From Desulfobacteraceae bacterium (GTDB lineage Bacteria; Desulfobacterota; Desulfobacteria; Desulfobacterales; Desulfosarcinaceae), in the NCBI GenBank assembly GCA_003599575.1, contig QZKV01000133.1, forward strand, positions 62,001-126,000: a DNA stretch of 64,000 nt, in the 5' to 3' direction. The translations under genes and the position numbers were made by a program. The notes below the pieces were generated by a model, which worked only from the letters and a program-made list of their open reading frames with translations, was not told the origin of the DNA and made no database searches. Below are positions 1 to 64,000 of the stretch, piece after piece. Position 1 is the first letter of the stretch. Each line of letters opens with the position of its first letter.

Positions 1-569
1 GAACCCGAGAAGGACAGGCATCAGTGGGGAGATCGTTTGCCAACACCGTATACAATTGGCTTGCCACGTATGTAGCCAAAGTTGCGGTCAAGGACTTGAC
101 CTCCGGATTCCGTGCGGTGAAGGCGGACATAGCCAAAAGTTTCATTTACCTGTTGCCGAACACCTATTCCTATCCAACGACTATGACCCTTGGTGTCCTC
201 CGAGCCGGCCATAGCGTAAAATACATACCCATCCAAATCCAGAAGCGAAAAATGGGGAAAAGCAATATCAGGCTGTTTAGCGACGGCGTACGATTTTTCA
301 TGATCATTTTCAAAATCTGTACCCTGTATTCCCCCCTGCGCATGTTTCTTCCGGTCAGCGCCTTTTTCTTCATGACTGGCTTTTTGTACTACATTTACAC
401 TTTCTTGACGGACCACAGGTTCACCAACATGAGCGCGCTGCTGTTTTCAACATCGATTATCATTTTCATGATGGGGCTGATTTCCGAGCAGATCTGTCAG
501 ATGCGTTTTGAACGACGGGCTGGATCGCGAACCCCCGTAGTCAGGAAACCCCGTGCAGGCGGATCATGA
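1..569 (+). CDS. Glycosyltransferase family 2, C-terminal part (5' end outside window)
   Basis: The reading frame is open from the first bases of the window, so the N-terminal nucleotide-sugar binding half is missing and the GTG at 24 is not the true start. The visible part has the DLTSGFR motif typical of dolichol-phosphate-mannose-synthase/GtrB-like GT2 enzymes, followed by a conserved MGKSNIR stretch and two C-terminal membrane segments (around FLPVSAFFFMTGFLYYIY and LLFSTSIIIFMMGLI). Such enzymes transfer a sugar from a nucleotide donor to a polyprenyl phosphate at the inner membrane. The stop overlaps the start of the next glycosyltransferase by 4 bases (ATGA), so the two are probably co-translated. 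Confidence 0.85.
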   Translation, partial: TREGQASVGRSFANTVYNWLATYVAKVAVKDLTSGFRAVKADIAKSFIYLLPNTYSYPTTMTLGVLRAGHSVKYIPIQIQKRKMGKSNIRLFSDGVRFFMIIFKICTLYSPLRMFLPVSAFFFMTGFLYYIYTFLTDHRFTNMSALLFSTSIIIFMMGLISEQICQMRFERRAGSRTPVVRKPRAGGS

Positions 570-1768
570 TGCGAAAGCGGATTTTGGTCCTCACATCCAC
601 GTTTCCACGGTGGCCGGGGGATAAGGAGCCCCCATTTGTCTTCGAGCTGTGCAGGCGATTGCAGCAAACCTTCGATGTTTTTATCCTGGCCCCACATGGC
701 CCGGGGTCAAAACTGATGGAAACCATGGACGGCCTGAACATCCGTCGATACCCATATTTCTTTTCGAAATTCGAACACCTGGCCTATCATGGAGGGATTC
801 TGGCCAATCTCAAGGAAAAGCCACTCCGGTACTTGTTGCTGCCTTTTTTTCTATCTGCCCAATTGCTCCATGTTTGCATCATGCTTCGAAGGCACAGAAT
901 CAACCTGATTCATGCCCACTGGATATTTCCCCAGGGGCTCATAGCCGTAATCGCAACAATGCTGTCCGGAAAGAAAATCCCGATTCTTTGCACCTCCCAT
1001 GGCGGCGATCTCTATGGTTTGCAAGGACCGTTATTCAGAAAAATCAAAAAATGGGTTCTCGGAAAGGCAGCCGCGGCAACGGTGGTGAGCAGTGCGATGA
1101 AGGCAGATCTCACAAAAATCGGGGTAAGGCCTGGAAAGATTTCCGTAATACCCATGGGAGTGGATCTCCAAAACTGCTTCGTACCTGCCGGTAATCAAAC
1201 GAAAACCGGCTGTATTTTGTTCGTGGGCCGACTGGTGCCGAAAAAAGGTCTTCGCTTTCTGATCGAAGCAATGCCGGAGGTGCTTCGGTCACACCCGGAT
1301 ACCATTTTGAAGATAGCGGGCGACGGACAGGAAAAGGATTCACTCGTTCGATTATCCGAAAAGCTCGGCATCCGGAGCCGGGTGCACTTTGTTGGCTCCG
1401 TTGAAAACGAGTGCTTACCCACACTTTATCAGAGTGCGGACGCGGCGGTATTTCCTTTCGTAGTGTCAGAAGACGGCGATCGTGAAGGGTTTGGGTTAGT
1501 GGTGGTGGAGGCCATGGGTTGCGGGTGCCCAGTAATTGTATCGCATCTTCCCGCTATCAACGACATAGTCCTGGATGATCCGGGGACGGCAACGCTGGTG
1601 CCCCCCGGAAATGTGCGTGCCCTTGCAAGTACCATTTTGGACATTCGAAACGACGACAAACATGCCAAAAAAATGGGTGAATCAGCCAGGGCTTCGGTAA
1701 TGGAAAGGTTTGATTGGGAAATCATTGCGGAAAGGTATCGGGGATTGATTAAGTCATCGATGGTGTGA
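566..1768 (+). CDS. GT4 family glycosyltransferase
   Basis: A 400-residue GT-B fold glycosyltransferase, the usual length for GT4. Visible landmarks are an acceptor-side HGGDLYG motif near residue 146, the inter-domain VGRLVPKKG segment near residue 219 that opens the C-terminal Rossmann domain, and the donor-binding EGFGLVVVEAMGCG motif near residue 306 with its two glutamates spaced as in the E-x7-E signature. It should be a cytoplasmic or membrane-associated enzyme adding a sugar to a lipid-linked glycan. The ATG overlaps the preceding stop (ATGA). The sugar donor cannot be read from sequence. Confidence 0.88.
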   Translation: MMRKRILVLTSTFPRWPGDKEPPFVFELCRRLQQTFDVFILAPHGPGSKLMETMDGLNIRRYPYFFSKFEHLAYHGGILANLKEKPLRYLLLPFFLSAQLLHVCIMLRRHRINLIHAHWIFPQGLIAVIATMLSGKKIPILCTSHGGDLYGLQGPLFRKIKKWVLGKAAAATVVSSAMKADLTKIGVRPGKISVIPMGVDLQNCFVPAGNQTKTGCILFVGRLVPKKGLRFLIEAMPEVLRSHPDTILKIAGDGQEKDSLVRLSEKLGIRSRVHFVGSVENECLPTLYQSADAAVFPFVVSEDGDREGFGLVVVEAMGCGCPVIVSHLPAINDIVLDDPGTATLVPPGNVRALASTILDIRNDDKHAKKMGESARASVMERFDWEIIAERYRGLIKSSMV

Positions 1769-1791
1769 ACTGTTTGGACCTCCTTTGCAGA

Positions 1792-1811
1792 ATTATAAGA
1801 GAGGTTATAAT
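1792..1811. repeat. Perfect AT-rich inverted repeat, possible operator or hairpin
   Basis: ATTATAA and TTATAAT form a perfect 7-bp inverted repeat around a 6-base GAGAGG centre, between the GT4 gene ending at 1768 and the small frame starting at 1814. With only A-T pairs it would be a weak RNA hairpin, and no T-run follows, so it is not a convincing terminator. A protein-binding dyad is possible. The GAGAGG centre could also act as a ribosome-binding site for the 1814 frame. Confidence 0.4.
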
Positions 1812-1813
1812 CA

Positions 1814-1891
1814 ATGCTTTTGCTTCTGAATTCGCCTGACTGCTATTTGGAAAACGATTTGCGGCTGTTTGCAAAATCGTTGGAAGGATAA
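1814..1891 (+). CDS. Possible 25-residue leader or coupling peptide
   Basis: A short frame opens with ATG at 1814, about 9 bases after GAGAGG (1799-1804), reads MLLLLNSPDCYLENDLRLF and ends SLEG with TAA at 1889-1891, one base before the ATG of the methyltransferase gene. The GGAAGG Shine-Dalgarno sequence of that gene lies inside the last codons of the small frame, an arrangement expected for translational coupling. It could also be the remnant of an eroded gene or chance. No family is recognised. Confidence 0.25.
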   Translation: MLLLLNSPDCYLENDLRLFAKSLEG

Positions 1892-1892
1892 A

Positions 1893-2633
1893 ATGGAAGA
1901 ACCGAACTTTCGCGATCGACGCCCTCATGCCGCGCTTAATCTACATTCACGCCGGCTCAAAGCAATGAAAATCGAACGTCTGCTGGATCTTGCATTGAAG
2001 GCGCAACCCCTGAAAATGCTGGAAATTGGAACCGGATCGGGAGGAATTGCCCACTACTTTGCCAAGCATCCGATGCTGCAGTGCGAAGTTGTGGCTGTAG
2101 ATGTCGTAGACCAGCGTCTTTTGAAATGTGGTTATGAATTTAAGATGGTCGAAAATTCGAAATTGCCCTTCAATGATGGCTATTTTGAGGTAGTGATAAC
2201 CAACCATGTCATAGAGCATGTCGGTGACCGCAACGAACAACGCAACCATCTCAGCGAGTTGCGGCGTGTCATGAACGAAAAGGGGGTTGGCTATTTAGCC
2301 GTCCCCAATCGATGGATGCTGGTCGAACCGCACTATCATCTGGCTTTTTTAAGCTGGCTGCCGCATCGGTTGCGCAGTTCCTACCTACGCGCGACCGGAC
2401 GTGGGACCTATTATGATTGCGAACCCTTATCGCTCAATAAAATAGAACGGCTGCTTGATGAAACCGGCTTTAGATATGAGAACCTTTGCACACGAGCTTT
2501 GCGCGAAACCATTGAATTAGAAGGGCGACAGGGGTTGGCAGAGACGCTGATCTCAAAAATTTCCGATCGTGTTTTTGAGCGTTTATTACCTCTTATGCCT
2601 ACCTTGATCTATCGGATAGAACGCATATCATGA
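1893..2633 (+). CDS. Class I SAM-dependent methyltransferase
   Basis: A 246-residue methyltransferase of the Methyltransf_11/UbiE-like type. The glycine-rich SAM-binding motif I (EIGTGSGG) lies near residues 44-51, an acidic AVDVVD follows at the end of strand beta-2, and NHVIEHV near residue 100 is the usual motif preceding the active site. An in-frame TTG exists at 1869, but the ATG at 1893 is preferred because GGAAGG (1882-1887) precedes it at normal spacing. It lies between glycosyltransferases and overlaps the next gene by 4 bases, so it probably methylates a sugar of the glycan or its lipid-linked precursor; the substrate is unknown. Confidence 0.82.
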   Translation: MEEPNFRDRRPHAALNLHSRRLKAMKIERLLDLALKAQPLKMLEIGTGSGGIAHYFAKHPMLQCEVVAVDVVDQRLLKCGYEFKMVENSKLPFNDGYFEVVITNHVIEHVGDRNEQRNHLSELRRVMNEKGVGYLAVPNRWMLVEPHYHLAFLSWLPHRLRSSYLRATGRGTYYDCEPLSLNKIERLLDETGFRYENLCTRALRETIELEGRQGLAETLISKISDRVFERLLPLMPTLIYRIERIS

Positions 2634-3670
2634 GCGACCCCATAACGCCTGCCATATGGTTTCTTGCTATTCGTTGCGGTAGCGGTGCCGACGTATTCAC
2701 CAAAAATTTGGCAAAAGGGCTGCGGAACCGGGGCTTGCGCACCGAGATTACTTGGTTGCCCCATCGTGCCGAATATGCTCCTTGGACCGTTGCCGTTCCA
2801 AAGCCTCCCGAATGGGCCAACATAGCGCATATCAATACTTGGTTACCAGGTCGTTTCTTTCCGACAGAGATTCCTTTGGTCGCCACCATGCACCACTGCG
2901 TCCATGACAGAGCGGTACGACCTTATAAAAGTTGGGCGCAAATAATTTACCATTGCACATGGGTCAAGCGCGTAGAAAAAAACGTTCTGCAGCGAGCTAT
3001 CCGGACTGTTGCCGTAAGCGAATACACGGCGCAGCGTACATTGGAAACCTATGGCATTCCCGGCATCACGGTGATTCACAACGGGATAGGTATCAATGGC
3101 GTATTTCAAGCGCCACTTCACAGAAAGATCCACCGTCCGTTTCGTTTACTATATATTGGCAACTGGCTATCTAGAAAAGGAGTTGATTTACTCGGCCCAA
3201 TCATGCAGGCACTTGGACCGGCATTTGAATTGCGTTATACAATTGGAAAATCAGCAACAAGCCGATCATATCGTCTACCGCCAAACACACGGAACCTTGG
3301 GGGGCCAAAGACGACTGCATCAATGGTAGAGATTTATAGAGATGCCGACGCTCTGCTATTACCATCCCGGCTCGAAGGATTCGGATTGGTCGCCCTGGAA
3401 GCCCAAGCCTGTGGTCTTCCCGTTATTGCCACACGCGGCTCAGCCCTGCCTGAAGTCATTGAAGACGGTGTGACCGGAATCCTTTGTGCACAAGACGATG
3501 TGCAGGCTTTTGCCGCCGCCGCCCGCCGACTATCCGAAGACCCTGCATTGTGTCGGGATATGCAGCGGGCGGCTCGGAGCCGCGTTGAACGCTATTTCGG
3601 TAGCGAAATTATGGTGGGGCGTTATATCGAGGTCTATCATGAAGCTCTTAGAAGTAGATCTTTTTCCTAA
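2630..3670 (+). CDS. GT4 family glycosyltransferase
   Basis: A 346-residue GT4 enzyme starting inside the stop codon of the methyltransferase gene (ATGA overlap). It has the C-terminal domain opening YIGNWLSRKGVDLL and the donor-site motif EGFGLVALEAQACGLPVIAT with an E-x7-E glutamate pair, followed by a typical SALPEVIEDGVTG segment. The N-terminal domain is short for the family but complete. It probably extends the same glycan as its two upstream neighbours. It is the last gene of this run; an intergenic stretch and an IS remnant follow. Confidence 0.86.
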   Translation: MSDPITPAIWFLAIRCGSGADVFTKNLAKGLRNRGLRTEITWLPHRAEYAPWTVAVPKPPEWANIAHINTWLPGRFFPTEIPLVATMHHCVHDRAVRPYKSWAQIIYHCTWVKRVEKNVLQRAIRTVAVSEYTAQRTLETYGIPGITVIHNGIGINGVFQAPLHRKIHRPFRLLYIGNWLSRKGVDLLGPIMQALGPAFELRYTIGKSATSRSYRLPPNTRNLGGPKTTASMVEIYRDADALLLPSRLEGFGLVALEAQACGLPVIATRGSALPEVIEDGVTGILCAQDDVQAFAAAARRLSEDPALCRDMQRAARSRVERYFGSEIMVGRYIEVYHEALRSRSFS

Positions 3671-3962
3671 TATTGCTTGAAAAGATTAGTGCTGGAGCTT
3701 AATTTTTTGGGAAATATCCCCAAAACCCAATTGGTCTCCTGCCCTAGATAGTGCCTGAACGACAATTGTATATAGAGTATAAACGGCAGCTTATAGCAAT
3801 TTATAAAGGAGAAGCTTTCCGGGCTTGTGAAGAATTTACTTGCACAAATTACTCTTAACCTTTATGTAATGTATTGTAATCCAAAGACATAATGGTTGCG
3901 GCCGATTTTCTCAGAATCGGACCAAAAGAGTAAACCCCGGAAAATCTTCATTGGAAAATGCT
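3671..3962. other. Intergenic stretch before the IS remnant
   Basis: No credible gene is seen. A 7-bp hairpin TTTTGGG/CCCAAAA (3705-3711 with 3719-3725) lies 35 bases after the glycosyltransferase stop but has no downstream T-run, so it is at best a weak terminator. A second dyad, CCGATT/AATCGG (3902-3907 with 3915-3920), lies just before the transposase remnant and could belong to the old IS end; no matching right end is visible. Confidence 0.4.
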
Positions 3963-4208
3963 ATGCGAAAAGTGATCGATAATCAATTGAAAATTGGACA
4001 AACCGACATCCCGAACATCCAAATCGACCTTTGCTGCCGGGACGAAATCCCCCAGTTGCTGTTGGGCCTTCAATACATCTACAGTCATCGGCCGGTCCGC
4101 GAGAAAGTTTTCAAAATACTAAAGAAAATCACGCCTAAAGAAGTTGCTGCCGACAAGGGCCGAGCGGGAATGGACTTATGGAAGATTTTGGACGTTGAAG
4201 AGAACTGA
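3963..4208 (+). pseudogene. Truncated ISNCY-type transposase, N-terminal fragment
   Basis: Only 81 residues from the ATG at 3963. The sequence (MRKVIDNQLKIGQTDIPNI, then CCRDEIPQLLLGLQYIY and GRAGMDLWKIL) matches the N-terminal region I recall for ISNCY-family transposases, which are several hundred residues long. The match breaks right after LWKIL and the frame stops with DVEEN, so the catalytic domain is gone. This is an insertion-sequence scar within the glycan locus. Family assignment is from memory of the motif; non-function is clear from length. Confidence 0.7.
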
Positions 4209-4301
4209 ATCATTTTAACTTTTTGAACGGAGTTTTGGGACCTTGCGGACAAGAGCAAAAAGCCCTTTTCCGTTCAGACACTAATTATTCTGATTATACC
4301 A

Positions 4302-5651
4302 ATGCCTAACTATCTGCCCTTATTCTTGCGCCAACATATTGAGAACCGACCTAGGCTGCAAAAAATCATATTCAATACAGGTTGGCTAACACTCGAAAGA
4401 GTGACCCGACTGGGAATCGGTCTCCTGATCAGTGTTCTGGTCGCCAGGCACTTAGGCCCAGAGCATTTCGGCATTTTGAGTTACACACTTTCGATTATCG
4501 CTTTCTTGAGCACCTTTGTTTATTTGGGTTTAAACGGGCTTGTAGTGCGTGACATTGTCCGCTTACCGGAGGAAAAAGAGATCCTTTTAGGAACTACCTT
4601 TTCCCTTAAATTTGCCGGCAGCATGTTTGCTTTTATTATAATTATCGCTTTCTCGTTGCTTACGCGCGGTACGAGGGATGAGGAATTCTGGGTGTTATTG
4701 GTCATCGGCCTCAGTCTTTTTGCCAGTCCATTTGAAACCATAGATCTATGGTTCCAGTCTCAAGTTCAATCAAAATTTTCCGTGATCGCAAAGTCCAGCG
4801 CTTTTCTTTTAGCTGGGGCATTGAAAGCGTTATTGGTCTTCTTGGGGGCTTCAGTTATAGGTATCGCCGTTGCATATAGTTTAGAGAGCGTTATTGCAGC
4901 AATTTTGCTGGTTTTTATATACCATTTCAAGGGATTTTCAGTGTGCAACTGGAATACACGCAGCGCAAAAGCTAAGGAATTGTTAAATCAATCGTGGATA
5001 CTCATTCTCTCGGGATTTTTTTCCATAATCAACCTTAGGGTTGACCAAGTAATGCTTCGATGGATGAGCAGTGCAATGGAGGTCGGGGTTTATTCCGTTG
5101 CTGTTACTTTTTCAGAGGTCTGGTACTTCATTCCCACAGCAATTGTCATGTCAGCATACCCGAGGCTGGTCGAACTCAAAAAGACGAAAACCTCCGAATA
5201 TGATAAAAGATTACAGCAAATTTTCGATGTGCTGTTTACAGTATCATTGCTTATTGCTTTAGCCGTTACATTTATCGCCCGCCCCCTGATACCCTTTTTG
5301 TACACTGATGCTTATTCGAGTTCTGCTTCTATTCTGATAATACATGTCTGGGCCGGGGTATTTATGTTCATGCGGGCTTTATTCAGTAAATGGGTGTTCC
5401 TGGAAGATGCCTTAATTTTTTCTTTGATTAGCCATTGTACGGGGGCCGCAGTGAATGTTTCGATTAATTTTTTCTTAATCCCAAGATTCGGAGGGCAAGG
5501 AGCTGCTATAGCTACTTTGATATCATATGCAGCATCTTCCTATTTTTTCTTATTTTTTTACTCTAAAACGAGACCCCTGGCCGTAAAAATGACTAGATCG
5601 TTTATTCTGCCATTTAGAATAATTATATACAAAGGGAAAGTGTGGATATAA
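4302..5651 (+). CDS. Wzx-type polysaccharide flippase (MOP superfamily)
   Basis: A 449-residue, highly hydrophobic protein with about a dozen membrane segments. The N-terminus has the pattern of O-antigen/lipid-linked oligosaccharide flippases: NTGWLTLERVTRLGIGLLISV followed by ARHLGPEHFGILSY. It should move undecaprenyl-linked repeat units across the inner membrane. Two arms TGAACGGA/TCCGTTCA (4224-4231 and 4269-4276) form an inverted repeat in its leader that might act as an attenuating hairpin. The coding sequence is clearly more AT-rich than the upstream glycosyltransferases, and an IS scar lies directly upstream, both consistent with lateral acquisition. Confidence 0.88.
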   Translation: MPNYLPLFLRQHIENRPRLQKIIFNTGWLTLERVTRLGIGLLISVLVARHLGPEHFGILSYTLSIIAFLSTFVYLGLNGLVVRDIVRLPEEKEILLGTTFSLKFAGSMFAFIIIIAFSLLTRGTRDEEFWVLLVIGLSLFASPFETIDLWFQSQVQSKFSVIAKSSAFLLAGALKALLVFLGASVIGIAVAYSLESVIAAILLVFIYHFKGFSVCNWNTRSAKAKELLNQSWILILSGFFSIINLRVDQVMLRWMSSAMEVGVYSVAVTFSEVWYFIPTAIVMSAYPRLVELKKTKTSEYDKRLQQIFDVLFTVSLLIALAVTFIARPLIPFLYTDAYSSSASILIIHVWAGVFMFMRALFSKWVFLEDALIFSLISHCTGAAVNVSINFFLIPRFGGQGAAIATLISYAASSYFFLFFYSKTRPLAVKMTRSFILPFRIIIYKGKVWI

Positions 5652-5667
5652 TATTCGGAGACGATTA

Positions 5668-7008
5668 TTGAATAAAGGCCGAAATATTTCTGAAGTACCC
5701 TTTTTCCAGCTTTGCAATACTTGTGGGAGCTGTTATGGCTTGTGCCCTTGTGAGGCGATTCATTTCCAGGAAACAACTGGTGGATATTACCTGCCAATTG
5801 TAAATGAAGAAAAATGTACCCGTTGTGGTTTGTGCTGCGAAGTATGTCCGGGCCTTCATTTTGACAAAACCCTCATGTCAAAAATGCCCGATGATCCATT
5901 CGCAGGTTTTTCCTTGGGTTCCTTTGTTGGGAAAGCAACGGATCGAAAACTTTTTGATAACTCCCAAAGTGGCGGCATCGTTTCAGCCCTCCTAGTCAAT
6001 GCTCTTGAAAGCGGACAAATCAAGGGTGCTGTAACCGTAGTCATGGAACCAGGAAACCCTCCCCGCCCGGTTGTGAAGATTGCAAATAGTAAGGAAGAAA
6101 TTTTCCAGGCCCAGAAATCAAAATATTGCCCGGTACCTCTGCTTGGTTTCTTTAAAGAACTGAAGAATCACAACGGGCCAATAGCTATAGTGGGCACGCC
6201 CTGCCATATACACGGGCTGATAAATGTTTTAGATAAAATCCCTAAGTTGAAAAATAAGATTGGCTTTACCATCGGTTTAATGTGTGATCGGATTTTGACC
6301 TATTCAGCTTTGGATTACCTTCTCAAGAGGGCTTTACAAATTGATAGAAATAGCTCGAAAGTTCTGTATTTTAGGGATAAGTCGGTATCAGGATATCCTG
6401 GTGATGTTCATATCTTCTCTGATAATGGTAAGTCCGCTGTTTTCTCCTCAGAGACCAGAATTCAGATCAAAGATTATTTCACTCCTGCCAGATGCAGACT
6501 TTGCTTTGACAAGATGAACGTATTTGCAGACATTACAGTGGGTGATCCCCATGGTTTGGAAGGCGTGGATCGAAAATTGGGGGAATCAGTGCTGGTGGTC
6601 AGAACAGGGCTGGGAAGCAACATTGTTCAAACAGCTCTCTCATATAAAGCAATAAATATTCGCCCCGTACACTACGCTGAGATTCTAAAAGGTCAGGATC
6701 TCACCAATAAAAAGGAACAGTGGCGGGGCTATGTTGAGGCATGGAAACTTACCGGTCGTAAACTCCCCGACTATTACGATAGAGTTAAATCACACGCCAT
6801 TGTGCCAGTGAATATAAAAAAATATCAACAACATCTTGAATACTTATTCAAATTGGATGATTTTCAATCACGGGAGAAACTTATCAGGTTTGTCGAGAAG
6901 GCTGTCAAAAAAACGCAGGTCGCAAATAGGATATTATTCCCTGCACGCATAACACTTCGTTGTTTTAGGAAAGTGACCAAAATAGCTAAATGCTTTTACG
7001 GGAGATAA
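5668..7008 (+). CDS. FrhB/FpoF-like iron-sulfur protein of polysaccharide loci
   Basis: A 446-residue protein with two [4Fe-4S] ferredoxin motifs at the N-terminus (C16, C19, C22, C26 in CNTCGSCYGLCP; C50, C53, C56 and C60 in CTRCGLCCEVCP), followed by the coenzyme F420 hydrogenase/dehydrogenase beta-subunit domain, with conserved VGTPCHIHGL and ITVGDPHG segments. Proteins of this family occur both in F420 metabolism and, as here, beside pyruvyl transferases in exopolysaccharide clusters; the latter role is not biochemically settled. Translation probably starts at TTG 5668 after GGAG (5655-5658). Only 18 bases separate it from the pyruvyl transferase gene. Confidence 0.83.
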   Translation: MNKGRNISEVPFFQLCNTCGSCYGLCPCEAIHFQETTGGYYLPIVNEEKCTRCGLCCEVCPGLHFDKTLMSKMPDDPFAGFSLGSFVGKATDRKLFDNSQSGGIVSALLVNALESGQIKGAVTVVMEPGNPPRPVVKIANSKEEIFQAQKSKYCPVPLLGFFKELKNHNGPIAIVGTPCHIHGLINVLDKIPKLKNKIGFTIGLMCDRILTYSALDYLLKRALQIDRNSSKVLYFRDKSVSGYPGDVHIFSDNGKSAVFSSETRIQIKDYFTPARCRLCFDKMNVFADITVGDPHGLEGVDRKLGESVLVVRTGLGSNIVQTALSYKAINIRPVHYAEILKGQDLTNKKEQWRGYVEAWKLTGRKLPDYYDRVKSHAIVPVNIKKYQQHLEYLFKLDDFQSREKLIRFVEKAVKKTQVANRILFPARITLRCFRKVTKIAKCFYGR

Positions 7009-7026
7009 AACAGCAGGAGATCGAAA

Positions 7027-8175
7027 GTGTTGATTGAAATTCGTATGGCTGGGTTTATTAACAAAGGCGCTGAATTAATGTTATATGCAACATTGGAAAA
7101 AATGAGCGAGGCTTACCCTGATGCAGATTTTGTTATGGCACCAACGACTTATAAGGGAGCAGCTCCTTTTGATAAACGTGCAAGGCTTGGTTTTTTGCAG
7201 AAAGCCTGGTTATGGGGCTATGGATTTCAATGGGGAGATCTTGCCGCGTTTACTCCGAGAAAATTTCGTGAAATGTATGGTGTCATTCTGGATAGAGAAA
7301 TCGATATTGTTATGGACGCAGCAGGCTTTGCATATAGTGATCTGTGGGGCCCTAAAAGCACAAAAGAACTTGCAAGATCTTGCAAGCGTTGGCACAAACG
7401 GGGAACAAGACTGATTCTATTGCCTCAGGCTCTAGGCCCGTTTAAGAAAGGAAAAATCTCAGAATATATAAAAAACATCGCTCAAACGGCAGATTTAATT
7501 TTCCCGCGTGACTCAATCTCTTATGAGCATCTTACAGAAGTGGTAGGAGAAAACCCTAACATAAGAATGGCTCCGGATTTTACTAATCTTATAGAAGGCA
7601 TTTTGCCAGACAATTTTGATGCTCAGAGCTATCGATTTTGCCTTGTTCCAAACTTCAGAATGATCGAGAAAACGCCCAAAGATCAAAGTGAAGCCTATTT
7701 ACCTTTTATGATTAAATGTGCTCGATATCTTATAAAGAAACAAAGTGGTCCATTCCTTCTTATCCATGAAGGTGACAACGATCTTATGATTGCCCGGAAG
7801 GTATCAGAAGGATCGGGTGGCAATATACCAATAGTGAGAGAAAGCCATCCTCTTAAAATAAAGGGAATACTTGGAGCATGTGAAGGCACTTTGGGAAGCC
7901 GTTTCCATGGTTTGGCAAGTGCTTTGAGCCAGGGTGTTCCTTCATTGGCAACAGGCTGGAGTCATAAATATAAAATGCTCTTTCGTGATTATGGATTTGA
8001 TGAAGGTCTTATCGATGTTATGTCTACTGATGCTCAAATCTATGAAAAAATTGACCTGTTGACAGAGCATGAATCAAGAAAAAGATTACAAGCTAAAATT
8101 TTGAAAAAAGCAAACGAATTAAAAAAGCAGTCAGAAGAAATGTGGAATAGCGTTTTTAAGATTTTAAAAAGCTAA
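7027..8175 (+). CDS. Polysaccharide pyruvyl transferase family protein
   Basis: A 382-residue protein of the WcaK/CsaB family, which transfers pyruvate from phosphoenolpyruvate to a sugar to form a pyruvate ketal. The family's conserved GSRFHGLASALSQGVP motif is seen near residues 290-305, and a GFINKGAELM segment at the N-terminus corresponds to the usual NxGDxA-like loop. The GTG at 7027 is chosen because AGGAGA (7015-7020) precedes it by six bases. The gene forms a tight pair with the FrhB-like gene. A cell-surface pyruvylated glycan is the expected product. It converges with the minus-strand glycosyltransferase at 8193. Confidence 0.82.
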   Translation: MLIEIRMAGFINKGAELMLYATLEKMSEAYPDADFVMAPTTYKGAAPFDKRARLGFLQKAWLWGYGFQWGDLAAFTPRKFREMYGVILDREIDIVMDAAGFAYSDLWGPKSTKELARSCKRWHKRGTRLILLPQALGPFKKGKISEYIKNIAQTADLIFPRDSISYEHLTEVVGENPNIRMAPDFTNLIEGILPDNFDAQSYRFCLVPNFRMIEKTPKDQSEAYLPFMIKCARYLIKKQSGPFLLIHEGDNDLMIARKVSEGSGGNIPIVRESHPLKIKGILGACEGTLGSRFHGLASALSQGVPSLATGWSHKYKMLFRDYGFDEGLIDVMSTDAQIYEKIDLLTEHESRKRLQAKILKKANELKKQSEEMWNSVFKILKS

Positions 8176-8192
8176 GATTAATAAAGCATGCC

Positions 8193-9335
8193 TTACCCAG
8201 CTGGATATTTTTGCTTTTTGAATTCATGGGCAAGTAATAGATTATTAGCGAGTATTTCTGCGCTTGCTCTCCAAGAATATCTATTTTCAAAAGCGCTCTC
8301 ACTTTTTTCCCACTTTGAGGATAAAGCCTCAATGATTCCTTCTTTAATGCCATTTAATGTTGGACGGATGTAATATGCATCGGCTCCCCCTGCTTCGCGC
8401 AACTCTGGAATATCAGTAGTGACAATTCTTGCACCACAAGCACGTGCTTCTGAAACAGGCATTCCGAAACCCTCATAGATGGATGGAAAAATGAATAAAT
8501 CAGATCCCGAGTACAGCGCAGGAAGGTCGCATTCCGGAACGTAGCCGAGTTGATGAATATCCTCATTATTTTGAACCGATAATAGCTTCCGAGTTTTTCT
8601 GGTTTTCCAACCGCTTGACCCGACAATTGCCAATTTGTAATTATTTAGAGCTTTCCGTTTCTTTAAATCCGAAAAAGATAAAAGAAGAAGCTCTAAATTT
8701 TTTCTAGGCTCCTGTGTACCGACAGCAAGCAGGTAAGGACCTTGAATATTATATTTCTTTAGGCATCGTGAAATTTCCTCTTTCCCCTTGGGTTCAAAGA
8801 AATCGGCTACGCCCGGATATACAACGGCACTCGCCCTTCGACGGATCGCAGTATAAAGCCTATTAGATGTAGCTTTTGAGTTTGCAAGTATTATATCAGC
8901 TTTTTTTACATCGTTTTTGAACCAGATACGGTGAGACCAGAGGTTGAGGGGAGGCATTGTTTCCGGGACTATGAGATAATTGAGATCATGTACAGTTACT
9001 ACTGATGCTACGTGCTTTGATAATTTGGGCAATAAGGTAGCGGTTGCCCAGAAGATGTCCAGTTCATCTTTTCTGCAAAGGCTGCCGCATCGTAATTTTA
9101 ACCATACATAGCTGCTCATATGTTTAGACATGGGATTGGAATCCACACGCTGAATCCAATGTGCATGAGGGAGGTTTTCCGGTTCAATGGGTAAGTGGCT
9201 GTATAGAAAAAATTCAGCATTTTTAACTATTTTTCCTAACTCACGGCAAAGCTCGTAGGCATATCTGCCTATTCCCGTCAAAGGCTTTGATAACGAACGC
9301 CCATCAATGCCGATTCTAAGCTTTCTCATTTTCAT
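8193..9335 (-). CDS. GT4 family glycosyltransferase (mannosyltransferase-like)
   Basis: A 380-residue GT4 enzyme. The N-terminus GIDGRSLSKPLTGIGRYAYEL is the acceptor-domain pattern common to mannosyl/rhamnosyl transferases of the WbdA/WbpY type. The C-terminal half has AVGTQEPRKNLELLL, opening the second Rossmann domain, and YEGFGMPVSEARACGARIV with the donor-binding glutamates. It is AT-rich and transcribed opposite to the flippase-pyruvyl transferase run, with its end 17 bases from the convergent stop. A second minus-strand GT4 lies 101 bases upstream. Confidence 0.87.
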   Translation of the reverse strand: MKMRKLRIGIDGRSLSKPLTGIGRYAYELCRELGKIVKNAEFFLYSHLPIEPENLPHAHWIQRVDSNPMSKHMSSYVWLKLRCGSLCRKDELDIFWATATLLPKLSKHVASVVTVHDLNYLIVPETMPPLNLWSHRIWFKNDVKKADIILANSKATSNRLYTAIRRRASAVVYPGVADFFEPKGKEEISRCLKKYNIQGPYLLAVGTQEPRKNLELLLLSFSDLKKRKALNNYKLAIVGSSGWKTRKTRKLLSVQNNEDIHQLGYVPECDLPALYSGSDLFIFPSIYEGFGMPVSEARACGARIVTTDIPELREAGGADAYYIRPTLNGIKEGIIEALSSKWEKSESAFENRYSWRASAEILANNLLLAHEFKKQKYPAG

Positions 9336-9436
9336 AAAGATAAACGAACAGTTTGTTTAATGAGAGCAAATTTAGGATTATATAATTAGTTCCCTGGGGG
9401 ACAAATGATGCCTGATATTGTCCCACTTGGGTGGGA

Positions 9437-10435
9437 TTATAAATATTTGTCAAAAATCTTAGCGTAATTTTTTACCATTTTATCAATCGTAAAAAGCTTT
9501 TCTATTTTTTTCCGGTTATATTCTCCCATTTCCTTTCTCAATTCCTTTGATTCCGATAACTGATTAATTCTCTCAGCGAATGCGGAAACATCTCCCACAT
9601 CACACAAAAAACCGCCTTTCTCATGGTCAATCAATTCAGGGATAGCTGAACAGTTGCTTGCCACAACAGGCAGTCCACATGCCATCGCTTCAGCTACGGC
9701 AAGCCCGAATCCTTCACGTACAGCCGGCGACAAAAGTATATCATGTGAAGAATATAGATACGGCATTTCTCTTTCATCTATATACCCTGCTTCCTCAATC
9801 CTTCTATGATCTATATTAGCCTTCGTCCTTCTTAGGCCACAAGTGTAGCGAATAACGATACCTTCTTTTAACCTGTCGGCTATCGCAGGCAGCCACTGGG
9901 CTCCTTTTCGCTTTGACAAGTTTCCCGAAAACAAAACCCGGATTCTTGAGTCATTTGTGGCTGAGACCGGGACCGGCCTGAAATATCCTGTATCGATTCC
10001 GTTATAGATCACTTGGATATTCTTCTTGAGCCCTATCTCTTTTCTGATATGTTCGGCTGTATATTGGCTAACGGCTAAGATCTCGTCTGCGAGGCTGAAT
10101 GATATCTTACTGAACAATTTTAAATCAGTAGAATAATGAATTTTTTGAAAGAACGTGCTATACTGCCGGCCCTCTGTCTCACCCATGTAATGATGTATGG
10201 TTAGAATTAAAGGACTCTTCCGCCTTCGAAAGAAAAGTGCGTAATCCGGAGTTGTATGAATAAGGGCGGCTCCTTTGTTCGAAAATATAAATGGCAAAAC
10301 GAAAGGAAAGAATTCCAATCTCGGATGATAGCCTATAATCTTATAATTATTTAAATGTGATGCTAGTTGCTTATGAAGCACATAGGCACCACTTCCAATT
10401 GGAACCGGACTTAAAATTATATTATTATCATCCAT
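9437..10435 (-). CDS. GT4 family glycosyltransferase
   Basis: A 332-residue GT4 enzyme with LFSGNLSKRKGAQWLPAIAD at the start of the C-terminal domain and VREGFGLAVAEAMACGLPVV as donor-binding motif. The N-terminal domain is short (it begins MDDNNIILSPVPIGSGAYVL) but has the GSGAY glycine loop. It is probably co-transcribed with the GT4 gene at 8193-9335. The 251-base AT-rich gap to the divergent gene at 10687 should carry promoters for both directions. Confidence 0.86.
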   Translation of the reverse strand: MDDNNIILSPVPIGSGAYVLHKQLASHLNNYKIIGYHPRLEFFPFVLPFIFSNKGAALIHTTPDYALFFRRRKSPLILTIHHYMGETEGRQYSTFFQKIHYSTDLKLFSKISFSLADEILAVSQYTAEHIRKEIGLKKNIQVIYNGIDTGYFRPVPVSATNDSRIRVLFSGNLSKRKGAQWLPAIADRLKEGIVIRYTCGLRRTKANIDHRRIEEAGYIDEREMPYLYSSHDILLSPAVREGFGLAVAEAMACGLPVVASNCSAIPELIDHEKGGFLCDVGDVSAFAERINQLSESKELRKEMGEYNRKKIEKLFTIDKMVKNYAKIFDKYL

Positions 10436-10686
10436 TTGATAAAATTATTTTCGTGGTATTTGTCATAAATTGATGATTTTTCAGCAAGTGCCTCAAAAAA
10501 GGTCGATAGCATTGCAAGGTCCGTATTTATCTGCAATGATTCTACCATTCATTCGAGATTGACCTTTAACAGAATACCTTATATATTACTACTTGTCAAA
10601 GCTATTTTATTTAACCCACGGGGATTATTAAAGGAAAAAATGTTAATGATGTTGAACCGATCAATTTTACCCTGAGATAACAATAC

Positions 10687-11871
10687 ATGAAAATTTTATT
10701 TATAAATTCGCTATATGCACCAAATTTTCGTGGAGGCGCTGAACGTTCGATTCAGTTTCTGGCTGAAAAGCTTTTTGAATGGGGGCATTCAGTTGTAGTA
10801 ATAAGCCACTCGCTTGATCAAGAAGATCGGGTAAGTTTTCTAAATGGTGTTAAGGTATATTATCTTAAGGTTCGGAATTTTTATACACCGGATTCCAAAT
10901 ATAAAGCGCACCGTCTCCTACAAGCGCTGTGGTATGCGCTTGATACCCTGAATCCGTTTATGATACCCGTGTTGAGGAGAATTTTAAAATTTGAAAAGCC
11001 CGATATAATCAACACCAATAATTTGGCCGGGATATCACTTTCTGCTTGGATTGTGACAAAGCAGTTTGGTCTGCCCTTGATTCATACACTACGAGATCAT
11101 TATCTACTTTGCCCAGGTTCAACCATGTTTCGAGGAAATGCCAACTGCAAGGACATATGCCTAAGGTGTCTTCCATTCGCATTGCCAAAGCGAATTTTAA
11201 GCAATATGGTCGATGTAACGTTGGGCATTAGCAATTATATTTTGGATAGACATTTAAGGTCAGGATATTTCCTGCGAACAAAGAAATTGGTAGTTATCGG
11301 CAATGCTTACAGGGCCACTTCATCAAAAGACAGGCCAGATACCCCTATTTTTCCTCTTAGGTTCGGATTCCTCGGTCGTCTTCATTTTACAAAAGGCGTA
11401 GAATTATTCTTGGGGTGCGCAAAAGAATTTTCAAAGGATACAGCGCTATTCATCGTTGCAGGAACAGGAACGATTGACTATGAATCATACCTCACTGACC
11501 ATTATAATAACGATAACATTAAATATCTAGGTTATGTTCCACCAGCCCAACTCCTGAGCATTGCTGATGTATTGGTTGCTCCATCGGTCTGGAACGAGCC
11601 TTTCGGGCGTATGATAATTGAAGCCTTTGCACACGGAGTTCCAGTTATAGCATCCAAACGAGGGGGCCTTAATGAATTAATTGAAGAAGGTAGGACCGGA
11701 TTTTTATTTGATCCTGAAAAAGATTCAGATTTGATGATTAGAATTCAAGAATTTGTAAACCTTCCTGATTCGATAAAAAGAATGCGATTTGCAGCCTATG
11801 AAAAGGCTATAGAATTTCAACCTGATATTATCGCGAAAAAGTTTCTGGATGTTGTGCATAGCTTAATTTAA
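10687..11871 (+). CDS. GT4 family glycosyltransferase
   Basis: A 394-residue GT4 enzyme. It shows the classical N-terminal glycine-rich loop (FINSLYAPNFRGGAERS), an acceptor-site HTLRDHYLLCPG segment with two further cysteine-containing stretches (CKDICLRC), GFLGRLHFTKGVELFL at the start of the donor domain and WNEPFGRMIIEAFAHGVPVI as the donor motif. The CKDICLRC insertion with a nearby CPG is a feature of a GT4 subgroup seen in O-antigen loci; a metal-binding role is possible but not shown. It converges with the membrane protein at 11873, with only one base between the stops. Confidence 0.87.
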   Translation: MKILFINSLYAPNFRGGAERSIQFLAEKLFEWGHSVVVISHSLDQEDRVSFLNGVKVYYLKVRNFYTPDSKYKAHRLLQALWYALDTLNPFMIPVLRRILKFEKPDIINTNNLAGISLSAWIVTKQFGLPLIHTLRDHYLLCPGSTMFRGNANCKDICLRCLPFALPKRILSNMVDVTLGISNYILDRHLRSGYFLRTKKLVVIGNAYRATSSKDRPDTPIFPLRFGFLGRLHFTKGVELFLGCAKEFSKDTALFIVAGTGTIDYESYLTDHYNNDNIKYLGYVPPAQLLSIADVLVAPSVWNEPFGRMIIEAFAHGVPVIASKRGGLNELIEEGRTGFLFDPEKDSDLMIRIQEFVNLPDSIKRMRFAAYEKAIEFQPDIIAKKFLDVVHSLI

Positions 11872-11872
11872 T

Positions 11873-13621
11873 TTAATTCTCATTGTCATAATTAAATAAG
11901 CTGTACTGTCCAAATGTACCAATAAATCTGTAGCGTTGCTTTAAAGCATAAACGACCGAACTCTCGTTGCGGCAATTTGATCCATTTGCTATGTAATTAT
12001 CTTCGGAATATACAATGTATGTAATATGATATTTCTTTAATATTTCCTGCTGCTGTTCAGCACTTGTGCATGATTCAAAAAAAACTCCAACATCTCTTTT
12101 TCTTTTTGACCTTTCCGCATTTGGGACGGAATGTCCCCAGTGTGAAGCCAAGGATACAATGACATTGCGGTCGCCAAAGCCGGAAATAAGGTAAGAAGTC
12201 TTTGGATCGCTTAAAATGACAGCGTTTTCCGGGGTGGTTTGCGTGAGCGCTACTAAGTCTTCATTTTTGTTCTTACCGCAAAGAGATTTTATGAACTGAA
12301 AATTCGAATATACAAGAAGTACCATTGCTAAAGCGATCATGGTTTTACATGCTTTTGTTTTAAGTTTAGCAACCGCGCAACTGGTAAGGATGCATAAAGG
12401 GAAAAAGGAAAACAAAAGCACTCGCCAGTATAGGCCCTTACCTGCCCACCATAAAAGATATGCCGCTGCAAACAAAGATATCGCCCACCAAAACAATAAT
12501 AGATTCTTGCGGCTTAATCCGTTGAGAATGCCTATAATAAAAAATGCACCGATTAAAATAAAAATATCAAAAGGACTCAAAGTTCTGAATTCATCTGCTG
12601 GCAGCACATGATTGAAGTAAACAGGTCTTAGTGCTTGTAATACGACAATTAAAATTAATCCTGCCAATACGTACTCCAAGAACAAAGATACCCGTTCATA
12701 GCGTTGAATGAAATTCGCGGATGGGAAAGGCATTTTTTTAATTAAGAGGTAATAGGCCGGATACAAGAGTATCAAAGCTATTGTATGAGGCATACTCGTT
12801 ACAAGCGCCTCATTAAACAGTCTGCCGGTATCATAGAACGGCCATAACTTTGCAAGTAAAAGAGCCGCACAGACTGAAACTATGCATAAAAAAAACCGGC
12901 TCCAACGCCATGGCACTTCCTCTTCTGTCCGATCGATTTCAACAAATATAATTAGAAATATCAGGATACAGGCGGTCAGCATGTGCTGAACTATACAAAA
13001 TGCTATGAGCACAGTAGTAGATAGCCTGGTTTGCCAGCTTTGTTCTTTTTTGCCTGCAAGATAAAGCGCTAACAAAAAAAATACATATGCAGCAGTTTGT
13101 GAATAGAAACCGTTTATCATCAATCCGGAAGCAGAGAATGTGCCCGCCCAGATTACATGATACGGTCCCCAGGAAAACAAAGTCACTACCAGAAAATAAG
13201 CAAGCTCCTTTCGGTTTACTGAATATTTACCTGCCAATAGTGAAAAGGAGTATATCAGCATCCCGGAAAACAAGGCCCCGGTCACCAAGATACTAAGATG
13301 CATATTCTCAGTTGCCAAATACAACAAGCCTTGGATAAACACTGAAATATTATAATGAAAATCGGTAGAGGCAGGAAGATGCAATATCGGGCTCCTCGGA
13401 GGGAAATGACGCCCTATTTCTCGAATTGCAGACAAATGGAACGGTCCGTCAATGAACCCATATAGATAAAAGAAATGATTTAGGATAATATAAGTAGTGG
13501 CGATGGCGAGGGCAGCAATAAGGGCCGGATAGAATTTGGAGTGCATCATTGCCAGATAAACCTTAGCGCCTGTAACAGATGCTTCGCTTTTGTTCTCAAT
13601 ACATGTTTCCAACAAATTCAA
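11873..13621 (-). CDS. Multi-pass membrane protein, GT39-like or polymerase candidate
   Basis: A 582-residue protein with about ten to twelve hydrophobic segments followed by a soluble C-terminal tail of about 120 residues. An acidic motif follows the first membrane segment (GFIDGPFHLSAIREI), as in lipid-linked-sugar-dependent GT-C glycosyltransferases, and the tail (QTTPENAVILSDPKTSYLI) resembles the periplasmic end of GT39-like proteins. No family can be fixed with certainty. It and the 14085 gene are the only candidates in the locus for a repeat-unit polymerase (Wzy), since no classical Wzy is recognised. A second possible start is the Met-Met pair at residues 25-26. Confidence 0.6.
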   Translation of the reverse strand: MNLLETCIENKSEASVTGAKVYLAMMHSKFYPALIAALAIATTYIILNHFFYLYGFIDGPFHLSAIREIGRHFPPRSPILHLPASTDFHYNISVFIQGLLYLATENMHLSILVTGALFSGMLIYSFSLLAGKYSVNRKELAYFLVVTLFSWGPYHVIWAGTFSASGLMINGFYSQTAAYVFFLLALYLAGKKEQSWQTRLSTTVLIAFCIVQHMLTACILIFLIIFVEIDRTEEEVPWRWSRFFLCIVSVCAALLLAKLWPFYDTGRLFNEALVTSMPHTIALILLYPAYYLLIKKMPFPSANFIQRYERVSLFLEYVLAGLILIVVLQALRPVYFNHVLPADEFRTLSPFDIFILIGAFFIIGILNGLSRKNLLLFWWAISLFAAAYLLWWAGKGLYWRVLLFSFFPLCILTSCAVAKLKTKACKTMIALAMVLLVYSNFQFIKSLCGKNKNEDLVALTQTTPENAVILSDPKTSYLISGFGDRNVIVSLASHWGHSVPNAERSKRKRDVGVFFESCTSAEQQQEILKKYHITYIVYSEDNYIANGSNCRNESSVVYALKQRYRFIGTFGQYSLFNYDNEN

Positions 13622-14084
13622 TTCACCTATGCTTAAGATGATGATTTCCCATCTAATTTCTAAAACTGCTCATTTAATAGTTATTCTTTTCTGTAGTAAA
13701 TCTTTCTTATATGATAGTCTGGCTATTGCCCCATTTCATGACACAGCATCGTGGCTGATTCTACCCGCAAATTGGACAGGACACAACCATTGCCCTTAGT
13801 TAGATGAATGTTACGCAACTTGACCCCTGTAGAGAACCGTAAAATATTTCACTCAGTATGAATTTTGTTCCCCTATATGACCGTTGGGTGCCCACAAAAT
13901 TACCTGCTTGGTTTTTATTCCCCAATATACCCTTTTTAACAACCAAGGTACGATATAAAATTTATAAGCCTTCACACCAGTTTGTTAAAATTTTATAAGT
14001 CTCAATATATTGCGTTGATAATATAGAAATAAATTGTTATGCGTAGGTCTCTTGCGTTGATCACCAATCTCAACTTTTTACCAT
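13622..14084. other. Divergent AT-rich intergenic region
   Basis: 463 bases lie between two divergently transcribed membrane-protein genes. No gene is seen. Promoters for both are expected. One weak sigma70-like candidate on the plus strand is TTGTTA (13982-13987), an 18-base spacer and TATATT (14006-14011), but the base composition makes chance matches likely. Confidence 0.4.
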
Positions 14085-15845
14085 GTGGGGCAATCATTCG
14101 CATTTAACCCGATGCCAAACGCCAGCAAAAATTTTAAAATAATACCAATTGCCCTGCATTTTGCAATCGGCCTCTGCTTCCTCTATAACATTTACGCTCT
14201 TTTTTTCCCGATTAGGACTACATTAGAATCCGACGGTGCCGAGCATCTCCATGCCGCATATCTCTTAAGTGTTGGTGAAAGGCCCTATTTGGATTTCATC
14301 CAAAATCATCCCATGCTATTTCATCATTTCCTGGTATGGGCGGAAAAATTTTTCGATATCGCATCAAGCCGTGATCTGGCGATGGTTGCACGGATAATAA
14401 TTTTCGGTCATTTTCTCCTTAGCCTGGCTATATTCTGTCTTTGGACAACGCGGCTTATAGGTACTCGCCCAAGGGGAATGACTTGGGCGGCCTTTCTGTT
14501 AATCACCTGGGCAATGCTTGATATCTACAATCCGGGGTTTCATTGGATGTGGGATATCCGACCGGATTTCATCTGCTACGGGCAGACGCTCTTGGGTCTT
14601 TATCTGATCCATCTGCGGATAGAGCGCTCCGATAAAGGCCCTAACCCCAAAAACTTATTGTGGGCCGCAGTCGGTGGGAGCTTGGTCGGTTTCGGTAATG
14701 CGATCATCCTCAAAGGCATACCTTTCATCGCGGCGTTTGTACTGACGCAAGTAACCATCGCTCTGAAGGATGATCGAGCAAAATTCTATAGTTTAATGAA
14801 TTTTAGAAATTTGCGCAAATCGTTCATCATCGGGGCGAGCGCGGTCTTTTCTTTTTGCGCTTGGGTGGCCGTTGATTGCTATTTGAGCAAAGTGCAGGTG
14901 GGGAAGTGGGTTTCCGCTGTTATTCTTCTGAATTCACGAAAACATTTCATCTTTTCCAATGCCGGGACAAACCCGATCGCCGCCATTCTGGAACCCTTTT
15001 CGGTGTCCCTGCCACTGGCGCTGGTTCTGGTTGGATGGATCATATGGGAATTGTTGAATTCTGAAAACAGTGCGCGCCTCAAAAACAGTTGCCTGCCCGT
15101 CTGGTTGTTTTCAATTTTCACCATTTTGATTAACATCATCCTGCCGGCCTACAGCAACGGTGTGACCTGGAGCTACTACTTCATACCCTCTGTTTTTGCA
15201 GCCGCCGCCATATGCCTGGTGCTTGTTCTGAGATTGTGGCAAATCTATAGACTGCGGCCGTTTGCGAGACCCTTTTCGATATCGCAGGTGGCCGTGGTTC
15301 TGATAGCCGGCTTTATCGCTGTAAAAATAGTAAATACACCGATGTATGCGATTTCCCAGTGGAGCGCCCGGCAAACGGCCGCAAAAGAAGTCGAAGCAGC
15401 GAGCCCTGACGACTTCGGTATCGAAGAACGCCTGCCCAAAGACTTTGTCTATCTTGGTTACCCCGATCAGACACCTATCAAAAGCCGCAACTGGAACTAT
15501 TATTTTATGCTGGCGCGTTCCACGGATTTCTGGAGGGATTGCTATATTCTCGGTCTCGGACCGGACCCTCAACAAGCTTGGGGGAAAGGATTTGGGGACA
15601 ATCCACCGGACGCAATTGCCTTCACCCAGCGCGGAGAATTATCGCGCTTCGTATTTTTTGTGCGTGAATGTCAACACATTGATATTTCCTGGTTGTTCGA
15701 CGAAGTTAGAGAAAATTATGTGCTGATGGGAACCAGGGGCGCATCGCTGTATGTCCGGAAAGATCGGGTCTCCCATCTTAAGTCTCAAGGGTGGCGGATA
15801 TTGGCTTCTTCAAAAACCGGCCTATTACCGTTCGACCCCACCTGA
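14085..15845 (+). CDS. GT39-like membrane glycosyltransferase
   Basis: A 586-residue multi-pass protein. After the first membrane segment it has ESDGAEHLHAAYLLSVGERP followed by YLDFIQNHPMLFHHF, the pattern of PMT_2/GT39 proteins in which acidic residues in the first extracytoplasmic loop are catalytic. About ten further hydrophobic segments and a soluble C-terminal domain follow. It probably uses a polyprenyl-phosphate sugar at the periplasmic face. Starts at GTG 14085 and ATG 14112 are both possible; neither has a strong ribosome-binding site. Its base composition is higher in GC than the minus-strand genes before it. It is the last gene of the glycan locus. Confidence 0.68.
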   Translation: MGQSFAFNPMPNASKNFKIIPIALHFAIGLCFLYNIYALFFPIRTTLESDGAEHLHAAYLLSVGERPYLDFIQNHPMLFHHFLVWAEKFFDIASSRDLAMVARIIIFGHFLLSLAIFCLWTTRLIGTRPRGMTWAAFLLITWAMLDIYNPGFHWMWDIRPDFICYGQTLLGLYLIHLRIERSDKGPNPKNLLWAAVGGSLVGFGNAIILKGIPFIAAFVLTQVTIALKDDRAKFYSLMNFRNLRKSFIIGASAVFSFCAWVAVDCYLSKVQVGKWVSAVILLNSRKHFIFSNAGTNPIAAILEPFSVSLPLALVLVGWIIWELLNSENSARLKNSCLPVWLFSIFTILINIILPAYSNGVTWSYYFIPSVFAAAAICLVLVLRLWQIYRLRPFARPFSISQVAVVLIAGFIAVKIVNTPMYAISQWSARQTAAKEVEAASPDDFGIEERLPKDFVYLGYPDQTPIKSRNWNYYFMLARSTDFWRDCYILGLGPDPQQAWGKGFGDNPPDAIAFTQRGELSRFVFFVRECQHIDISWLFDEVRENYVLMGTRGASLYVRKDRVSHLKSQGWRILASSKTGLLPFDPT

Positions 15846-16187
15846 CATCTTCACCCCGCTCCTGCTGGTGGCTCTGTCCTGTCGGCCTGATCCATACATG
15901 AAGCTTGACTAAAAGAGGGAATTTATATAGTTTCTTTACGTGTCGGCAAAAGGGGGTGGTATCCGGCGGGCAAGGTCTAGTCGGAAGACCAATTCCCCCT
16001 AAACACTTCTTATCATTAACTTTAGCTCGAACAGACAGCAGTCACTGTAACAATAGTCACTCTAATAAATAGGTGGATCGTTTCTTCACCGGAGAAGTTT
16101 CGCGGATCCGATTGTAAGGAAATGATTTTCTGAAATATTCTCGTGCATCTCTGGCTGTATGCGCACCAACGACGATGGATATCCACG
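15846..16187. other. Leader region upstream of the T6SS operon
   Basis: No gene is visible, apart from a possible 15-codon N-terminal extension of the next gene from GTG 16143. A small dyad GGTCT/AGACC (15974-15978 with 15986-15990) and a promoter-like pair at 15905-15931 are present. No sigma54 -24/-12 element was recognised by eye. Confidence 0.4.
15905..15931 (+). promoter_or_regulatory. Candidate sigma70-type promoter for the T6SS operon
   Basis: TTGACT at 15905-15910 and TATAGT at 15926-15931 each match the sigma70 consensus at five of six positions, but the 15-base spacer is short. It lies about 260 bases upstream of the first T6SS-associated gene and is the best match in this gap by eye. 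Confidence 0.25.
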
Positions 16188-18425
16188 ATGACGGAACCTG
16201 TTGACGAGAATGCACCGACCCTGCTGCGTTACCTGGAACCCCTAGATTCGGGGCTGCGGTTCTGCCTGTTCACCGATGGCGGAGCGCCGGGCGTACAAGA
16301 CGCGCCCCTGGAAGCGTTCGAGGGCGCCGGTCCTTATGCCGGACTGTTGGCCGGTACCGTCGGCGCAGACCGCGAGCTCCCCGTGGGTGAAATTTTCTTT
16401 TTGATCCAGCTGGATCATTACCGTGTCAGCCCGGGCGAACTGCTGCCGGTGACCAATCCACAGATTGACCAGCTTTGGCAGGCTGGATTCAAGCGGCTGC
16501 GCGGGCAGAGGTACGATAATTTCTCTGCTGTGCTGCCGGAGCAGGTCGATGCCGAAGGTCAGCTCCTGCCGCTGCGCCCGCTTTTTCACTGCCGCAGCAA
16601 AAACCGCTTCGGTCATGCTTTATGCCCCCATTGCGGGGGCGGCCTGGACCTTTGTCGCGATGATCGATTGCTCAAGGTTTGGGGATTGCCGGGCTACAGC
16701 GACAGCCTGGAACGCTACCTGTTTTGCCCGGCCTGCCGCCAGGCCGGTAGAGACCCGTCTTTCTACGCCCGGGTCGCACCGGCCGAAAGCCCGGCCCACC
16801 TGCATGATGGCGATCACCTGGTGCAGTCTTTCGGCCGGCTGCTTGCACGGCAGGATCTGGCCGGCGATCTGCCTTGCATCGGCTGCGATGCGGCCGGCGA
16901 CTGCTATGGTCCCCGGACTTTGGTGCGCGAGCGCCTGCGGCCCCTGTTTTTCTATCCTTTTTATATGCTGATGCAGCCGGAGCCCTCGATCAACGCCCTG
17001 GATTTTTTGGAACTGCTCTCCGGAGTGGCCTTTGAGGCGGTCGTCCAAAAGGCGGCCCGGCAGCAGAAGGGGGGCCGGGCGAGAAAATTACATCAGCATC
17101 GGGAACTGCTTGCATCGGCCGACAGGTACCTGTTTCCCAAGGGCGCCCGCCTCTTCGGCGAAGTGCTCTATTTGAAATTGACCCTGCTCGATGAACTGGT
17201 CGCGTTGAGCATCCGCACGCCGGAAATTTTGGACGAACCGGCCGCTTGCATGTCCCTGGAAAGCTTTTGGGTGCATCTGCCGGTTCAAACCACGCGCTTG
17301 CCGCTGTTCTGGAATTTTTCATTGCGCATGGTCGATGCGGTCGGACGGCCCGGGTACGATGCCCTGAAGGGCGTTCTGCCCCAGGCGCGCCTGCGGCATT
17401 TTCTGGGCAGCGCCTGGTTTTACACTCTGCTGGTCAATGACCGGCAGGGCATGGCCGTTGTGCAAAACGCCCTGGAGCAGCTTTTATCCGATGCGGCTGC
17501 CATTGCGCGTCTCACGCAAGGTGACGGAAATTCTATCGACGCCAAATTTTCAGCCGCTAACCTCGTTTTGCAAGATGGCCTCCCTCCGGCCGGCCCCCAA
17601 TGGGAAGCATTATGGCGGCGCGCGCTGGCTTTGGGTCTGGAGCTGATGCCATCGGCTCGATTAACGGCTGCGGCCTGGAGCGCCGACGACTTCCGCTCGC
17701 GCCTCGATGCGCTTCGCCGCGACGTTTATGATTTTCTTTTTTGTGAACCGCCCGCCGCGGAAACGCTCGCAAGATCAACGGCCGAAACACAGAAAGAAGC
17801 CGTGCCCGCGCATGATGCGGCCGATGCACAGATCGCCCGTATACTGCAAACCATCCTTAAGCAGTGGCCGTCCTGCGCTTCCGAATCACCGCAGGCAACG
17901 GAAACCGCTGTGAATGTCGCACCGCCGTCCGGGAAGCCCAGCGCGGGCGCACTTCCCAATGAGGACGGGGATTACCAGGAGACGGTCATCTTGGGGCCTG
18001 ACATCCCGCTTGCGCAGAATGAAGCCGTGCCTTCAAAAGACCCGCAGGAAGACTTGGAACAGACCGTATGGATGGGACCGGCGTCATCCAATAAGCGTCC
18101 CGATCAGCCGCCCGGGGGGTTGGAGGCGACCGTCATCATCTCCACTCGACCGGATGATAGCAAACCGCCGGCCGCACCACCAGAATTGGAGAAAACGGTC
18201 ATTTTGGGCCAACCGGCTTCCGGCAGCGCGGGCGGTGATTTGGAAGAGACCATCATCATGAGCCCTGGGGCAATGCCCCGGCCGCCGGCCCCACCGGTTC
18301 CCCCCAAAACACCACATCGATCCGGAGGTGGCGCAAACCCGCCGTCCCCGCCGGAAAACCTGGAGCAAACGGTCATTATTCGTCCCGATTTGGTGAAGAA
18401 CAGGAAACCCGGCCATGATCAATGA
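16188..18425 (+). CDS. T6SS-linked zinc-finger protein with six LExTVI motifs
   Basis: A 745-residue protein of no family I recognise. The N-terminal third contains a zinc-ribbon-like set of cysteines: CPHCGGGLDLC, then CPAC, and a further CIGCDAAGDC. A long alpha-helical middle part follows. The last about 150 residues are low-complexity, rich in Pro, and carry six copies of a short motif: YQETVILGP, LEQTVWMGP, LEATVIIST, LEKTVILGQ, LEETIIMSP and LEQTVIIRP. Each has a threonine followed at +3 by Leu, Met or Ile, resembling pThr ligands of FHA domains. It heads the T6SS operon and overlaps the next gene by 11 bases. The start is uncertain: ATG 16188 is preferred, GTG 16143 would add 15 residues. 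Confidence 0.75.
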   Translation: MTEPVDENAPTLLRYLEPLDSGLRFCLFTDGGAPGVQDAPLEAFEGAGPYAGLLAGTVGADRELPVGEIFFLIQLDHYRVSPGELLPVTNPQIDQLWQAGFKRLRGQRYDNFSAVLPEQVDAEGQLLPLRPLFHCRSKNRFGHALCPHCGGGLDLCRDDRLLKVWGLPGYSDSLERYLFCPACRQAGRDPSFYARVAPAESPAHLHDGDHLVQSFGRLLARQDLAGDLPCIGCDAAGDCYGPRTLVRERLRPLFFYPFYMLMQPEPSINALDFLELLSGVAFEAVVQKAARQQKGGRARKLHQHRELLASADRYLFPKGARLFGEVLYLKLTLLDELVALSIRTPEILDEPAACMSLESFWVHLPVQTTRLPLFWNFSLRMVDAVGRPGYDALKGVLPQARLRHFLGSAWFYTLLVNDRQGMAVVQNALEQLLSDAAAIARLTQGDGNSIDAKFSAANLVLQDGLPPAGPQWEALWRRALALGLELMPSARLTAAAWSADDFRSRLDALRRDVYDFLFCEPPAAETLARSTAETQKEAVPAHDAADAQIARILQTILKQWPSCASESPQATETAVNVAPPSGKPSAGALPNEDGDYQETVILGPDIPLAQNEAVPSKDPQEDLEQTVWMGPASSNKRPDQPPGGLEATVIISTRPDDSKPPAAPPELEKTVILGQPASGSAGGDLEETIIMSPGAMPRPPAPPVPPKTPHRSGGGANPPSPPENLEQTVIIRPDLVKNRKPGHDQ

Positions 18426-19134
18426 AACCTTGCCCGCCCGGTTGGCCGACGATATTCGCCGTATCTATTCCGCCGATCCGTCCAATGCGCCGCAGGCCAT
18501 CGAATCGCACTTGAAAGCAAGCTTGGCTGATTATCCAACTGCTGAAGGCCGCGCCGCGGTTCAAGAGGTCCTGAAAAAATTTGTCCCCGGCGACGGGCAT
18601 GTTCCGGTCGCTGATAAACAGGTGCTGACCCGCGTGTTCAGTCTGCTGCTGGGCCGCAAGGTGACTCCCGATGATATTTCTTCGGGTGAAGTGATTGAGC
18701 GGCTGGCACAGTCGTTGAACACCATCTTCAATGCCCTCAACCGCCTGATCAGCGTCATCAACATGACTTTTTCAGGCGGCGCCCGCCAGGGCGAACAGAC
18801 CATCCGGCAATTTATCGGGTTTCATCTGGGAGGCGAGGATCAAACCCAATCTCTGGAAGCCTATTTGGGACGCATCAATGATGCGTTTCTCATTACCCAG
18901 GAGGCGTTCAAGAAGGCGGGCCAGACCAAAGTCGAGCAGATTTTGCAGGCGCTTGAAATGGACAAACGTACCGAACGTTCCAGTGTCTTGAAAATCGGAC
19001 CGTTGCGCAAGGCGGAAGACTTCGATATTCTCAAGGAGAAAATCGAGCGGATCAGACGCTGGTTCGATTCGGGGCGTTTCATGGAAGATTACCTGAGAGA
19101 ATTTGAAAAGAATTGTCAGACGCTTACGCCATGA
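18415..19134 (+). CDS. T6SS-associated protein of unknown function
   Basis: A 239-residue mostly helical soluble protein starting 11 bases before the end of the preceding gene, so the two are translationally linked. No domain is confidently recognised. Its layout (a central SLEAYLGRINDAFLITQEAF segment, then GPLRKAEDFDILKEK and a C-terminal WFDSGRFMEDYLREFEKNC) loosely recalls the C-terminal region of T6SS FHA-domain proteins (TagH/Fha), but there is no FHA domain and the resemblance is weak. Since no Fha or PpkA gene lies in this locus, a part in T6SS regulation or assembly at the Fha position is a reasonable guess only. Confidence 0.7.
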   Translation: MINETLPARLADDIRRIYSADPSNAPQAIESHLKASLADYPTAEGRAAVQEVLKKFVPGDGHVPVADKQVLTRVFSLLLGRKVTPDDISSGEVIERLAQSLNTIFNALNRLISVINMTFSGGARQGEQTIRQFIGFHLGGEDQTQSLEAYLGRINDAFLITQEAFKKAGQTKVEQILQALEMDKRTERSSVLKIGPLRKAEDFDILKEKIERIRRWFDSGRFMEDYLREFEKNCQTLTP

Positions 19135-19150
19135 TGAGGAGGTCGTTTCG

Positions 19151-19669
19151 ATGATCTATAGACTCTTGTCCGCCATTTGCGCAGCACTTCTGATCAGCGG
19201 TTGCGCTTCACAACCCACGCCTCCGCCGGAGTGGGGGTATGAAAAAGATGCCGTCCAGATTCATTTGAAGGCCGATGCCAAGCTGAACCTGGATGACAAC
19301 GTACCGCATACCCTGGTGTTGTGCATTTATCAGCTCAGGGACCCGAACACGTTCAACCAGTTGTCCGACGACACCGAAGGAATCTACAAGTTGCTGGAGT
19401 GCAACCTTTTCGATGGCAGTGTGGCCACTGCCAAACGGATCATCGTGCACCCCGGTCAGGATATGACCGTCAAACTGGACCGCGCCGAAGGGGCTAAATA
19501 TGTAGCCGTGGCGGCCGGTTACTACGTGCTGCAAAAGAGCCGTATGGTCCGGCTGTACGATATCCCGGTCGTCGTCGAGACCAAAGGATTGGTCAAAAAG
19601 ACGACCATTTCCAAGCCCGGCACGCTGGTTATCGACCTTGACCTGGGACCTTCGCAGATCAGATCCTAG
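19151..19669 (+). CDS. tssJ: T6SS outer-membrane lipoprotein TssJ
   Basis: A 172-residue protein with a short lipoprotein signal peptide ending in the lipobox LISGC (Cys18). TssJ is anchored in the inner leaflet of the outer membrane and binds the periplasmic domain of TssM in the membrane complex. The mature part is beta-rich, transthyretin-like, with the family's YQLRDPNTFNQL region. The ATG at 19151 is chosen over the upstream in-frame ATG at 19103 because AGGAGG (19137-19142) precedes it by eight bases and it places the lipobox correctly. A 187-base gap without a gene separates it from tssK. Confidence 0.88.
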   Translation: MIYRLLSAICAALLISGCASQPTPPPEWGYEKDAVQIHLKADAKLNLDDNVPHTLVLCIYQLRDPNTFNQLSDDTEGIYKLLECNLFDGSVATAKRIIVHPGQDMTVKLDRAEGAKYVAVAAGYYVLQKSRMVRLYDIPVVVETKGLVKKTTISKPGTLVIDLDLGPSQIRS

Positions 19670-19856
19670 CCGGTGCCTGCCCTGCAAGAAGAAGTTTGCC
19701 ACTGTTCAACCTTAAGGAGACGCTTTGGAGATGATCGGTAAATACGCATCAACTCTCAAGCAATAGGGAATAACAAATGGACACCGGATAGGTCGGATGT
19801 TCGGTTTTTCAGTTGCGGAATGTACCGATTCGGATCGTTGCGAACGTTAAGGATAA

Positions 19857-21245
19857 ATGATGGAAAAACCGCTCTTCTGGCATCAAGGGTTATTTCTACA
19901 GCCACAGCACCTGCAGCTCGAAAGTCGCTATCACGAGACTTTGAACTTTCCGCTGAAGCAATATCTGCAACCGCACTTCTGGGGTGTCGTTCACTACGAG
20001 GTGGGCAAGTCGGCCCTCGGCAATCGCAGCTTTCATCTGACGGAAGGACGTTTTCTTTTTCCCGACATGACCTACGTGGAAGTCCCGGGCAATGCGGTGG
20101 TCATGCCGCGTTCTTTTGAAGCCGCTTGGGAAAAGGGCAGCCAGCAATTCGGTGTTTATATCGGCTTGCGCAAATTCAGCACGACCGGCCGCAATGTCAG
20201 CGTGGTGACCGGCGACCCTAATATCTTCGATGTCAACACCCGCTGGATGACCGCCAACACGGCCGAACAGGTGCCGGATCTTCACCGCGACGGACCGGCC
20301 GCCGATGTGCAAAAACTCTCCTATGTACTGAAGATTTTCTGGGAGTCGGAGAAACACCAGCTTGGCGATTACGATCTGATCCCGCTGGCCAAACTGGAGC
20401 GGGAACAGGATCAGGTGCGATTGTCGGCCCAATTTGTGCCGCCCTGCCTTTGCGTGGGAGCCGATGAGACCCTGTTCAAAATCATCAAAGAGATCCGCGA
20501 CCAGATCGGCGCACGCAGCCGCCAATTGGAAGCCTACAAGCGTGATCGCGGACTTCATTCCGCCGAATTCGGCGCGCGCGACATGGTCTACCTCCTGGCC
20601 TTGCGGTCATTGAACCGATATGCCGCCTTGCTGAACCATTACACAGCCGTCCGTACCGTGCATCCGTGGGTTGTTTACGGGCTGCTCAGCCAGCTGATCG
20701 GAGAGCTTTCGACTTTTTCGGGCGATATTTCCTTTACGGGAGAGGCGCTGGACGGGCAGCGCTGGCTGCTGGAGTACGAGCATGCCGCCCCGGGCCCCTG
20801 TTTCGCGTCCGCTCTGTCGCTGATCACCCGGCTGCTTGACCAGATTACCGCCGGGCCGGAATATATACTGCCGCTGATGTTCGACGGCACCTATTTCGGT
20901 ACCGATCTGCCGCCCGCGGTATTCGAGGGACGCAATCGCTTCTACCTCATGCTGGAAACCGAATCCGATCCGCAGTCGGTGCTGGGCGCCGTTGAGCGCA
21001 TCGCCAAACTGGGCAGCCGTGAAACACTGCCCCTGTTGATCGCCCGCTCGCTTTCCGGTGTCAGCATGCAACACCTTTCTGCGCCGCCGCAAGAGCTGCC
21101 GCGGCGCAGTCATGCATCCTATTTCCAGATCGATCACCATGGCGATCAGTGGGCCCAGGTGCAGAAGGGGAAAAATCTGGCCTTGTACTGGGACACGGCC
21201 CCCGAAGACCTGAAAGTCGAACTGATGGTCGTGGGAAGGAGTTAA
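19857..21245 (+). CDS. tssK: T6SS baseplate protein TssK
   Basis: A 462-residue TssK (ImpJ/VasE), about the usual length. The N-terminus PLFWHQGLFLQPQHLQ is the family signature. TssK is a trimeric cytoplasmic adaptor that links the TssFG wedge of the baseplate to the TssL/TssM membrane complex, and resembles phage receptor-binding proteins. Two adjacent ATG codons (19857, 19860) follow AAGGA; either may be used. The gene is followed after seven bases by tssL, the standard tssJ-K-L-M order. Confidence 0.95.
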   Translation: MMEKPLFWHQGLFLQPQHLQLESRYHETLNFPLKQYLQPHFWGVVHYEVGKSALGNRSFHLTEGRFLFPDMTYVEVPGNAVVMPRSFEAAWEKGSQQFGVYIGLRKFSTTGRNVSVVTGDPNIFDVNTRWMTANTAEQVPDLHRDGPAADVQKLSYVLKIFWESEKHQLGDYDLIPLAKLEREQDQVRLSAQFVPPCLCVGADETLFKIIKEIRDQIGARSRQLEAYKRDRGLHSAEFGARDMVYLLALRSLNRYAALLNHYTAVRTVHPWVVYGLLSQLIGELSTFSGDISFTGEALDGQRWLLEYEHAAPGPCFASALSLITRLLDQITAGPEYILPLMFDGTYFGTDLPPAVFEGRNRFYLMLETESDPQSVLGAVERIAKLGSRETLPLLIARSLSGVSMQHLSAPPQELPRRSHASYFQIDHHGDQWAQVQKGKNLALYWDTAPEDLKVELMVVGRS

Positions 21246-21252
21246 GGCTGTC

Positions 21253-21930
21253 ATGCGGTTAACCGATTGTTTCATGGAGATGATCGCTTATACGGCCCTG
21301 GTCGTATACAAAGAGGGCGGAAAGCAGCTTTCCTACGAACAGATGCGCGCCAATATGCAGCGTTTGATCCGCCAAAGTGAAGCCTGTACGGAGAAAGGGC
21401 GCTTTTCCCAGGAAGACTACAATCTCGCCCGCTTCGCCGTTTTTGCCTGGGTGGACGAAGCCATCCTTTCTTCCCAATGGCAAGGACGCCAGCAATGGCA
21501 GCGGGAGCAGTTGCAGCGGCAATATTTTCAATCCGCCGATGCCGGTGAGTTGTTTTTCGAACGCCTCAATGTCCTCGGACCGCATCAGCGCGACGTGCGC
21601 GAAGTGTACTATCTGTGCCTGGCCCTGGGCTTTACCGGTCAGTACTGCCATGCGGGGGACGACTTACTGCTGGAGCAACTGCGCACCTCCAATCTGAAGT
21701 ATCTCACCGGCAGTTCCGTGGGCCTGCCTTCATTGGAAAAAGAAGAAATCTTTCCGGAAGCCTATCCCGCGGGACAGGCCGGCCCGCATGCCATGCCGGT
21801 CAAGGGGGTGCGCTGGTCCTGGTTCACACCGGCGTGTGCCGCTGCGCCGGTGGTTTTGTACGTTGTTTTGTTTCTGATCTATAAATTCATCCTCGGCAGT
21901 ATCGGGGGAACGCTCATGGGTACGGTATAG
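21253..21930 (+). CDS. tssL: T6SS inner-membrane protein TssL (DotU/IcmH-like)
   Basis: A 225-residue TssL. The N-terminal cytoplasmic helical domain is followed by a single membrane anchor near residues 190-216 (TPACAAAPVVLYVVLFLIYK), so it is a tail-anchored protein. It lacks the C-terminal OmpA-like peptidoglycan-binding domain present in extended TssL proteins; cell-wall anchoring would need another protein. With TssM and TssJ it forms the trans-envelope complex and contacts TssK. The tssM start follows three bases after its stop. Confidence 0.92.
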   Translation: MRLTDCFMEMIAYTALVVYKEGGKQLSYEQMRANMQRLIRQSEACTEKGRFSQEDYNLARFAVFAWVDEAILSSQWQGRQQWQREQLQRQYFQSADAGELFFERLNVLGPHQRDVREVYYLCLALGFTGQYCHAGDDLLLEQLRTSNLKYLTGSSVGLPSLEKEEIFPEAYPAGQAGPHAMPVKGVRWSWFTPACAAAPVVLYVVLFLIYKFILGSIGGTLMGTV

Positions 21931-21933
21931 CAG

Positions 21934-24900
21934 ATGAAACAGATCTTGCGAACGGCTTTGAAAGTGTTATTGCTTCTGACCTTGCTGGCCCTGGGACTGC
22001 TGTTGCTGTTCGGCCTGATGATGTGGATCGGCTGGCCCTGGTGGGTCGGTTTCTTCGTGCTCATCGGCTTGCTGGGTCTTACACTGGGGGTGGTTGCGGC
22101 ACGCAAGGTCTGGGCGCGGCGTCGCGAGCAGATGTTTGTCCACCAGGTCATCGCCCAAGATGAAGACATGTACAAGCGCATGGCGCCCAAAGAACAGGAT
22201 GCGGCCAAGGAACTCCGCGCCCGCTGGACCGAGGCGATCGATGCACTGCGCAAATCGCACCTGCGCAAGTCCGGCAATCCGCTTTACGTGCTTCCCTGGT
22301 ATATGGTCATCGGGGAGAGCGGATCGGGCAAAACCACCGCCATTCAAAGCGCACGGCTGTCTTCGCCTTTTGCCGATATGAGCAGAACTTCGGGAATCTC
22401 AGGGACCCGCAATTGCGATTGGTGGTTTTTCGAACAGGCGATCATCATCGATACGGCCGGCCGGTATGCGTTGCCGGTGGACCAGGGGCGCGACAAGGCA
22501 GAATGGCAGGACTTTCTGACCCTGCTGGCCAAATATCGTAAAAAAGAGCCTTTGAACGGCCTGGTCGTCACGCTTGCAGCCGACCGCCTGAATCAGGCAA
22601 CACCGGAAGCGCTCCAGGAAGACGGCCGCAATATCCGCAAACGTATTGAGGAGGTCACGCGCGTATTGGGCGCCCGCTCGCCGGTATACGTGATGGTGAC
22701 CAAGTGCGATTTGATTCAAGGCGCAACGCAATTCTGCGATCTGATGCCCGAAAACGCTTTGAACCAGGCCATGGGTTTTTTGAACCGGGAATCGAGTGCC
22801 GATGCGGCCGGGGTGATCGAAAAAGCCGTTCGCACGGTGGGCGACCGCCTGCGCGACTTACGGCTGATTTTGCTGCACCGCGCCAAAGAGCGTGGCGAGG
22901 CCGCGGGCATGCTGCTGTTCCCCGAAGAACTGGAAAAATTGCAAGAAGGTTTAAGCGCCTTTGCCACGAGCACCTTCCAGCAGAATCCCTACCAGGAAAC
23001 GCCTTTGCTGCGCGGCATCTTCTTCAGCAGCGGACGGCAGGAAGGCACGCCCTTTTCCCACTTTCTCAGCGCGCTGGGGTTGATTCAAGAGCGTGAAGTG
23101 TTGCGCGGCACAAATCGGGGACTTTTTCTGCACGACTTTTTTGCCAAAATTCTACCCGCCGACCGGTATTTGTTCAAGCCGACCCAGCATATGCAGGAGT
23201 GGCGGACGCTCACGCGCAACCTTGGGCTGACCGCCTGGATCGCTTTCATGGTGGCGGTATGCGGTTTGCTCAGTTACACGTTTATTAAAAATCTGAACGC
23301 CATGTCGGATGTGCGCAGGGAGTTTCAGAAACCGGCCCTGTTGCAGGGAGAACTTCTGGCCGACATCATTACCATGGATCGCTTCCGCGAGTCCGTCCTC
23401 CAGGTCGAAGAGCAAAACCGCAACTGGTGGGTTCCGCGCCTATGGCTCGACGATAGCATCGACGTGGAAAAAGGACTAAAGCAAAAGTATGTCGCTCTTT
23501 TTCAGAATGGTTTTATGCAGGGTTTCGACAAAACCCTGGGCGACCGGCTGACGACGTTCGGGGCGGGCGTTCCCAGTGGGGAATTCGGCGCCCACGTGGC
23601 GCTTCTGGTGCGGCGGATCAATTTGCTCAAAGCGCGCTTGGCACAGGAAGATTTGGCCCGCCTGGGCGCTCATCCGCAGCCCGCCTACGATTCATCCGTT
23701 CTCGGGCGAAGCGAGGTGATTCCCGAGGTGCAGAAAAAGCTGGCCGTCGCCTACCTGTATGCCGTTGCCTGGGACCAAGACAGCAGCCGGCTGAACAACG
23801 AGCTGACCGCCCTGCAAACCTTGCTTAAACACCTGCTCACCCTGCCCGGGATAAAGCTCGACTGGCTGGCGGATTGGGTCAGCAGCGATCCCGCGCTATC
23901 AATGGTGACCCTGGCCGATTTTTGGGGCGGCCAAGCGGGCATTGATTCGCCTTCCATTCCCGCAGCTTTCACGCGTGCGGGCAAAGCCAAAATGGATACG
24001 GCTATGGCGGAGATCGAATCGGCCCTGTTCGATCCTTTGATCATCGGCAGCGCCAAGCTGGCCTTTGCCAAATGGTACGACCAACGCTACTTCGAAGCTT
24101 GGCAGAAGTTTGCGCAGTCCTTTGAAAATGGCGGGTCCCAACTCAAGGACAAAGAACAATGGCAAATCGTTGCCAAGCGCCTGCCGACGGACAAGGGGCC
24201 GTTTATAGGATTGATCCGGCGCATTGAAGAAGAGTTCCGGACCTTCAATCCGGAAGCAGCCGTACCATCCTGGGTGGGACTGGTTTACAATTGGGAGGAA
24301 GTGCGCCAGGAAGCCCGGAACACCTCGCCGGCCGACCTGGAAAATCCCGGTTTGATCCAAAAGGCCACCAGCAAAGTGAGCAGCAAAATCAAAAGCGCCG
24401 AACGTGCTTTGGGTGTCAAGGTGCGGGTTTCCATGGAACCTGCAGCGCAGCTCAATGCCGCCAAAGCGATGCACGCCTATCAAACGGCGCTGGATGCGAC
24501 GGTGAAAGCCACCGAGTCGCGCAAAGTGGCTTTCGAAATGGCTTCGGCCTTATACCAGCAGGATCCGGCCACGGGTGAATCTCCCTTCTTAAAAGCGCAG
24601 CGCGCCCTCGATGATCTCAAGGCCATCATGGCCGATCGGCAGGACGACAGTGAAGCCCTGTTCTGGGCGCTTATCGACGGTAATTTGCATTTCATGCAGC
24701 AATATGTCAGCCGCGAGGCGGCTTGTCACCTTCAAACCTTATGGAAGGACAATGTGCTCACGGAGCTTCAGGATGTGAGCACGGACAGGGACATCGCCCA
24801 GATCATGATGGGCAGCGATGGGCTGGCCACTCAATTTATCAAGGGGCCCGCCGGCCCCTTCATCGGTCGCAGTTTGGCCAAAGGGTATTATGCCAAGGAG

Positions 24901-25422
24901 ACGTTGGGTTTGGCGGTGCCGATGAATACGGACTTTATGGCCTATTTGAGCCAAAGCGCTCAAGCTGCGCGGCCCACCAAAAGCAGCTACAGCGTCCAGA
25001 TCCGTGCCTATCCGACCGACGCCAACCGGGATGCCCAATTGCAGCCCCATTCAACCGTGCTGGAGCTGCAGTGTGCCAACGGCAGCACGCGGCTGGAAAA
25101 TCTGAACTATCCTGTATCCAAAACATTTGTCTGGTCTCCGGGCAATTGCGGGGATGTGACCTTCCAAATCGCCGTGGGCAACCTGTTGCTCACCCGGCGC
25201 TATACCGGCCAGCATGCGTTTGCCAAGTTTCTGCATGATTTCAAGACTGGACAATACACCTTCAGCCGTAATGATTTTCCCAGTGATGAAGCCGCCTTAA
25301 ATCGCATGGGCATAAAATACATAAAGGCCAAGTACCAGTTTCAAGGGCAAAACGAGGTCCTTTCGCTGCTGTACAGCGCCCCCGGCAGCCCACCCAGAAA
25401 GATTGCAGCGTGCTGGGATTAG
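21934..25422 (+). CDS. tssM: T6SS membrane-complex protein TssM (IcmF)
   Basis: An 1162-residue TssM with two N-terminal membrane helices (about residues 7-56), a cytoplasmic NTPase-like domain with an intact Walker A motif GESGSGKTT near residues 127-135 and a DTAGR motif near residue 173, a third membrane helix at about 430-453, and a large periplasmic part that binds TssJ. Length and layout are typical. Presence of the full Walker A suggests this TssM may bind nucleotide, which not all homologues do. The last 13 bases overlap tagF. Confidence 0.95.
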   Translation: MKQILRTALKVLLLLTLLALGLLLLFGLMMWIGWPWWVGFFVLIGLLGLTLGVVAARKVWARRREQMFVHQVIAQDEDMYKRMAPKEQDAAKELRARWTEAIDALRKSHLRKSGNPLYVLPWYMVIGESGSGKTTAIQSARLSSPFADMSRTSGISGTRNCDWWFFEQAIIIDTAGRYALPVDQGRDKAEWQDFLTLLAKYRKKEPLNGLVVTLAADRLNQATPEALQEDGRNIRKRIEEVTRVLGARSPVYVMVTKCDLIQGATQFCDLMPENALNQAMGFLNRESSADAAGVIEKAVRTVGDRLRDLRLILLHRAKERGEAAGMLLFPEELEKLQEGLSAFATSTFQQNPYQETPLLRGIFFSSGRQEGTPFSHFLSALGLIQEREVLRGTNRGLFLHDFFAKILPADRYLFKPTQHMQEWRTLTRNLGLTAWIAFMVAVCGLLSYTFIKNLNAMSDVRREFQKPALLQGELLADIITMDRFRESVLQVEEQNRNWWVPRLWLDDSIDVEKGLKQKYVALFQNGFMQGFDKTLGDRLTTFGAGVPSGEFGAHVALLVRRINLLKARLAQEDLARLGAHPQPAYDSSVLGRSEVIPEVQKKLAVAYLYAVAWDQDSSRLNNELTALQTLLKHLLTLPGIKLDWLADWVSSDPALSMVTLADFWGGQAGIDSPSIPAAFTRAGKAKMDTAMAEIESALFDPLIIGSAKLAFAKWYDQRYFEAWQKFAQSFENGGSQLKDKEQWQIVAKRLPTDKGPFIGLIRRIEEEFRTFNPEAAVPSWVGLVYNWEEVRQEARNTSPADLENPGLIQKATSKVSSKIKSAERALGVKVRVSMEPAAQLNAAKAMHAYQTALDATVKATESRKVAFEMASALYQQDPATGESPFLKAQRALDDLKAIMADRQDDSEALFWALIDGNLHFMQQYVSREAACHLQTLWKDNVLTELQDVSTDRDIAQIMMGSDGLATQFIKGPAGPFIGRSLAKGYYAKETLGLAVPMNTDFMAYLSQSAQAARPTKSSYSVQIRAYPTDANRDAQLQPHSTVLELQCANGSTRLENLNYPVSKTFVWSPGNCGDVTFQIAVGNLLLTRRYTGQHAFAKFLHDFKTGQYTFSRNDFPSDEAALNRMGIKYIKAKYQFQGQNEVLSLLYSAPGSPPRKIAACWD

Positions 25423-26147
25423 GCCATCATAACCACCTTTGGCGTTGGAAGGCCTCGGGCAAGCACCCGGTGGCCAACGATTACATCGATGTGCAAAACG
25501 GCACGCCGCTGACGGATGCCGTGGCCGATTGGATGACCAAGGGGTATGTCGAACTGCAGCACAAGGGGCTTTCTACCAAGGCGGCGTACTCCTGGCGGTT
25601 CTGGCTGCGGGCCGCCAAAAAAGGCGCTCTGATCTGCGGTTTGGCCCGCGACAGCAGCGATCATATCGGAAGGCCTTTTCCGTTGCTGATCGCGGGAGAG
25701 GGGCCGGTTAAAAATTGGGAGGAGCGCTGGGCATTGTTGCCCGCTCTTCTATCCAAAACCTGGGGACGCATCGAGCGCATTGCCGCCAAAAGGTATGATG
25801 ATTTACGGGGACTTTCCGATGAGATAGGCCAATTGGGAGCGCCGGAGAACGATCACGATATTAACGAGACCGAAGGTGGTGAACGCGGCGACGCGCTTTC
25901 AGATGATCATTTGAACACTTATCGGACCGATTGGCAGCGGACCGGCCGGATCGTGATTGCCCTGAACAACCTGCAAAACGGAGCGGATCCTGCGGAAACG
26001 GCCTTGCAGTGTCACCGCCATTTATGGGCGTGCTGTCCGGAAATTCCTCGCGCTGTCTTTTGGGGCGGTACTGTTCAGCAGGCGCACCTGGTTGTCTTTC
26101 GCCAACCGCTAGCGATCGACGATTTCGTGGCTTTGTGGAGCCTGTGA
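25410..26147 (+). CDS. tagF: T6SS-associated regulator TagF
   Basis: A 245-residue TagF-family protein (DUF2094). Typical elements are the N-terminal GASGKLP-like segment, here WKASGKHPVANDYIDV, a conserved RDSSDHIGRPFPLLI motif and a WALLPALL segment. In Pseudomonas TagF represses T6SS post-translationally, acting through the FHA protein and in parallel with the PpkA/PppA threonine-phosphorylation pathway. Here the PppA domain is not fused and no fha gene is seen nearby, so its partner may be the 16188 or 18415 product or be encoded elsewhere. It starts at GTG 25410 within the end of tssM. Confidence 0.87.
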   Translation: MLGLGHHNHLWRWKASGKHPVANDYIDVQNGTPLTDAVADWMTKGYVELQHKGLSTKAAYSWRFWLRAAKKGALICGLARDSSDHIGRPFPLLIAGEGPVKNWEERWALLPALLSKTWGRIERIAAKRYDDLRGLSDEIGQLGAPENDHDINETEGGERGDALSDDHLNTYRTDWQRTGRIVIALNNLQNGADPAETALQCHRHLWACCPEIPRAVFWGGTVQQAHLVVFRQPLAIDDFVALWSL

Positions 26148-26209
26148 TGGATTGGGCCGCTTTGCGAAACGCCAACCCAGAAGAAATCAAAGCAGCTGCT
26201 GAATCTTAA
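26147..26209 (+). CDS. Possible 20-residue coupling peptide between tagF and tagJ
   Basis: An ATG at 26147 shares a base with the tagF stop (TGATG) and opens a 20-codon frame, MDWAALRNANPEEIKAAAES, ending in TAA at 26207-26209; the Shine-Dalgarno sequence of tagJ (AAAAGGAGA) overlaps and follows this stop. The spacing is what a coupling peptide or a decayed gene end would give. No homology is recognised, and chance is quite possible. Confidence 0.2.
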   Translation: MDWAALRNANPEEIKAAAES

Positions 26210-26222
26210 AAGGAGATAACCG

Positions 26223-27044
26223 TTGAATCCAAAGGAGCTTATTCTGGCCGCCCGATTAACCGAGGCCAGAAATGAATTGGTGGCTATGGTGAAAAAAACG
26301 CCGGCCGACTGCGGCGCCCGATCGCTGTTGATCCAGGTTCTGATTCTTTTTGGAGAGTGGGACAAAGCCTTGCGGCATATTGAAATTTTGACCAGCTACA
26401 GCCCCACCTCCGAAATGGGGACCTCGGTTTATGAAAACTTGTTCAAGGCTGAAAAGGAAAGACTGCAGGTCGCCGATCTGGAGATCCGGCCCACCTTTGT
26501 GCCGGAATCGCCGGTTTATTTTGATGACCATTGGCAAGCCATGGCGCTCCTGGCAGATAACCAAACCGAAGCAGCCGCCCGGATAGCGGCGCAGGTGGCC
26601 GGCGGCCGGCCGGCCATTGGCGGCACCATCAATGGACTACCTTTTAAAGGATTTGAAGATACCGATGCACGCTTGTTTTGCTTTATCGAAGCCATTGAAT
26701 ACGAGCGCTATTTATGGATACCGATCGAATGCATCCGGGAGCTGGTGGTCAGCCCCCCCAAAACGCTCATGGATATGATCTGGGCCAAGGGCCGCATCAC
26801 GACCTGGAAAGGGCTGACCATGGGTTGTTTTTTTCCGGTGAACTATCCGCGTTCGTTTGCCGTCGATGATGATCGCATACGTCTCGGCCGAATGACCGAT
26901 TGGCAATCCCTGGGCAGTGGGTTGTCCAAGGCCGTGGGCCAGCATGTATTTCATGTGGGTGACGAGGATGTGGGCATCCTGGAAATCGGAGAAGTGCTTT
27001 TTACGCATCCTGATGCCGAATTGAAGGGGGAATTCCATGCTTGA
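26223..27044 (+). CDS. tagJ: T6SS accessory protein TagJ (ImpE family)
   Basis: A 273-residue ImpE/TagJ protein. It has TPR-like helices at the N-terminus (LTEARNELVAMVKKTPADCG) and the family's conserved C-terminal domain with FCFIEAIEYERYLWIPIE and LTMGCFFPVNYPRSF. TagJ binds TssB and modulates ClpV-driven sheath disassembly in the P. aeruginosa HSI-I system. Start is TTG 26223, preceded by AAAAGGAGA at normal spacing. Its end overlaps tssA by eight bases, keeping the pair translationally coupled. Confidence 0.88.
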   Translation: MNPKELILAARLTEARNELVAMVKKTPADCGARSLLIQVLILFGEWDKALRHIEILTSYSPTSEMGTSVYENLFKAEKERLQVADLEIRPTFVPESPVYFDDHWQAMALLADNQTEAAARIAAQVAGGRPAIGGTINGLPFKGFEDTDARLFCFIEAIEYERYLWIPIECIRELVVSPPKTLMDMIWAKGRITTWKGLTMGCFFPVNYPRSFAVDDDRIRLGRMTDWQSLGSGLSKAVGQHVFHVGDEDVGILEIGEVLFTHPDAELKGEFHA

Positions 27045-28341
27045 TACCGCTGTTTTGCTCAGGCCTTTGGAAGGGGATAATCCTGCCGGCGAGAACCTGC
27101 GCTATTCACAGGTCTACGACGAGATCGAACAAGCGCGCAAAGAAGAAGACACGCTGGATCGGGGCGATTGGGGAAGGGAGATCAAAACCGCCGATTGGGA
27201 CAAAGTCAAACGCCTGGCCATTGCAGCCCTGACCGAAAAGACCAAGGACCTTCAGATCGCCGTGTGGCTTTGCGAGGCCTTGATCAGGACCGATGGATTC
27301 GCAGGCCTGTGCCAGGGATTTGGCATCATCAGCGGTTTGCTGGAAAAGTTTTGGGATCATATGTACCCCGAAATCGAAGACGGCGACCTTGATTATCGGG
27401 CGGGACCCTTGGAGTTCATGAATGAAAAAATGTGGCTGCCCATCAAGCAAGTCCCCCTGACCGATCCTGCCGCCGGTCCCGGATACTCCTTGATCAACTA
27501 CCAGGAATCCCTTCAAGTGGGTTCGGAGACGGATGTCGGCAACGATGAAAAAACCGCCGCCCGCCAAGCCTTGATGGCGGAGGGCAAGCCCAGCGTGGAG
27601 CAATTCGATGCCGCTGTGGCCAAGTCATCCAAACGCTTTTACCAAGACTTGAACGGGGGCATGCAGGCCTGTCTTGAAGCTTTTGCCCGTCTGGACCAGC
27701 TTCTGGACGAGCGCTTCGGCAACCAGGCCCCGCGGACCGCGGACCTCAAAGAGGCCCTGGAAGCGTGCGCCCATTATACCTCAAAAACACTCAAACTGAA
27801 GCTGGATGCCGAACCGGACCCGGTCGCCCCGGCGGGTGAACCACAAGAGGGCCAAGCCTCGGCGCCGTATGCTGCCTTCCCGGAAACCATAGGACCTCAC
27901 ACCCCTGCAGGACCTGGGCCTGCGGTTGTATCGGCGAGCATCGTCGATACCCAATCTCATGAGATGGCTTTATGGAATGCAGCCCTGGCGGAGTTGAATG
28001 GCGGAAGCTTGAAAAAGGCTTTGGACATCTTGTTTACCGCTTCGGTGACATCCGCCAGCCATAGGGCCAAGACCCGCTTCCGGCTGATGATGGCCCAGTT
28101 GTGTGTGAGTGCCGGGCGTGTTGATCTCGCCCGGCCCATTGCCGAAGAACTCAATACCATGGTGGAAGAGTTGGGGCTGGGGCGATGGGAATCGCCGGTA
28201 TGGATTGCAGATGTGCTGGGCGCTTTATATAAATGCTTGAGCCGGGGAAACACTGCTGATGAGGATGCCTCCCGGGCAGAAGAAATATTGAAAAAGATAA
28301 CGACCATAGATGTCACCAAGGCGATGCAATACAAATCTTAG
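27037..28341 (+). CDS. tssA: T6SS tail-assembly protein TssA
   Basis: A 434-residue TssA. The N-terminal ImpA domain begins with the conserved LLRPLEGDNPAGENLRY motif (residues 7-23), and the C-terminal part (SLKKALDILFTASVTSASHR onward) resembles the VasJ-like helical domain. A Pro/Ala-rich linker of about 60 residues joins them. TssA caps or guides the growing tail during polymerisation; the C-terminal type determines whether it acts at the distal cap or the baseplate. Overlap with tagJ and close spacing to tssB place it within the sheath gene block. Confidence 0.9.
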   Translation: MLDTAVLLRPLEGDNPAGENLRYSQVYDEIEQARKEEDTLDRGDWGREIKTADWDKVKRLAIAALTEKTKDLQIAVWLCEALIRTDGFAGLCQGFGIISGLLEKFWDHMYPEIEDGDLDYRAGPLEFMNEKMWLPIKQVPLTDPAAGPGYSLINYQESLQVGSETDVGNDEKTAARQALMAEGKPSVEQFDAAVAKSSKRFYQDLNGGMQACLEAFARLDQLLDERFGNQAPRTADLKEALEACAHYTSKTLKLKLDAEPDPVAPAGEPQEGQASAPYAAFPETIGPHTPAGPGPAVVSASIVDTQSHEMALWNAALAELNGGSLKKALDILFTASVTSASHRAKTRFRLMMAQLCVSAGRVDLARPIAEELNTMVEELGLGRWESPVWIADVLGALYKCLSRGNTADEDASRAEEILKKITTIDVTKAMQYKS

Positions 28342-28361
28342 GCACCAAAAGGAGGAAAACC

Positions 28362-28871
28362 ATGGCTGAAAGTTTACAACACACCCTGGATCGTGTGCGA
28401 TCTCCCAGAGTACATATCACCTACGACGTGGAAGTCGGCGACTCCATTGAGATGAAGGAGATTCCCTTTGTGGTGGGTGTACTGGCAGATCTGACCGGTA
28501 AACCGGATGAACCCCTGCCCAAGGTGAAAGACCGTAAATTCGTCGAAATCGATCGGGATAATTTCAACCAGGTGCTGGCAGGCATGAAGCCCAGGCTGGC
28601 CTACAAGGTGGAAAATAAATTAACGGATGACAATTCGCAAATCGCCGTGGAATTGCGCTTCAAGTCCCTGGATGATTTTCACCCCGAACGGGTGGCGGAA
28701 CAGGTAACCCCGGTGCGCAAGCTGGTCGAGGCTAGAAAAAGGCTGTCCGACCTGCTCAGCAAACTCGATGGCAACGATAAGCTGGAAGAACTCCTTCAAG
28801 AGGTTATGGCAAACACCGATTCCCTGGAAAAGCTGAGCAAAGAGGTCGGCGGCGAAAAGAAGGAAGACTGA
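28362..28871 (+). CDS. tssB: T6SS sheath small subunit TssB (VipA)
   Basis: A 169-residue TssB, normal length. Signature segments are RVHITYDVEVGDSIEMKEIP at the N-terminus, FVVGVLADLTGKPDEPLPK, and KDRKFVEIDRDNFN. TssB pairs with TssC to build the contractile sheath around the Hcp tube, and carries the strand that interlocks with neighbouring TssC subunits. A strong GGAGG (28351-28355) lies six bases before the ATG. Confidence 0.96.
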   Translation: MAESLQHTLDRVRSPRVHITYDVEVGDSIEMKEIPFVVGVLADLTGKPDEPLPKVKDRKFVEIDRDNFNQVLAGMKPRLAYKVENKLTDDNSQIAVELRFKSLDDFHPERVAEQVTPVRKLVEARKRLSDLLSKLDGNDKLEELLQEVMANTDSLEKLSKEVGGEKKED

Positions 28872-28949
28872 GACAAGCCTGGTAATTTGTGCGGAGCAGA
28901 TAATGCCGCTGTGCTTAACCTGAAAATTGTGCGTTTTAGGGAGGGTCAT

Positions 28950-30437
28950 ATGAGCAAGCAGGAACAAGAATCCAAACAGGCGGTCGCCGGCCAGGTGGAA
29001 GGAGAACAAAACCTGCTGGACCAAATCATCGCCGAAGGCCGTCTGGCCAGGGATGAGAGTCAAAAAACCTATGCCAGGGATTTGATCGGTGAATTTGTCG
29101 GCCAGATCATGGGCGGCACCATGACCATTTCCAAGGATACGGAAGTGATGATCAACGCCCGCATCGCCCAGCTCGATAAGCTGATTTCCGACCAGCTGAA
29201 TGAAGTCATGCATCACCAGGATTTTCAGAAACTGGAAGGTTCCTGGAGAGGGCTGCATTATCTGGTCAACAAGAGTGAAACCGGAACGCGTTTGAAAATC
29301 CGGGTGATGAATATCAATAAAAAAGATCTGCTCAAGGATATGGAAAAGGCCAGCGAGTTCGATCAAAGCGCTCTGTTTAAAAAAATCTACGAAGAAGAAT
29401 TCGGCATGTTCGGCGGTGCGGCCTACGGTGCATTGATCGGCGACTACGAGTTCAGCAGCCATCCCCAGGACATGGCGCTGCTGGAGAAAATATCCCAGGT
29501 GGCGGCCGCAGCCCACGCGCCGTTTATCTCGGCCGCCTCTCCGGCCATGTTCAATCTGGACGGATTTTCCGATATCGGCAACCCGCGTGATCTGGCCAAG
29601 ATCTTTCAAACGGCCGATTTTGCCAAGTGGCGCTCTTTCAGGGATTCGGACGATTCGCGGTATGTAGCCCTGACCCTGCCCCACATTCTCATGCGCCTGC
29701 CATACGGCAAAGCCAACGTGCCGGTGGAGGCCTTTGATTTTGAAGAGAAGGTAGACGGAACGGACCATAAAAAATACCTGTGGGGCAATGCCGCCTATGC
29801 CTTGGGCACGCGGCTCACCGAAGCCTTTGCCAAATACGGCTGGTGCGCGGCCATCCGCGGCGTGGAAGGTGGCGGGCTGGTGGAGGGGCTGCCTGTGCAC
29901 ACCTTCAAAACCGACGAGGGTGATGTGGCTTTGAAATGCCCTGCCGAAGTGGCCATTACCGACCGGCGTGAAAAGGAACTCGCCGATCTGGGATTCGTAC
30001 CATTGGTGCACTGCAAAGGAACCGACTATGCGGCCTTTTTCAGCACCCAAACGGCCAATAAGCCCAAGGTCTTTGCTTCGGACAGCGCCAACGCCAATGC
30101 CCGGCTTTCCTCCCAACTGCAATATCTTCTGGCCGTTTCGAGGTTTGCCCATTATCTCAAGTCCATGATGCGCGATAAGATCGGCAGTTTCATGAGCCGG
30201 CAAAACGCCCAGGATTTTCTCAATCGCTGGATCAGCAATTATACACTCGGCGATGACAATGCCGGCCAGGAGATGAAGGCCAAATATCCCCTGCGCGAAG
30301 CACGTATCGATGTTTCGGAAATACCTGGTAAAACGGGTGCCTATCGTGCCGTGGCCTTTCTCAAACCCCACTATCAGCTGGATGAGTTGAGCGTTTCGCT
30401 GCGTCTGGTTGCGGACCTCCCGCCGCCGGCCAAATAG
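28950..30437 (+). CDS. tssC: T6SS sheath large subunit TssC (VipB)
   Basis: A 495-residue TssC with the family hallmarks HHQDFQKLEGSWRGLHYLV, FGGAAYGALIGDYEF and a C-terminal block ending AVAFLKPHYQLDELSVSLRL that donates strands to the sheath handshake. The ATG at 28950 is chosen because GGGAGGG (28939-28945) precedes it; the in-frame GTG at 28887 would add 21 residues unlike TssC. It follows tssB by 78 bases. It is the true sheath subunit; a shortened fused paralogue lies at 38827-40392. Confidence 0.96.
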   Translation: MSKQEQESKQAVAGQVEGEQNLLDQIIAEGRLARDESQKTYARDLIGEFVGQIMGGTMTISKDTEVMINARIAQLDKLISDQLNEVMHHQDFQKLEGSWRGLHYLVNKSETGTRLKIRVMNINKKDLLKDMEKASEFDQSALFKKIYEEEFGMFGGAAYGALIGDYEFSSHPQDMALLEKISQVAAAAHAPFISAASPAMFNLDGFSDIGNPRDLAKIFQTADFAKWRSFRDSDDSRYVALTLPHILMRLPYGKANVPVEAFDFEEKVDGTDHKKYLWGNAAYALGTRLTEAFAKYGWCAAIRGVEGGGLVEGLPVHTFKTDEGDVALKCPAEVAITDRREKELADLGFVPLVHCKGTDYAAFFSTQTANKPKVFASDSANANARLSSQLQYLLAVSRFAHYLKSMMRDKIGSFMSRQNAQDFLNRWISNYTLGDDNAGQEMKAKYPLREARIDVSEIPGKTGAYRAVAFLKPHYQLDELSVSLRLVADLPPPAK

Positions 30438-30510
30438 TCGATCGGTCTCATTGAAAGGAGGTGAAGGAATCACCCATTAAAATGGTTTTGCTTTACCATT
30501 ATAGGTTTGA

Positions 30511-30522
30511 CGTGTGCACACG
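30511..30522. repeat. 12-bp perfect palindrome upstream of hcp
   Basis: CGTGTGCACACG is a perfect dyad in the 127-base gap between tssC and hcp, 42 bases before the hcp start. It could be a binding site in an internal hcp promoter, since Hcp is needed in large amounts, or it could be chance. No clear -35/-10 pair accompanies it. Confidence 0.3.
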
Positions 30523-30564
30523 GTTCAGATTGCAGCAATAACCATATTCAGGAGGAGGAACAGT

Positions 30565-31047
30565 ATGGCAGTTGACATGTTTATAAAATTAGATGGTATC
30601 AAGGGGGAAGCTATCGATTCCAAGCATAAAGATGAGATCGATGTGCTGGCCTGGAGTTGGGGCATCAGCCAAAGCGGCACTTTTCACAGGGGCAGTGGCG
30701 GCGGGGCCGGAAAGGCCAATGTACAGGATATCAGCCTCACCAAATATATCGATAAGGCCTCTGCGCCGCTGTTTAAGTCCTGCGCCAACGGCCAGCATAT
30801 CAAGGAGGCTTTGTTGACGGTTCGCAAAGCCGGCAAAGATCCCTTGGAATACATAACGATCAAGTTGTCCCCCGTGATCGTTACGAATGTATCCGTAGGC
30901 GGTTCCGGCGGAGAAGACCGCCTGACCGAGAATGTGACCCTGAATTTCGGAAAGGTGGAATACACCTACAAATCGCAGAAGCCCGATGGCAGTCCGGGAG
31001 ATACCATGCCCTTCTCATATGATGTGCAGCAGAACAAAGTCAGTTGA
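30565..31047 (+). CDS. hcp: T6SS tube protein Hcp (TssD)
   Basis: A 160-residue Hcp1-family protein, usual length. It opens MAVDMFIKLDGIKGEAIDSK, followed by DVLAWSWGISQSG, and has LTENVTLNFGKVEYTYKSQ near the end, all standard Hcp features. Hcp hexamers stack to form the tube propelled by the sheath and can carry small effectors. The ATG at 30565 follows a very strong GGAGGAGG (30551-30558); an in-frame GTG at 30514 is rejected. The last codons overlap tssE by four bases. Confidence 0.96.
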   Translation: MAVDMFIKLDGIKGEAIDSKHKDEIDVLAWSWGISQSGTFHRGSGGGAGKANVQDISLTKYIDKASAPLFKSCANGQHIKEALLTVRKAGKDPLEYITIKLSPVIVTNVSVGGSGGEDRLTENVTLNFGKVEYTYKSQKPDGSPGDTMPFSYDVQQNKVS

Positions 31048-31532
31048 GCGTGCATAGACAAAAAACACAAGCATCCATACTGGACAGGCTCATTGACGCT
31101 GAACCCGGCAATGCCAAGGAGCCTGCCCAGTATCATCTATTGGATTACCGGCAGATCAAAGCCTTGGTGGTCAGGGATCTCGAGCATCTGCTCAATACCC
31201 GCAGATTTATCGGGGAGATTCCCGAGACCTGCCGGTATCTGGCGACTTCTGTGCTCTTCTACGGTTTGAAAGATTATACTGCCGTGAACCCCAACAGCAC
31301 CCAAGCGCGGCAGTCGGTTCTCAAGGATGTGGAAAAGGCCATCGCCTTATTCGAGCCGCGATTGAAAAACGTTAAAGTGCGCTGGGAAAAAAGCGAAACC
31401 AAGGAACGCAGTTTGAGCTTCCGCATCACCGCCATGTTGGTGGTCGATCCTATAAGGGAGCCGGTGGCCTTTGATACATACTACGATACCAGCCGCGGGG
31501 CTTATGTCATCAATGATGAACGGAGCGGATAG
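31044..31532 (+). CDS. tssE: T6SS baseplate protein TssE (gp25-like)
   Basis: A 162-residue TssE of the gp25/lysozyme-like baseplate family. It begins with an SILDRLID segment typical of the family and has LEHLLNTRR followed by TSVLFYGLKDYTAV, the gp25 core. TssE sits in the baseplate wedge with TssF, TssG and TssK and helps start sheath assembly. The TTG at 31044, overlapping the hcp stop, or the GTG at 31050 is the start. A repeat-containing gap of 219 bases follows before tssF. Confidence 0.92.
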   Translation: MSVHRQKTQASILDRLIDAEPGNAKEPAQYHLLDYRQIKALVVRDLEHLLNTRRFIGEIPETCRYLATSVLFYGLKDYTAVNPNSTQARQSVLKDVEKAIALFEPRLKNVKVRWEKSETKERSLSFRITAMLVVDPIREPVAFDTYYDTSRGAYVINDERSG

Positions 31533-31582
31533 GAAATTTTAGACAGCCGAACTCCCGGGGGCGCGACTTAATACGGTGTTCA

Positions 31583-31677
31583 TCGTACTCGTACGCGTAC
31601 TCGTACTCGAATAGAAAAGGCTTTCGCTAACGCATTGTTTCGATCGAGTACGAGAACGAGTACGCGTACGAGTACGA
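31583..31677. repeat. Long inverted repeat built of GTACGAG units
   Basis: The left arm (31583-31610, 28 bases) and right arm (31644-31677, 34 bases) are reverse complements over the whole left arm, except for a 6-base insertion AACGAG in the right arm. Both are made of repeated ACTCGT/ACGAGT hexamers around a CGTACGCGTACG-like core; a 33-base loop separates them. It lies between tssE and tssF with no T-run after it. It may be a mobile palindromic (REP/MITE-like) element, an mRNA stabilising hairpin setting the tssE/tssF expression ratio, or a protein site. Confidence 0.9.
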
Positions 31678-31751
31678 CAAGCGAAATATCTTCACGTTCA
31701 ACTTCACACTTTACATTCTCAACTCCGGCGAAACCGGCTTAGGGCAGACCC

Positions 31752-33551
31752 ATGGAAGATCAGCTGCTGAAGTATTATGAACGCGAATTGACTTTTATCC
31801 GCGAAATGGGTGCTGAATTTGCGCGCAAATACCCAAAGATCGCCGGACGGCTGCTTTTGGAGGGTGATAAATGCGAGGATCCGCATACGGAAAGACTGAT
31901 CGAGGCCTTTGCGTTGATCAGCGGCAGGATCCACAAGAAGATCGACGACGACTTCCCGGAAATCACCGAATCCCTGCTCAATATCATTTATCCGCACTAC
32001 ATCAATCCCATTCCCTCCATGTCCATCGTCCAGTTCGAACCCATCCGCCAAAACATCCCCGAAGGCGGTTACCGGATCGATCGGCATACCTCCCTGTTCT
32101 CCAAGCCCGTCAAAGGGGCCGCCTGCCGGTTCAGAACCACCCAAGCGGTCCATATCCTGCCTCTGGAAGTGGCCGCGGCCGGTCTGACCGAGCCCAAGCG
32201 ATTGACCAAGGGGGCTGTTCAGGTGATCGAACTGGAGATCAAGACCTTCAATGCGATCAGCCTGTCGAAAATCAACTGGTCTGCTTTGCGGTTTTTTCTC
32301 AATGGCCCTTATCAGCACGTGTTTCATTTATACGAGCTGCTGTTCAACCATGTCAGCCATATCGAATGCGAGGCCGATGGCGGTCGCGGCGGGAAGACCG
32401 TTTTGGAGTTGCCCCCCTCGGCTGTCCAGGCGGTAGGATTTGATGAAAGCCAGGGCATGCTGCCTTACGCGGCGCGGTCGTTTCCGGGCTATCTGTTGTT
32501 GTTTGAATACTTCAGTTTCCCGGAAAAATTTCTATTTTTCGATCTTGCCGGATTGAAAGGCCTCCTGGACGCCGGGCAGCTTGGAGATGCGCTGACCTTG
32601 CGCATTTATTTGAATCGGATGACCAAAGCCGATGTGGTGGTCAATGCCGATACCTTCTGCCTGAACGCGGCGCCGGTGGTGAATCTGTTTGAGCGGATCA
32701 CCGAACCCATCCGGGTGGAGCATCGCAAGTCCGAATATCAAGTCATTCCGGACATCCGCCGCCAGGACAGTACCGAAGTATATACTGTGGATCAGGTCAT
32801 CGCGACCACTTCAGGCGCCGGACAAATCGATTACAAACCCTTTTACTCCATGCGTCACCACCTGGGAGAGATCGGCAAAGAAAGCCAGGTCTTCTGGCAC
32901 ATTCAGCGCCGGCCCTCGGAACGCTCGGAAGATCATGGCACCGATGTGTACTTGTCCTTCTCCGATCTGAACCTCAAGCCCACCGATCCCGGCGAAGATA
33001 TTCTCACCGTTCGGGCGACCTGCACAAACCGTGATTTGCCATCCCGGTTGCCTTTTGGGGATGCCGCCGGAGACCTGAATCTGGAGTCGGCCGCACCGGT
33101 CGCAAAGATCACCTGCATCATCAAACCCACCAATACCCGGCGGCCTTTTTTAGGCGGCGTGCTGCAATGGCGTTTGATATCGCATCTTTCCTTGAATTAC
33201 ATGTCTCTGGTGCAAGACGGCGAACATGCCTTGCGCGAAATGCTGCGCCTGTATAATTTCGACAATTCATTGTCCAGCCAGCAGCAGATCAACGGCATCG
33301 TCGCCGTGGACACCAAACACGTGACCAAACGGGTCGGCAACTCCTTTTGTCGCGGGGTCTGTGTGACCATCACCTTTGACGAGGATAAATACGTCGGGGC
33401 CGGATTGTATCTCTTCGCATCCGTCCTGGAACATTTTTTGGCTCAATATGTATCGGTCAACTCCTTTTCCCAGCTCGTTGCCAAAACCATTCAAAGAGAG
33501 GAACCGGTAAAAACATGGGCTCCCCGAAGCGGAAAACAGGTGCTTCTTTAG
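31752..33551 (+). CDS. tssF: T6SS baseplate protein TssF (VasA/ImpG)
   Basis: A 599-residue TssF, normal length. The N-terminus LLKYYERELTFIREMGAEFA, then FARKYPKIAGRL, is the signature, and a long beta-rich part follows with INSFSQ-like VSVNSFSQLV near the end. TssF forms the baseplate wedge with TssG and contacts TssK and the VgrG hub. The end overlaps tssG by 37 bases in another frame, a long overlap that implies tight coupling of this pair. Confidence 0.95.
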   Translation: MEDQLLKYYERELTFIREMGAEFARKYPKIAGRLLLEGDKCEDPHTERLIEAFALISGRIHKKIDDDFPEITESLLNIIYPHYINPIPSMSIVQFEPIRQNIPEGGYRIDRHTSLFSKPVKGAACRFRTTQAVHILPLEVAAAGLTEPKRLTKGAVQVIELEIKTFNAISLSKINWSALRFFLNGPYQHVFHLYELLFNHVSHIECEADGGRGGKTVLELPPSAVQAVGFDESQGMLPYAARSFPGYLLLFEYFSFPEKFLFFDLAGLKGLLDAGQLGDALTLRIYLNRMTKADVVVNADTFCLNAAPVVNLFERITEPIRVEHRKSEYQVIPDIRRQDSTEVYTVDQVIATTSGAGQIDYKPFYSMRHHLGEIGKESQVFWHIQRRPSERSEDHGTDVYLSFSDLNLKPTDPGEDILTVRATCTNRDLPSRLPFGDAAGDLNLESAAPVAKITCIIKPTNTRRPFLGGVLQWRLISHLSLNYMSLVQDGEHALREMLRLYNFDNSLSSQQQINGIVAVDTKHVTKRVGNSFCRGVCVTITFDEDKYVGAGLYLFASVLEHFLAQYVSVNSFSQLVAKTIQREEPVKTWAPRSGKQVLL

Positions 33552-34555
33552 AGGAGCAGCTGTTTGACCGGTTTTATGAATTTTCTTTTTACCGCGCCGT
33601 GCATTTGCTGGAGCGGTTGAATCAGGGCCGCAAACCTCTTGGCAAGGCCCTTGTGCCGGGCGAAGAGCCGGTTCGTTTCACCGTCCAAGAGGGATTCTCT
33701 TTTCCGGCCAGTGAGATCTCCGATTTAAAGCCCATGGGGTCGGAAGAAGCGCCGTGTATGCAAGTGGCCTTCCTGGGGCTGACAGGCCCTTCGGGAGTTT
33801 TGCCCCAGTGGTATACGCGTCTGGTCATTGAACGTAAAAAAGAAAAAGACGACTCTTTAGCTGTATTTCTGGATTTGTTTCATCATCGACTGATCACTTT
33901 GTTTTACCTGGCCTGGAAAAAGCATCGTTTTCCGGAAAATTATCTACCCGGCGCGATGGATCGCCTTTCGCACTACCTGCTCAGCCTGGAAGGATTGGGC
34001 ACGCCCGGGCTGACCCAAATGATCGGTCTGCCGGAAGAGTCGTTGGTGTTTTACACCGGACTGTTGTCCCGGCCCATGGCTTCGGCCGTGTCCATTGAGG
34101 CCGCGGTGTCCTATTTCGCCGGAGCCCGGGCCCGGGTTGAACAATTTATTGAAAGAACCGTGACGCTCGAGCCCCAGGACCGCACCCGCTTGGGCCAGGC
34201 CAATGCCGCCTTGGGTAAGGAGACCATCTGCGGCTCCCAGGTGTATGAGTGCCAAACCAAGTTCAGGGTGCACTTGGGCCCTGTCGAGAAAAGCAAATTC
34301 ATCCGCCTGATGCCCATTGGCGATCTCCTGGTGCCCGTGTTTTCACTGATCCGATATATGGTGGGCATTGAATTTGAATTCGACATCCGCGTTTACCTGA
34401 AAAGAGAGGACGTCCCTCTATGTGTGCTCGGAGAAAGAGGCGCGGATGTCCCCCTGCTGGGCTGGACCACCTGGGTCTCCTCCCGGGGATATGCCTATCA
34501 TGACGATATTTATTTTACGTTCCAGGAATATGACCTTGAACTGGTGAAATTTTAA
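33515..34555 (+). CDS. tssG: T6SS baseplate protein TssG (VasB/ImpH)
   Basis: A 346-residue TssG. FDRFYEFSFYRAVHLLERL near the N-terminus and GLTGPSGVLPQWYT are the classical family motifs, the latter resembling the phage gp53-like baseplate region. It joins TssF in a 2:1 wedge. The ATG at 33515 lies 37 bases inside tssF, and the frame reads MGSPKRKTG before the conserved part, so a slightly later start is possible but none with a better ribosome-binding site is seen. Confidence 0.94.
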   Translation: MGSPKRKTGASLEEQLFDRFYEFSFYRAVHLLERLNQGRKPLGKALVPGEEPVRFTVQEGFSFPASEISDLKPMGSEEAPCMQVAFLGLTGPSGVLPQWYTRLVIERKKEKDDSLAVFLDLFHHRLITLFYLAWKKHRFPENYLPGAMDRLSHYLLSLEGLGTPGLTQMIGLPEESLVFYTGLLSRPMASAVSIEAAVSYFAGARARVEQFIERTVTLEPQDRTRLGQANAALGKETICGSQVYECQTKFRVHLGPVEKSKFIRLMPIGDLLVPVFSLIRYMVGIEFEFDIRVYLKREDVPLCVLGERGADVPLLGWTTWVSSRGYAYHDDIYFTFQEYDLELVKF

Positions 34556-34588
34556 GCGGACAAGAAGCAGCAACGAAGGGAGTATATA

Positions 34589-37225
34589 ATGGCCGTTTCG
34601 AATCTGAAATCCTTGATCGCAAAACTCAACGAACCTTGCCGCAATGCCTTGGAATCAGCGGCCGGCTTGTGTCTTTCCCAGACCCACTACGAAGTGGATA
34701 TCGAACACTTCCTGCTCAAGCTGCTGGAGCTGTCCGATACAGATGTATTGAAGATTTTGAAGTATTTTGAAGTCAACGAGGCCCATGTAGCCGCCGATCT
34801 GACCCGGACCATGGAAAAGTTCAAGACCGGCAATGCCAGGACACCGGCTCTTTCACCGCGCCTGCCGAAGATGATTCAGGAAGCCTGGATGGCCGCGTCG
34901 GTGGATTACCAGAGCCCGCGCGTGCGCAGCGGCCACATTTTGCTGGCCCTTTTGGACAACGACGAGCTATCGCGCATCGTGCTCTCCAGCAGTGAGGCAT
35001 TCAAGAAGATCTCCGTGGAGACACTGAAGAAAAGTTTCCAGGACCTGGTCTCGGGCTCGGCCGAGGATGTAGGCGGCCCCAGGGACGCCGGCGTTCCCGG
35101 CGCCGCCAAAGCCGGTCCGGCGGGCACCAAGGCCTTGGATCAATTCACCATTAACCTTACCGAACGCGCCAGAAAAGGAGAGATCGATCCGGTCCTGGGC
35201 CGCGACAAGGAGATCCGCCAAATGGTGGATATCCTGATCCGGCGTCGCCAGAACAACCCCATTCTGACCGGCGAGGCGGGCGTGGGCAAGACCGCCGTGG
35301 TGGAGGGTTTTGCCCTGCGCATTGCCCTGGGCGATGTGCCGCCCATCCTGCAAAACGTGGAGGTGCGTACGTTGGATCTGGGGTTGCTGCAGGCGGGCGC
35401 CGGTATTAAGGGCGAGTTTGAAAACCGGCTCAAGGGCGTGATCAATGAAGTCAAAGCATCCCCCGTGCCCATCATTCTGTTTATCGACGAGGCTCACACC
35501 CTGATCGGTGCGGGAGGCCAGGCCGGCTCCGGAGATGCCGCCAATCTGCTCAAGCCGGCCCTGGCCAGGGGCGAATTGCGCACCATCGCCGCCACGACCT
35601 GGGCCGAATACAAGAAATACTTTGAAAAAGACGCCGCCATGGCGCGGCGCTTCCAGGTGGTCAAAATCGAAGAGCCGGATGAAGAAAAGGCCCTGGTCAT
35701 GATGCGCGCCATCGCTCCTTTTCTGGAGAAGCATCACAAGGTCATGATCACCGACCAGGCCCTTTTGAATACGGTGCGGTTGTCCCATCGTTACATCTCC
35801 GGGCGTCAACTGCCGGACAAAGCGGTCAGCGTGCTGGACACGGCCTGCGCGCGGGTGGCCATTGGGTTGACCACCAGCCCGCCGGCAGTGGAGGAAGCCC
35901 AGCGGCGCATTGGTCAGATCGAGCGCGAGATCAAGATCCTGACCCGCGAGACGGCCATCGGCCAGGATCACGGCAAGCGACTGGAAGCCCTTGAAAAGGC
36001 CAAAGCTGATACCCAGGCAAGGCTGGATCAGCTCAATCAAAAATGGCAAAGCGAAATGGAAGCGGCCGTTCAAGTGAAAAAGCTGCATGAAGAGATTCAG
36101 GCCATGCATGAAAAGAGCGAGGGGGCAGGGGAGGAACTGACCGCCATGCAGGCGCAGCTCAAAGAGCTGGAAGCCGAGCTTGCCCATCGTCAAGCCGGCG
36201 ATCCGCTGGTTCAGATTGCCGTGGAGGCCGAAACAGTTTCGGCCGTGGTCTCCGGTTGGACGGGCATTCCCACCGGACGCATGCTGACCAATGAAATCGA
36301 TATGGTCTTGAACCTGGGTCAACGCCTGAAAGAACGCATCATCGGCCAGGATCACGGCCTGCAAGCCATCAGCCAGGTGATTCAAACCGCCCATGCCGGT
36401 ATCGAGGATCCGGCCAAGCCCACGGGCGTCTTTATGCTCGTCGGCCCCAGTGGGGTGGGCAAAACCGAAACGGCCCTGGCGCTGTCCGAACTGCTTTACG
36501 GCGGCGAGCAGAACATGATCACCATCAACATGTCCGAGTATCAGGAAGCCCACACCGTTTCCAGCCTTAAAGGCTCTCCGCCCGGCTATGTGGGCTATGG
36601 TGAAGGCGGCGTGCTGACCGAAGCCGTCCGCCGCAGGCCCTATAGCGTTGTACTGCTCGATGAAATCGAAAAAGCGCATACCGACGTCACCGAGCTGTTC
36701 TTCCAGGTATTCGACAAAGGCACCATGGAAGACGGGGAGGGCCGGCGCATCGATTTTAAAAACACCTTGATCATTCTCACCTCCAACCTGGGCACCGACC
36801 TGATCATGAAACTGTGCGCCGACGAGGAGACCGCCCCTGATCCGCAGGGATTGGCCGAAATGGTCAAACCTGAATTGTTAAAGCACTTCAAGCCGGCGTT
36901 CCTCGGCCGTTTAAAAGTGGTGCCCTACTATCCTATCACCGATAACAACATGAAGTTGATCATCCGCCTGAAGCTCAATCGTATTGTCAAACGCATGCGT
37001 GAAAATCGGGAGATTGATTTCATATACGACGAGAACGTGGTCGAGGCCATTGCCGGCCGGTGCAAGGATGTGGATTCCGGAGCCCGTAACGCCGACCACA
37101 TCATGACCAATACCCTGCTGCCCCAGATGTCGCGGGAGCTGCTCAGCCGCATGGCCGCGGGAGAAGAGATCAAAACCATCCAGGTTTCCATGGACGGAGA
37201 TGGGTTCAGCTACGAAATCCGCTGA
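34589..37225 (+). CDS. clpV: T6SS sheath-recycling ATPase ClpV (TssH)
   Basis: An 878-residue Hsp100/Clp protein. It has an N-terminal Clp_N domain, a first AAA+ module with Walker A GEAGVGKT near residues 228-235 and Walker B IDEAHTLIGAGG, a middle coiled-coil region, and a second AAA+ module with Walker A GPSGVGKT near 618-625. ClpV, rather than ClpB, is supported by its place directly after tssG and by the T6SS-type N-domain. It pulls TssC out of contracted sheaths. A good GGGAG ribosome-binding site precedes the ATG. Confidence 0.95.
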   Translation: MAVSNLKSLIAKLNEPCRNALESAAGLCLSQTHYEVDIEHFLLKLLELSDTDVLKILKYFEVNEAHVAADLTRTMEKFKTGNARTPALSPRLPKMIQEAWMAASVDYQSPRVRSGHILLALLDNDELSRIVLSSSEAFKKISVETLKKSFQDLVSGSAEDVGGPRDAGVPGAAKAGPAGTKALDQFTINLTERARKGEIDPVLGRDKEIRQMVDILIRRRQNNPILTGEAGVGKTAVVEGFALRIALGDVPPILQNVEVRTLDLGLLQAGAGIKGEFENRLKGVINEVKASPVPIILFIDEAHTLIGAGGQAGSGDAANLLKPALARGELRTIAATTWAEYKKYFEKDAAMARRFQVVKIEEPDEEKALVMMRAIAPFLEKHHKVMITDQALLNTVRLSHRYISGRQLPDKAVSVLDTACARVAIGLTTSPPAVEEAQRRIGQIEREIKILTRETAIGQDHGKRLEALEKAKADTQARLDQLNQKWQSEMEAAVQVKKLHEEIQAMHEKSEGAGEELTAMQAQLKELEAELAHRQAGDPLVQIAVEAETVSAVVSGWTGIPTGRMLTNEIDMVLNLGQRLKERIIGQDHGLQAISQVIQTAHAGIEDPAKPTGVFMLVGPSGVGKTETALALSELLYGGEQNMITINMSEYQEAHTVSSLKGSPPGYVGYGEGGVLTEAVRRRPYSVVLLDEIEKAHTDVTELFFQVFDKGTMEDGEGRRIDFKNTLIILTSNLGTDLIMKLCADEETAPDPQGLAEMVKPELLKHFKPAFLGRLKVVPYYPITDNNMKLIIRLKLNRIVKRMRENREIDFIYDENVVEAIAGRCKDVDSGARNADHIMTNTLLPQMSRELLSRMAAGEEIKTIQVSMDGDGFSYEIR

Positions 37226-37381
37226 GAAATAGTTTGATTTGGTCCGGTTCGCATGGAATGCGGATGAGTAAAACAGCGCGGCTCTGAATGGTCGCTGAAG
37301 GATCACCATGTCCGGAATCGGTATCTGCATCCCAGGTTTACAACAGAAACTCAATTGTAGCACTGCATATGAGAGGCAAGG

Positions 37382-38737
37382 ATGGAGTCGCCAAGTCAAA
37401 CCAAAGATGCTGCCGAACCCGAGGCGGCGCGCATGAGCGTAGAGCAGGCCGTGCAATATGCAGTCGGCTTGCAGCAAAGCAGGGAATTGGAAGCAGCCGA
37501 GGAGGTCTATCGCAAAATCCTCGAAGTCGATCCCGGGCATGCGGATGCTTTGCATTTCTATGGGGTGCTGCAGCACCAGCGCGGTTTGACCCAAGAGGCC
37601 TGCCGCTTAATCTCGCTGGCCCTGGACAGCGCCCCGGAGTATACCGATGCCCACAACAACCTGGGCAATATCCTTCGCGAGTCCGACCGCCTGGAGGAGG
37701 CGGAAGCGTGTTACCGCAAGGTGATCGCCCTGGATAGCCGCAATGCAAATGCCTGGAACAACCTGGGATCGGTATTGCGGGCCAAAGGTCAACTGGATCA
37801 AGCCCAGGCCGCATACACCCGGGCCATGGCTATCGAACCTAAGTTTTTCGCCCCTTTCTTGAATATGGGACACCTGATGGCCAAGAGAGGCCAATTGGCT
37901 GAGGCCGTTTCCTATTATGCCCAAAGCATTGTCTTGGACCCCGAGCTTTCTGCTTCCAAACGCCATCTGGGCATCGCTCTTTCCTGCCTGGGGCGCATTG
38001 AGGAAGCGGCCGATCTTTTCCGCCAATGGGTGCAGAGCGAACCGGACAACCCCGAGGCCCGCCACCTGCTGGCAGCCTGCAGCGGGGATCAAGTCCCTCA
38101 AAGGGCGCCCGACATTTACGTCAAGCATGTTTTCGACAGCTTTGCCGCCACATTCGAGGAGCGTCTGGCAACCCTTGATTATCGCGCGCCCCAATTGGTT
38201 GCAGCCGCCGTAGCCCACGCCTGCGGATCACCTATGGCTGATTTGAATATCTTGGACGCCGGCTGCGGAACCGGGCTGTGCGGTGCGCTTTTGCGGCCGT
38301 TTGCACGCAGGCTGGTGGGCGTCGATCTTTCGCCGGGCATGCTCAAGCGGGCGCTGATCACCGGCTGCTATGATTCGCTCCGGGAGGCGGAATTGACCGC
38401 CTATATTCGCGACCATGCGGGACAGTTCGATCTGATGGTATCGGCCGATACCCTGTGCTATTTCGGGGATCTCGATGAGGTGGTGACTGCCGCGGCCCGG
38501 GCATTGCCGCGTAAAGGGCACTTTATCTTTACCCTGGAGCACGATGCCCAGCCGGCCGTAGACCTCCATAGCGGTTATCGAATTCAGCCCCACGGTCGCT
38601 ATTGTCATCAGGAGTCCTATGTCCGAATGGTCATCGAGAAAGCCGGTTTGACATTCAAAACCCTTTCCCATGACATTCTGCGTCAGGAGAGGGGCAAACC
38701 CGTGGCCGGAATGGTGGTGACGGTACTGGCAGGTTGA
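37382..38737 (+). CDS. TPR-repeat SAM methyltransferase in the T6SS operon
   Basis: A 451-residue two-part protein. Residues 15-220 are a run of about five tetratricopeptide repeats (for example AEEVYRKILEVDPGHADAL and AHNNLGNILRESDRLEEAE). Residues 285-450 are a class I methyltransferase with motif I ILDAGCGTGLCGALL and DLSPGML. TPR-methyltransferases of this kind are known as predicted proteins in many Proteobacteria. It is co-directional with clpV and the sheath paralogue and may modify a T6SS component; the substrate is unknown. The ATG at 37382 follows AGGCAAGG. Confidence 0.82.
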   Translation: MESPSQTKDAAEPEAARMSVEQAVQYAVGLQQSRELEAAEEVYRKILEVDPGHADALHFYGVLQHQRGLTQEACRLISLALDSAPEYTDAHNNLGNILRESDRLEEAEACYRKVIALDSRNANAWNNLGSVLRAKGQLDQAQAAYTRAMAIEPKFFAPFLNMGHLMAKRGQLAEAVSYYAQSIVLDPELSASKRHLGIALSCLGRIEEAADLFRQWVQSEPDNPEARHLLAACSGDQVPQRAPDIYVKHVFDSFAATFEERLATLDYRAPQLVAAAVAHACGSPMADLNILDAGCGTGLCGALLRPFARRLVGVDLSPGMLKRALITGCYDSLREAELTAYIRDHAGQFDLMVSADTLCYFGDLDEVVTAAARALPRKGHFIFTLEHDAQPAVDLHSGYRIQPHGRYCHQESYVRMVIEKAGLTFKTLSHDILRQERGKPVAGMVVTVLAG

Positions 38738-38746
38738 GGTTGGTGG

Positions 38747-38797
38747 GTTTGTTGGGTTTGTTGAGTTTGTTGGGTTTGTTGAGTTTGTTGAGTTTGG
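38747..38797. repeat. 9-bp tandem repeat between two T6SS genes
   Basis: Six units beginning GTTTG recur with a strict 9-base period (at 38747, 38756, 38765, 38774, 38783 and 38792), alternating GTTTGTTGG and GTTTGTTGA. The array starts ten bases after the stop of the TPR-methyltransferase gene and ends about 30 bases before the ATG of the sheath paralogue. Such an array is prone to slippage, so its copy number probably varies between strains. It has no pyrimidine-rich strand on the mRNA and is not a terminator. Confidence 0.92.
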
Positions 38798-38826
38798 GTG
38801 TTGCCTCCCAAGCGTAAGGAGCCGTT

Positions 38827-40392
38827 ATGAACGAAACCAAGGGTTTTCATGCGGTCGAGGTTGTGCTCTCCACCAATCTGGAAACAAAGCTTGAAAAACC
38901 GCAGCCTGGTACTCCCTTCAAAATACTTGTCATGGGCGATTTCAGCGGGCGGGCAGAAAAAGAACCTGGTTTGCAAAGGGTGGATTTGGCCGAGCGCAAG
39001 TTGTACTCCATCGACCGCGACTCGGACGAGGCGGTCTTGGCAAAACTGGGTGCGTGCCTTCGCCTGCCGGCAGCCGGCGAACATAGGCCGGCCATTGAAT
39101 TGCAATTCGGGGAGATGGATGATTTCCAACCCGATCAGATTTACTCCCAGGCCGATATCTTTAAAGCATTGAGGGAGGTCCGCAAGAAAATCAGTGATCC
39201 AAATACCTTTTCCCAAACAGCCGCCCGGCTGCTGGGCCAGTCAAGCGCAGCCGAAAGGCGCGAGGACAATCCCGTGCACCCGCGGGAGGCAGAAGGCGGG
39301 CGCAATCATGCAACAAATACGGCCGGTCTCTTGGATGATGTGCTGAATGCCGGTTCGGAAGCCGTGCATGCTCCAGTGTCTTCCCGGCGATCGGATTGGG
39401 ACCGGTTTTTGGGCAATCTCGTGCGGCCCCACCTGGTGCCGGACATTGAACAGGAACAGGAAGAGTTACTCAGCGGCATCGACCGCACAATTTCCGCAAC
39501 CATGGCCGATATCCTTCACCATCCCCGGTTCCAATCCCTGGAAGCGGCCTGGCGGGCCATGCGGTTTCTGCTCCGGCGCCTGGAAACCGATGAAAATCTT
39601 CAAGTCTATTTGCTGGATATCAGCAAGCCCGAGTTAGCCGCAGTCTTGGCAGAAGATAAACATCCACAAAGCACGGCGTTGTATCGAAAACTGGCCGAAT
39701 TCTCCGATCAGCGTATCGGTGAGGCGCCTTGGGCTTTGCTTGCCGGCAACTATATGTTTGAAAAGAGCCCGGATGATCTCCGGCTGCTGACCAGGTTGGG
39801 TGATCTGGGCCGGCTTTTGGGGGCGCCTTTCATCGGCGCCGGCGGCCTCAGCCTTATTGGATGCGGTTGCCTGGATGATCTATGCGCGCCGGCCAACTGG
39901 CGAGCCGCCTCTGAACCAGAGGTCGAAAACGCCTGGAGAACCCTGCGCACCTCACCTCAGGCCCGCTGGCTTGGCCTGGCCCTGGGCCGTTTTTTGCTGC
40001 GCCTGCCCTATGGGGAAAAAACCGATGAGGTGGCATACTTTGCTTTTGAAGAGACCGGTGCGGCGCCGGCGCACGAACACTACCTGTGGGGCAATCCGGT
40101 CTTTGCCTGCGCCCTGCTGCTGGGAATGGCTCACACCCGCGATGGCTGGGATATGCGTCCTGGAACGGTGCAGGATATCGATCACCTGCCCACGCATGTC
40201 TTTGTGCACGACGGTGAATCCATAGTCAAGCCCTGCGCTGAAGTGGTCTTGACCGTCGAGGCAGTGGAGCAGATTTTAAATTCAGGGCTGATGCCCCTGC
40301 TGTCGTTCAAGGGACAGGATCGTGTCCGTCTGGCGCGTTTTCAATCCATTGCAGATCCCGTTACCCGAATGGCCGGACGGTGGCCTGCGTGA
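38827..40392 (+). CDS. Fused TssB/TssC-like sheath paralogue
   Basis: A 521-residue protein. Residues 25-115 resemble TssB (FKILVMGDFSGR, then an EMDDFQPDQIY segment). After a poorly conserved linker of about 70 residues, residues from about 190 resemble TssC: LHHPRFQSLEAAWRAMRFLL against HHQDFQKLEGSWRGLHYLV in the true TssC, and HEHYLWGNPVFACALLL against YLWGNAAYALGTRL. The frame stops at a point corresponding to about 110 residues before the TssC end, so the C-terminal block that contributes to inter-subunit strand exchange is absent. It may cap, nucleate or modulate the sheath. GGAG lies seven bases before the ATG, after the tandem repeat. Confidence 0.85.
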   Translation: MNETKGFHAVEVVLSTNLETKLEKPQPGTPFKILVMGDFSGRAEKEPGLQRVDLAERKLYSIDRDSDEAVLAKLGACLRLPAAGEHRPAIELQFGEMDDFQPDQIYSQADIFKALREVRKKISDPNTFSQTAARLLGQSSAAERREDNPVHPREAEGGRNHATNTAGLLDDVLNAGSEAVHAPVSSRRSDWDRFLGNLVRPHLVPDIEQEQEELLSGIDRTISATMADILHHPRFQSLEAAWRAMRFLLRRLETDENLQVYLLDISKPELAAVLAEDKHPQSTALYRKLAEFSDQRIGEAPWALLAGNYMFEKSPDDLRLLTRLGDLGRLLGAPFIGAGGLSLIGCGCLDDLCAPANWRAASEPEVENAWRTLRTSPQARWLGLALGRFLLRLPYGEKTDEVAYFAFEETGAAPAHEHYLWGNPVFACALLLGMAHTRDGWDMRPGTVQDIDHLPTHVFVHDGESIVKPCAEVVLTVEAVEQILNSGLMPLLSFKGQDRVRLARFQSIADPVTRMAGRWPA

Positions 40393-40440
40393 TGCAAATT
40401 ATACTGCTGTTGATATGAAATTCCATGAAGGGAAAAGGTC

Positions 40441-42558
40441 ATGGACTACACCCAGGAAAACAAATCGCTGATCATCAACACCTCCCTTGGCGCGGATGAA
40501 TTGCTGCTGACCGGATTCCGCGGCCGGGAAGGCATATCCCGCCCTTTTGCATTTGAACTGGAGTTGGTCTCAGAGAACCACAACATCGCCTTCAAAGACA
40601 TCGTCGGCAAAGCCGTCGCGGTTACAGTGACTTTGTTTGAAGGAGAAAAACGACATTTTCACGGCCTGGTATCCCGTTTCGTGCACAAAAGCGGCAAACT
40701 GGAAAAAGGTGAATATGCGCCGCGGTTCTCGCGTTATTCGGCCACCATGGTCCCCTGGCTCTGGCTGCTGACCAAAACAAAGGATTCAAGAATATTCCAG
40801 AATCTGTCGGTTCCCGATATCATTGAAAAGATATTCAAGGATGCCGGTTTTTCCGATTACCAGCTCAAACTCAGCGGCAGCTATGCGGAAAAGGTGTATT
40901 GCGTTCAATATAACGAGACGGACTACAATTTCGTTTCCCGGCTCATGGAGCAGGAGGGGCTTTTTTACTTTTTTCAACATGAAGAAAAAAAACATACCTT
41001 GATCATCGCCGATTCTCCGGACGAACACAAACCCTGTTCCCATCAGGCATCGGCCCGTTATCAAAACAATGCCGGAGGATGGCAGGAAGAAGATGTCATC
41101 ACGGACCTGACCATGGAGCAAGAGATCAGAGCAGGCAAGTATTCGGTCAATGACTACAATTTTGAAATGCCCAATGCCGACTTGAAGGTCGAAGTGACCA
41201 CCCAACACGATCTTGGGCCGGGTGAACGCGAGGTATACGACTATCCCGCACGCTTCAGCAAGCGGGACGAAGGAGACCGCCTGGCCAATCTGCGCATGCA
41301 GGCGGAAGAAGCGTCGATCACCACCATAAAAGGATCAAGCACATGCAGGGATTTTGCCAGCGGTTTTCGTTTTGAACTGAAAGGATTCTACCGCTCGGAC
41401 ATGAACAACAAGGCCTATGTGCTGACGGTCCTCGATCACGAAGCCAGTGAACCGGTTGAGGCCTCAGGCCATGTCGTTCCCACGTACAGCAATCGCTTTT
41501 CCTGCACCCCGCATGAGGTGCCGTTTCGACCGCCGCTGGTTACCCCGAAACCGGTGGTCGAGGGGACTCAACCGGCTGTTGTGGTGGGGCCCTCCGGAGA
41601 AGAGATTTACACCGACAAGTACGGCCGAGTGAAGGTTCAGTTTGTCTGGGACCGTGAAGGCAAAAAGGATGAAAACAGCTCCTGTTGGGTGCGCGTGAGC
41701 CAACCCTGGGCCGGGGCCGGATGGGGCGCCATGTTCATCCCGCGCATCGGACAGGAGGTGATCGTCGATTTCATCGAGGGCGATCCCGATCGCCCCATCA
41801 TTACCGGGCGCGTTTATCACGGCGCCAACTCACCTCCCTACAGCCTGCCCGATGAAAAAACCAAAAGCACCCTCAAATCAAACTCCAGCACCGGCGGCGG
41901 AGGGTTCAATGAAATCCGATTTGAAGACAAGAAGGGCAGCGAAGAAATCTACATCCACGGCCAGAAGGACTGGACCATAGCTATTGAAAATGACAAGAAC
42001 CAGACCATCGGGCACGATGAAACCCTCAAGGTCGCAAACGACCGCACCAAGGCGGTTGACAAGAATGAAGACGAAACCATCGGTGAAAACAAGTCCATAT
42101 CCGTGGGCAAGAGCCACACCGAGTCCATCAGCGAAAACATGAGCGTTAGCGTTGGCAAGAAGCTGGACGAATCCACCGGCGATAGCAAATCGGTATCGGT
42201 CGGAAAAAGCCTGGATGAAAACATAACCGAGAGCGCAACTTACATGGTCGGCAAAAACAGAAGCATTACTGTTACCGAGAAGAACTCCGTTGACATAGGC
42301 AAGGACCACACCGAAAAGATCGGCAAAAAGATGACCCTGACCGTCGGTGACGATGCCAAGTTCAGTATCGACAAGAATCTGTCGATCATCGTCAATGAAA
42401 AAACCGTTATCAACTCCAGCAAGGAGATCGCCCTGAATTGCGGCGGCGCAAGCATTATTTTGAAGAAGGATGGCAAGATTCAAATCAAAGGCAAGGATAT
42501 CAACATAACAGCCTCGGGAAATGTCCAGATGAAAGGTTCAAAAATTTCTGAAAATTAG
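40441..42558 (+). CDS. vgrG: T6SS spike protein VgrG (TssI)
   Basis: A 705-residue VgrG. The gp27-like part begins SLIINTSLGADELLLTGFRG, the gp5-like OB region has YGRVKVQFVWDREGKKDENS and VSQPWAGAGWGAMFIPRIGQ, and the last 200 residues are a long beta-helix with quasi-repeats containing IG and SVGK (KSISVGKS, MSVSVGKK, KSVSVGKS). The tip (SKEIALNCGGASIILKKDGK) is where a PAAR-like protein should dock. No enzymatic domain is fused. The VgrG closes the plus-strand T6SS run and converges with the effector island, whose PAAR-like protein is the likely partner. Confidence 0.95.
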   Translation: MDYTQENKSLIINTSLGADELLLTGFRGREGISRPFAFELELVSENHNIAFKDIVGKAVAVTVTLFEGEKRHFHGLVSRFVHKSGKLEKGEYAPRFSRYSATMVPWLWLLTKTKDSRIFQNLSVPDIIEKIFKDAGFSDYQLKLSGSYAEKVYCVQYNETDYNFVSRLMEQEGLFYFFQHEEKKHTLIIADSPDEHKPCSHQASARYQNNAGGWQEEDVITDLTMEQEIRAGKYSVNDYNFEMPNADLKVEVTTQHDLGPGEREVYDYPARFSKRDEGDRLANLRMQAEEASITTIKGSSTCRDFASGFRFELKGFYRSDMNNKAYVLTVLDHEASEPVEASGHVVPTYSNRFSCTPHEVPFRPPLVTPKPVVEGTQPAVVVGPSGEEIYTDKYGRVKVQFVWDREGKKDENSSCWVRVSQPWAGAGWGAMFIPRIGQEVIVDFIEGDPDRPIITGRVYHGANSPPYSLPDEKTKSTLKSNSSTGGGGFNEIRFEDKKGSEEIYIHGQKDWTIAIENDKNQTIGHDETLKVANDRTKAVDKNEDETIGENKSISVGKSHTESISENMSVSVGKKLDESTGDSKSVSVGKSLDENITESATYMVGKNRSITVTEKNSVDIGKDHTEKIGKKMTLTVGDDAKFSIDKNLSIIVNEKTVINSSKEIALNCGGASIILKKDGKIQIKGKDINITASGNVQMKGSKISEN

Positions 42559-42724
42559 TTTAATGTTCGTTATGCAAAGTTGAAGATGAGCTTGAAGTTG
42601 AATCAAGGCGGAGTGGGGCTGCAATTGTTGAAGCGATGTATTTCGTGCCTTGGAGTGCGATTTGCCACTACTATTTTTTTAAGAACGGTATTTAGCTGTA
42701 AGTCCTCGGCTGTAAATATGGGTC

Positions 42725-43495
42725 TTAATCTATCTTTTTCCATATATCGGAGGAAAATTGTACCATAGGATGGTCTCGCAAGGCCTCGGGGATTTGAGAA
42801 TAGTTAGTACTCAGTTTAAAGGATTTTAACTCCGCGAGTTTCAGCAAAGATAGACCTTCGGTAGAAAAATATCGAGACCAGGACCAAATATCTTCCCCAA
42901 TGGCTTCGCTATCTATCATTTTCTCTATTCTTTCCGACCTCTCAATCAAAAACTGTCCGAAATGTTCATTGAATTGAGCGGAATTATTTTTTAGAAAAGC
43001 CCTACAAATACCTATCCGAGTATCACTAGTACCCTCGATAACCTTCTCATAATCGGCTAATATGTTTTTGCAAATTTCTTGGGAATCTGAATCATTATTA
43101 AAAAAATGATTGGTAAGAAAAAAGATATAGAGGAAATCATCTTCATATTCATAGTCGAAATTACAACTTGTCCTTGAGTGTCGGGCCATTTCATCGGCAC
43201 AATCCCACAAACCACAATTGATTGCGTCAAAAAAGGGGGCGCTTTCAGATGTCACCTTGTCTTCAAGTCTGCTGTTTTGTAAAAAAAACAGATAACTCGC
43301 AGCGCTGTGATGCAGGCAATTGAAAAAGACATGCGTTTGACCGGATAAAAAAAAGTGGCAGGCGCCTTTTTGGCGGTATGCGAGACTCAAAGCTAAAGCG
43401 ATCTCTCGTTCAGGCTTTGCAAGCAACTTTGCAGTTAATCTTATTATATCTGATTCGGCATTATCCAAATAGGAGGATAGATATTCAGAGGTCAT
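42725..43495 (-). CDS. Probable immunity protein (Imm49-like)
   Basis: A 256-residue, largely helical cytoplasmic protein without signal peptide. It is the last gene of the minus-strand effector operon, two bases after the Imm11-type gene. Size, the helical pattern with ALALSLAYRQKGACHFFLSG, and position fit Imm49-type immunity proteins, but the match is by general resemblance and not by a sharp motif. It is AT-rich compared with the T6SS core. It may protect against the nuclease encoded upstream, or be an orphan immunity gene against a related toxin. Confidence 0.5.
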   Translation of the reverse strand: MTSEYLSSYLDNAESDIIRLTAKLLAKPEREIALALSLAYRQKGACHFFLSGQTHVFFNCLHHSAASYLFFLQNSRLEDKVTSESAPFFDAINCGLWDCADEMARHSRTSCNFDYEYEDDFLYIFFLTNHFFNNDSDSQEICKNILADYEKVIEGTSDTRIGICRAFLKNNSAQFNEHFGQFLIERSERIEKMIDSEAIGEDIWSWSRYFSTEGLSLLKLAELKSFKLSTNYSQIPEALRDHPMVQFSSDIWKKID

Positions 43496-43497
43496 TA

Positions 43498-44079
43498 TTA
43501 TACCTGTTCAGCCTTATCGAATGCGAAGTTAGTATATTTCTCTGTTAATGCTTTAACCAAGGTATTGGACAAGGCGAACATTGCTAAGTCATTAATGCGA
43601 ATTAGATCAGGGGCCTTTTTCAATTTTTTATTATTCAAAACAATTCGGTCAACGCCAATCACAGTGCCATTACTATCTCTATCTATTTCGCTTTCATCGA
43701 AATCAAGCGCATCATATTGTTCTACAGGACAGACAAAACTATATTCTCGGGAATGAATTCGTCCTTTGTGATTAATAAGTGTGAATGGCCAATATTCGAC
43801 ATCACCAATAGAAAAATTCTTTAGCTCTTCTACTACCTTTTTGTCAACCATGAAATAACACTCAGTAGTGCTAATAAAAGAGCCTTGTTTGATGTGTTTG
43901 GGATGATCCGCATCAAGATACATTTTGACATCAAAAGGATTCTTGGGATAAATATTCTTTAGTGAACCTCCGTAATCCAATCTAAGATCAGGATCTTCTA
44001 ATCCTTCGGGTTGGCAAGTTGTTAAACAAAACTTTTCATTATCCGACTGCCCTAAGCTATCCAGAATGAAATATTGCAT
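43498..44079 (-). CDS. Imm11/DUF1629-type immunity protein
   Basis: A 193-residue protein. The C-terminal half has the DUF1629/Imm11 pattern: a GRIHSREYSFVCPVEQYDAL segment, then DFDESEIDRDSNGTVIGVDRI and a LIRINDLAMFALSNTL region. These proteins are immunity factors in polymorphic toxin and T6SS loci, commonly next to nuclease toxins. It lies 27 bases after the toxin gene on the same strand and two bases before the Imm49-like gene, so it is the best candidate for the cognate immunity protein. It should act in the cytoplasm. Confidence 0.72.
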   Translation of the reverse strand: MQYFILDSLGQSDNEKFCLTTCQPEGLEDPDLRLDYGGSLKNIYPKNPFDVKMYLDADHPKHIKQGSFISTTECYFMVDKKVVEELKNFSIGDVEYWPFTLINHKGRIHSREYSFVCPVEQYDALDFDESEIDRDSNGTVIGVDRIVLNNKKLKKAPDLIRINDLAMFALSNTLVKALTEKYTNFAFDKAEQV

Positions 44080-44106
44080 AAAACACTCCTGCGAGAATAG
44101 AGAAGA

Positions 44107-45069
44107 TTATTTAATATCATTAATCTTTATTACCTCTTTATTTTTTGAGAGTTTTTTATTTGATGTCACCGTATCGATGATTTTATTATACCATTTTTCA
44201 GAAATTTTCTTTAATTGTTTCTCTACTGAAATCGGATCAGGCTTTTGGTGTCCTGGTTTGTGATTTGCGTTGATTTTTTTATATCCAGATAGGGCTTTAT
44301 TAACTTCTTTAAGAATTCTATTACTATAAGATAGGTGTGATCCATGCGTCGGTAAGCCCGTTATTCTTGTGTCTTTTTCCTTTGTCGGCAGTATTATCGC
44401 GTTGTTTTTATGGTTAATATTATACAACTCTTTAAGTAAGCCCTGTGCGACAACATCGGGAATATTTTTAAAAGCGGAGATCGCTTTGTAAAGAGAACTA
44501 TGATTAAGTACATGATGAACCTGGTTAGGCCATGGCACAGAAGCAATAGTGAAGTTTAAAAACCAATACTTCTTGTATTCAACATATACCTCATTTTTAT
44601 TGAAAATCTTATAATTTCTCTCTTTCTTTGTTTCTTTATCTATTGTTTTCGGGACGTCTGTTCGCCATTGTACTGGATTTCCTTTTTTATCACGTATAAT
44701 ATCTTTCATGATATCAATTTTTTCATTCTCAATGACATTGCCCTTTTCATCAACTACTTCAACGTCTACTTTTCCATTAACTGCAATATTTCTTCGCGTT
44801 CCTCGTTTACTAAAAGCAGCTATAATGCGAGGCGCCTCTTGGCCCGTTTCATTATCTAAATGAGCGATACAAGGGATATTTTCGTTATTGTAAATATCCA
44901 AGTGTGAACGAGCTGCTTCTCTGCCTTGATATCTGTAAGAACATGTAATTGTATCATAATTAGTAGTGCAACGTCCGCTTAGACAGGCACCGCCTTCTGT
45001 GCCTTTTTTTTCCTTAAGATGTAGATGTTGAAATTCAGCGGAGGCAATGTGATTTGTGTCCTCAGACAT
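44107..45069 (-). CDS. AHH-type nuclease toxin, T6SS effector
   Basis: A 320-residue protein. The C-terminal domain has the order expected of the AHH family (HNH/Endo VII superfamily): NQVHHVLNHSSLYKAI with His185-His186, then INHKNNAIILPTK around residues 218-230, then PTHGSHLSYSNRI with His242 and His245. The usual AHH triplet reads VHH here. The first about 100 residues include several cysteines (CLSGRCTTNYDTITC) and match no trafficking domain I know. It lies downstream of a PAAR-like protein and a ketosynthase-fold protein and directly before two immunity genes. Predicted action is DNA or RNA cleavage in a target cell. Confidence 0.75.
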   Translation of the reverse strand: MSEDTNHIASAEFQHLHLKEKKGTEGGACLSGRCTTNYDTITCSYRYQGREAARSHLDIYNNENIPCIAHLDNETGQEAPRIIAAFSKRGTRRNIAVNGKVDVEVVDEKGNVIENEKIDIMKDIIRDKKGNPVQWRTDVPKTIDKETKKERNYKIFNKNEVYVEYKKYWFLNFTIASVPWPNQVHHVLNHSSLYKAISAFKNIPDVVAQGLLKELYNINHKNNAIILPTKEKDTRITGLPTHGSHLSYSNRILKEVNKALSGYKKINANHKPGHQKPDPISVEKQLKKISEKWYNKIIDTVTSNKKLSKNKEVIKINDIK

Positions 45070-45083
45070 GCGCTCTTACTCCG

Positions 45084-46196
45084 TTAGTTTGTCTGGGTCA
45101 GCGTGGCCAATAGAGCGCCAACGTACCCATAAGGTGAACTGGCCGTTATCAAGGCTACATTATATTGTGAGTAGTGGCGTCGATGGCTTTCGATGGCCAC
45201 ACACAAATTGCAAAGGGAGTTGGCGGTCCCAATATCCCCTATTGCAGCTGAAACTATGACTGTCAACGCTCTGGCATCAAGTAAATTTTTCGGTGTTTTT
45301 ATTTGAGCATGAGAATATTCAATGGATCGCCAATTCTCACCGTTTATATCGAGATACAAAGTGCCTGTGTATGGTTTGTTTAATTGGGCGGCCGATAGTG
45401 TTTCAATTAACGACTCGCTTAATCCTATTCCAGTGTTATGCTCTTGAGTCTCGTCATTATAGAAATAGTTTTTTTCGAATTTTTTGCTGAAATTGTTTAT
45501 AAAAGCAAACCTATTTGCATCGCTTCGCTGTGCTGACCTTTCACTTTCCAATAAAATGGCAGCAGCCGCCTCGCCAGGAACCAAACCCGTCGGGTTGTTG
45601 CTATTTTTTAACTGACCTCTCGCATTCAACCACCATAATGAATAGGGGTCGATGTTGGAATCAGCGGCAAGTAGAATTATCCGGTCAACATCAGATCTAT
45701 TATGAAGTAATTCATTTGCCAGATAACAGGCACTCATCGTTCCAGGATTATCCTCTGAAATTAGAAAGCTGTTTTCTAATTTGACAGGCAGTTTGGATTG
45801 CCGGATAAATGGTACAACGTAAAAATTCTTTACATTGTTTTCATTAACCACACCAGCTAAATCAAAACGGGCCGCATTCAGTACCGGCGTTATAAATATA
45901 ATAGCGGTTTTCAGCCAGAATGTCGCATCTTCTTTTGCAGGCAAATTGGAATAGTTGATGAGATCATTCAACGCACATTTTCCCATCGTAAGCCATCTTC
46001 CAATGCTACTAAAACCGTCAGTAATGCCTGCCACTGGGTAACCGGTCAAGGGTTCCGCCTTGTGACTCTCCTCATCCATTACGTAATAATGGCTGATTTC
46101 TTTGGGTCTAGTAATGCCAGCCCTTATGGATGCACATGATGTGCGAACGTCATGCCCCACTGCGGTAACTAATCCTATGCCGGTGACAATTAGCAT
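45084..46196 (-). CDS. Ketosynthase-fold protein of T6SS effector loci, probably non-catalytic
   Basis: A 370-residue thiolase-fold protein. The N-terminus VTGIGLVTAVGHDVRTSCAS is that of beta-ketoacyl synthases, and PTGLVPGEAAAAILLE matches their PGE(G/A)A segment. Where condensing enzymes have the DTACSSS nucleophile elbow, this protein reads NPGTMSACYLANELL, with no cysteine at the expected place by eye, and the later catalytic histidine motifs are not apparent. Such proteins recur beside DUF4150 and toxin genes and are presumed to help load or fold effectors. It lies between the PAAR-like gene and the toxin. Confidence 0.72.
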   Translation of the reverse strand: MLIVTGIGLVTAVGHDVRTSCASIRAGITRPKEISHYYVMDEESHKAEPLTGYPVAGITDGFSSIGRWLTMGKCALNDLINYSNLPAKEDATFWLKTAIIFITPVLNAARFDLAGVVNENNVKNFYVVPFIRQSKLPVKLENSFLISEDNPGTMSACYLANELLHNRSDVDRIILLAADSNIDPYSLWWLNARGQLKNSNNPTGLVPGEAAAAILLESERSAQRSDANRFAFINNFSKKFEKNYFYNDETQEHNTGIGLSESLIETLSAAQLNKPYTGTLYLDINGENWRSIEYSHAQIKTPKNLLDARALTVIVSAAIGDIGTANSLCNLCVAIESHRRHYSQYNVALITASSPYGYVGALLATLTQTN

Positions 46197-46217
46197 CTTG
46201 TATTTACATGCCTTTAG

Positions 46218-46676
46218 CTAAAATTTCTTGTCACAAATCAAACAAACCGGCTTCAGCTCCGGCATAATCACAACAATCGGCGGCTGAAGCACTGGAAACG
46301 GCGGCGTGTTTTTATCGTTGTGCAGCATCAAATCAAATGCCCTGGGCACGTTCTTGCCTTCGATTTTCACGTCAAAGGAGTAGTTGATGAATTCGGCCTT
46401 GCCGCTGGTCTTGCTGGAAGCCACGCCCTTGAGGGCGCCGGCTTCATCGCCCATGCTGGTCTTGAAGTTCGAATCCTTAAGGCAAACCGGGTTGCCGTCG
46501 ATTTTGACCTTTTTACTGCCCTTGTCTGTGTCGCTGGACTTGGCGATGTTGGGATAGGGGATGGGCACCACGGCCGGTCCGCACTGGGTTTTGCACAGGT
46601 CCGGAAAGGCGATGGAAATCCCACCGCTGTCTTTATGGACCACGGATAGTTTGTTGACGCCAACGGTTACGCCCAT
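46218..46676 (-). CDS. PAAR-like (DUF4150) spike-tip protein
   Basis: A 152-residue DUF4150/Tox-PAAR-like protein. Typical elements are the N-terminal DSGGISIAFPDLCKTQCGP and VPIPYPNIAKSSDTDKGSKK, then a GDEAGALKGVASSKTSGKAEF region. These proteins cap the VgrG beta-helix in the manner of PAAR proteins and recruit effectors. No toxin is fused to it, so the nuclease must be carried non-covalently, probably with help from the ketosynthase-fold, DUF2169 and DUF6484-type proteins. It is the only PAAR-class protein in the window. Confidence 0.85.
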   Translation of the reverse strand: MGVTVGVNKLSVVHKDSGGISIAFPDLCKTQCGPAVVPIPYPNIAKSSDTDKGSKKVKIDGNPVCLKDSNFKTSMGDEAGALKGVASSKTSGKAEFINYSFDVKIEGKNVPRAFDLMLHNDKNTPPFPVLQPPIVVIMPELKPVCLICDKKF

Positions 46677-46729
46677 GGCTTTTCCTCATGGATTGGGTAC
46701 GTAAAATCAGGCTTTATGGTCATTGACAA

Positions 46730-48076
46730 CTATTTTTTGTGCTCCATTCCAGCCTTGGAATTTTGAATATCCATTAACAGTTTTCTCTGCATGGAGACCG
46801 GAAGATCCGTTTCAAAAGGCAAATTGTTTCCGCTTTTAATCACCCATTCCTCATGGGCCAGTTTGCGTACCACATGGGGGCTATTTTCAGACAACAGATT
46901 TTCAATGATACTCGCCTTGGAAAATGGTTTTCCGTTGCGATAACACAGCGAGGGGTCAAATCGTTTGGAATTGTCCTGCCACCATTTTTGCCAGGCGTCC
47001 GGGTTTCTCGAAAGCTGAATTACACGTGCGCCGTGCGGTTCGCTGTTTTCGTTCAGAGGTTCACCCTTTTTCACTTTTTCAACCTCATCTTCAAAGAGCG
47101 TATCCTCGTCTATTTCTTCAGGTATAAAGACCTCTTCGTAAAGATCTGCGCCCGTGATTAGATTCAGAGAAATGGCGGCTATATTGCCGGATTGCTCATC
47201 AAGAAGGCTGTCCACCAGGATGGGGATGGATGACATATCACCCAAAAAGCCTAAGCAAAGGAGCAGGTTGGGCGATTTTACGCGTTTATAATAAAGGTCG
47301 TGAAGGATGGGAACATGTTCTTTATTGCCAGCAATACCGATCAGGATAAAAGGCCATTCTTTTTCCCGCGCGGTCTTCAACAAATTCCCGAGTATATTTA
47401 AGTGACCCATCCTTAATAGCGCCAATGATATCTCGTAGGCGATCTTGCCTTCAGCATCCTTAAGCAGGGTCAACAAAAGATCTTGAGCTCTTTTTTCTCC
47501 GAGACGACCGATCGCGTGGATTACTTCTGGCACAGGGTTGTTCTTTTTATCCTGCACTATTTTAAGCAACTCGTCCCCAAATGGGAGGCGTTTAAATGCT
47601 GCTACAGTAGCGGCGATCTTGATGAGATCAACTTCATCGAATAAAAGCATTTTTCGAATCAGGTCTTGCCATTCTGCGGGAAGCTCATGCTTTAATGCTT
47701 CGGTTATGCTTCTGATGCTATCATCATTGAGTTCGGCTTCTTCCAGGGCTTCCTGTAAATAGTCCAATCGCTTCTGGCGGCAAAAAACTCGAATAGCCGA
47801 ATGCAGTTCTCCGAAATCTCCTTCAGCTGCCCGCATGCGACAAACATCAAGGGCGAGGTCTTCACCTACGACGAGCGCATCGATATGGGCTTCCAATCTC
47901 TCTTCAAAATCTTCGATATCCGTCCAGGTGATTTGCGGGTCTTCGAAAAGCCCCAATCGCTGTTCGTAGAGGAATGATGACTCTTCCATATGCTCAAGGT
48001 AGAGGCCAACGTAGAAGCCCTTTTCCGAAGGGCCATCGGTAAGCACAGGTTTTTCAGTTCTTCTCGATTGATTCAT
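46730..48076 (-). CDS. HEAT-repeat protein (TIGR02270-like) of the T6SS effector operon
   Basis: A 448-residue soluble helical protein with HEAT-like repeats in the middle (for example PVPEVIHAIGRLGEKRAQDL and KIAYEISLALLRMGHLNIL). The C-terminal part has CYRNGKPFSKASIIENLL and a tail matching what I recall of the TIGR02270 family, which regularly sits next to DUF2169 and DUF4150 genes. A scaffold or chaperone role in effector loading is the working guess. It is separated from the DUF2169 gene by two bases and from the PAAR-like gene by 53. Confidence 0.68.
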   Translation of the reverse strand: MNQSRRTEKPVLTDGPSEKGFYVGLYLEHMEESSFLYEQRLGLFEDPQITWTDIEDFEERLEAHIDALVVGEDLALDVCRMRAAEGDFGELHSAIRVFCRQKRLDYLQEALEEAELNDDSIRSITEALKHELPAEWQDLIRKMLLFDEVDLIKIAATVAAFKRLPFGDELLKIVQDKKNNPVPEVIHAIGRLGEKRAQDLLLTLLKDAEGKIAYEISLALLRMGHLNILGNLLKTAREKEWPFILIGIAGNKEHVPILHDLYYKRVKSPNLLLCLGFLGDMSSIPILVDSLLDEQSGNIAAISLNLITGADLYEEVFIPEEIDEDTLFEDEVEKVKKGEPLNENSEPHGARVIQLSRNPDAWQKWWQDNSKRFDPSLCYRNGKPFSKASIIENLLSENSPHVVRKLAHEEWVIKSGNNLPFETDLPVSMQRKLLMDIQNSKAGMEHKK

Positions 48077-48078
48077 TG

Positions 48079-49089
48079 CTATTTATATAACCTGCAGACC
48101 ACCTTCTTTATAGCCCGGAACTCACCCGGGACCGGATAATTGCCACTCCACACCAGAACCATTTGATCTTCATCCGTATTGAAGCAAACTTTATCAAGAT
48201 TCATTTTTACGGCGGATTCTTCATTCGCGTCTTCAACAAGGCATTCAGGATAAAGGCCAGGCAGATCGAATCGGATGGTGCCCAACCGTGAAGCACCTGC
48301 AATTTCAACCGACTCGTTGCCTTTCATAAAGCCTGGGTATAGCAGTGCCGGATTGGCCGCATTGAAAAAGCGGGTGTCGAAATCAACCGGCAGGAGCGGC
48401 ATTCTGCTTGTTTGCCACGCTTTGTCGCATGTACCGGCAAATTCCCTGCGCGGTGTCCAGGAAGGCGCGATAAAACCAAATCCGGTCGGTTTGGGCCTGT
48501 CCGTAATGCGTTTTATAAGTTTGTTTGGATCTTCGAAATTTGGGAGCGGGCTGCCTTCTTTCGGAAGGTTTCCTTTTTTAGACCTGAATCCAACACCCAC
48601 CGGATTCATTGGTTCATATTCATGCTTTTGCGGATCTTTATTGCTGCGATCATTACCTCCGTAGGCGCGTTCGAACACTATGGGGATTTTCTCAAATGGT
48701 TGCGGTGAACTCATGGTCAAAAATCCGACCCTTTTTTCCCAAACTCGATCACCGAATACTTTGACCAGGTGTTGTAGAATTCCAATTTTCAAACGGACAT
48801 AGGACTCTTTGAAATTCGAACCTGGCGCATAGGCATGACCTATCAGTGCAATGTCCGTTGCGGTTTTTCCAAACGAGAAATCCGATGCATAGCGAATACT
48901 TGATTCGCCAGGTGTGCCATAGTAAATATCCGCCATTTCAATGGGTTGCTTCTTGTCGGCAGCCGTGAGCGCACCATGTTTGTCAAAATTGTAGGTCGCT
49001 TTGACCACGATAAGGAGTAAATTTTTACCCTCCTTGTCGCTTATGGCGTAACGTTCCGCTTCAAATGGTGTCAGGTTTTCAAGGTTCAT
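48079..49089 (-). CDS. DUF2169 family T6SS effector-loading protein
   Basis: A 336-residue DUF2169 protein. The N-terminus NLTPFEAERYAISDKEGKNL, followed by VVKATYNFDKHG, is the family signature; a PQPFEKIPIVFERAYGG motif and APSWTPRREFAGTCD follow. DUF2169 proteins are encoded with PAAR-like proteins and act as adaptors for effector loading onto VgrG. It lies immediately after the DUF6484-type gene with no intervening base and two bases before the HEAT-repeat gene, so the three are surely one operon. Confidence 0.88.
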   Translation of the reverse strand: MNLENLTPFEAERYAISDKEGKNLLLIVVKATYNFDKHGALTAADKKQPIEMADIYYGTPGESSIRYASDFSFGKTATDIALIGHAYAPGSNFKESYVRLKIGILQHLVKVFGDRVWEKRVGFLTMSSPQPFEKIPIVFERAYGGNDRSNKDPQKHEYEPMNPVGVGFRSKKGNLPKEGSPLPNFEDPNKLIKRITDRPKPTGFGFIAPSWTPRREFAGTCDKAWQTSRMPLLPVDFDTRFFNAANPALLYPGFMKGNESVEIAGASRLGTIRFDLPGLYPECLVEDANEESAVKMNLDKVCFNTDEDQMVLVWSGNYPVPGEFRAIKKVVCRLYK

Positions 49090-49674
49090 TTAATTGATGC
49101 TGACTGAAGCCCCTTTTATTTTGTTCGGGCCTCGGGATCGGCTGGTCAGATTTGTCCCGAGAATTACAACTTTACCGTCTCTTTTAATTGTGATGCTCCC
49201 TTTGCCGCACTTCAAAACAATCTCTTTTTTGGCCTCGAAGACGATCCTTTCATTATCGACGAACAGATCGGCAGGTTTTGCGGGACTGCTCGCCTCCGGG
49301 GCAATCTCCACTGAGATGATGTCTTCTATAATATTTTCAAGCAGGCCTACTATAATGGGAAACTCTTTAAGCCCGTTTTCGAACATAAGGAGTACTTGGC
49401 GGCCGACGTTTGATTTTTTAAGCAACTCACGCCTGTCTATACTTGATAATAATCTTGCGGGAACAGGATCATTGCCGTCAAATACCACCCAAATTTCCCC
49501 TGGATTTTCAGGCTCAGCGATTCTGCCGATAACCGGGTAAGGCAATCGGCCTGTATTTGAGAAATGATCCTCAATTTCTTTTTTCTGTCTTTTTTTTTCC
49601 ATCTGATCATACCCTGATAAAGTCTGAGCTGCCCGCAGAGGGATGGTCTTGCAGCAACATTTCAAGCATTTCAA
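49090..49674 (-). CDS. DUF6484-like protein with a VgrG-like tip
   Basis: A protein of up to 194 residues. The middle (GRIAEPENPGEIWVVFDGND, then ARLLSS) fits the DUF6484 OB-like domain. The C-terminal 50 residues closely resemble the tip of the VgrG encoded at 40441: KKEIVLKCGKGSITIKRDGK against SKEIALNCGGASIILKKDGK. It should form a short beta-helix end able to bind the PAAR-like protein. The first 24 residues (MKCLKCCCKT...) look non-native; a start at Met25, coordinate 49602, giving MEKKRQKK, is more likely. Confidence 0.75.
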   Translation of the reverse strand: MKCLKCCCKTIPLRAAQTLSGYDQMEKKRQKKEIEDHFSNTGRLPYPVIGRIAEPENPGEIWVVFDGNDPVPARLLSSIDRRELLKKSNVGRQVLLMFENGLKEFPIIVGLLENIIEDIISVEIAPEASSPAKPADLFVDNERIVFEAKKEIVLKCGKGSITIKRDGKVVILGTNLTSRSRGPNKIKGASVSIN

Positions 49675-49700
49675 TAAATTCTGCCGCCATTTGAAAGCAC

Positions 49701-50189
49701 TTAGAACTCGACCTCTATGGCTTCCGATGCACTTCCGGTGCCGAATTTGACATTTCCTTCCATATTCATGAATACGAACGTGGATTCACCCGGCACTACT
49801 CCACACCCTTTTCCCGAGAGGTGGCGTAACCCGAGCAAGTCAACCAGTCTATCTCTGGTCTTCTTCATGCTTTCATCATTACCTGATTTGATCGCCTCGT
49901 TGGGATCCTTCCGCGGCCCTAAGTATGTCGCCCACAAATCCAAGATACCGACGATCCACACCTTGGCCACCTTATCCAAGGCCTTCGCCGTAGACATCCC
50001 CGTTCTCAGCTCCGGCAGGATGACGTTATGGGGAAAATTGTTCTGATATGGTTTTATACTCATATGCGCACCCCATTTTCCGCCATCGGCCAAAACGCAT
50101 GTAATCGTAAGGCAGGAAGTCACGCTTGGATACATCAACTCCTCATGATTTTTCGCAAATCCAACCTGACCCTCTTCAAGTCTTATCAT
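49701..50189 (-). CDS. Conserved-looking protein of unknown function, head of the effector operon
   Basis: A 162-residue protein with no domain I recognise. It begins MIRLEEGQVGFAKNHEELMY and has a GGKWGAHMSIKPYQNNFPHN segment and a C-terminal HLSGKGCGVVPGESTFVF. The Met at 50189 is chosen because a strong GGAGGAGG precedes it on the minus strand (complement of 50194-50202); a frame extending to 50243 lacks such a site. It is 27 bases upstream of the DUF6484-type gene, so it is probably the first gene of the operon and may be part of effector loading or a further immunity-like protein. Confidence 0.65.
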   Translation of the reverse strand: MIRLEEGQVGFAKNHEELMYPSVTSCLTITCVLADGGKWGAHMSIKPYQNNFPHNVILPELRTGMSTAKALDKVAKVWIVGILDLWATYLGPRKDPNEAIKSGNDESMKKTRDRLVDLLGLRHLSGKGCGVVPGESTFVFMNMEGNVKFGTGSASEAIEVEF

Positions 50190-51062
50190 GCTTGCCTCCT
50201 CCGTGAATAGTCCCTTGGGTATGTGCTCCCCTCCCTTATGCATAGCAATACTTGGACTATTTCAGCTGCATCGAACCCCTCGCGCTTGATATTGCATTCA
50301 CCCGTGTTAAAATAGCCATCTAGATCAAAAGCTTTTTCTTTGATGTTCTTGTTAAGAAACCTGGTTGCTTTTGAGCAATCCGCACCGTTCGTCTTTTATG
50401 GTCGGATTTGGAAAAAGCAAAGACGGGCGAGAAAAGAAACAGCCTGAAAGTTATGGGTCGCGCTGTATGCTTCATAACCCCTTGGACTCTTTGCAAAAGG
50501 GATCAGGTCCGGACATGTGGAAATATATATGATGTTTGCTTGGGTGTCAAAATATTAAATTGGGATGGCCGATGGCAGAGGCGAAGGTCGAATCTATCCG
50601 TTTGGCAGGTATTACACCTTTTTTCACATTCAAAAAAAGTGCTTGACTTTTCAAAATCGACTGCATATGAATACCTGCCTAAGCTTTTGAAGTAGTTGCC
50701 AGCGATATGTCCGCCCCCTTTCGTTTCACTCTGCTTTCCAGACTCATTCGTTCAGGCGGACCAATACCTTCGAAAGCCGCACGCCATGGGCTGACGGTCC
50801 ATCTTTCGTTTATAAAAGCACTTTAAGGTTCGGCTCGTTCTGCGCTGCAAAAGGGGCATTTGTGTACAGTGCCCGGCAAGTGCTATTCTGATTCTTCGAG
50901 CAAACCTGAATGAAACATTTCCCTTCTTTTAGTGGCGGTTTTCTCCCCGCCTCGCAAGTACTTTTACTAAGATGGCGCCACCAGGATGTTCAAAATGGTG
51001 GTCACTTTAACCCGGCTGGCGTTGTTTCCATTCATTGGAATCATTTTTGCGCGCTTTTGGCG
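50190..51062. other. Divergent intergenic region between effector island and pilin operon
   Basis: 873 bases with no convincing gene. An open frame at 50408-50695 has no ribosome-binding site, poor codon pattern and no recognisable motif. A sigma70-like promoter candidate lies at 50643-50671 on the plus strand. A small hairpin-capable stretch GGGCA/TGCCC is seen near 50853-50873. No c-di-GMP riboswitch pattern was recognised in the long leader. Promoters for both the minus-strand effector operon and the pilin operon are expected here. Confidence 0.45.
50643..50671 (+). promoter_or_regulatory. Candidate sigma70 promoter upstream of the minor-pilin operon
   Basis: TTGACT (50643-50648, five of six consensus bases), a 17-base spacer, and TATGAA (50666-50671, four of six). 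Spacing is ideal. It lies about 390 bases before the first pilin gene, which would imply a long leader RNA; an uncharacterised small transcript in this gap is the alternative. Confidence 0.35.
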
Positions 51063-51557
51063 ATGCATGGCGAAGTGAAAAAGATGAAAAAGGATTCGGG
51101 CTTTACGTTGTTGGAAGCGATAATCGTATTGGCCATCATGATGATTGGCACCCTTGGCGTTCCGGCGCTCCACTCGTATTTCGATAGGCAGGGAGCCGGT
51201 CTAGCCGCCGAGCGGTTGCGCGGCGATCTGCAAATGGCGCGCTTCATGGCTATCAATAAGAAACAGACCTGCTCGGTCTTTTTTAACAAGCCGGGCCCCA
51301 ATCAATATATCAATTCACTCAATCAACAAGTCTTAGATTTGTCCGGTTACCATGGTGGGGTAAATTTTCCGAACTATGGGCCGGATGGTCGCAAGAATGT
51401 TTCCAGAGTGGCATTCAACCGGCAGGGAATGTCGACTTCTGCCGTGCCCGTCTATGTGTATCTGGCAGATCAAAAAAGGCAGAGCGTTTACTGCATAAGC
51501 ATTTACAGCCCGGGTGGTATTTCCGTAGCGCGGTGGAATGGTTCGGATTGGCGATAA
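51063..51557 (+). CDS. GspH/FimT-type minor pilin
   Basis: A pseudopilin of about 157-164 residues. The prepilin peptidase site reads KKDSG/FTLLEAIIVLAIM, with Gly at -1, Phe at +1 and Glu at +5, followed by the hydrophobic helix. The C-terminal domain (VAFNRQGMSTS, then GGISVARW) matches the GspH/FimT pattern. Starts at ATG 51063 or 51084 give leaders of sensible length; the frame upstream to 50910 does not look coding. It heads a fimT-pilW-pilV-pilX-pilY1 operon, the standard order for type IV pilus priming complexes. Confidence 0.85.
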   Translation: MHGEVKKMKKDSGFTLLEAIIVLAIMMIGTLGVPALHSYFDRQGAGLAAERLRGDLQMARFMAINKKQTCSVFFNKPGPNQYINSLNQQVLDLSGYHGGVNFPNYGPDGRKNVSRVAFNRQGMSTSAVPVYVYLADQKRQSVYCISIYSPGGISVARWNGSDWR

Positions 51558-51571
51558 ACACGGAACAGGCG

Positions 51572-52507
51572 ATGAAAACCAGGGCAGAAATCGGAACAGG
51601 GTATATGCGCAACCGCCAAAAGCGTTGGACCGCCTATGGAGCCCGTTTTAGGGCGGGCTTTACACTGGTGGAATTGATGGTAGCACTTTTGGTCGGCGTC
51701 ATCACGATCGGCGCAGTCTACTCGGTGCACATCGTTCAACAAAAAGCCTATCGCTACCAGCAGCTAAGAGTGTCGATGCACCAGAATTTACGCGGCGCCA
51801 TAGCCATCCTGGAACAACAGATCCGTATGGCCGGATTCGATCCGGAAAACACCGGAAAGTTCGGTATCACCGACGTCAGGCGATATGACCTGGTGGGTAC
51901 CCGGCCGGACCCGGACGGAGAGCCGGCCTTGTTTTACATGATGGATTTGGACGAGAATGGGGCGCCGGACGACAGCGGGCCGCGCGACTTCAAAGGAGAT
52001 CCCCGCAACAGAGAATTCGCCAATTTCAGGGTACGTGACGACAAAAATACCGCTCGCCTCTACCTGGCCTGGGACAACGGCGGCGGGCGCCGTCCCCTGG
52101 CGGAAAACATCCGCCACATCGCATTTGCGTATGCCATCGATGCGGACGGAGACGGCCAGAAGGATACCTGGAACGGCGGAGCATTTACGATCTGGGCGGT
52201 GGATACGGATAATGACAATTTGCTCGATACGCATCTCGACGCCAACAATGACGGTATGATCGATGAACGCGACGATACGGATGATGATCAGCGCATCACC
52301 GGCGCGGACGGCTGCGCGCTCGACCCTCCCGTCTCTTTGGACCGGATTCGAGCGGTGCGGGTGTGGTTGCTGGCGGTAAGCGCATTTCCAATCAAAGAAC
52401 AGGTGGATAATCGCAGTTATGTGGTCGGAGACCGGATTTTTACTGCAGGCAACGATGCCTTTGTACGTCGGATACTGGAAAGTATGGTCGAGTGCCGCAA
52501 TTTATAG
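51572..52507 (+). CDS. pilW: PilW-type minor pilin with calcium-binding-like loops
   Basis: About 311 residues from ATG 51572 (or 300 from ATG 51605). The prepilin site is RAG/FTLVELMVALLVG. In the second half three acidic loops follow closely, DADGDGQKD, DTDNDNLLD and DANNDGMID (about residues 190-230), then DDTDDDQ; these resemble EF-hand or thrombospondin-type-3 calcium loops. PilW-like proteins are part of the minor pilin complex that primes pilus assembly with PilY1. The calcium loops suggest the tip complex is calcium-stabilised. Confidence 0.85.
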   Translation: MKTRAEIGTGYMRNRQKRWTAYGARFRAGFTLVELMVALLVGVITIGAVYSVHIVQQKAYRYQQLRVSMHQNLRGAIAILEQQIRMAGFDPENTGKFGITDVRRYDLVGTRPDPDGEPALFYMMDLDENGAPDDSGPRDFKGDPRNREFANFRVRDDKNTARLYLAWDNGGGRRPLAENIRHIAFAYAIDADGDGQKDTWNGGAFTIWAVDTDNDNLLDTHLDANNDGMIDERDDTDDDQRITGADGCALDPPVSLDRIRAVRVWLLAVSAFPIKEQVDNRSYVVGDRIFTAGNDAFVRRILESMVECRNL

Positions 52508-52535
52508 CAGGAGAATTTCTACTGAGGATCATGCC

Positions 52536-52955
52536 ATGTTTTACTTCGACCGCAGTCGGAACGGGTTCTCACTTTTGGAAGTCATGATCGCCTTGGCGAT
52601 ATTCACCGTCGGAATCTTGGCTGTCGCCTCGCTATCGGGTACCAGCCTGAACGGACTCAACATTGCCCAGGGGAACTTCTATGATTCGACGGCGGCTGCC
52701 CGACACATTGAAGATATCCTATCCAGACCTTACACGGATGCGGTTTTGATGGATACCGACAATGGCTACGATCCTTCGTCCCCAGATCACGGACCCTTCG
52801 ACATCGGCATCGGCGGCCCCACAATCGAGTGGGAGGTGCAGGATGATTTCCCAACCACCGGAACAAAACGCATCAGCATGACAGTTCGAAGGTCCGATCG
52901 GCGGGGTGGGCGCACATTCACATACGAATATGTAAAGGCGAAGGACTTCAGATGA
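52536..52955 (+). CDS. pilV: PilV-type minor pilin
   Basis: A 139-residue pilin with prepilin site RNG/FSLLEVMIALAIF and the FTVGILAVASL continuation typical of PilV. The ATG at 52536 gives a nine-residue leader, MFYFDRSRN before the Gly; an in-frame upstream extension into pilW is unlikely. A short linker region with an acidic YDPSSPDHGPFD stretch follows. It overlaps pilX by four bases (ATGA). Confidence 0.84.
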   Translation: MFYFDRSRNGFSLLEVMIALAIFTVGILAVASLSGTSLNGLNIAQGNFYDSTAAARHIEDILSRPYTDAVLMDTDNGYDPSSPDHGPFDIGIGGPTIEWEVQDDFPTTGTKRISMTVRRSDRRGGRTFTYEYVKAKDFR

Positions 52956-53488
52956 TTTCGACCAAAAAAGAGACGGCGAGCCGGAGGTATCGTTTCAGGG
53001 CCAACCAGTCCGGTTCGGCTCTGGTGATTACTCTGTTGGTGTTGATGGCCGTGACCATTCTGGGCGTAGCCTGCATCCATTCCAGCATCATCGAGCTTAA
53101 AATATCTTCCAACGAACGGCAGATGCGGGAGAATTTTTACCTGACCGAGAGCGCGGCAATGGAAGGTGTTCAGCGCCTGAAGGACCTGCTGGAAGACGAT
53201 TTGAACGAACAGTTTGTGTTTTGGCACCATCCCAGACGTGATTCCGGAAAAGCGCGCATCAATTTCCGTGACCCCGCGCAATGGGATGGGGACGGAAAGG
53301 GAGACGACAACTGCATGCGAAGTGGCATGGATCCGGATACTTTTCTTGCGGCAGTAGAATGGAAGGTGGCCACCGGCAGCTCGCTCATTTTGACCGAATC
53401 CCGGTTGTATCAGAATAGGGTTTACGGCCTCGGTACCAGGCAAGGGGACCTCAACCTGATCGAGATCGGGGTCAATCTGCGCTATTAA
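52952..53488 (+). CDS. pilX: PilX-type minor pilin
   Basis: A 178-residue protein with the PilX N-terminal pattern: a basic leader, then QSGSALVITLLVLMAVTILG and the characteristic NERQMRENFYLTESAAMEG. Unlike classical pilins the +5 glutamate is not conserved in this family. It belongs to the minor-pilin/PilY1 tip complex. It starts in the stop codon of pilV and is followed by a 219-base stretch before the preferred pilY1 start, which contains a large inverted repeat. Confidence 0.82.
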   Translation: MISTKKETASRRYRFRANQSGSALVITLLVLMAVTILGVACIHSSIIELKISSNERQMRENFYLTESAAMEGVQRLKDLLEDDLNEQFVFWHHPRRDSGKARINFRDPAQWDGDGKGDDNCMRSGMDPDTFLAAVEWKVATGSSLILTESRLYQNRVYGLGTRQGDLNLIEIGVNLRY

Positions 53489-53544
53489 TTCAAGACCACA
53501 ATTTCGGCTAAGCGCGCGGAAAAAAATGTGATGATGTTAACTAT

Positions 53545-53684
53545 TGTCCATCCAGGGATGAGATAGTTTCGTCGAGTTCAAGGCGGGCGAAAATTTTAAC
53601 CGCAGGAATATATGGACATATTTCGAGGATTAAAATTTTCGCCCAACACCGAAATCGGCGAAAATAGCCATTTCTGGATGGACA
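53545..53684. repeat. 140-bp symmetric inverted repeat at the 5' end of pilY1
   Basis: Two 55-base arms (53545-53599 and 53630-53684) face each other around one common centre. The innermost 15 bases are perfectly complementary (GGGCGAAAATTTTAA against TTAAAATTTTCGCCC), the outermost 11 are perfect (TGTCCATCCAG against CTGGATGGACA), and the 29 bases between are partly complementary. The 30-base loop holds AGGA (53604-53607) and the ATG at 53612. It is either a palindromic mobile element (MITE-like) or a large RNA hairpin controlling pilY1 translation. Confidence 0.88.
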
Positions 53685-53707
53685 CTAACTATCAGGACCT
53701 TCTGCAT

Positions 53708-56700
53708 ATGATTTACTTCCGATCTCTGCTTCCAGCCCCTTGTTTTGGTGTACTCATTGGCATCATTATATTTCTTGGGTACGCTATCCATGCAACAGTC
53801 GCTTGGGCCGTAGACATCAGCGACTTGCCCCTGGATCTGCAGATCAATGCACCGGGGCCGATGATCATGCTGGTGTGGGACGATTCCGGCAGCATGGACG
53901 GGGAGTTCATGACTACCGAGCCTGAGGGTTTTTTCGATCACAAAAAATATCTCTTCCCGGACGACGCCTATTCGCCTTTACCCGATCACGTGGATGGCCT
54001 TCACCGCGCCTTGAATGCTTCGCAAAGGCTGCTGTGGCGGTCCCAATGGGCCGGCTGCAACCGCCTTTACTACGACCCGCATCGGACCTATCAGCCCTGG
54101 CCGGCCACCGAAAAGTACGCTTTCGGTCCGGCCGACCCGCACCGGCCGTGGTCCGATCCGACCAGGTCAGCGGCCGGTGACCCGCGATTTTTATTGAGCG
54201 CGGCATTTTTCATCACGAGCAGCGGCGCAGAAACCATTGTGATCCCCAATGCGCACTATTTCATTCTGAGCCATGCCAATGGAAACGGAGAACAAGATGG
54301 GGGAGAGTCGGTCTATCTGGTGACATGGCAGGATGTTGACGGCGATCAGCGGCTGGACCTTGGAACAACCCCTGCCGACGATCGCCGCCGCTACTTCCGG
54401 TTCAATGACGACGGCGATGGGCGTGTGCAGAAGGACGAATTGCATCCGGTGTTTGAAGAAAGTGAGAAGAATACCCTGAAACCGGTTATTTTCGATCACC
54501 GGACGAGAACGACGCATTTCCGCAGCGATCGGGAGGAACTGCAAAATTTCGCCAACTGGTTTACTTACCACCGCCGGCGTGGACATCGCGGCAAAGCCCT
54601 CACTGCCCAACTGATCACCGGATTGCGGCAGGCCTACGTGGGAATTTGGGCCGTGAACCGAGCGCCTCGCATGGGTGTACAGCCGGTACGCGTCATTGAG
54701 CGTGCCTTTTCAGATGGCGGTGATCAAGATACCGCTTCCGGCTACGCAGTCCGCACCGTCGATCGCAGCGAAAGGCTGCTCGATGCACTATACGCCTCCG
54801 CATCCGGGGGCAAAACCCCCTTGCGCACGGCCTTGGATCAGGTGGGTCGCTATTTCGATCACGGCAGCAAATCCTCATTGGGAGCCTCGCCCTTCAAACC
54901 GGCAGGGCAGGGCGGCGGTTGTCAAAGCGCGCATGCCGTTGTCATCAGTGACGGCTTTTGGAATGATCTGTTTTCAGGAGTGGGCAATGCGGACGGTGAT
55001 CAGGGCAAACCCCATGCCGATGCGTGGAATGAGACCCTGGCGGATGTGGCCATGTACTATTACAAAAAGGATCTGGCGGCGGATTTGGATGATCAAGTGT
55101 CCACCCATTCATGCGATAATGCCGTCCATCAGCACATGAGGACCCACGCCCTTTCACTCGCTGCGAATGGTACCATTGACCTTCGGGAATATGATAAGAG
55201 CGGTTTCAGGCCGGATTTTTGCGTTGCCTTTTCCGGCCCGGCTTCACCTGAGTGGCCGCAGCCCAGGGCAGGGCAGCCCAGCATGACGGACGATCTGCTG
55301 CATGCCGTGGTGAACGGTCGCGGAATTTTTTCCTTTGGCGGCGATGCCCAAAATCTGATCGAAGCATTGAAATACGCTTCAGGCCCGAACAATGGCTCGG
55401 TTTCACAAGCCGGACCGGTGGTCAATGGGCTGCAAATCGATGATCGGTCCGTTTTTTATCAGGCGCTGTACAACCCCGGCGAGTGGACCGGCGATGTGTT
55501 GGCTTTTGCATACAATCCGAACAGCGTTGAAATGGATATGCGGGCGGAAAATGCGCTCTGGCGTGCCGCCGACCATCTGATGCCCTCCGATGGTGCGTAC
55601 GACGAGCGGCTTATTGTCACCTACGGCGGTCCATGGCGGGAACCGCAAGGAGTGCCCTTCCGGTACAGCGATCTGTCCGATGATCAGAAGCGGGCCCTGG
55701 GATCCGATTTGCTCGAGGGGTCCCCCTCCGACCTCAATGCTACCGAATTGCTCGACTATATACGCGGGCGTGAATTCCCGCATTACCGAAGCCGTTCTTC
55801 TCTGCTGGGCGACATTGTTCATTCTGCGCCGGTTTTGGCCGGTGAGACGCTTTTTGTAGGCGCCAATGACGGGATGCTGCATGCATTTGATGCTCAAACC
55901 GGCCAGGAACGGTTTGCCTATGTGCCGAACCTGATTTTTCATCAGCTAAAGACACTCAGCAGGCCCGATTATTCCGGGCACCACCGTTACTTTGTTGATG
56001 CAACCCCTTATGCCGGAGAAGTATTGGAGGGGCAGTACCTGCGCAAATATTATTTGCTGGGCGGATTGGGGAAGGGCGGCAAGGGTTATTATTGTTTGCA
56101 CCTGCAAAGCCGTCAAAGGGGCGAAGCGGACAAGGGCTGGGGGGCCTATGAAACGCTTTTCAGTTTGGATGATCGGCAAACGGATACAACCGAACAGGAC
56201 ATCAGCCAGATGGTCATGTGGGAATATCCGCGTCCTGCTAGCGACTTTATGGACAATGATGGCGATGGTTTTGTAGATGAAGCGGACGAGACCGATCCGG
56301 ATATGGGATACAGTTTCGGTCAAGGGTATGTGGTCAATGCCAATGCGCCGCGTGATTCCTATCGCCCGGTAGCCATCTTCAGCAATGGCTATAACAGCAG
56401 CAGCGGCAAGGCTGTTCTTTATATCTTGGATGTCGTTACCGGAGAATTGATCCGCAAGATCGACACAGGCGCCGGTGATGGCAACGGACTATCCCCACCA
56501 GCCTTGATCGATGTCAACCTGGACCGCTGTGTGGATTACGTATATGCGGGTGACTTGAAGGGTAATTTATGGAAATTCGACCTGACCTCGGGCCAGCCGC
56601 ACCGCTGGGGCGTGGCCTACGGAGAAGACAACAATGAAAACGGCGTGATCGATGCGCGCCAAGGAGACAAACCGCAACCGTTATTCCAGGCCGGTGAGCA

Positions 56701-57490
56701 TCAGCCCATCACCGGAAGACCAGATGCCATGTCCATGGCCGGTGCATGCTGGCCCAAGGCGCCGGGTTACATGGTAATTTTCGGGACCGGCAAGTACCTG
56801 GGAGAATTGGATCGCCACGATACGCAACGGCAAAGTATTTACGGCATCTGGGATTTCGGAGACGACAGCGACGACAGTGAATACCTGGGATATTTCAGCA
56901 ACCGCGGACAGGGCCTGCTCTCATCGGGTTGGAAATTGGCGCGCCGCCAAATTGTCGATCAATTTACGCGCGACGGAGTTGTATATCGACAATTGAGCGG
57001 ATGGCAATCCGAATACAAAACCGTCCCGGACAGCGAAGATGGAGACGAAAACGATGTCAACAACAACAATCCCAAACAGGAAGATAATCCGGCGGAATTT
57101 GCCGGCTGGTTCCTTGATTTCGCTGTGCCGCCGGACCCGACGGCGCTGCCCGGAGAGCGGGTGACCGGCAAGGTCGTCATACGCAATGGACAGGCCGTGA
57201 TTGTTGCCTTTGCACCCATCGACCAACCCTGTGAGTCGGGGGGTGTTTCCTGGGTGTATGCTCTGCACGCTTGCGGGGATTCCGGTTTGCCGAAAAGCCG
57301 ATTGGAGGTGCCCCTGCTGGCGAGACGATATGAGGGGCGGATGGGTGACCACATAACGACAGTCAAGAATGCCGCGACACCCATGAAGGATTTTTTTCTT
57401 GGCGGAGATCTTTCCGGAAATGTGATCCTACAGGAAATAACCGGGGAAATATGGGGGAAAGTCTTTTGGCAACAACATTTGAATGAATGA
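53708..57490 (+). CDS. pilY1: PilY1-type pilus tip adhesin
   Basis: A 1260-residue secreted protein. From ATG 53708 it has a signal peptide (FGVLIGIIIFLGYAIHATVA) ending near residue 36. A von Willebrand A-like MIDAS motif DDSGSM occurs at residues 58-63. The C-terminal half is the PilY1 beta-propeller domain, opening around FVGANDGMLHAFDAQTGQ (residue 715), with a calcium loop DNDGDGFVDEADETD near residue 849. PilY1 sits at the pilus tip and acts in adhesion and calcium-dependent control of extension and retraction. The ATG at 53612 would add 32 residues encoded by the inverted repeat; the later start places the signal peptide normally. Confidence 0.9.
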   Translation: MIYFRSLLPAPCFGVLIGIIIFLGYAIHATVAWAVDISDLPLDLQINAPGPMIMLVWDDSGSMDGEFMTTEPEGFFDHKKYLFPDDAYSPLPDHVDGLHRALNASQRLLWRSQWAGCNRLYYDPHRTYQPWPATEKYAFGPADPHRPWSDPTRSAAGDPRFLLSAAFFITSSGAETIVIPNAHYFILSHANGNGEQDGGESVYLVTWQDVDGDQRLDLGTTPADDRRRYFRFNDDGDGRVQKDELHPVFEESEKNTLKPVIFDHRTRTTHFRSDREELQNFANWFTYHRRRGHRGKALTAQLITGLRQAYVGIWAVNRAPRMGVQPVRVIERAFSDGGDQDTASGYAVRTVDRSERLLDALYASASGGKTPLRTALDQVGRYFDHGSKSSLGASPFKPAGQGGGCQSAHAVVISDGFWNDLFSGVGNADGDQGKPHADAWNETLADVAMYYYKKDLAADLDDQVSTHSCDNAVHQHMRTHALSLAANGTIDLREYDKSGFRPDFCVAFSGPASPEWPQPRAGQPSMTDDLLHAVVNGRGIFSFGGDAQNLIEALKYASGPNNGSVSQAGPVVNGLQIDDRSVFYQALYNPGEWTGDVLAFAYNPNSVEMDMRAENALWRAADHLMPSDGAYDERLIVTYGGPWREPQGVPFRYSDLSDDQKRALGSDLLEGSPSDLNATELLDYIRGREFPHYRSRSSLLGDIVHSAPVLAGETLFVGANDGMLHAFDAQTGQERFAYVPNLIFHQLKTLSRPDYSGHHRYFVDATPYAGEVLEGQYLRKYYLLGGLGKGGKGYYCLHLQSRQRGEADKGWGAYETLFSLDDRQTDTTEQDISQMVMWEYPRPASDFMDNDGDGFVDEADETDPDMGYSFGQGYVVNANAPRDSYRPVAIFSNGYNSSSGKAVLYILDVVTGELIRKIDTGAGDGNGLSPPALIDVNLDRCVDYVYAGDLKGNLWKFDLTSGQPHRWGVAYGEDNNENGVIDARQGDKPQPLFQAGEHQPITGRPDAMSMAGACWPKAPGYMVIFGTGKYLGELDRHDTQRQSIYGIWDFGDDSDDSEYLGYFSNRGQGLLSSGWKLARRQIVDQFTRDGVVYRQLSGWQSEYKTVPDSEDGDENDVNNNNPKQEDNPAEFAGWFLDFAVPPDPTALPGERVTGKVVIRNGQAVIVAFAPIDQPCESGGVSWVYALHACGDSGLPKSRLEVPLLARRYEGRMGDHITTVKNAATPMKDFFLGGDLSGNVILQEITGEIWGKVFWQQHLNE

Positions 57491-57613
57491 GGAAACCTCA
57501 CCAGAATCTGGTTTATCGTCAAGGACAAAACCCGGGCGCAGACTTTATGGTCCCACCACTTAATTTGAGAAATGCATTCACCCCAATTGCCGGCTCACGC
57601 TGGACTGCATGCA

Positions 57614-57640
57614 TGGCGATTGACACGCCAAGGGCTTTTT
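57614..57640 (+). terminator. Weak candidate terminator after pilY1
   Basis: A 5-bp stem TGGCG/CGCCA (57614-57618 with 57626-57630) and a 7-base loop are followed after five bases by TTTTT. The stem is short and the T-run is displaced, so this is a tentative call. A DNA palindrome ACCAGA-A-TCTGGT at 57500-57512 just after the pilY1 stop is also noted. Confidence 0.25.
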
Positions 57641-57713
57641 ATTAAAGTGAAACCATTGGAAAATGCCTGCTGTTCTGGATAGTATTTTTTGAGGGAAATG
57701 GATCTGGCCGGAG

Positions 57714-59993
57714 GTGAGAATCCCGATCGAACAGTGCGAGCCTTGGCGCATTCTGCTTATTGAACTGGTCAATTTGCTGAGTCTATTTTTAACGCATGCG
57801 CGGCACGCTCGTGGTGCGCGCGCAACTGCCGTAATGTTTGAGCAAATCGTGCGCCGCTTGCATATCCTGGAGAAAATGCCCGGCCACGAGGGTGGTATGA
57901 TCATCCGCCGGATCGGGAATTCACAGCAATCGCTCTCCAAACCGGATTATTACATTTTCTTCGGCAATTTGGCATTTCGCGGCACCGATGCAATTCTGCG
58001 GACCGGCAAGATCACCAATGGTACTTCCCACCTTGCCAACGCCTTGGATCAAGCCTTTAATTGTTTCTACGCGCAAGGCATATTTGCGCTTTATCTTCAG
58101 CTGCCCGGCCAGTCGATCGAGAAGATCGATCAGCTGAGATTGTCGCTGAATATTCTAGCGCGTTTCCGCTCGGCGGTGGAAGATAACGCTTCCATCACCT
58201 TCCGCTATTTTGGCCGCGCCATGACCGTGCCGTTGATCAGTGACTGCAATGGAAGGCCGGATCCGAATTTAACCGTAGTGGCCGGAATAAACGCCTTGTC
58301 GGCCGTGAATATGCGTGAGCTCATCAAGCAAGCTCGGGCCTTCTGCGAATTGGCTTTAATCCCTGGAGAAGGGCCTTCGCAATCATACGGCAACGGTAAT
58401 ACCTTCAACCAAATTTACCGCATTCGCAGTTTTCGCTCCCAATTGATCCAGCCGCTTGTCGAAATCAACAATTTGCCTTGGATGCAGGATGATCAATCCC
58501 GCATTGCAAACGGTTCAACCACGGCGCCCACCGAGCCGGGGAAACCGGGACAGAACGCCAAAACACCTGAGCGGACCTGCCCTCCGGGGTCAGCCGTTCT
58601 TTCCCAGGCCTTGCATCCATCCGCATTCGATTTCTCGTACGGTTATCTTCGCATCTATTTGGACGCAAGTGAAAGGATGGCGCAGGATGCCGCGGAGCGG
58701 CTTTTTGAAATCAGCGCTACGGGCATGGACGCACCGGCTTTAGCGAAGTATATACGTCTGAGCAGCATGCTTTTATATGCTTTGCAAAAGGCGACCTCGG
58801 ATCCCTTGCCATTTGAACGGCTCCTCTCTTATTTACATGAACGATTGGAGCAGGTGTCCGAAAAAGTACTGATTTCCCTGACAATCCAGCGTCAAGCCAT
58901 CAAAGCCCAAATCCAGAACCGCACCACGATGGTCGGGATGGTACATCCAAGATTGCTCGATTTGATTGCTCTGGTGAAAGAACGCATGGCCGTACAGCAG
59001 AAGATCGCCGCTGTGCGCGCCTTGGATTTCAAGGCGGGCGATCTGACCGTTCTGGCCGATCGTTTCGAAATAACCGGTGATGCTGCAGATAAAGTTTTCC
59101 GATCATTGGAAACCTGTTTTGACGACCGCGGCAGTTTCAATCGATCTCGTTTTGCTGCTTGCATCGATACTTTCGCCCGATTTGCAAACGGCGTTTTTGA
59201 AATGGTGTGGTGCATTCTAAGACATGCTCCCAACGCTGATGACCGCTTTAGTTTTCTGAATGCATTGCCATTGCTGGCCGATCGTTTGCCTGACCCCAAG
59301 CGTGCACTCGCTTTTTTATTATGCGACCTTTTCCAGTCACCGCTTCGGGTGGAAGCCAGTGACCGGAACGCCTTCGGACTGGCGAGCCAAATGTTGCGTA
59401 CCCATAACCAAGAAGGCCATATCGACCTTCGCAGCACTCCCGAAGATGTACTGGCCGTCCGGAACAGTCTGAACACTGAAATCGTACGCTATGCCGCCTG
59501 GCGGATGGATATCGATGCGCTGCGTGTTTTAACAAAATTCGATGCGATTCAAGATGCGTTGCGCCGTTGTGTTTTGAACTCCACCCCGGCCCCGCTCCGC
59601 CCGGGCCGCATCCCGGGTTTTCAGTTTCTTCTGACCTTGGAGCGCGAAGGGCTGATTTTCATATCCCTTGCAGGGGGCAAGACAGCGCGTATGGTGCTGC
59701 GCAAAGCGTTTGCTTTTTATGCAGATCCCCAAAGTGAAATTTACCAGGATCCTCGTTTCTCAACCTATCTGTCCGACATTGTGGCGCATCTGCGGATCGT
59801 GCTACGGGGCATGGGGCGATTGGGGGAACCGCAGGACCTCGATCAACTCAAATTATTGGAGCAGTCCGCGCCGCAGCTTATGGCTTTGGATGCCGATCCT
59901 GCTTTCGCCCGTCGGGTCAAACAAACATTGCAGTGGGTTGCGCCCGTGATACGGGTCATTCAGGCTCGGTTAAATCAAGATGAGCCTGCATGA
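57714..59993 (+). CDS. Large soluble helical protein of unknown family in the pilus locus
   Basis: A 759-residue protein with no domain I can name. There is no clear signal peptide; residues 12-27 are hydrophobic (RILLIELVNLLSLFLTHA) but look like a buried helix. Most of the sequence reads as alpha-helical, with a Pro/Thr-rich linker near residues 260-300 (NGSTTAPTEPGKPGQ) separating two halves. It lies between pilY1 and the PilB-like ATPase gene, in the same direction, which suggests a role in pilus assembly or its control. The GTG at 57714 is the likeliest start by frame length, but its ribosome-binding site is poor, so the N-terminus is uncertain. Confidence 0.7.
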   Translation: MRIPIEQCEPWRILLIELVNLLSLFLTHARHARGARATAVMFEQIVRRLHILEKMPGHEGGMIIRRIGNSQQSLSKPDYYIFFGNLAFRGTDAILRTGKITNGTSHLANALDQAFNCFYAQGIFALYLQLPGQSIEKIDQLRLSLNILARFRSAVEDNASITFRYFGRAMTVPLISDCNGRPDPNLTVVAGINALSAVNMRELIKQARAFCELALIPGEGPSQSYGNGNTFNQIYRIRSFRSQLIQPLVEINNLPWMQDDQSRIANGSTTAPTEPGKPGQNAKTPERTCPPGSAVLSQALHPSAFDFSYGYLRIYLDASERMAQDAAERLFEISATGMDAPALAKYIRLSSMLLYALQKATSDPLPFERLLSYLHERLEQVSEKVLISLTIQRQAIKAQIQNRTTMVGMVHPRLLDLIALVKERMAVQQKIAAVRALDFKAGDLTVLADRFEITGDAADKVFRSLETCFDDRGSFNRSRFAACIDTFARFANGVFEMVWCILRHAPNADDRFSFLNALPLLADRLPDPKRALAFLLCDLFQSPLRVEASDRNAFGLASQMLRTHNQEGHIDLRSTPEDVLAVRNSLNTEIVRYAAWRMDIDALRVLTKFDAIQDALRRCVLNSTPAPLRPGRIPGFQFLLTLEREGLIFISLAGGKTARMVLRKAFAFYADPQSEIYQDPRFSTYLSDIVAHLRIVLRGMGRLGEPQDLDQLKLLEQSAPQLMALDADPAFARRVKQTLQWVAPVIRVIQARLNQDEPA

Positions 59994-60073
59994 CCCTTGA
60001 GATGAACCACTTGCCTGAAGGTCAGCTGACTTCATGCTGCTTGTCGATATAGAACGCCGGAGAGAGGTCCACG

Positions 60074-61897
60074 ATGGAGACGCAGCCCCAAAATCCCTTC
60101 CGTGCGGATCTGGTCTGCCAGATCCTGATTAAAAATAAACTGCTGACCGCCACGAATGCCAAGGAGATTTTGCGCAAGAAAGATGCCTTGTTGCAAAAAC
60201 TGGAGAAAGCCAGGGCCAAAAAATATGAACATATACCCGCGGCTGAGTTGATCGCCAACCGGCTGTCCATCGTGGATGTCATTGCATCTTTGAATCTGAG
60301 CCGCCTGGACAATCCCAGCTTGCCCCTGGATGAAGAAACCATATACCAGTCATTGGCGCAATCCTGGAAAGTGCCGTTTTACAAAATCGATCCCCTTAAG
60401 CTCGATCTGAATATCGTGACCAGCACCATTCCGCGTTCCTTTGCCATGAAGCATCTGGCATTGCCGGTGGACGTCAAAGACGGTGTGCTGACGGTTGCCA
60501 TGTCCGATCCTTTCAACCTGGAGGTGTTGGACGATATTGCCATGGCCAGCAAGTTGCGCGTGCAGCTGGTGGTGAGTCCCAAATCGGAGATCATCAAATT
60601 TATCAACGAGTTCTTCGGCTTCAAGCGCTCCATTGTGGCTGCCCAGGACCAATTCGGCGGTCCCAGTGTGGACCTGGGCAATTTGGAACAGTATGTGCGC
60701 CTGCGTGCCGCAGACGAATTGCCTTCCAACGATCAGCACATCGTAAACGCCGTCAATCATCTTTTTCTATATGCCTTTGACCAAAAGGCCAGCGACATTC
60801 ATATTGAACCCAAAAGGGACATTTGTCTGGTCCGCATGCGCATAGATGGGGTTTTGCACACGATCTACAAATTGCCCAAAGCCGTTCATTCAGCCATCAT
60901 CAGCCGCATCAAAAATCTCGCCCGAATGGACATGGCCGAAAAAAGGCGGCCGCAGGACGGCCGCATCAAAACAGACAAGGGCGAGGTCGAAGTGGAGATC
61001 CGGGTTTCAACCGTGCCGGTCGCTTTTGGTGAAAAGGTGGTTATGCGCATTATGGACCCGGACATCCTGTTCCGGGATTTACCAGAGCTCGGTTTCTCCA
61101 CGGTTGATTTGGAACGCTATCAGGGCCTCATAACGATGCCGCACGGGATTATACTGGTATGCGGACCAACCGGCAGCGGCAAATCAACCACGCTCTATTC
61201 CACCTTAAGCAAGGTCAACAGCCCCGGCATCAACATTGTCACTCTGGAAGAGCCCATCGAAATGATCCATGAAAGCTTTAACCAGATTGCCGTACAAACT
61301 TCTGTTGGTATTACGTTCGGTTCGGTATTGCGCAATATTTTGCGGCAGGATCCCGATGTGATCATGATCGGGGAAATGCGTGATCTGGAGACAGCGGAAA
61401 ATGCCATACAGGCCGCCCTTACCGGACATTTGGTCTTTTCAACGCTTCACACCAACGATGCACCATCCGCCCTTATGCGGCTTTTGGATCTGGGGGTGCC
61501 CCATTTTCTAATTCAGGCCACCCTGGTCGGTGTTCTGGCCCAACGCTTGGTCAGAAAAATCTGCAATTACTGCAAAGAACCGTTCGAAATCGATGGGGAG
61601 GAGTTAAAGTCGCTTGGGTTGGATTTGAATCGCAACGGGAGCTTGACGCTCTATAGGGGCAAAGGCTGCGAAAAGTGCCGCGGTACAGGATACCTGGGAA
61701 GAACCTGTATTTTGGAATTGATGCAATATACCGATTCGGTGCGACGATTGACAACGTCAGCGGCAGATATGGCAGCCGTCCGCAATAAAGCGCGCGAAGA
61801 GGGCATGCGCACCCTGCGTGAAAGTGCCGTCGATAAATTTCTGCAAGGTGTCACCACCTATCAAGAAGTACTGCGCGTGACATGGGAACACTTCTAG
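60074..61897 (+). CDS. PilB/GspE-family assembly ATPase
   Basis: A 607-residue secretion/pilus ATPase. It has an N-terminal GspE_N/MshEN-like domain, DQKASDIHIEP at the start of the ATPase core, Walker A GPTGSGKSTTLY near residues 364-373, an Asp box and Walker B region DPDVIMIGEMRD near residue 426, a His box LHTNDAPSA, and a tetracysteine zinc site (CNYC near residue 497 and CEKC near 532). PilB powers pilus extension, GspE drives type II secretion; context with minor pilins and PilY1 favours the pilus role. The first about 100 residues differ from standard PilB and include a basic helix. Confidence 0.9.
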   Translation: METQPQNPFRADLVCQILIKNKLLTATNAKEILRKKDALLQKLEKARAKKYEHIPAAELIANRLSIVDVIASLNLSRLDNPSLPLDEETIYQSLAQSWKVPFYKIDPLKLDLNIVTSTIPRSFAMKHLALPVDVKDGVLTVAMSDPFNLEVLDDIAMASKLRVQLVVSPKSEIIKFINEFFGFKRSIVAAQDQFGGPSVDLGNLEQYVRLRAADELPSNDQHIVNAVNHLFLYAFDQKASDIHIEPKRDICLVRMRIDGVLHTIYKLPKAVHSAIISRIKNLARMDMAEKRRPQDGRIKTDKGEVEVEIRVSTVPVAFGEKVVMRIMDPDILFRDLPELGFSTVDLERYQGLITMPHGIILVCGPTGSGKSTTLYSTLSKVNSPGINIVTLEEPIEMIHESFNQIAVQTSVGITFGSVLRNILRQDPDVIMIGEMRDLETAENAIQAALTGHLVFSTLHTNDAPSALMRLLDLGVPHFLIQATLVGVLAQRLVRKICNYCKEPFEIDGEELKSLGLDLNRNGSLTLYRGKGCEKCRGTGYLGRTCILELMQYTDSVRRLTTSAADMAAVRNKAREEGMRTLRESAVDKFLQGVTTYQEVLRVTWEHF

Positions 61898-62006
61898 TCG
61901 TCGTTGATACCGTTACAGCTGGCCGGTGAGAACAACGAACGCCTTTCTAAGCAGGACACTGCTTTCGATTTGACTTTAATGAAAAACGGTTTCGCACAAG
62001 CGCCAT

Positions 62007-63080
62007 CTAAGGTGTCTGAAATCGTTCGCCGGGTGTTATCTTTTGTATATTGTGGTTTATCACTACCGTCGAGGTGGTCTGTTCGGTGTGCAATACGAAT
62101 ACTGAACCGCAATATATACGCTCCAGGTCGACCACTCCCCCCTTGAGCGCCGCTACAGTTGCCTTCTCCTGCTTGTATATATTGTATATCTGTCCCGGCA
62201 AGATATTGTCTTGAATGCCTTTATCAATAAAGGCGATGAAATAGTCGCCGAGAAGTTTGCTGTGATTTTCGCCCGCGATGATTTGACCGTCGATGCCCTG
62301 CGTGCTGTCGACCACGGGCATGTACGGTTTTTTGGAATCATAGGCCATCACCAAATCTTCCAGAAGGATGGCGCGATAGGATTTCATTACCTTGGCGACG
62401 GCGAAATCGGCCTCATTTTTGGTCAGCTCGATGAGGCCAACCAACAGATGCTGGGTACCGATTGTGGTAATTGATTTCGGGTCGTCGGTTGGCTGAAGGG
62501 TTCGGTAGACCGTCATGCGGGTGCCGGGCGCGAATGCCTCGGCGCTGCTGGAATCGTTATAGCGAAGATAAACGATATCGCCTTTGCTGATGAGACGTTT
62601 ATCACCCACGCATTTAATGATCGTTCCCAGGGGCTGGACAGCCGGTTTGCGGATAAAACCGACTTGATCGATGTTGGAATATAAGAACTCGATGACCGGT
62701 TGGGCTTCTTTCGAAGGAGTACTGGCCTCCGCCTGAGGTGCCGCCATGGGGATTTCTTTTGAAGGGGGCTCGGAAACCCGATGCTGCTCGGTTTTTCTGA
62801 AAAGACGGATACGCTCTCCCGGATAGATCCAATGGGGATTGGGAAGCTGCTTGTTTTCGCGCCAAAGATCCGGCCATTGCCATGGCGTATCACTGAACCT
62901 TTGAGAAAGATCCCACAGGGTATCGCCTTCTTTGACGGTGTAGTAAAATCCGGCCTCGTAATCGATAGGCGTAGCGTTTGTTTCATCGGCGGCTGTCAAG
63001 GAAGGGGTGGCGGCAAACAAAACCCAGCTGATCAACAGCAGCATCGGTCCCAGGGTGCGGCATCGTGTCCTGATCTTCAT
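62007..63080 (-). CDS. LysM-domain envelope protein
   Basis: A 357-residue exported protein from Met at 63080, which gives a signal peptide (LGPMLLLISWVLFAATPSL) after a basic stretch; an upstream in-frame ATG at 63149 would put 23 extra residues before it. A LysM domain lies near residues 45-95 (YYTVKEGDTLWDLSQRF, then LPNPHWIYPGERIRLF). The rest, about 240 residues, forms a beta-rich region with repeats of KGDIVYLRYN-like segments. LysM binds peptidoglycan, so it should be a periplasmic or outer-envelope protein. Proteins with this LysM plus beta-rich layout are common in Desulfobacterota; their function is not established. It converges with the ATPase gene. Confidence 0.78.
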   Translation of the reverse strand: MKIRTRCRTLGPMLLLISWVLFAATPSLTAADETNATPIDYEAGFYYTVKEGDTLWDLSQRFSDTPWQWPDLWRENKQLPNPHWIYPGERIRLFRKTEQHRVSEPPSKEIPMAAPQAEASTPSKEAQPVIEFLYSNIDQVGFIRKPAVQPLGTIIKCVGDKRLISKGDIVYLRYNDSSSAEAFAPGTRMTVYRTLQPTDDPKSITTIGTQHLLVGLIELTKNEADFAVAKVMKSYRAILLEDLVMAYDSKKPYMPVVDSTQGIDGQIIAGENHSKLLGDYFIAFIDKGIQDNILPGQIYNIYKQEKATVAALKGGVVDLERIYCGSVFVLHTEQTTSTVVINHNIQKITPGERFQTP

Positions 63081-63228
63081 TGATACAATCCCCATCTGTT
63101 TTCGGTTCGGAATCTTGAGTTTACTTTTGATTTCAGTAACCTGGTTCATTGAGCGTTGTCAATATGACGATTCGGGAGTTCATAGATCCCGTTACATCTG
63201 CATCTAGAAATTATGCAATTATCGCACC

Positions 63229-63264
63229 AAAAAAGAACCTCCGTGTAATCAGACACGGAGGTTC
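63229..63264 (-). terminator. Rho-independent terminator of groEL
   Basis: On the minus strand a perfect 12-bp stem (GAACCTCCGTGT paired with ACACGGAGGTTC, 63235-63246 and 63253-63264) with a 6-base loop is followed by six Ts (complement of 63229-63234). It begins 30 bases after the groEL stop codon. This is a textbook intrinsic terminator. Confidence 0.93.
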
Positions 63265-63294
63265 GTATTGATTCAACCGGCTCGTAACAGCGAT

Positions 63295-64000
63295 TTACAT
63301 CATACCGCCCATACCGCCCATACCGCCCATGCCGCCCATACCAGGGCCTCCGCCGGGCATTGGCTCGGGTTTTTCTTCAGGTTTTTCGGCCACCATGGCT
63401 TCCGTGGTCAACATCAAAGAGGCCACGCTGCCGGCATTTTGGAGGGCAAAGCGCACCACCTTGGTCGGATCGATGACGCCGGCTTCAATGAGATCTTCAT
63501 AGGTGTTCGTTTCGGCATTGTAGCCGAAGGCGCCTTCACCGGCTTTGATTTTATCGATAACGACCGACCCTTCGAACCCGGCATTGTTGGCGATTTGACG
63601 CAAAGGTTCTTCAATGGCGCGCATAACGACCTTGACACCGAGTTTCTGGTCCGCTTTTACTTTCAGTTTCTCCAGAGCGGGCAGCGTTCTCACCAGAGCC
63701 ACTCCGCCACCGGGCACGATGCCTTCCTCGACGGCCGCCCGGGTAGCGTTCAGGGCGTCTTCAACGCGCGCTTTCTTTTCTTTCATTTCGGTTTCGGTGG
63801 CGGCGCCGACATTGATGACAGCAACGCCGCCGATCAATTTGGCCAACCGCTCCTGCAGTTTTTCGCGGTCGTAATCCGATGTGGTCTCTTCGATCTGGGC
63901 GCGAATCTGCTTGACGCGTCCCTCCAAGGCCGAGCGTGCGCCTGCGCCATCAACGATGGTGGTGTTGTCTTTGTCGATGGTCACCCGCCGGGCTTTTCCC
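63295..64000 (-). CDS. groEL: Chaperonin GroEL, C-terminal part (5' end outside window)
   Basis: The frame is open to the window edge, so only about 235 C-terminal residues are seen. They contain [15 protein letters not shown], the [20 protein letters not shown] stretch, [27 protein letters not shown] and the glycine-methionine tail [13 protein letters not shown], all diagnostic for group I chaperonins. GroEL assists folding of cytosolic proteins in an ATP-dependent double ring with GroES. The GGM tail and downstream terminator indicate an intact 3' end and make it the last gene of a groES-groEL operon, the rest of which is beyond the window. Confidence 0.98.

Follow-up and report, generated by a model that had tools for sequence, protein, structure and literature searches.

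Post-translational control of the T6SS is, to our knowledge, known from few proteobacteria, in which it involves single phosphosites on Fha or TssL. In FHA switches of the OdhI/GarA type, Ser/Thr kinases phosphorylate a Thr residue with acidic flanks, and an FHA domain then reads it; one or two such sites lie on the FHA protein itself, and no multisite scaffold is known. For the T6SS threonine-phosphorylation pathway (PpkA, Fha/TagH and PppA), the excerpted texts of PMC10482370 and PMC3953482 give Fha itself or TssL as the phosphorylation target, with Fha binding pThr14 of TssL in A. tumefaciens (PMC3953482), and an excerpt of PMC5995506 reports that TagF binds Fha in two species. The pairing of a pseudokinase with FHA domains is described for type VIIb secretion, where EssB/YukC is the pseudokinase and EssC/YukB carries the FHA domains (PMC9436818, in excerpt). 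The locus described here probably encodes a rewired version of the Thr-phosphorylation pathway: a scaffold protein at a T6SS locus, ZRA, would carry the phospho-array within the operon, and the FHA reader would be supplied in trans. Paper searches of open-licence PMC text listed no description of a ZRA protein or of a bacterial multisite pThr–FHA array.

The ZRA–g2 pair in a T6SS operon

ZRA, a putative scaffold of 745 residues, is encoded at 16188..18425 on the plus strand of the window (the whole stretch of DNA analyzed, 64,000 nucleotides in length); the genes from g2 to TagF listed below lie on the same strand. Its body (residues 1–515; 16188..17732), predicted to have a protein-kinase fold and pseudokinase-like, contains a zinc-ribbon-like insert (residues 135–239; 16590..16904) and is followed by a helix (residues 541–559; 17808..17864) and then by a tail, predicted to be disordered, that carries the motif array. 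Downstream lie g2 (239 residues; 18415..19134) and, by Pfam matches, TssJ (19103..19669; PF12790), TssK (19857..21245; PF05936), TssL (DotU; 21253..21930; PF09850), TssM (IcmF; 21934..25422; PF14331), TagF (25410..26147; PF09867), ImpE/TagJ, TssA and TssB. A Pfam scan of the window's contig gave neither an FHA nor a Pkinase match, and PP2C was absent from the operon by the scans run. The first-pass annotation had described an operon with TagF and with no FHA or kinase gene; this stands for the contig and for TagF but not for the genome, which elsewhere has six FHA and eight Pkinase matches above cut-off, so that its proposal of FHA recruitment is left standing on this point.

Two further features of the window are recorded here. 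A 521-residue protein (38827-40392, plus strand) matches VipA over residues 24–124 and then VipB over residues 213–507, and is a TssB–TssC-like fusion that exists alongside the separate TssB gene. Past VgrG, on the opposite strand, the stretch 42725-49089 (minus strand) holds genes for a DUF2169 protein and a HEAT-like protein along with several ORFs that match no Pfam family; these are possibly T6SS cargo genes.

The product of g2 appears to be related to the C-terminal domain of TagH (T6SS_FHA_C, PF20232), and no FHA domain was found in it. With E values of 1 or less allowed, PF20232 matches 20 of the 22 g2 proteins scanned, the lowest E being 2.1e-6, whereas the g2 of the window gives no match alone; an FHA domain is found neither among the matches listed (25 of 29 families, 22 members) nor for the window's member. 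No NCBIfam model matches g2, and a g2 profile weakly finds the TagH of one locus (L140; 20.4 bits). A scripted count over the 49 loci with enough sequence places g2 next after ZRA, in the same orientation, in 47; in the remaining two its stop-to-stop frame overlaps ZRA. Three genomes that have TssK but lack ZRA encode a full TagH (TIGR03354 above cut-off), either immediately upstream of TssK or at a distance of one gene. In P. aeruginosa H1, fha1 stands upstream of tssJ-K-L-M-tagF, and ZRA and g2 therefore seem to occupy the place of fha1/TagH upstream of TssJ–TssK; apparently, ZRA stands in for the usual FHA regulator at the T6SS locus.

A search with the single protein finds ZRA in 21 of 395 genomes of the phylum, the window's own included, all of which fall within the 44 genomes that have TssK. 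Scanning of contigs gave 42 named loci, mostly from Desulfobacterota-type MAGs and also from Nitrospirae, Candidatus Brocadia pituitae and Geobacter sp. OR-1. Fifty sequences were left once 10 exact duplicates had been removed; with the window's own added and three contig-truncated sequences (L123, L129 and L137) taken out, these became 48, and removal of eight at ≥70% identity left 40 tails. At one locus (L083:8767-11073, minus strand; genome G292), the motif tail and the ZRA body lie in different frames, a frame break that is either real or from assembly.

Subtracting the 21 ZRA genomes from the 44 with TssK leaves 23, of which 20 regions were read (G138, G145 and G302 were left out). They comprise five body-less arrays, two array pieces, three TagH genes and ten regions without array or g2, one of these ten (G310) spanning 2 kb and the array rescan having left out seven of the 20. 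In the five genomes with a body-less array, all of one genus (G237, G007, G045, G215 and G140), the frame ahead of g2 measures 130–178 codons from stop to stop and holds two or three clean motifs together with the helix, as a string like AIxxIL..I..KW; the zinc ribbon and body are absent from this frame, and no body match occurs among the ORFs listed there. The two array pieces (G272 and G355) lie at a contig edge beside g2. The g2 gene is present in all seven regions with a body-less array or array piece and, a weak TagH match aside, in none of the 13 other TssK regions read. Array and g2 occur together and the body can be lost; the body-less forms suggest that the array is the indispensable part. 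In G355 (L152:1976-2956, minus strand), two or three motifs and g2 share one open frame at the contig edge and are separated by a single undetermined residue, which makes this either a fusion or a gap.

With regard to the body itself, NCBIfam has no model that matches ZRA and Pfam gives only a sub-threshold DZR match (E 0.033), so membership in a known family was rejected; no ZRA was found in the plasmid collection. The zinc-ribbon domain that had been assigned ahead of the tail is consistent with nine Cys columns that are invariant in 35 sequences (135, 146, 149, 156, 180, 183, 230, 233 and 239), whereas its Pfam evidence stays at the level of that DZR match. The kinase fold of the body is predicted from VIA alignments of the modeled structure. 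Foldseek with ZRA returned nothing with E below 0.001, and kinase homology at the sequence level was rejected, hhalign against nine active kinases having given no match. HRD and DFG, kept in the active kinases compared, are absent among the conserved ZRA columns, residue equivalence between ZRA and kinases being not established.

Thr-specific conservation of the motif array

The tail contains the six motifs exactly as first described: YQETVILGP (Thr599; 17973..17999), LEQTVWMGP (Thr626; 18054..18080), LEATVIIST (Thr648; 18120..18146), LEKTVILGQ (Thr670; 18186..18212), LEETIIMSP (Thr688; 18240..18266) and LEQTVIIRP (Thr728; 18360..18386), all on the plus strand. The residue at +3 of the Thr is, in order, L, M, I, L, M and I, in keeping with the Ile, Leu or Met that had been noted there. 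The presumed disorder of the tail agrees with the AlphaFold prediction, in which residues 561–745 form a block of pLDDT 30–39. A tail of this kind, rich in Pro and Glu and predicted to be disordered, might carry repeats as a chance or neutral feature; however, 100,000 shuffles of the 185-residue tail gave at most two motifs each, against the six observed, which contradicts chance or low complexity as their source. The motifs are also conserved across 40 tails below 70% identity, and the array is retained where the body has been lost. Low-complexity drift is hardly credible.

In an alignment of 35 sequences, T648 and T728 are Thr in all 35 and T599 and T688 in 33; 27 of the 35 homologues have a gap in the T626 column and 30 in the T670 column, so that the number of repeats varies and their alignment is loose. 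The expectation that the motif Thr would be kept while the linkers drift is borne out at the first four of these positions. Tails have one to nine motifs (L074 having a single clean one) with a median spacing of 29, and in 38 of the 40 the last motif Thr lies 6–21 residues from the C-terminus.

Selectivity for Thr was assessed by a definition that makes no reference to it, in which all runs of at least three hydrophobic residues were taken and the residue before each was tabulated. Across the 40 non-redundant tails, the residue preceding the 200 such runs is Thr in 186 cases and Ser in one, and the count includes extra non-Thr runs because the regular-expression tail cut admitted body residues in L135 and L138. 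By comparison, the tails are 7.2% Thr and 7.4% Ser in composition. In the remaining ORFs of these loci, a set that retained 10 duplicate ZRA copies, the residue preceding a hydrophobic run is Thr in 7.3% and Ser in 7.4%. The logo of the 186 motifs approximates acidic-L-x-E-T-V-I-L/I, with D/E at −6 to −4, L at −3 (45%) and E at −1 (66%) on the N-terminal side, and V at +1 (73%), I at +2 (72%), S at +4 (45%) and P at +5 (49%) on the C-terminal side. Position +3 is L in 56%, I in 31%, V in 2%, M in 10% and F in 2% (L/I/V, 89%).

According to the excerpted text of PMC8786283, FHA domains strictly need pThr, and pTxx[I/L/V] is one of the two motifs given; both the use of Thr rather than Ser at the acceptor position and the I/L/V at +3 agree with this definition. 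For PknA-dependent sites in M. tuberculosis, the excerpt of PMC7164672 gives acidic residues at −1 and −3 to −6 together with Leu/Val at +3. As judged from sequence, the ZRA motif fits both the FHA-ligand pattern and this site preference of a bacterial Ser/Thr kinase. The repeats could instead be phosphorylation-independent short linear motifs, acting for example through addition of TVIL as a β-strand to a T6SS protein, with ZRA as a multivalent assembly scaffold or chaperone. Such a reading would suit the strong conservation of the hydrophobic V-I-L/I core itself, the tight tie of the array to a T6SS gene pair and the lack of an adjacent kinase in most loci; a plain strand motif, however, is not expected to demand Thr over Ser by 186 to 1, the acidic flank and +3 residue agree with kinase and FHA preferences, and a kinase or tandem-FHA gene is the immediate neighbor in 10 of 41 loci. 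We hold this explanation to be unlikely and retain that of phosphothreonine docking sites.

Motifs of this type were also looked for outside ZRA. A DNA pattern for the motif gave 89 sites genome-wide compared with 43 for a reversed control, the pattern being too loose for a conclusion. Among ORFs, the core motif occurs six times in 19,720 residues of FHA and kinase ORFs (52 ORFs) compared with 25 times in 311,723 residues of other ORFs, an excess that is no more than suggestive, the numbers being small and the loci partly picked for kinases or motif matches. One Ser/Thr kinase of the window's genome (L093:4681-6492, contig C123) has the strict motif EDLEKTVLLTP just ahead of its kinase domain and is, ZRA copies aside, the sole ORF with a strict motif in the loci read; this locus was chosen for its kinase. 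An FHA protein of the same genome (L089:15356-16075, contig C54) has the motif-like sequence ADQTMILNRDE in the linker past its FHA domain, and similar sites lie past the FHA domains in L038, L050 and L060.

Kinase, phosphatase and FHA genes

At 41 loci the sequence reaches 800 bases or more ahead of ZRA. The gene immediately preceding ZRA, in the same orientation, encodes a Ser/Thr kinase in eight of these and a tandem-FHA protein in two (L124 and L131), counts that include related pairs (L069/L071, L100/L102 and G331/G184); in the other 31, the window's included, neither a kinase nor an FHA gene is directly upstream. Eight of 20 genomes have an FHA match no more than 50 kb away from ZRA, relatives being among the eight, where 0.63 would be expected from uniform placement. 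FHA genes are present in 19 and kinase genes in all 20 of these genomes, and because such genes are so common there, their presence alone says little.

These counts also bear on the possibility that the array is Thr-phosphorylated but is read by something other than an FHA domain, serving as a charge switch or phosphatase sink, or binding to the pseudokinase body or to g2. That adjacent kinase genes are found in eight of the 41 loci and FHA genes in only two would suit such a reader, as would one genome (G093) that has ZRA with an adjacent kinase yet gives no FHA match. However, charge switches tolerate Ser, which is nearly absent from the ZRA motifs, tandem-FHA genes adjoin ZRA in L124 and L131 and lie inside the locus in L100 and L102, and the proximity of FHA genes in 8 of 20 genomes also speaks for an FHA reader. 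A non-FHA reader appears quite improbable, and an FHA domain is taken as the reader in what follows.

In the window's genome, a second contig (C98) encodes a membrane kinase of 539 residues, a PP2C phosphatase, a PEGA kinase and a tandem-FHA protein. When seven of the genome's eight own kinases were compared, the 539-residue kinase was the best own match of the ZRA-adjacent kinases in L112, L104, L100 and L102 (48–67% identity), and the PEGA kinase was the best own match, over the kinase domain, of the other four adjacent kinases. Relatives of the C98 PP2C, tandem-FHA, kinase and TPR-LysM genes stand upstream of ZRA in L100 and L102, and the body-less array of L144 has beside it genes related to the PEGA kinase and to the neighbor of that kinase. 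Because of these best matches and of the PP2C and tandem-FHA relatives near ZRA in other loci, C98 is the likeliest module to serve ZRA in this genome, an assignment from sequence comparison that falls short of proof.

The stretch of C98 that was read holds no T6SS core gene, and the idea that it is a second T6SS operon was dropped: one TPR match aside, the T6SS proteins of the window match nothing there. Directly ahead of the ZRA-adjacent kinase in three loci (L100:6828-7691, L102:7398-8264 and L112:7287-8153) is a gene for a protein of 287–288 residues with N-terminal hydrophobic segments, a CPLCG motif and a weak likeness to the kinase (35–41 bits), which is a possible co-sensor. The 287-residue version before the L100 kinase was considered as a PP2C and rejected, having no Pfam match.

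Proposed mechanism and relation to known systems

The reading of ZRA as a phosphothreonine docking scaffold is partly borne out, although the first-pass annotation had overlooked the predicted kinase fold of the body, the adjacent FHA-less relative of the TagH C-terminal domain and the kinase/PP2C/tandem-FHA module on C98. In the mechanism we propose, ZRA would combine its predicted pseudokinase-fold body and zinc-ribbon insert, through the helix, with a disordered tail of candidate phospho-acceptor motifs. The motif Thr residues would be phosphorylated by a membrane Ser/Thr kinase, most likely one on C98, and each pThr would then dock an FHA domain, most likely that of the tandem-FHA protein; PP2C would reset the array. 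The g2 protein would link this assembly to the T6SS machinery and may be a target of TagF, itself a possible ligand of g2, while the presence of several motifs could provide avidity or a threshold. Weighing against this mechanism are the 31 loci in which the gene next upstream is neither a kinase nor an FHA gene, the lack of an FHA match in G093, the single clean motif of L074 and the location of the C98 module on a separate contig. On balance, we favor the view that the locus amounts to a split TagH of reversed polarity, in which the operon contributes a pseudokinase-borne multisite pThr docking array and an FHA-less TagH C-terminal domain, the FHA reader comes in trans, and T6SS firing is multivalent and thresholded.

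If this is true, T6SS control has a variant that occurs in genomes of the Desulfobacterota type and of Nitrospirae, Candidatus Brocadia and Geobacter, two linked T6SS genes that lack annotation acquire a role, and bacteria provide a case of multivalent pThr/FHA signaling.

The type VIIb pair EssB/YukC and EssC/YukB has in common with ZRA that a secretion system couples a pseudokinase fold, predicted in the case of ZRA, to FHA domains; it differs in that these are membrane proteins of another system, without a motif array and with no phosphothreonine reported in the excerpt at hand. With TagH (TIGR03354; FHA plus T6SS_FHA_C), the locus shares the likeness of g2 to the C-terminal domain and the position of ZRA–g2 upstream of TssJ–TssK, where related T6SSs can carry TagH. 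By contrast, no FHA domain was found in g2, and the locus encodes an FHA-ligand-like array rather than an FHA reader; an FHA protein of TagH architecture, as found within T6SS operons, is not seen at the ZRA operon, whose contig has no FHA match. Another close system is the PpkA, Fha/TagH and PppA pathway, with which ZRA would share Thr phosphorylation, read by FHA, as the control of assembly, and with which its operon also has TagF in common. Unlike that pathway, the ZRA operon has no FHA or kinase gene but a dedicated multisite array protein, and its relative of the TagH C-terminal domain stands alone. We class the ZRA system as a variant of T6SS threonine-phosphorylation control and place it outside the TagH family.
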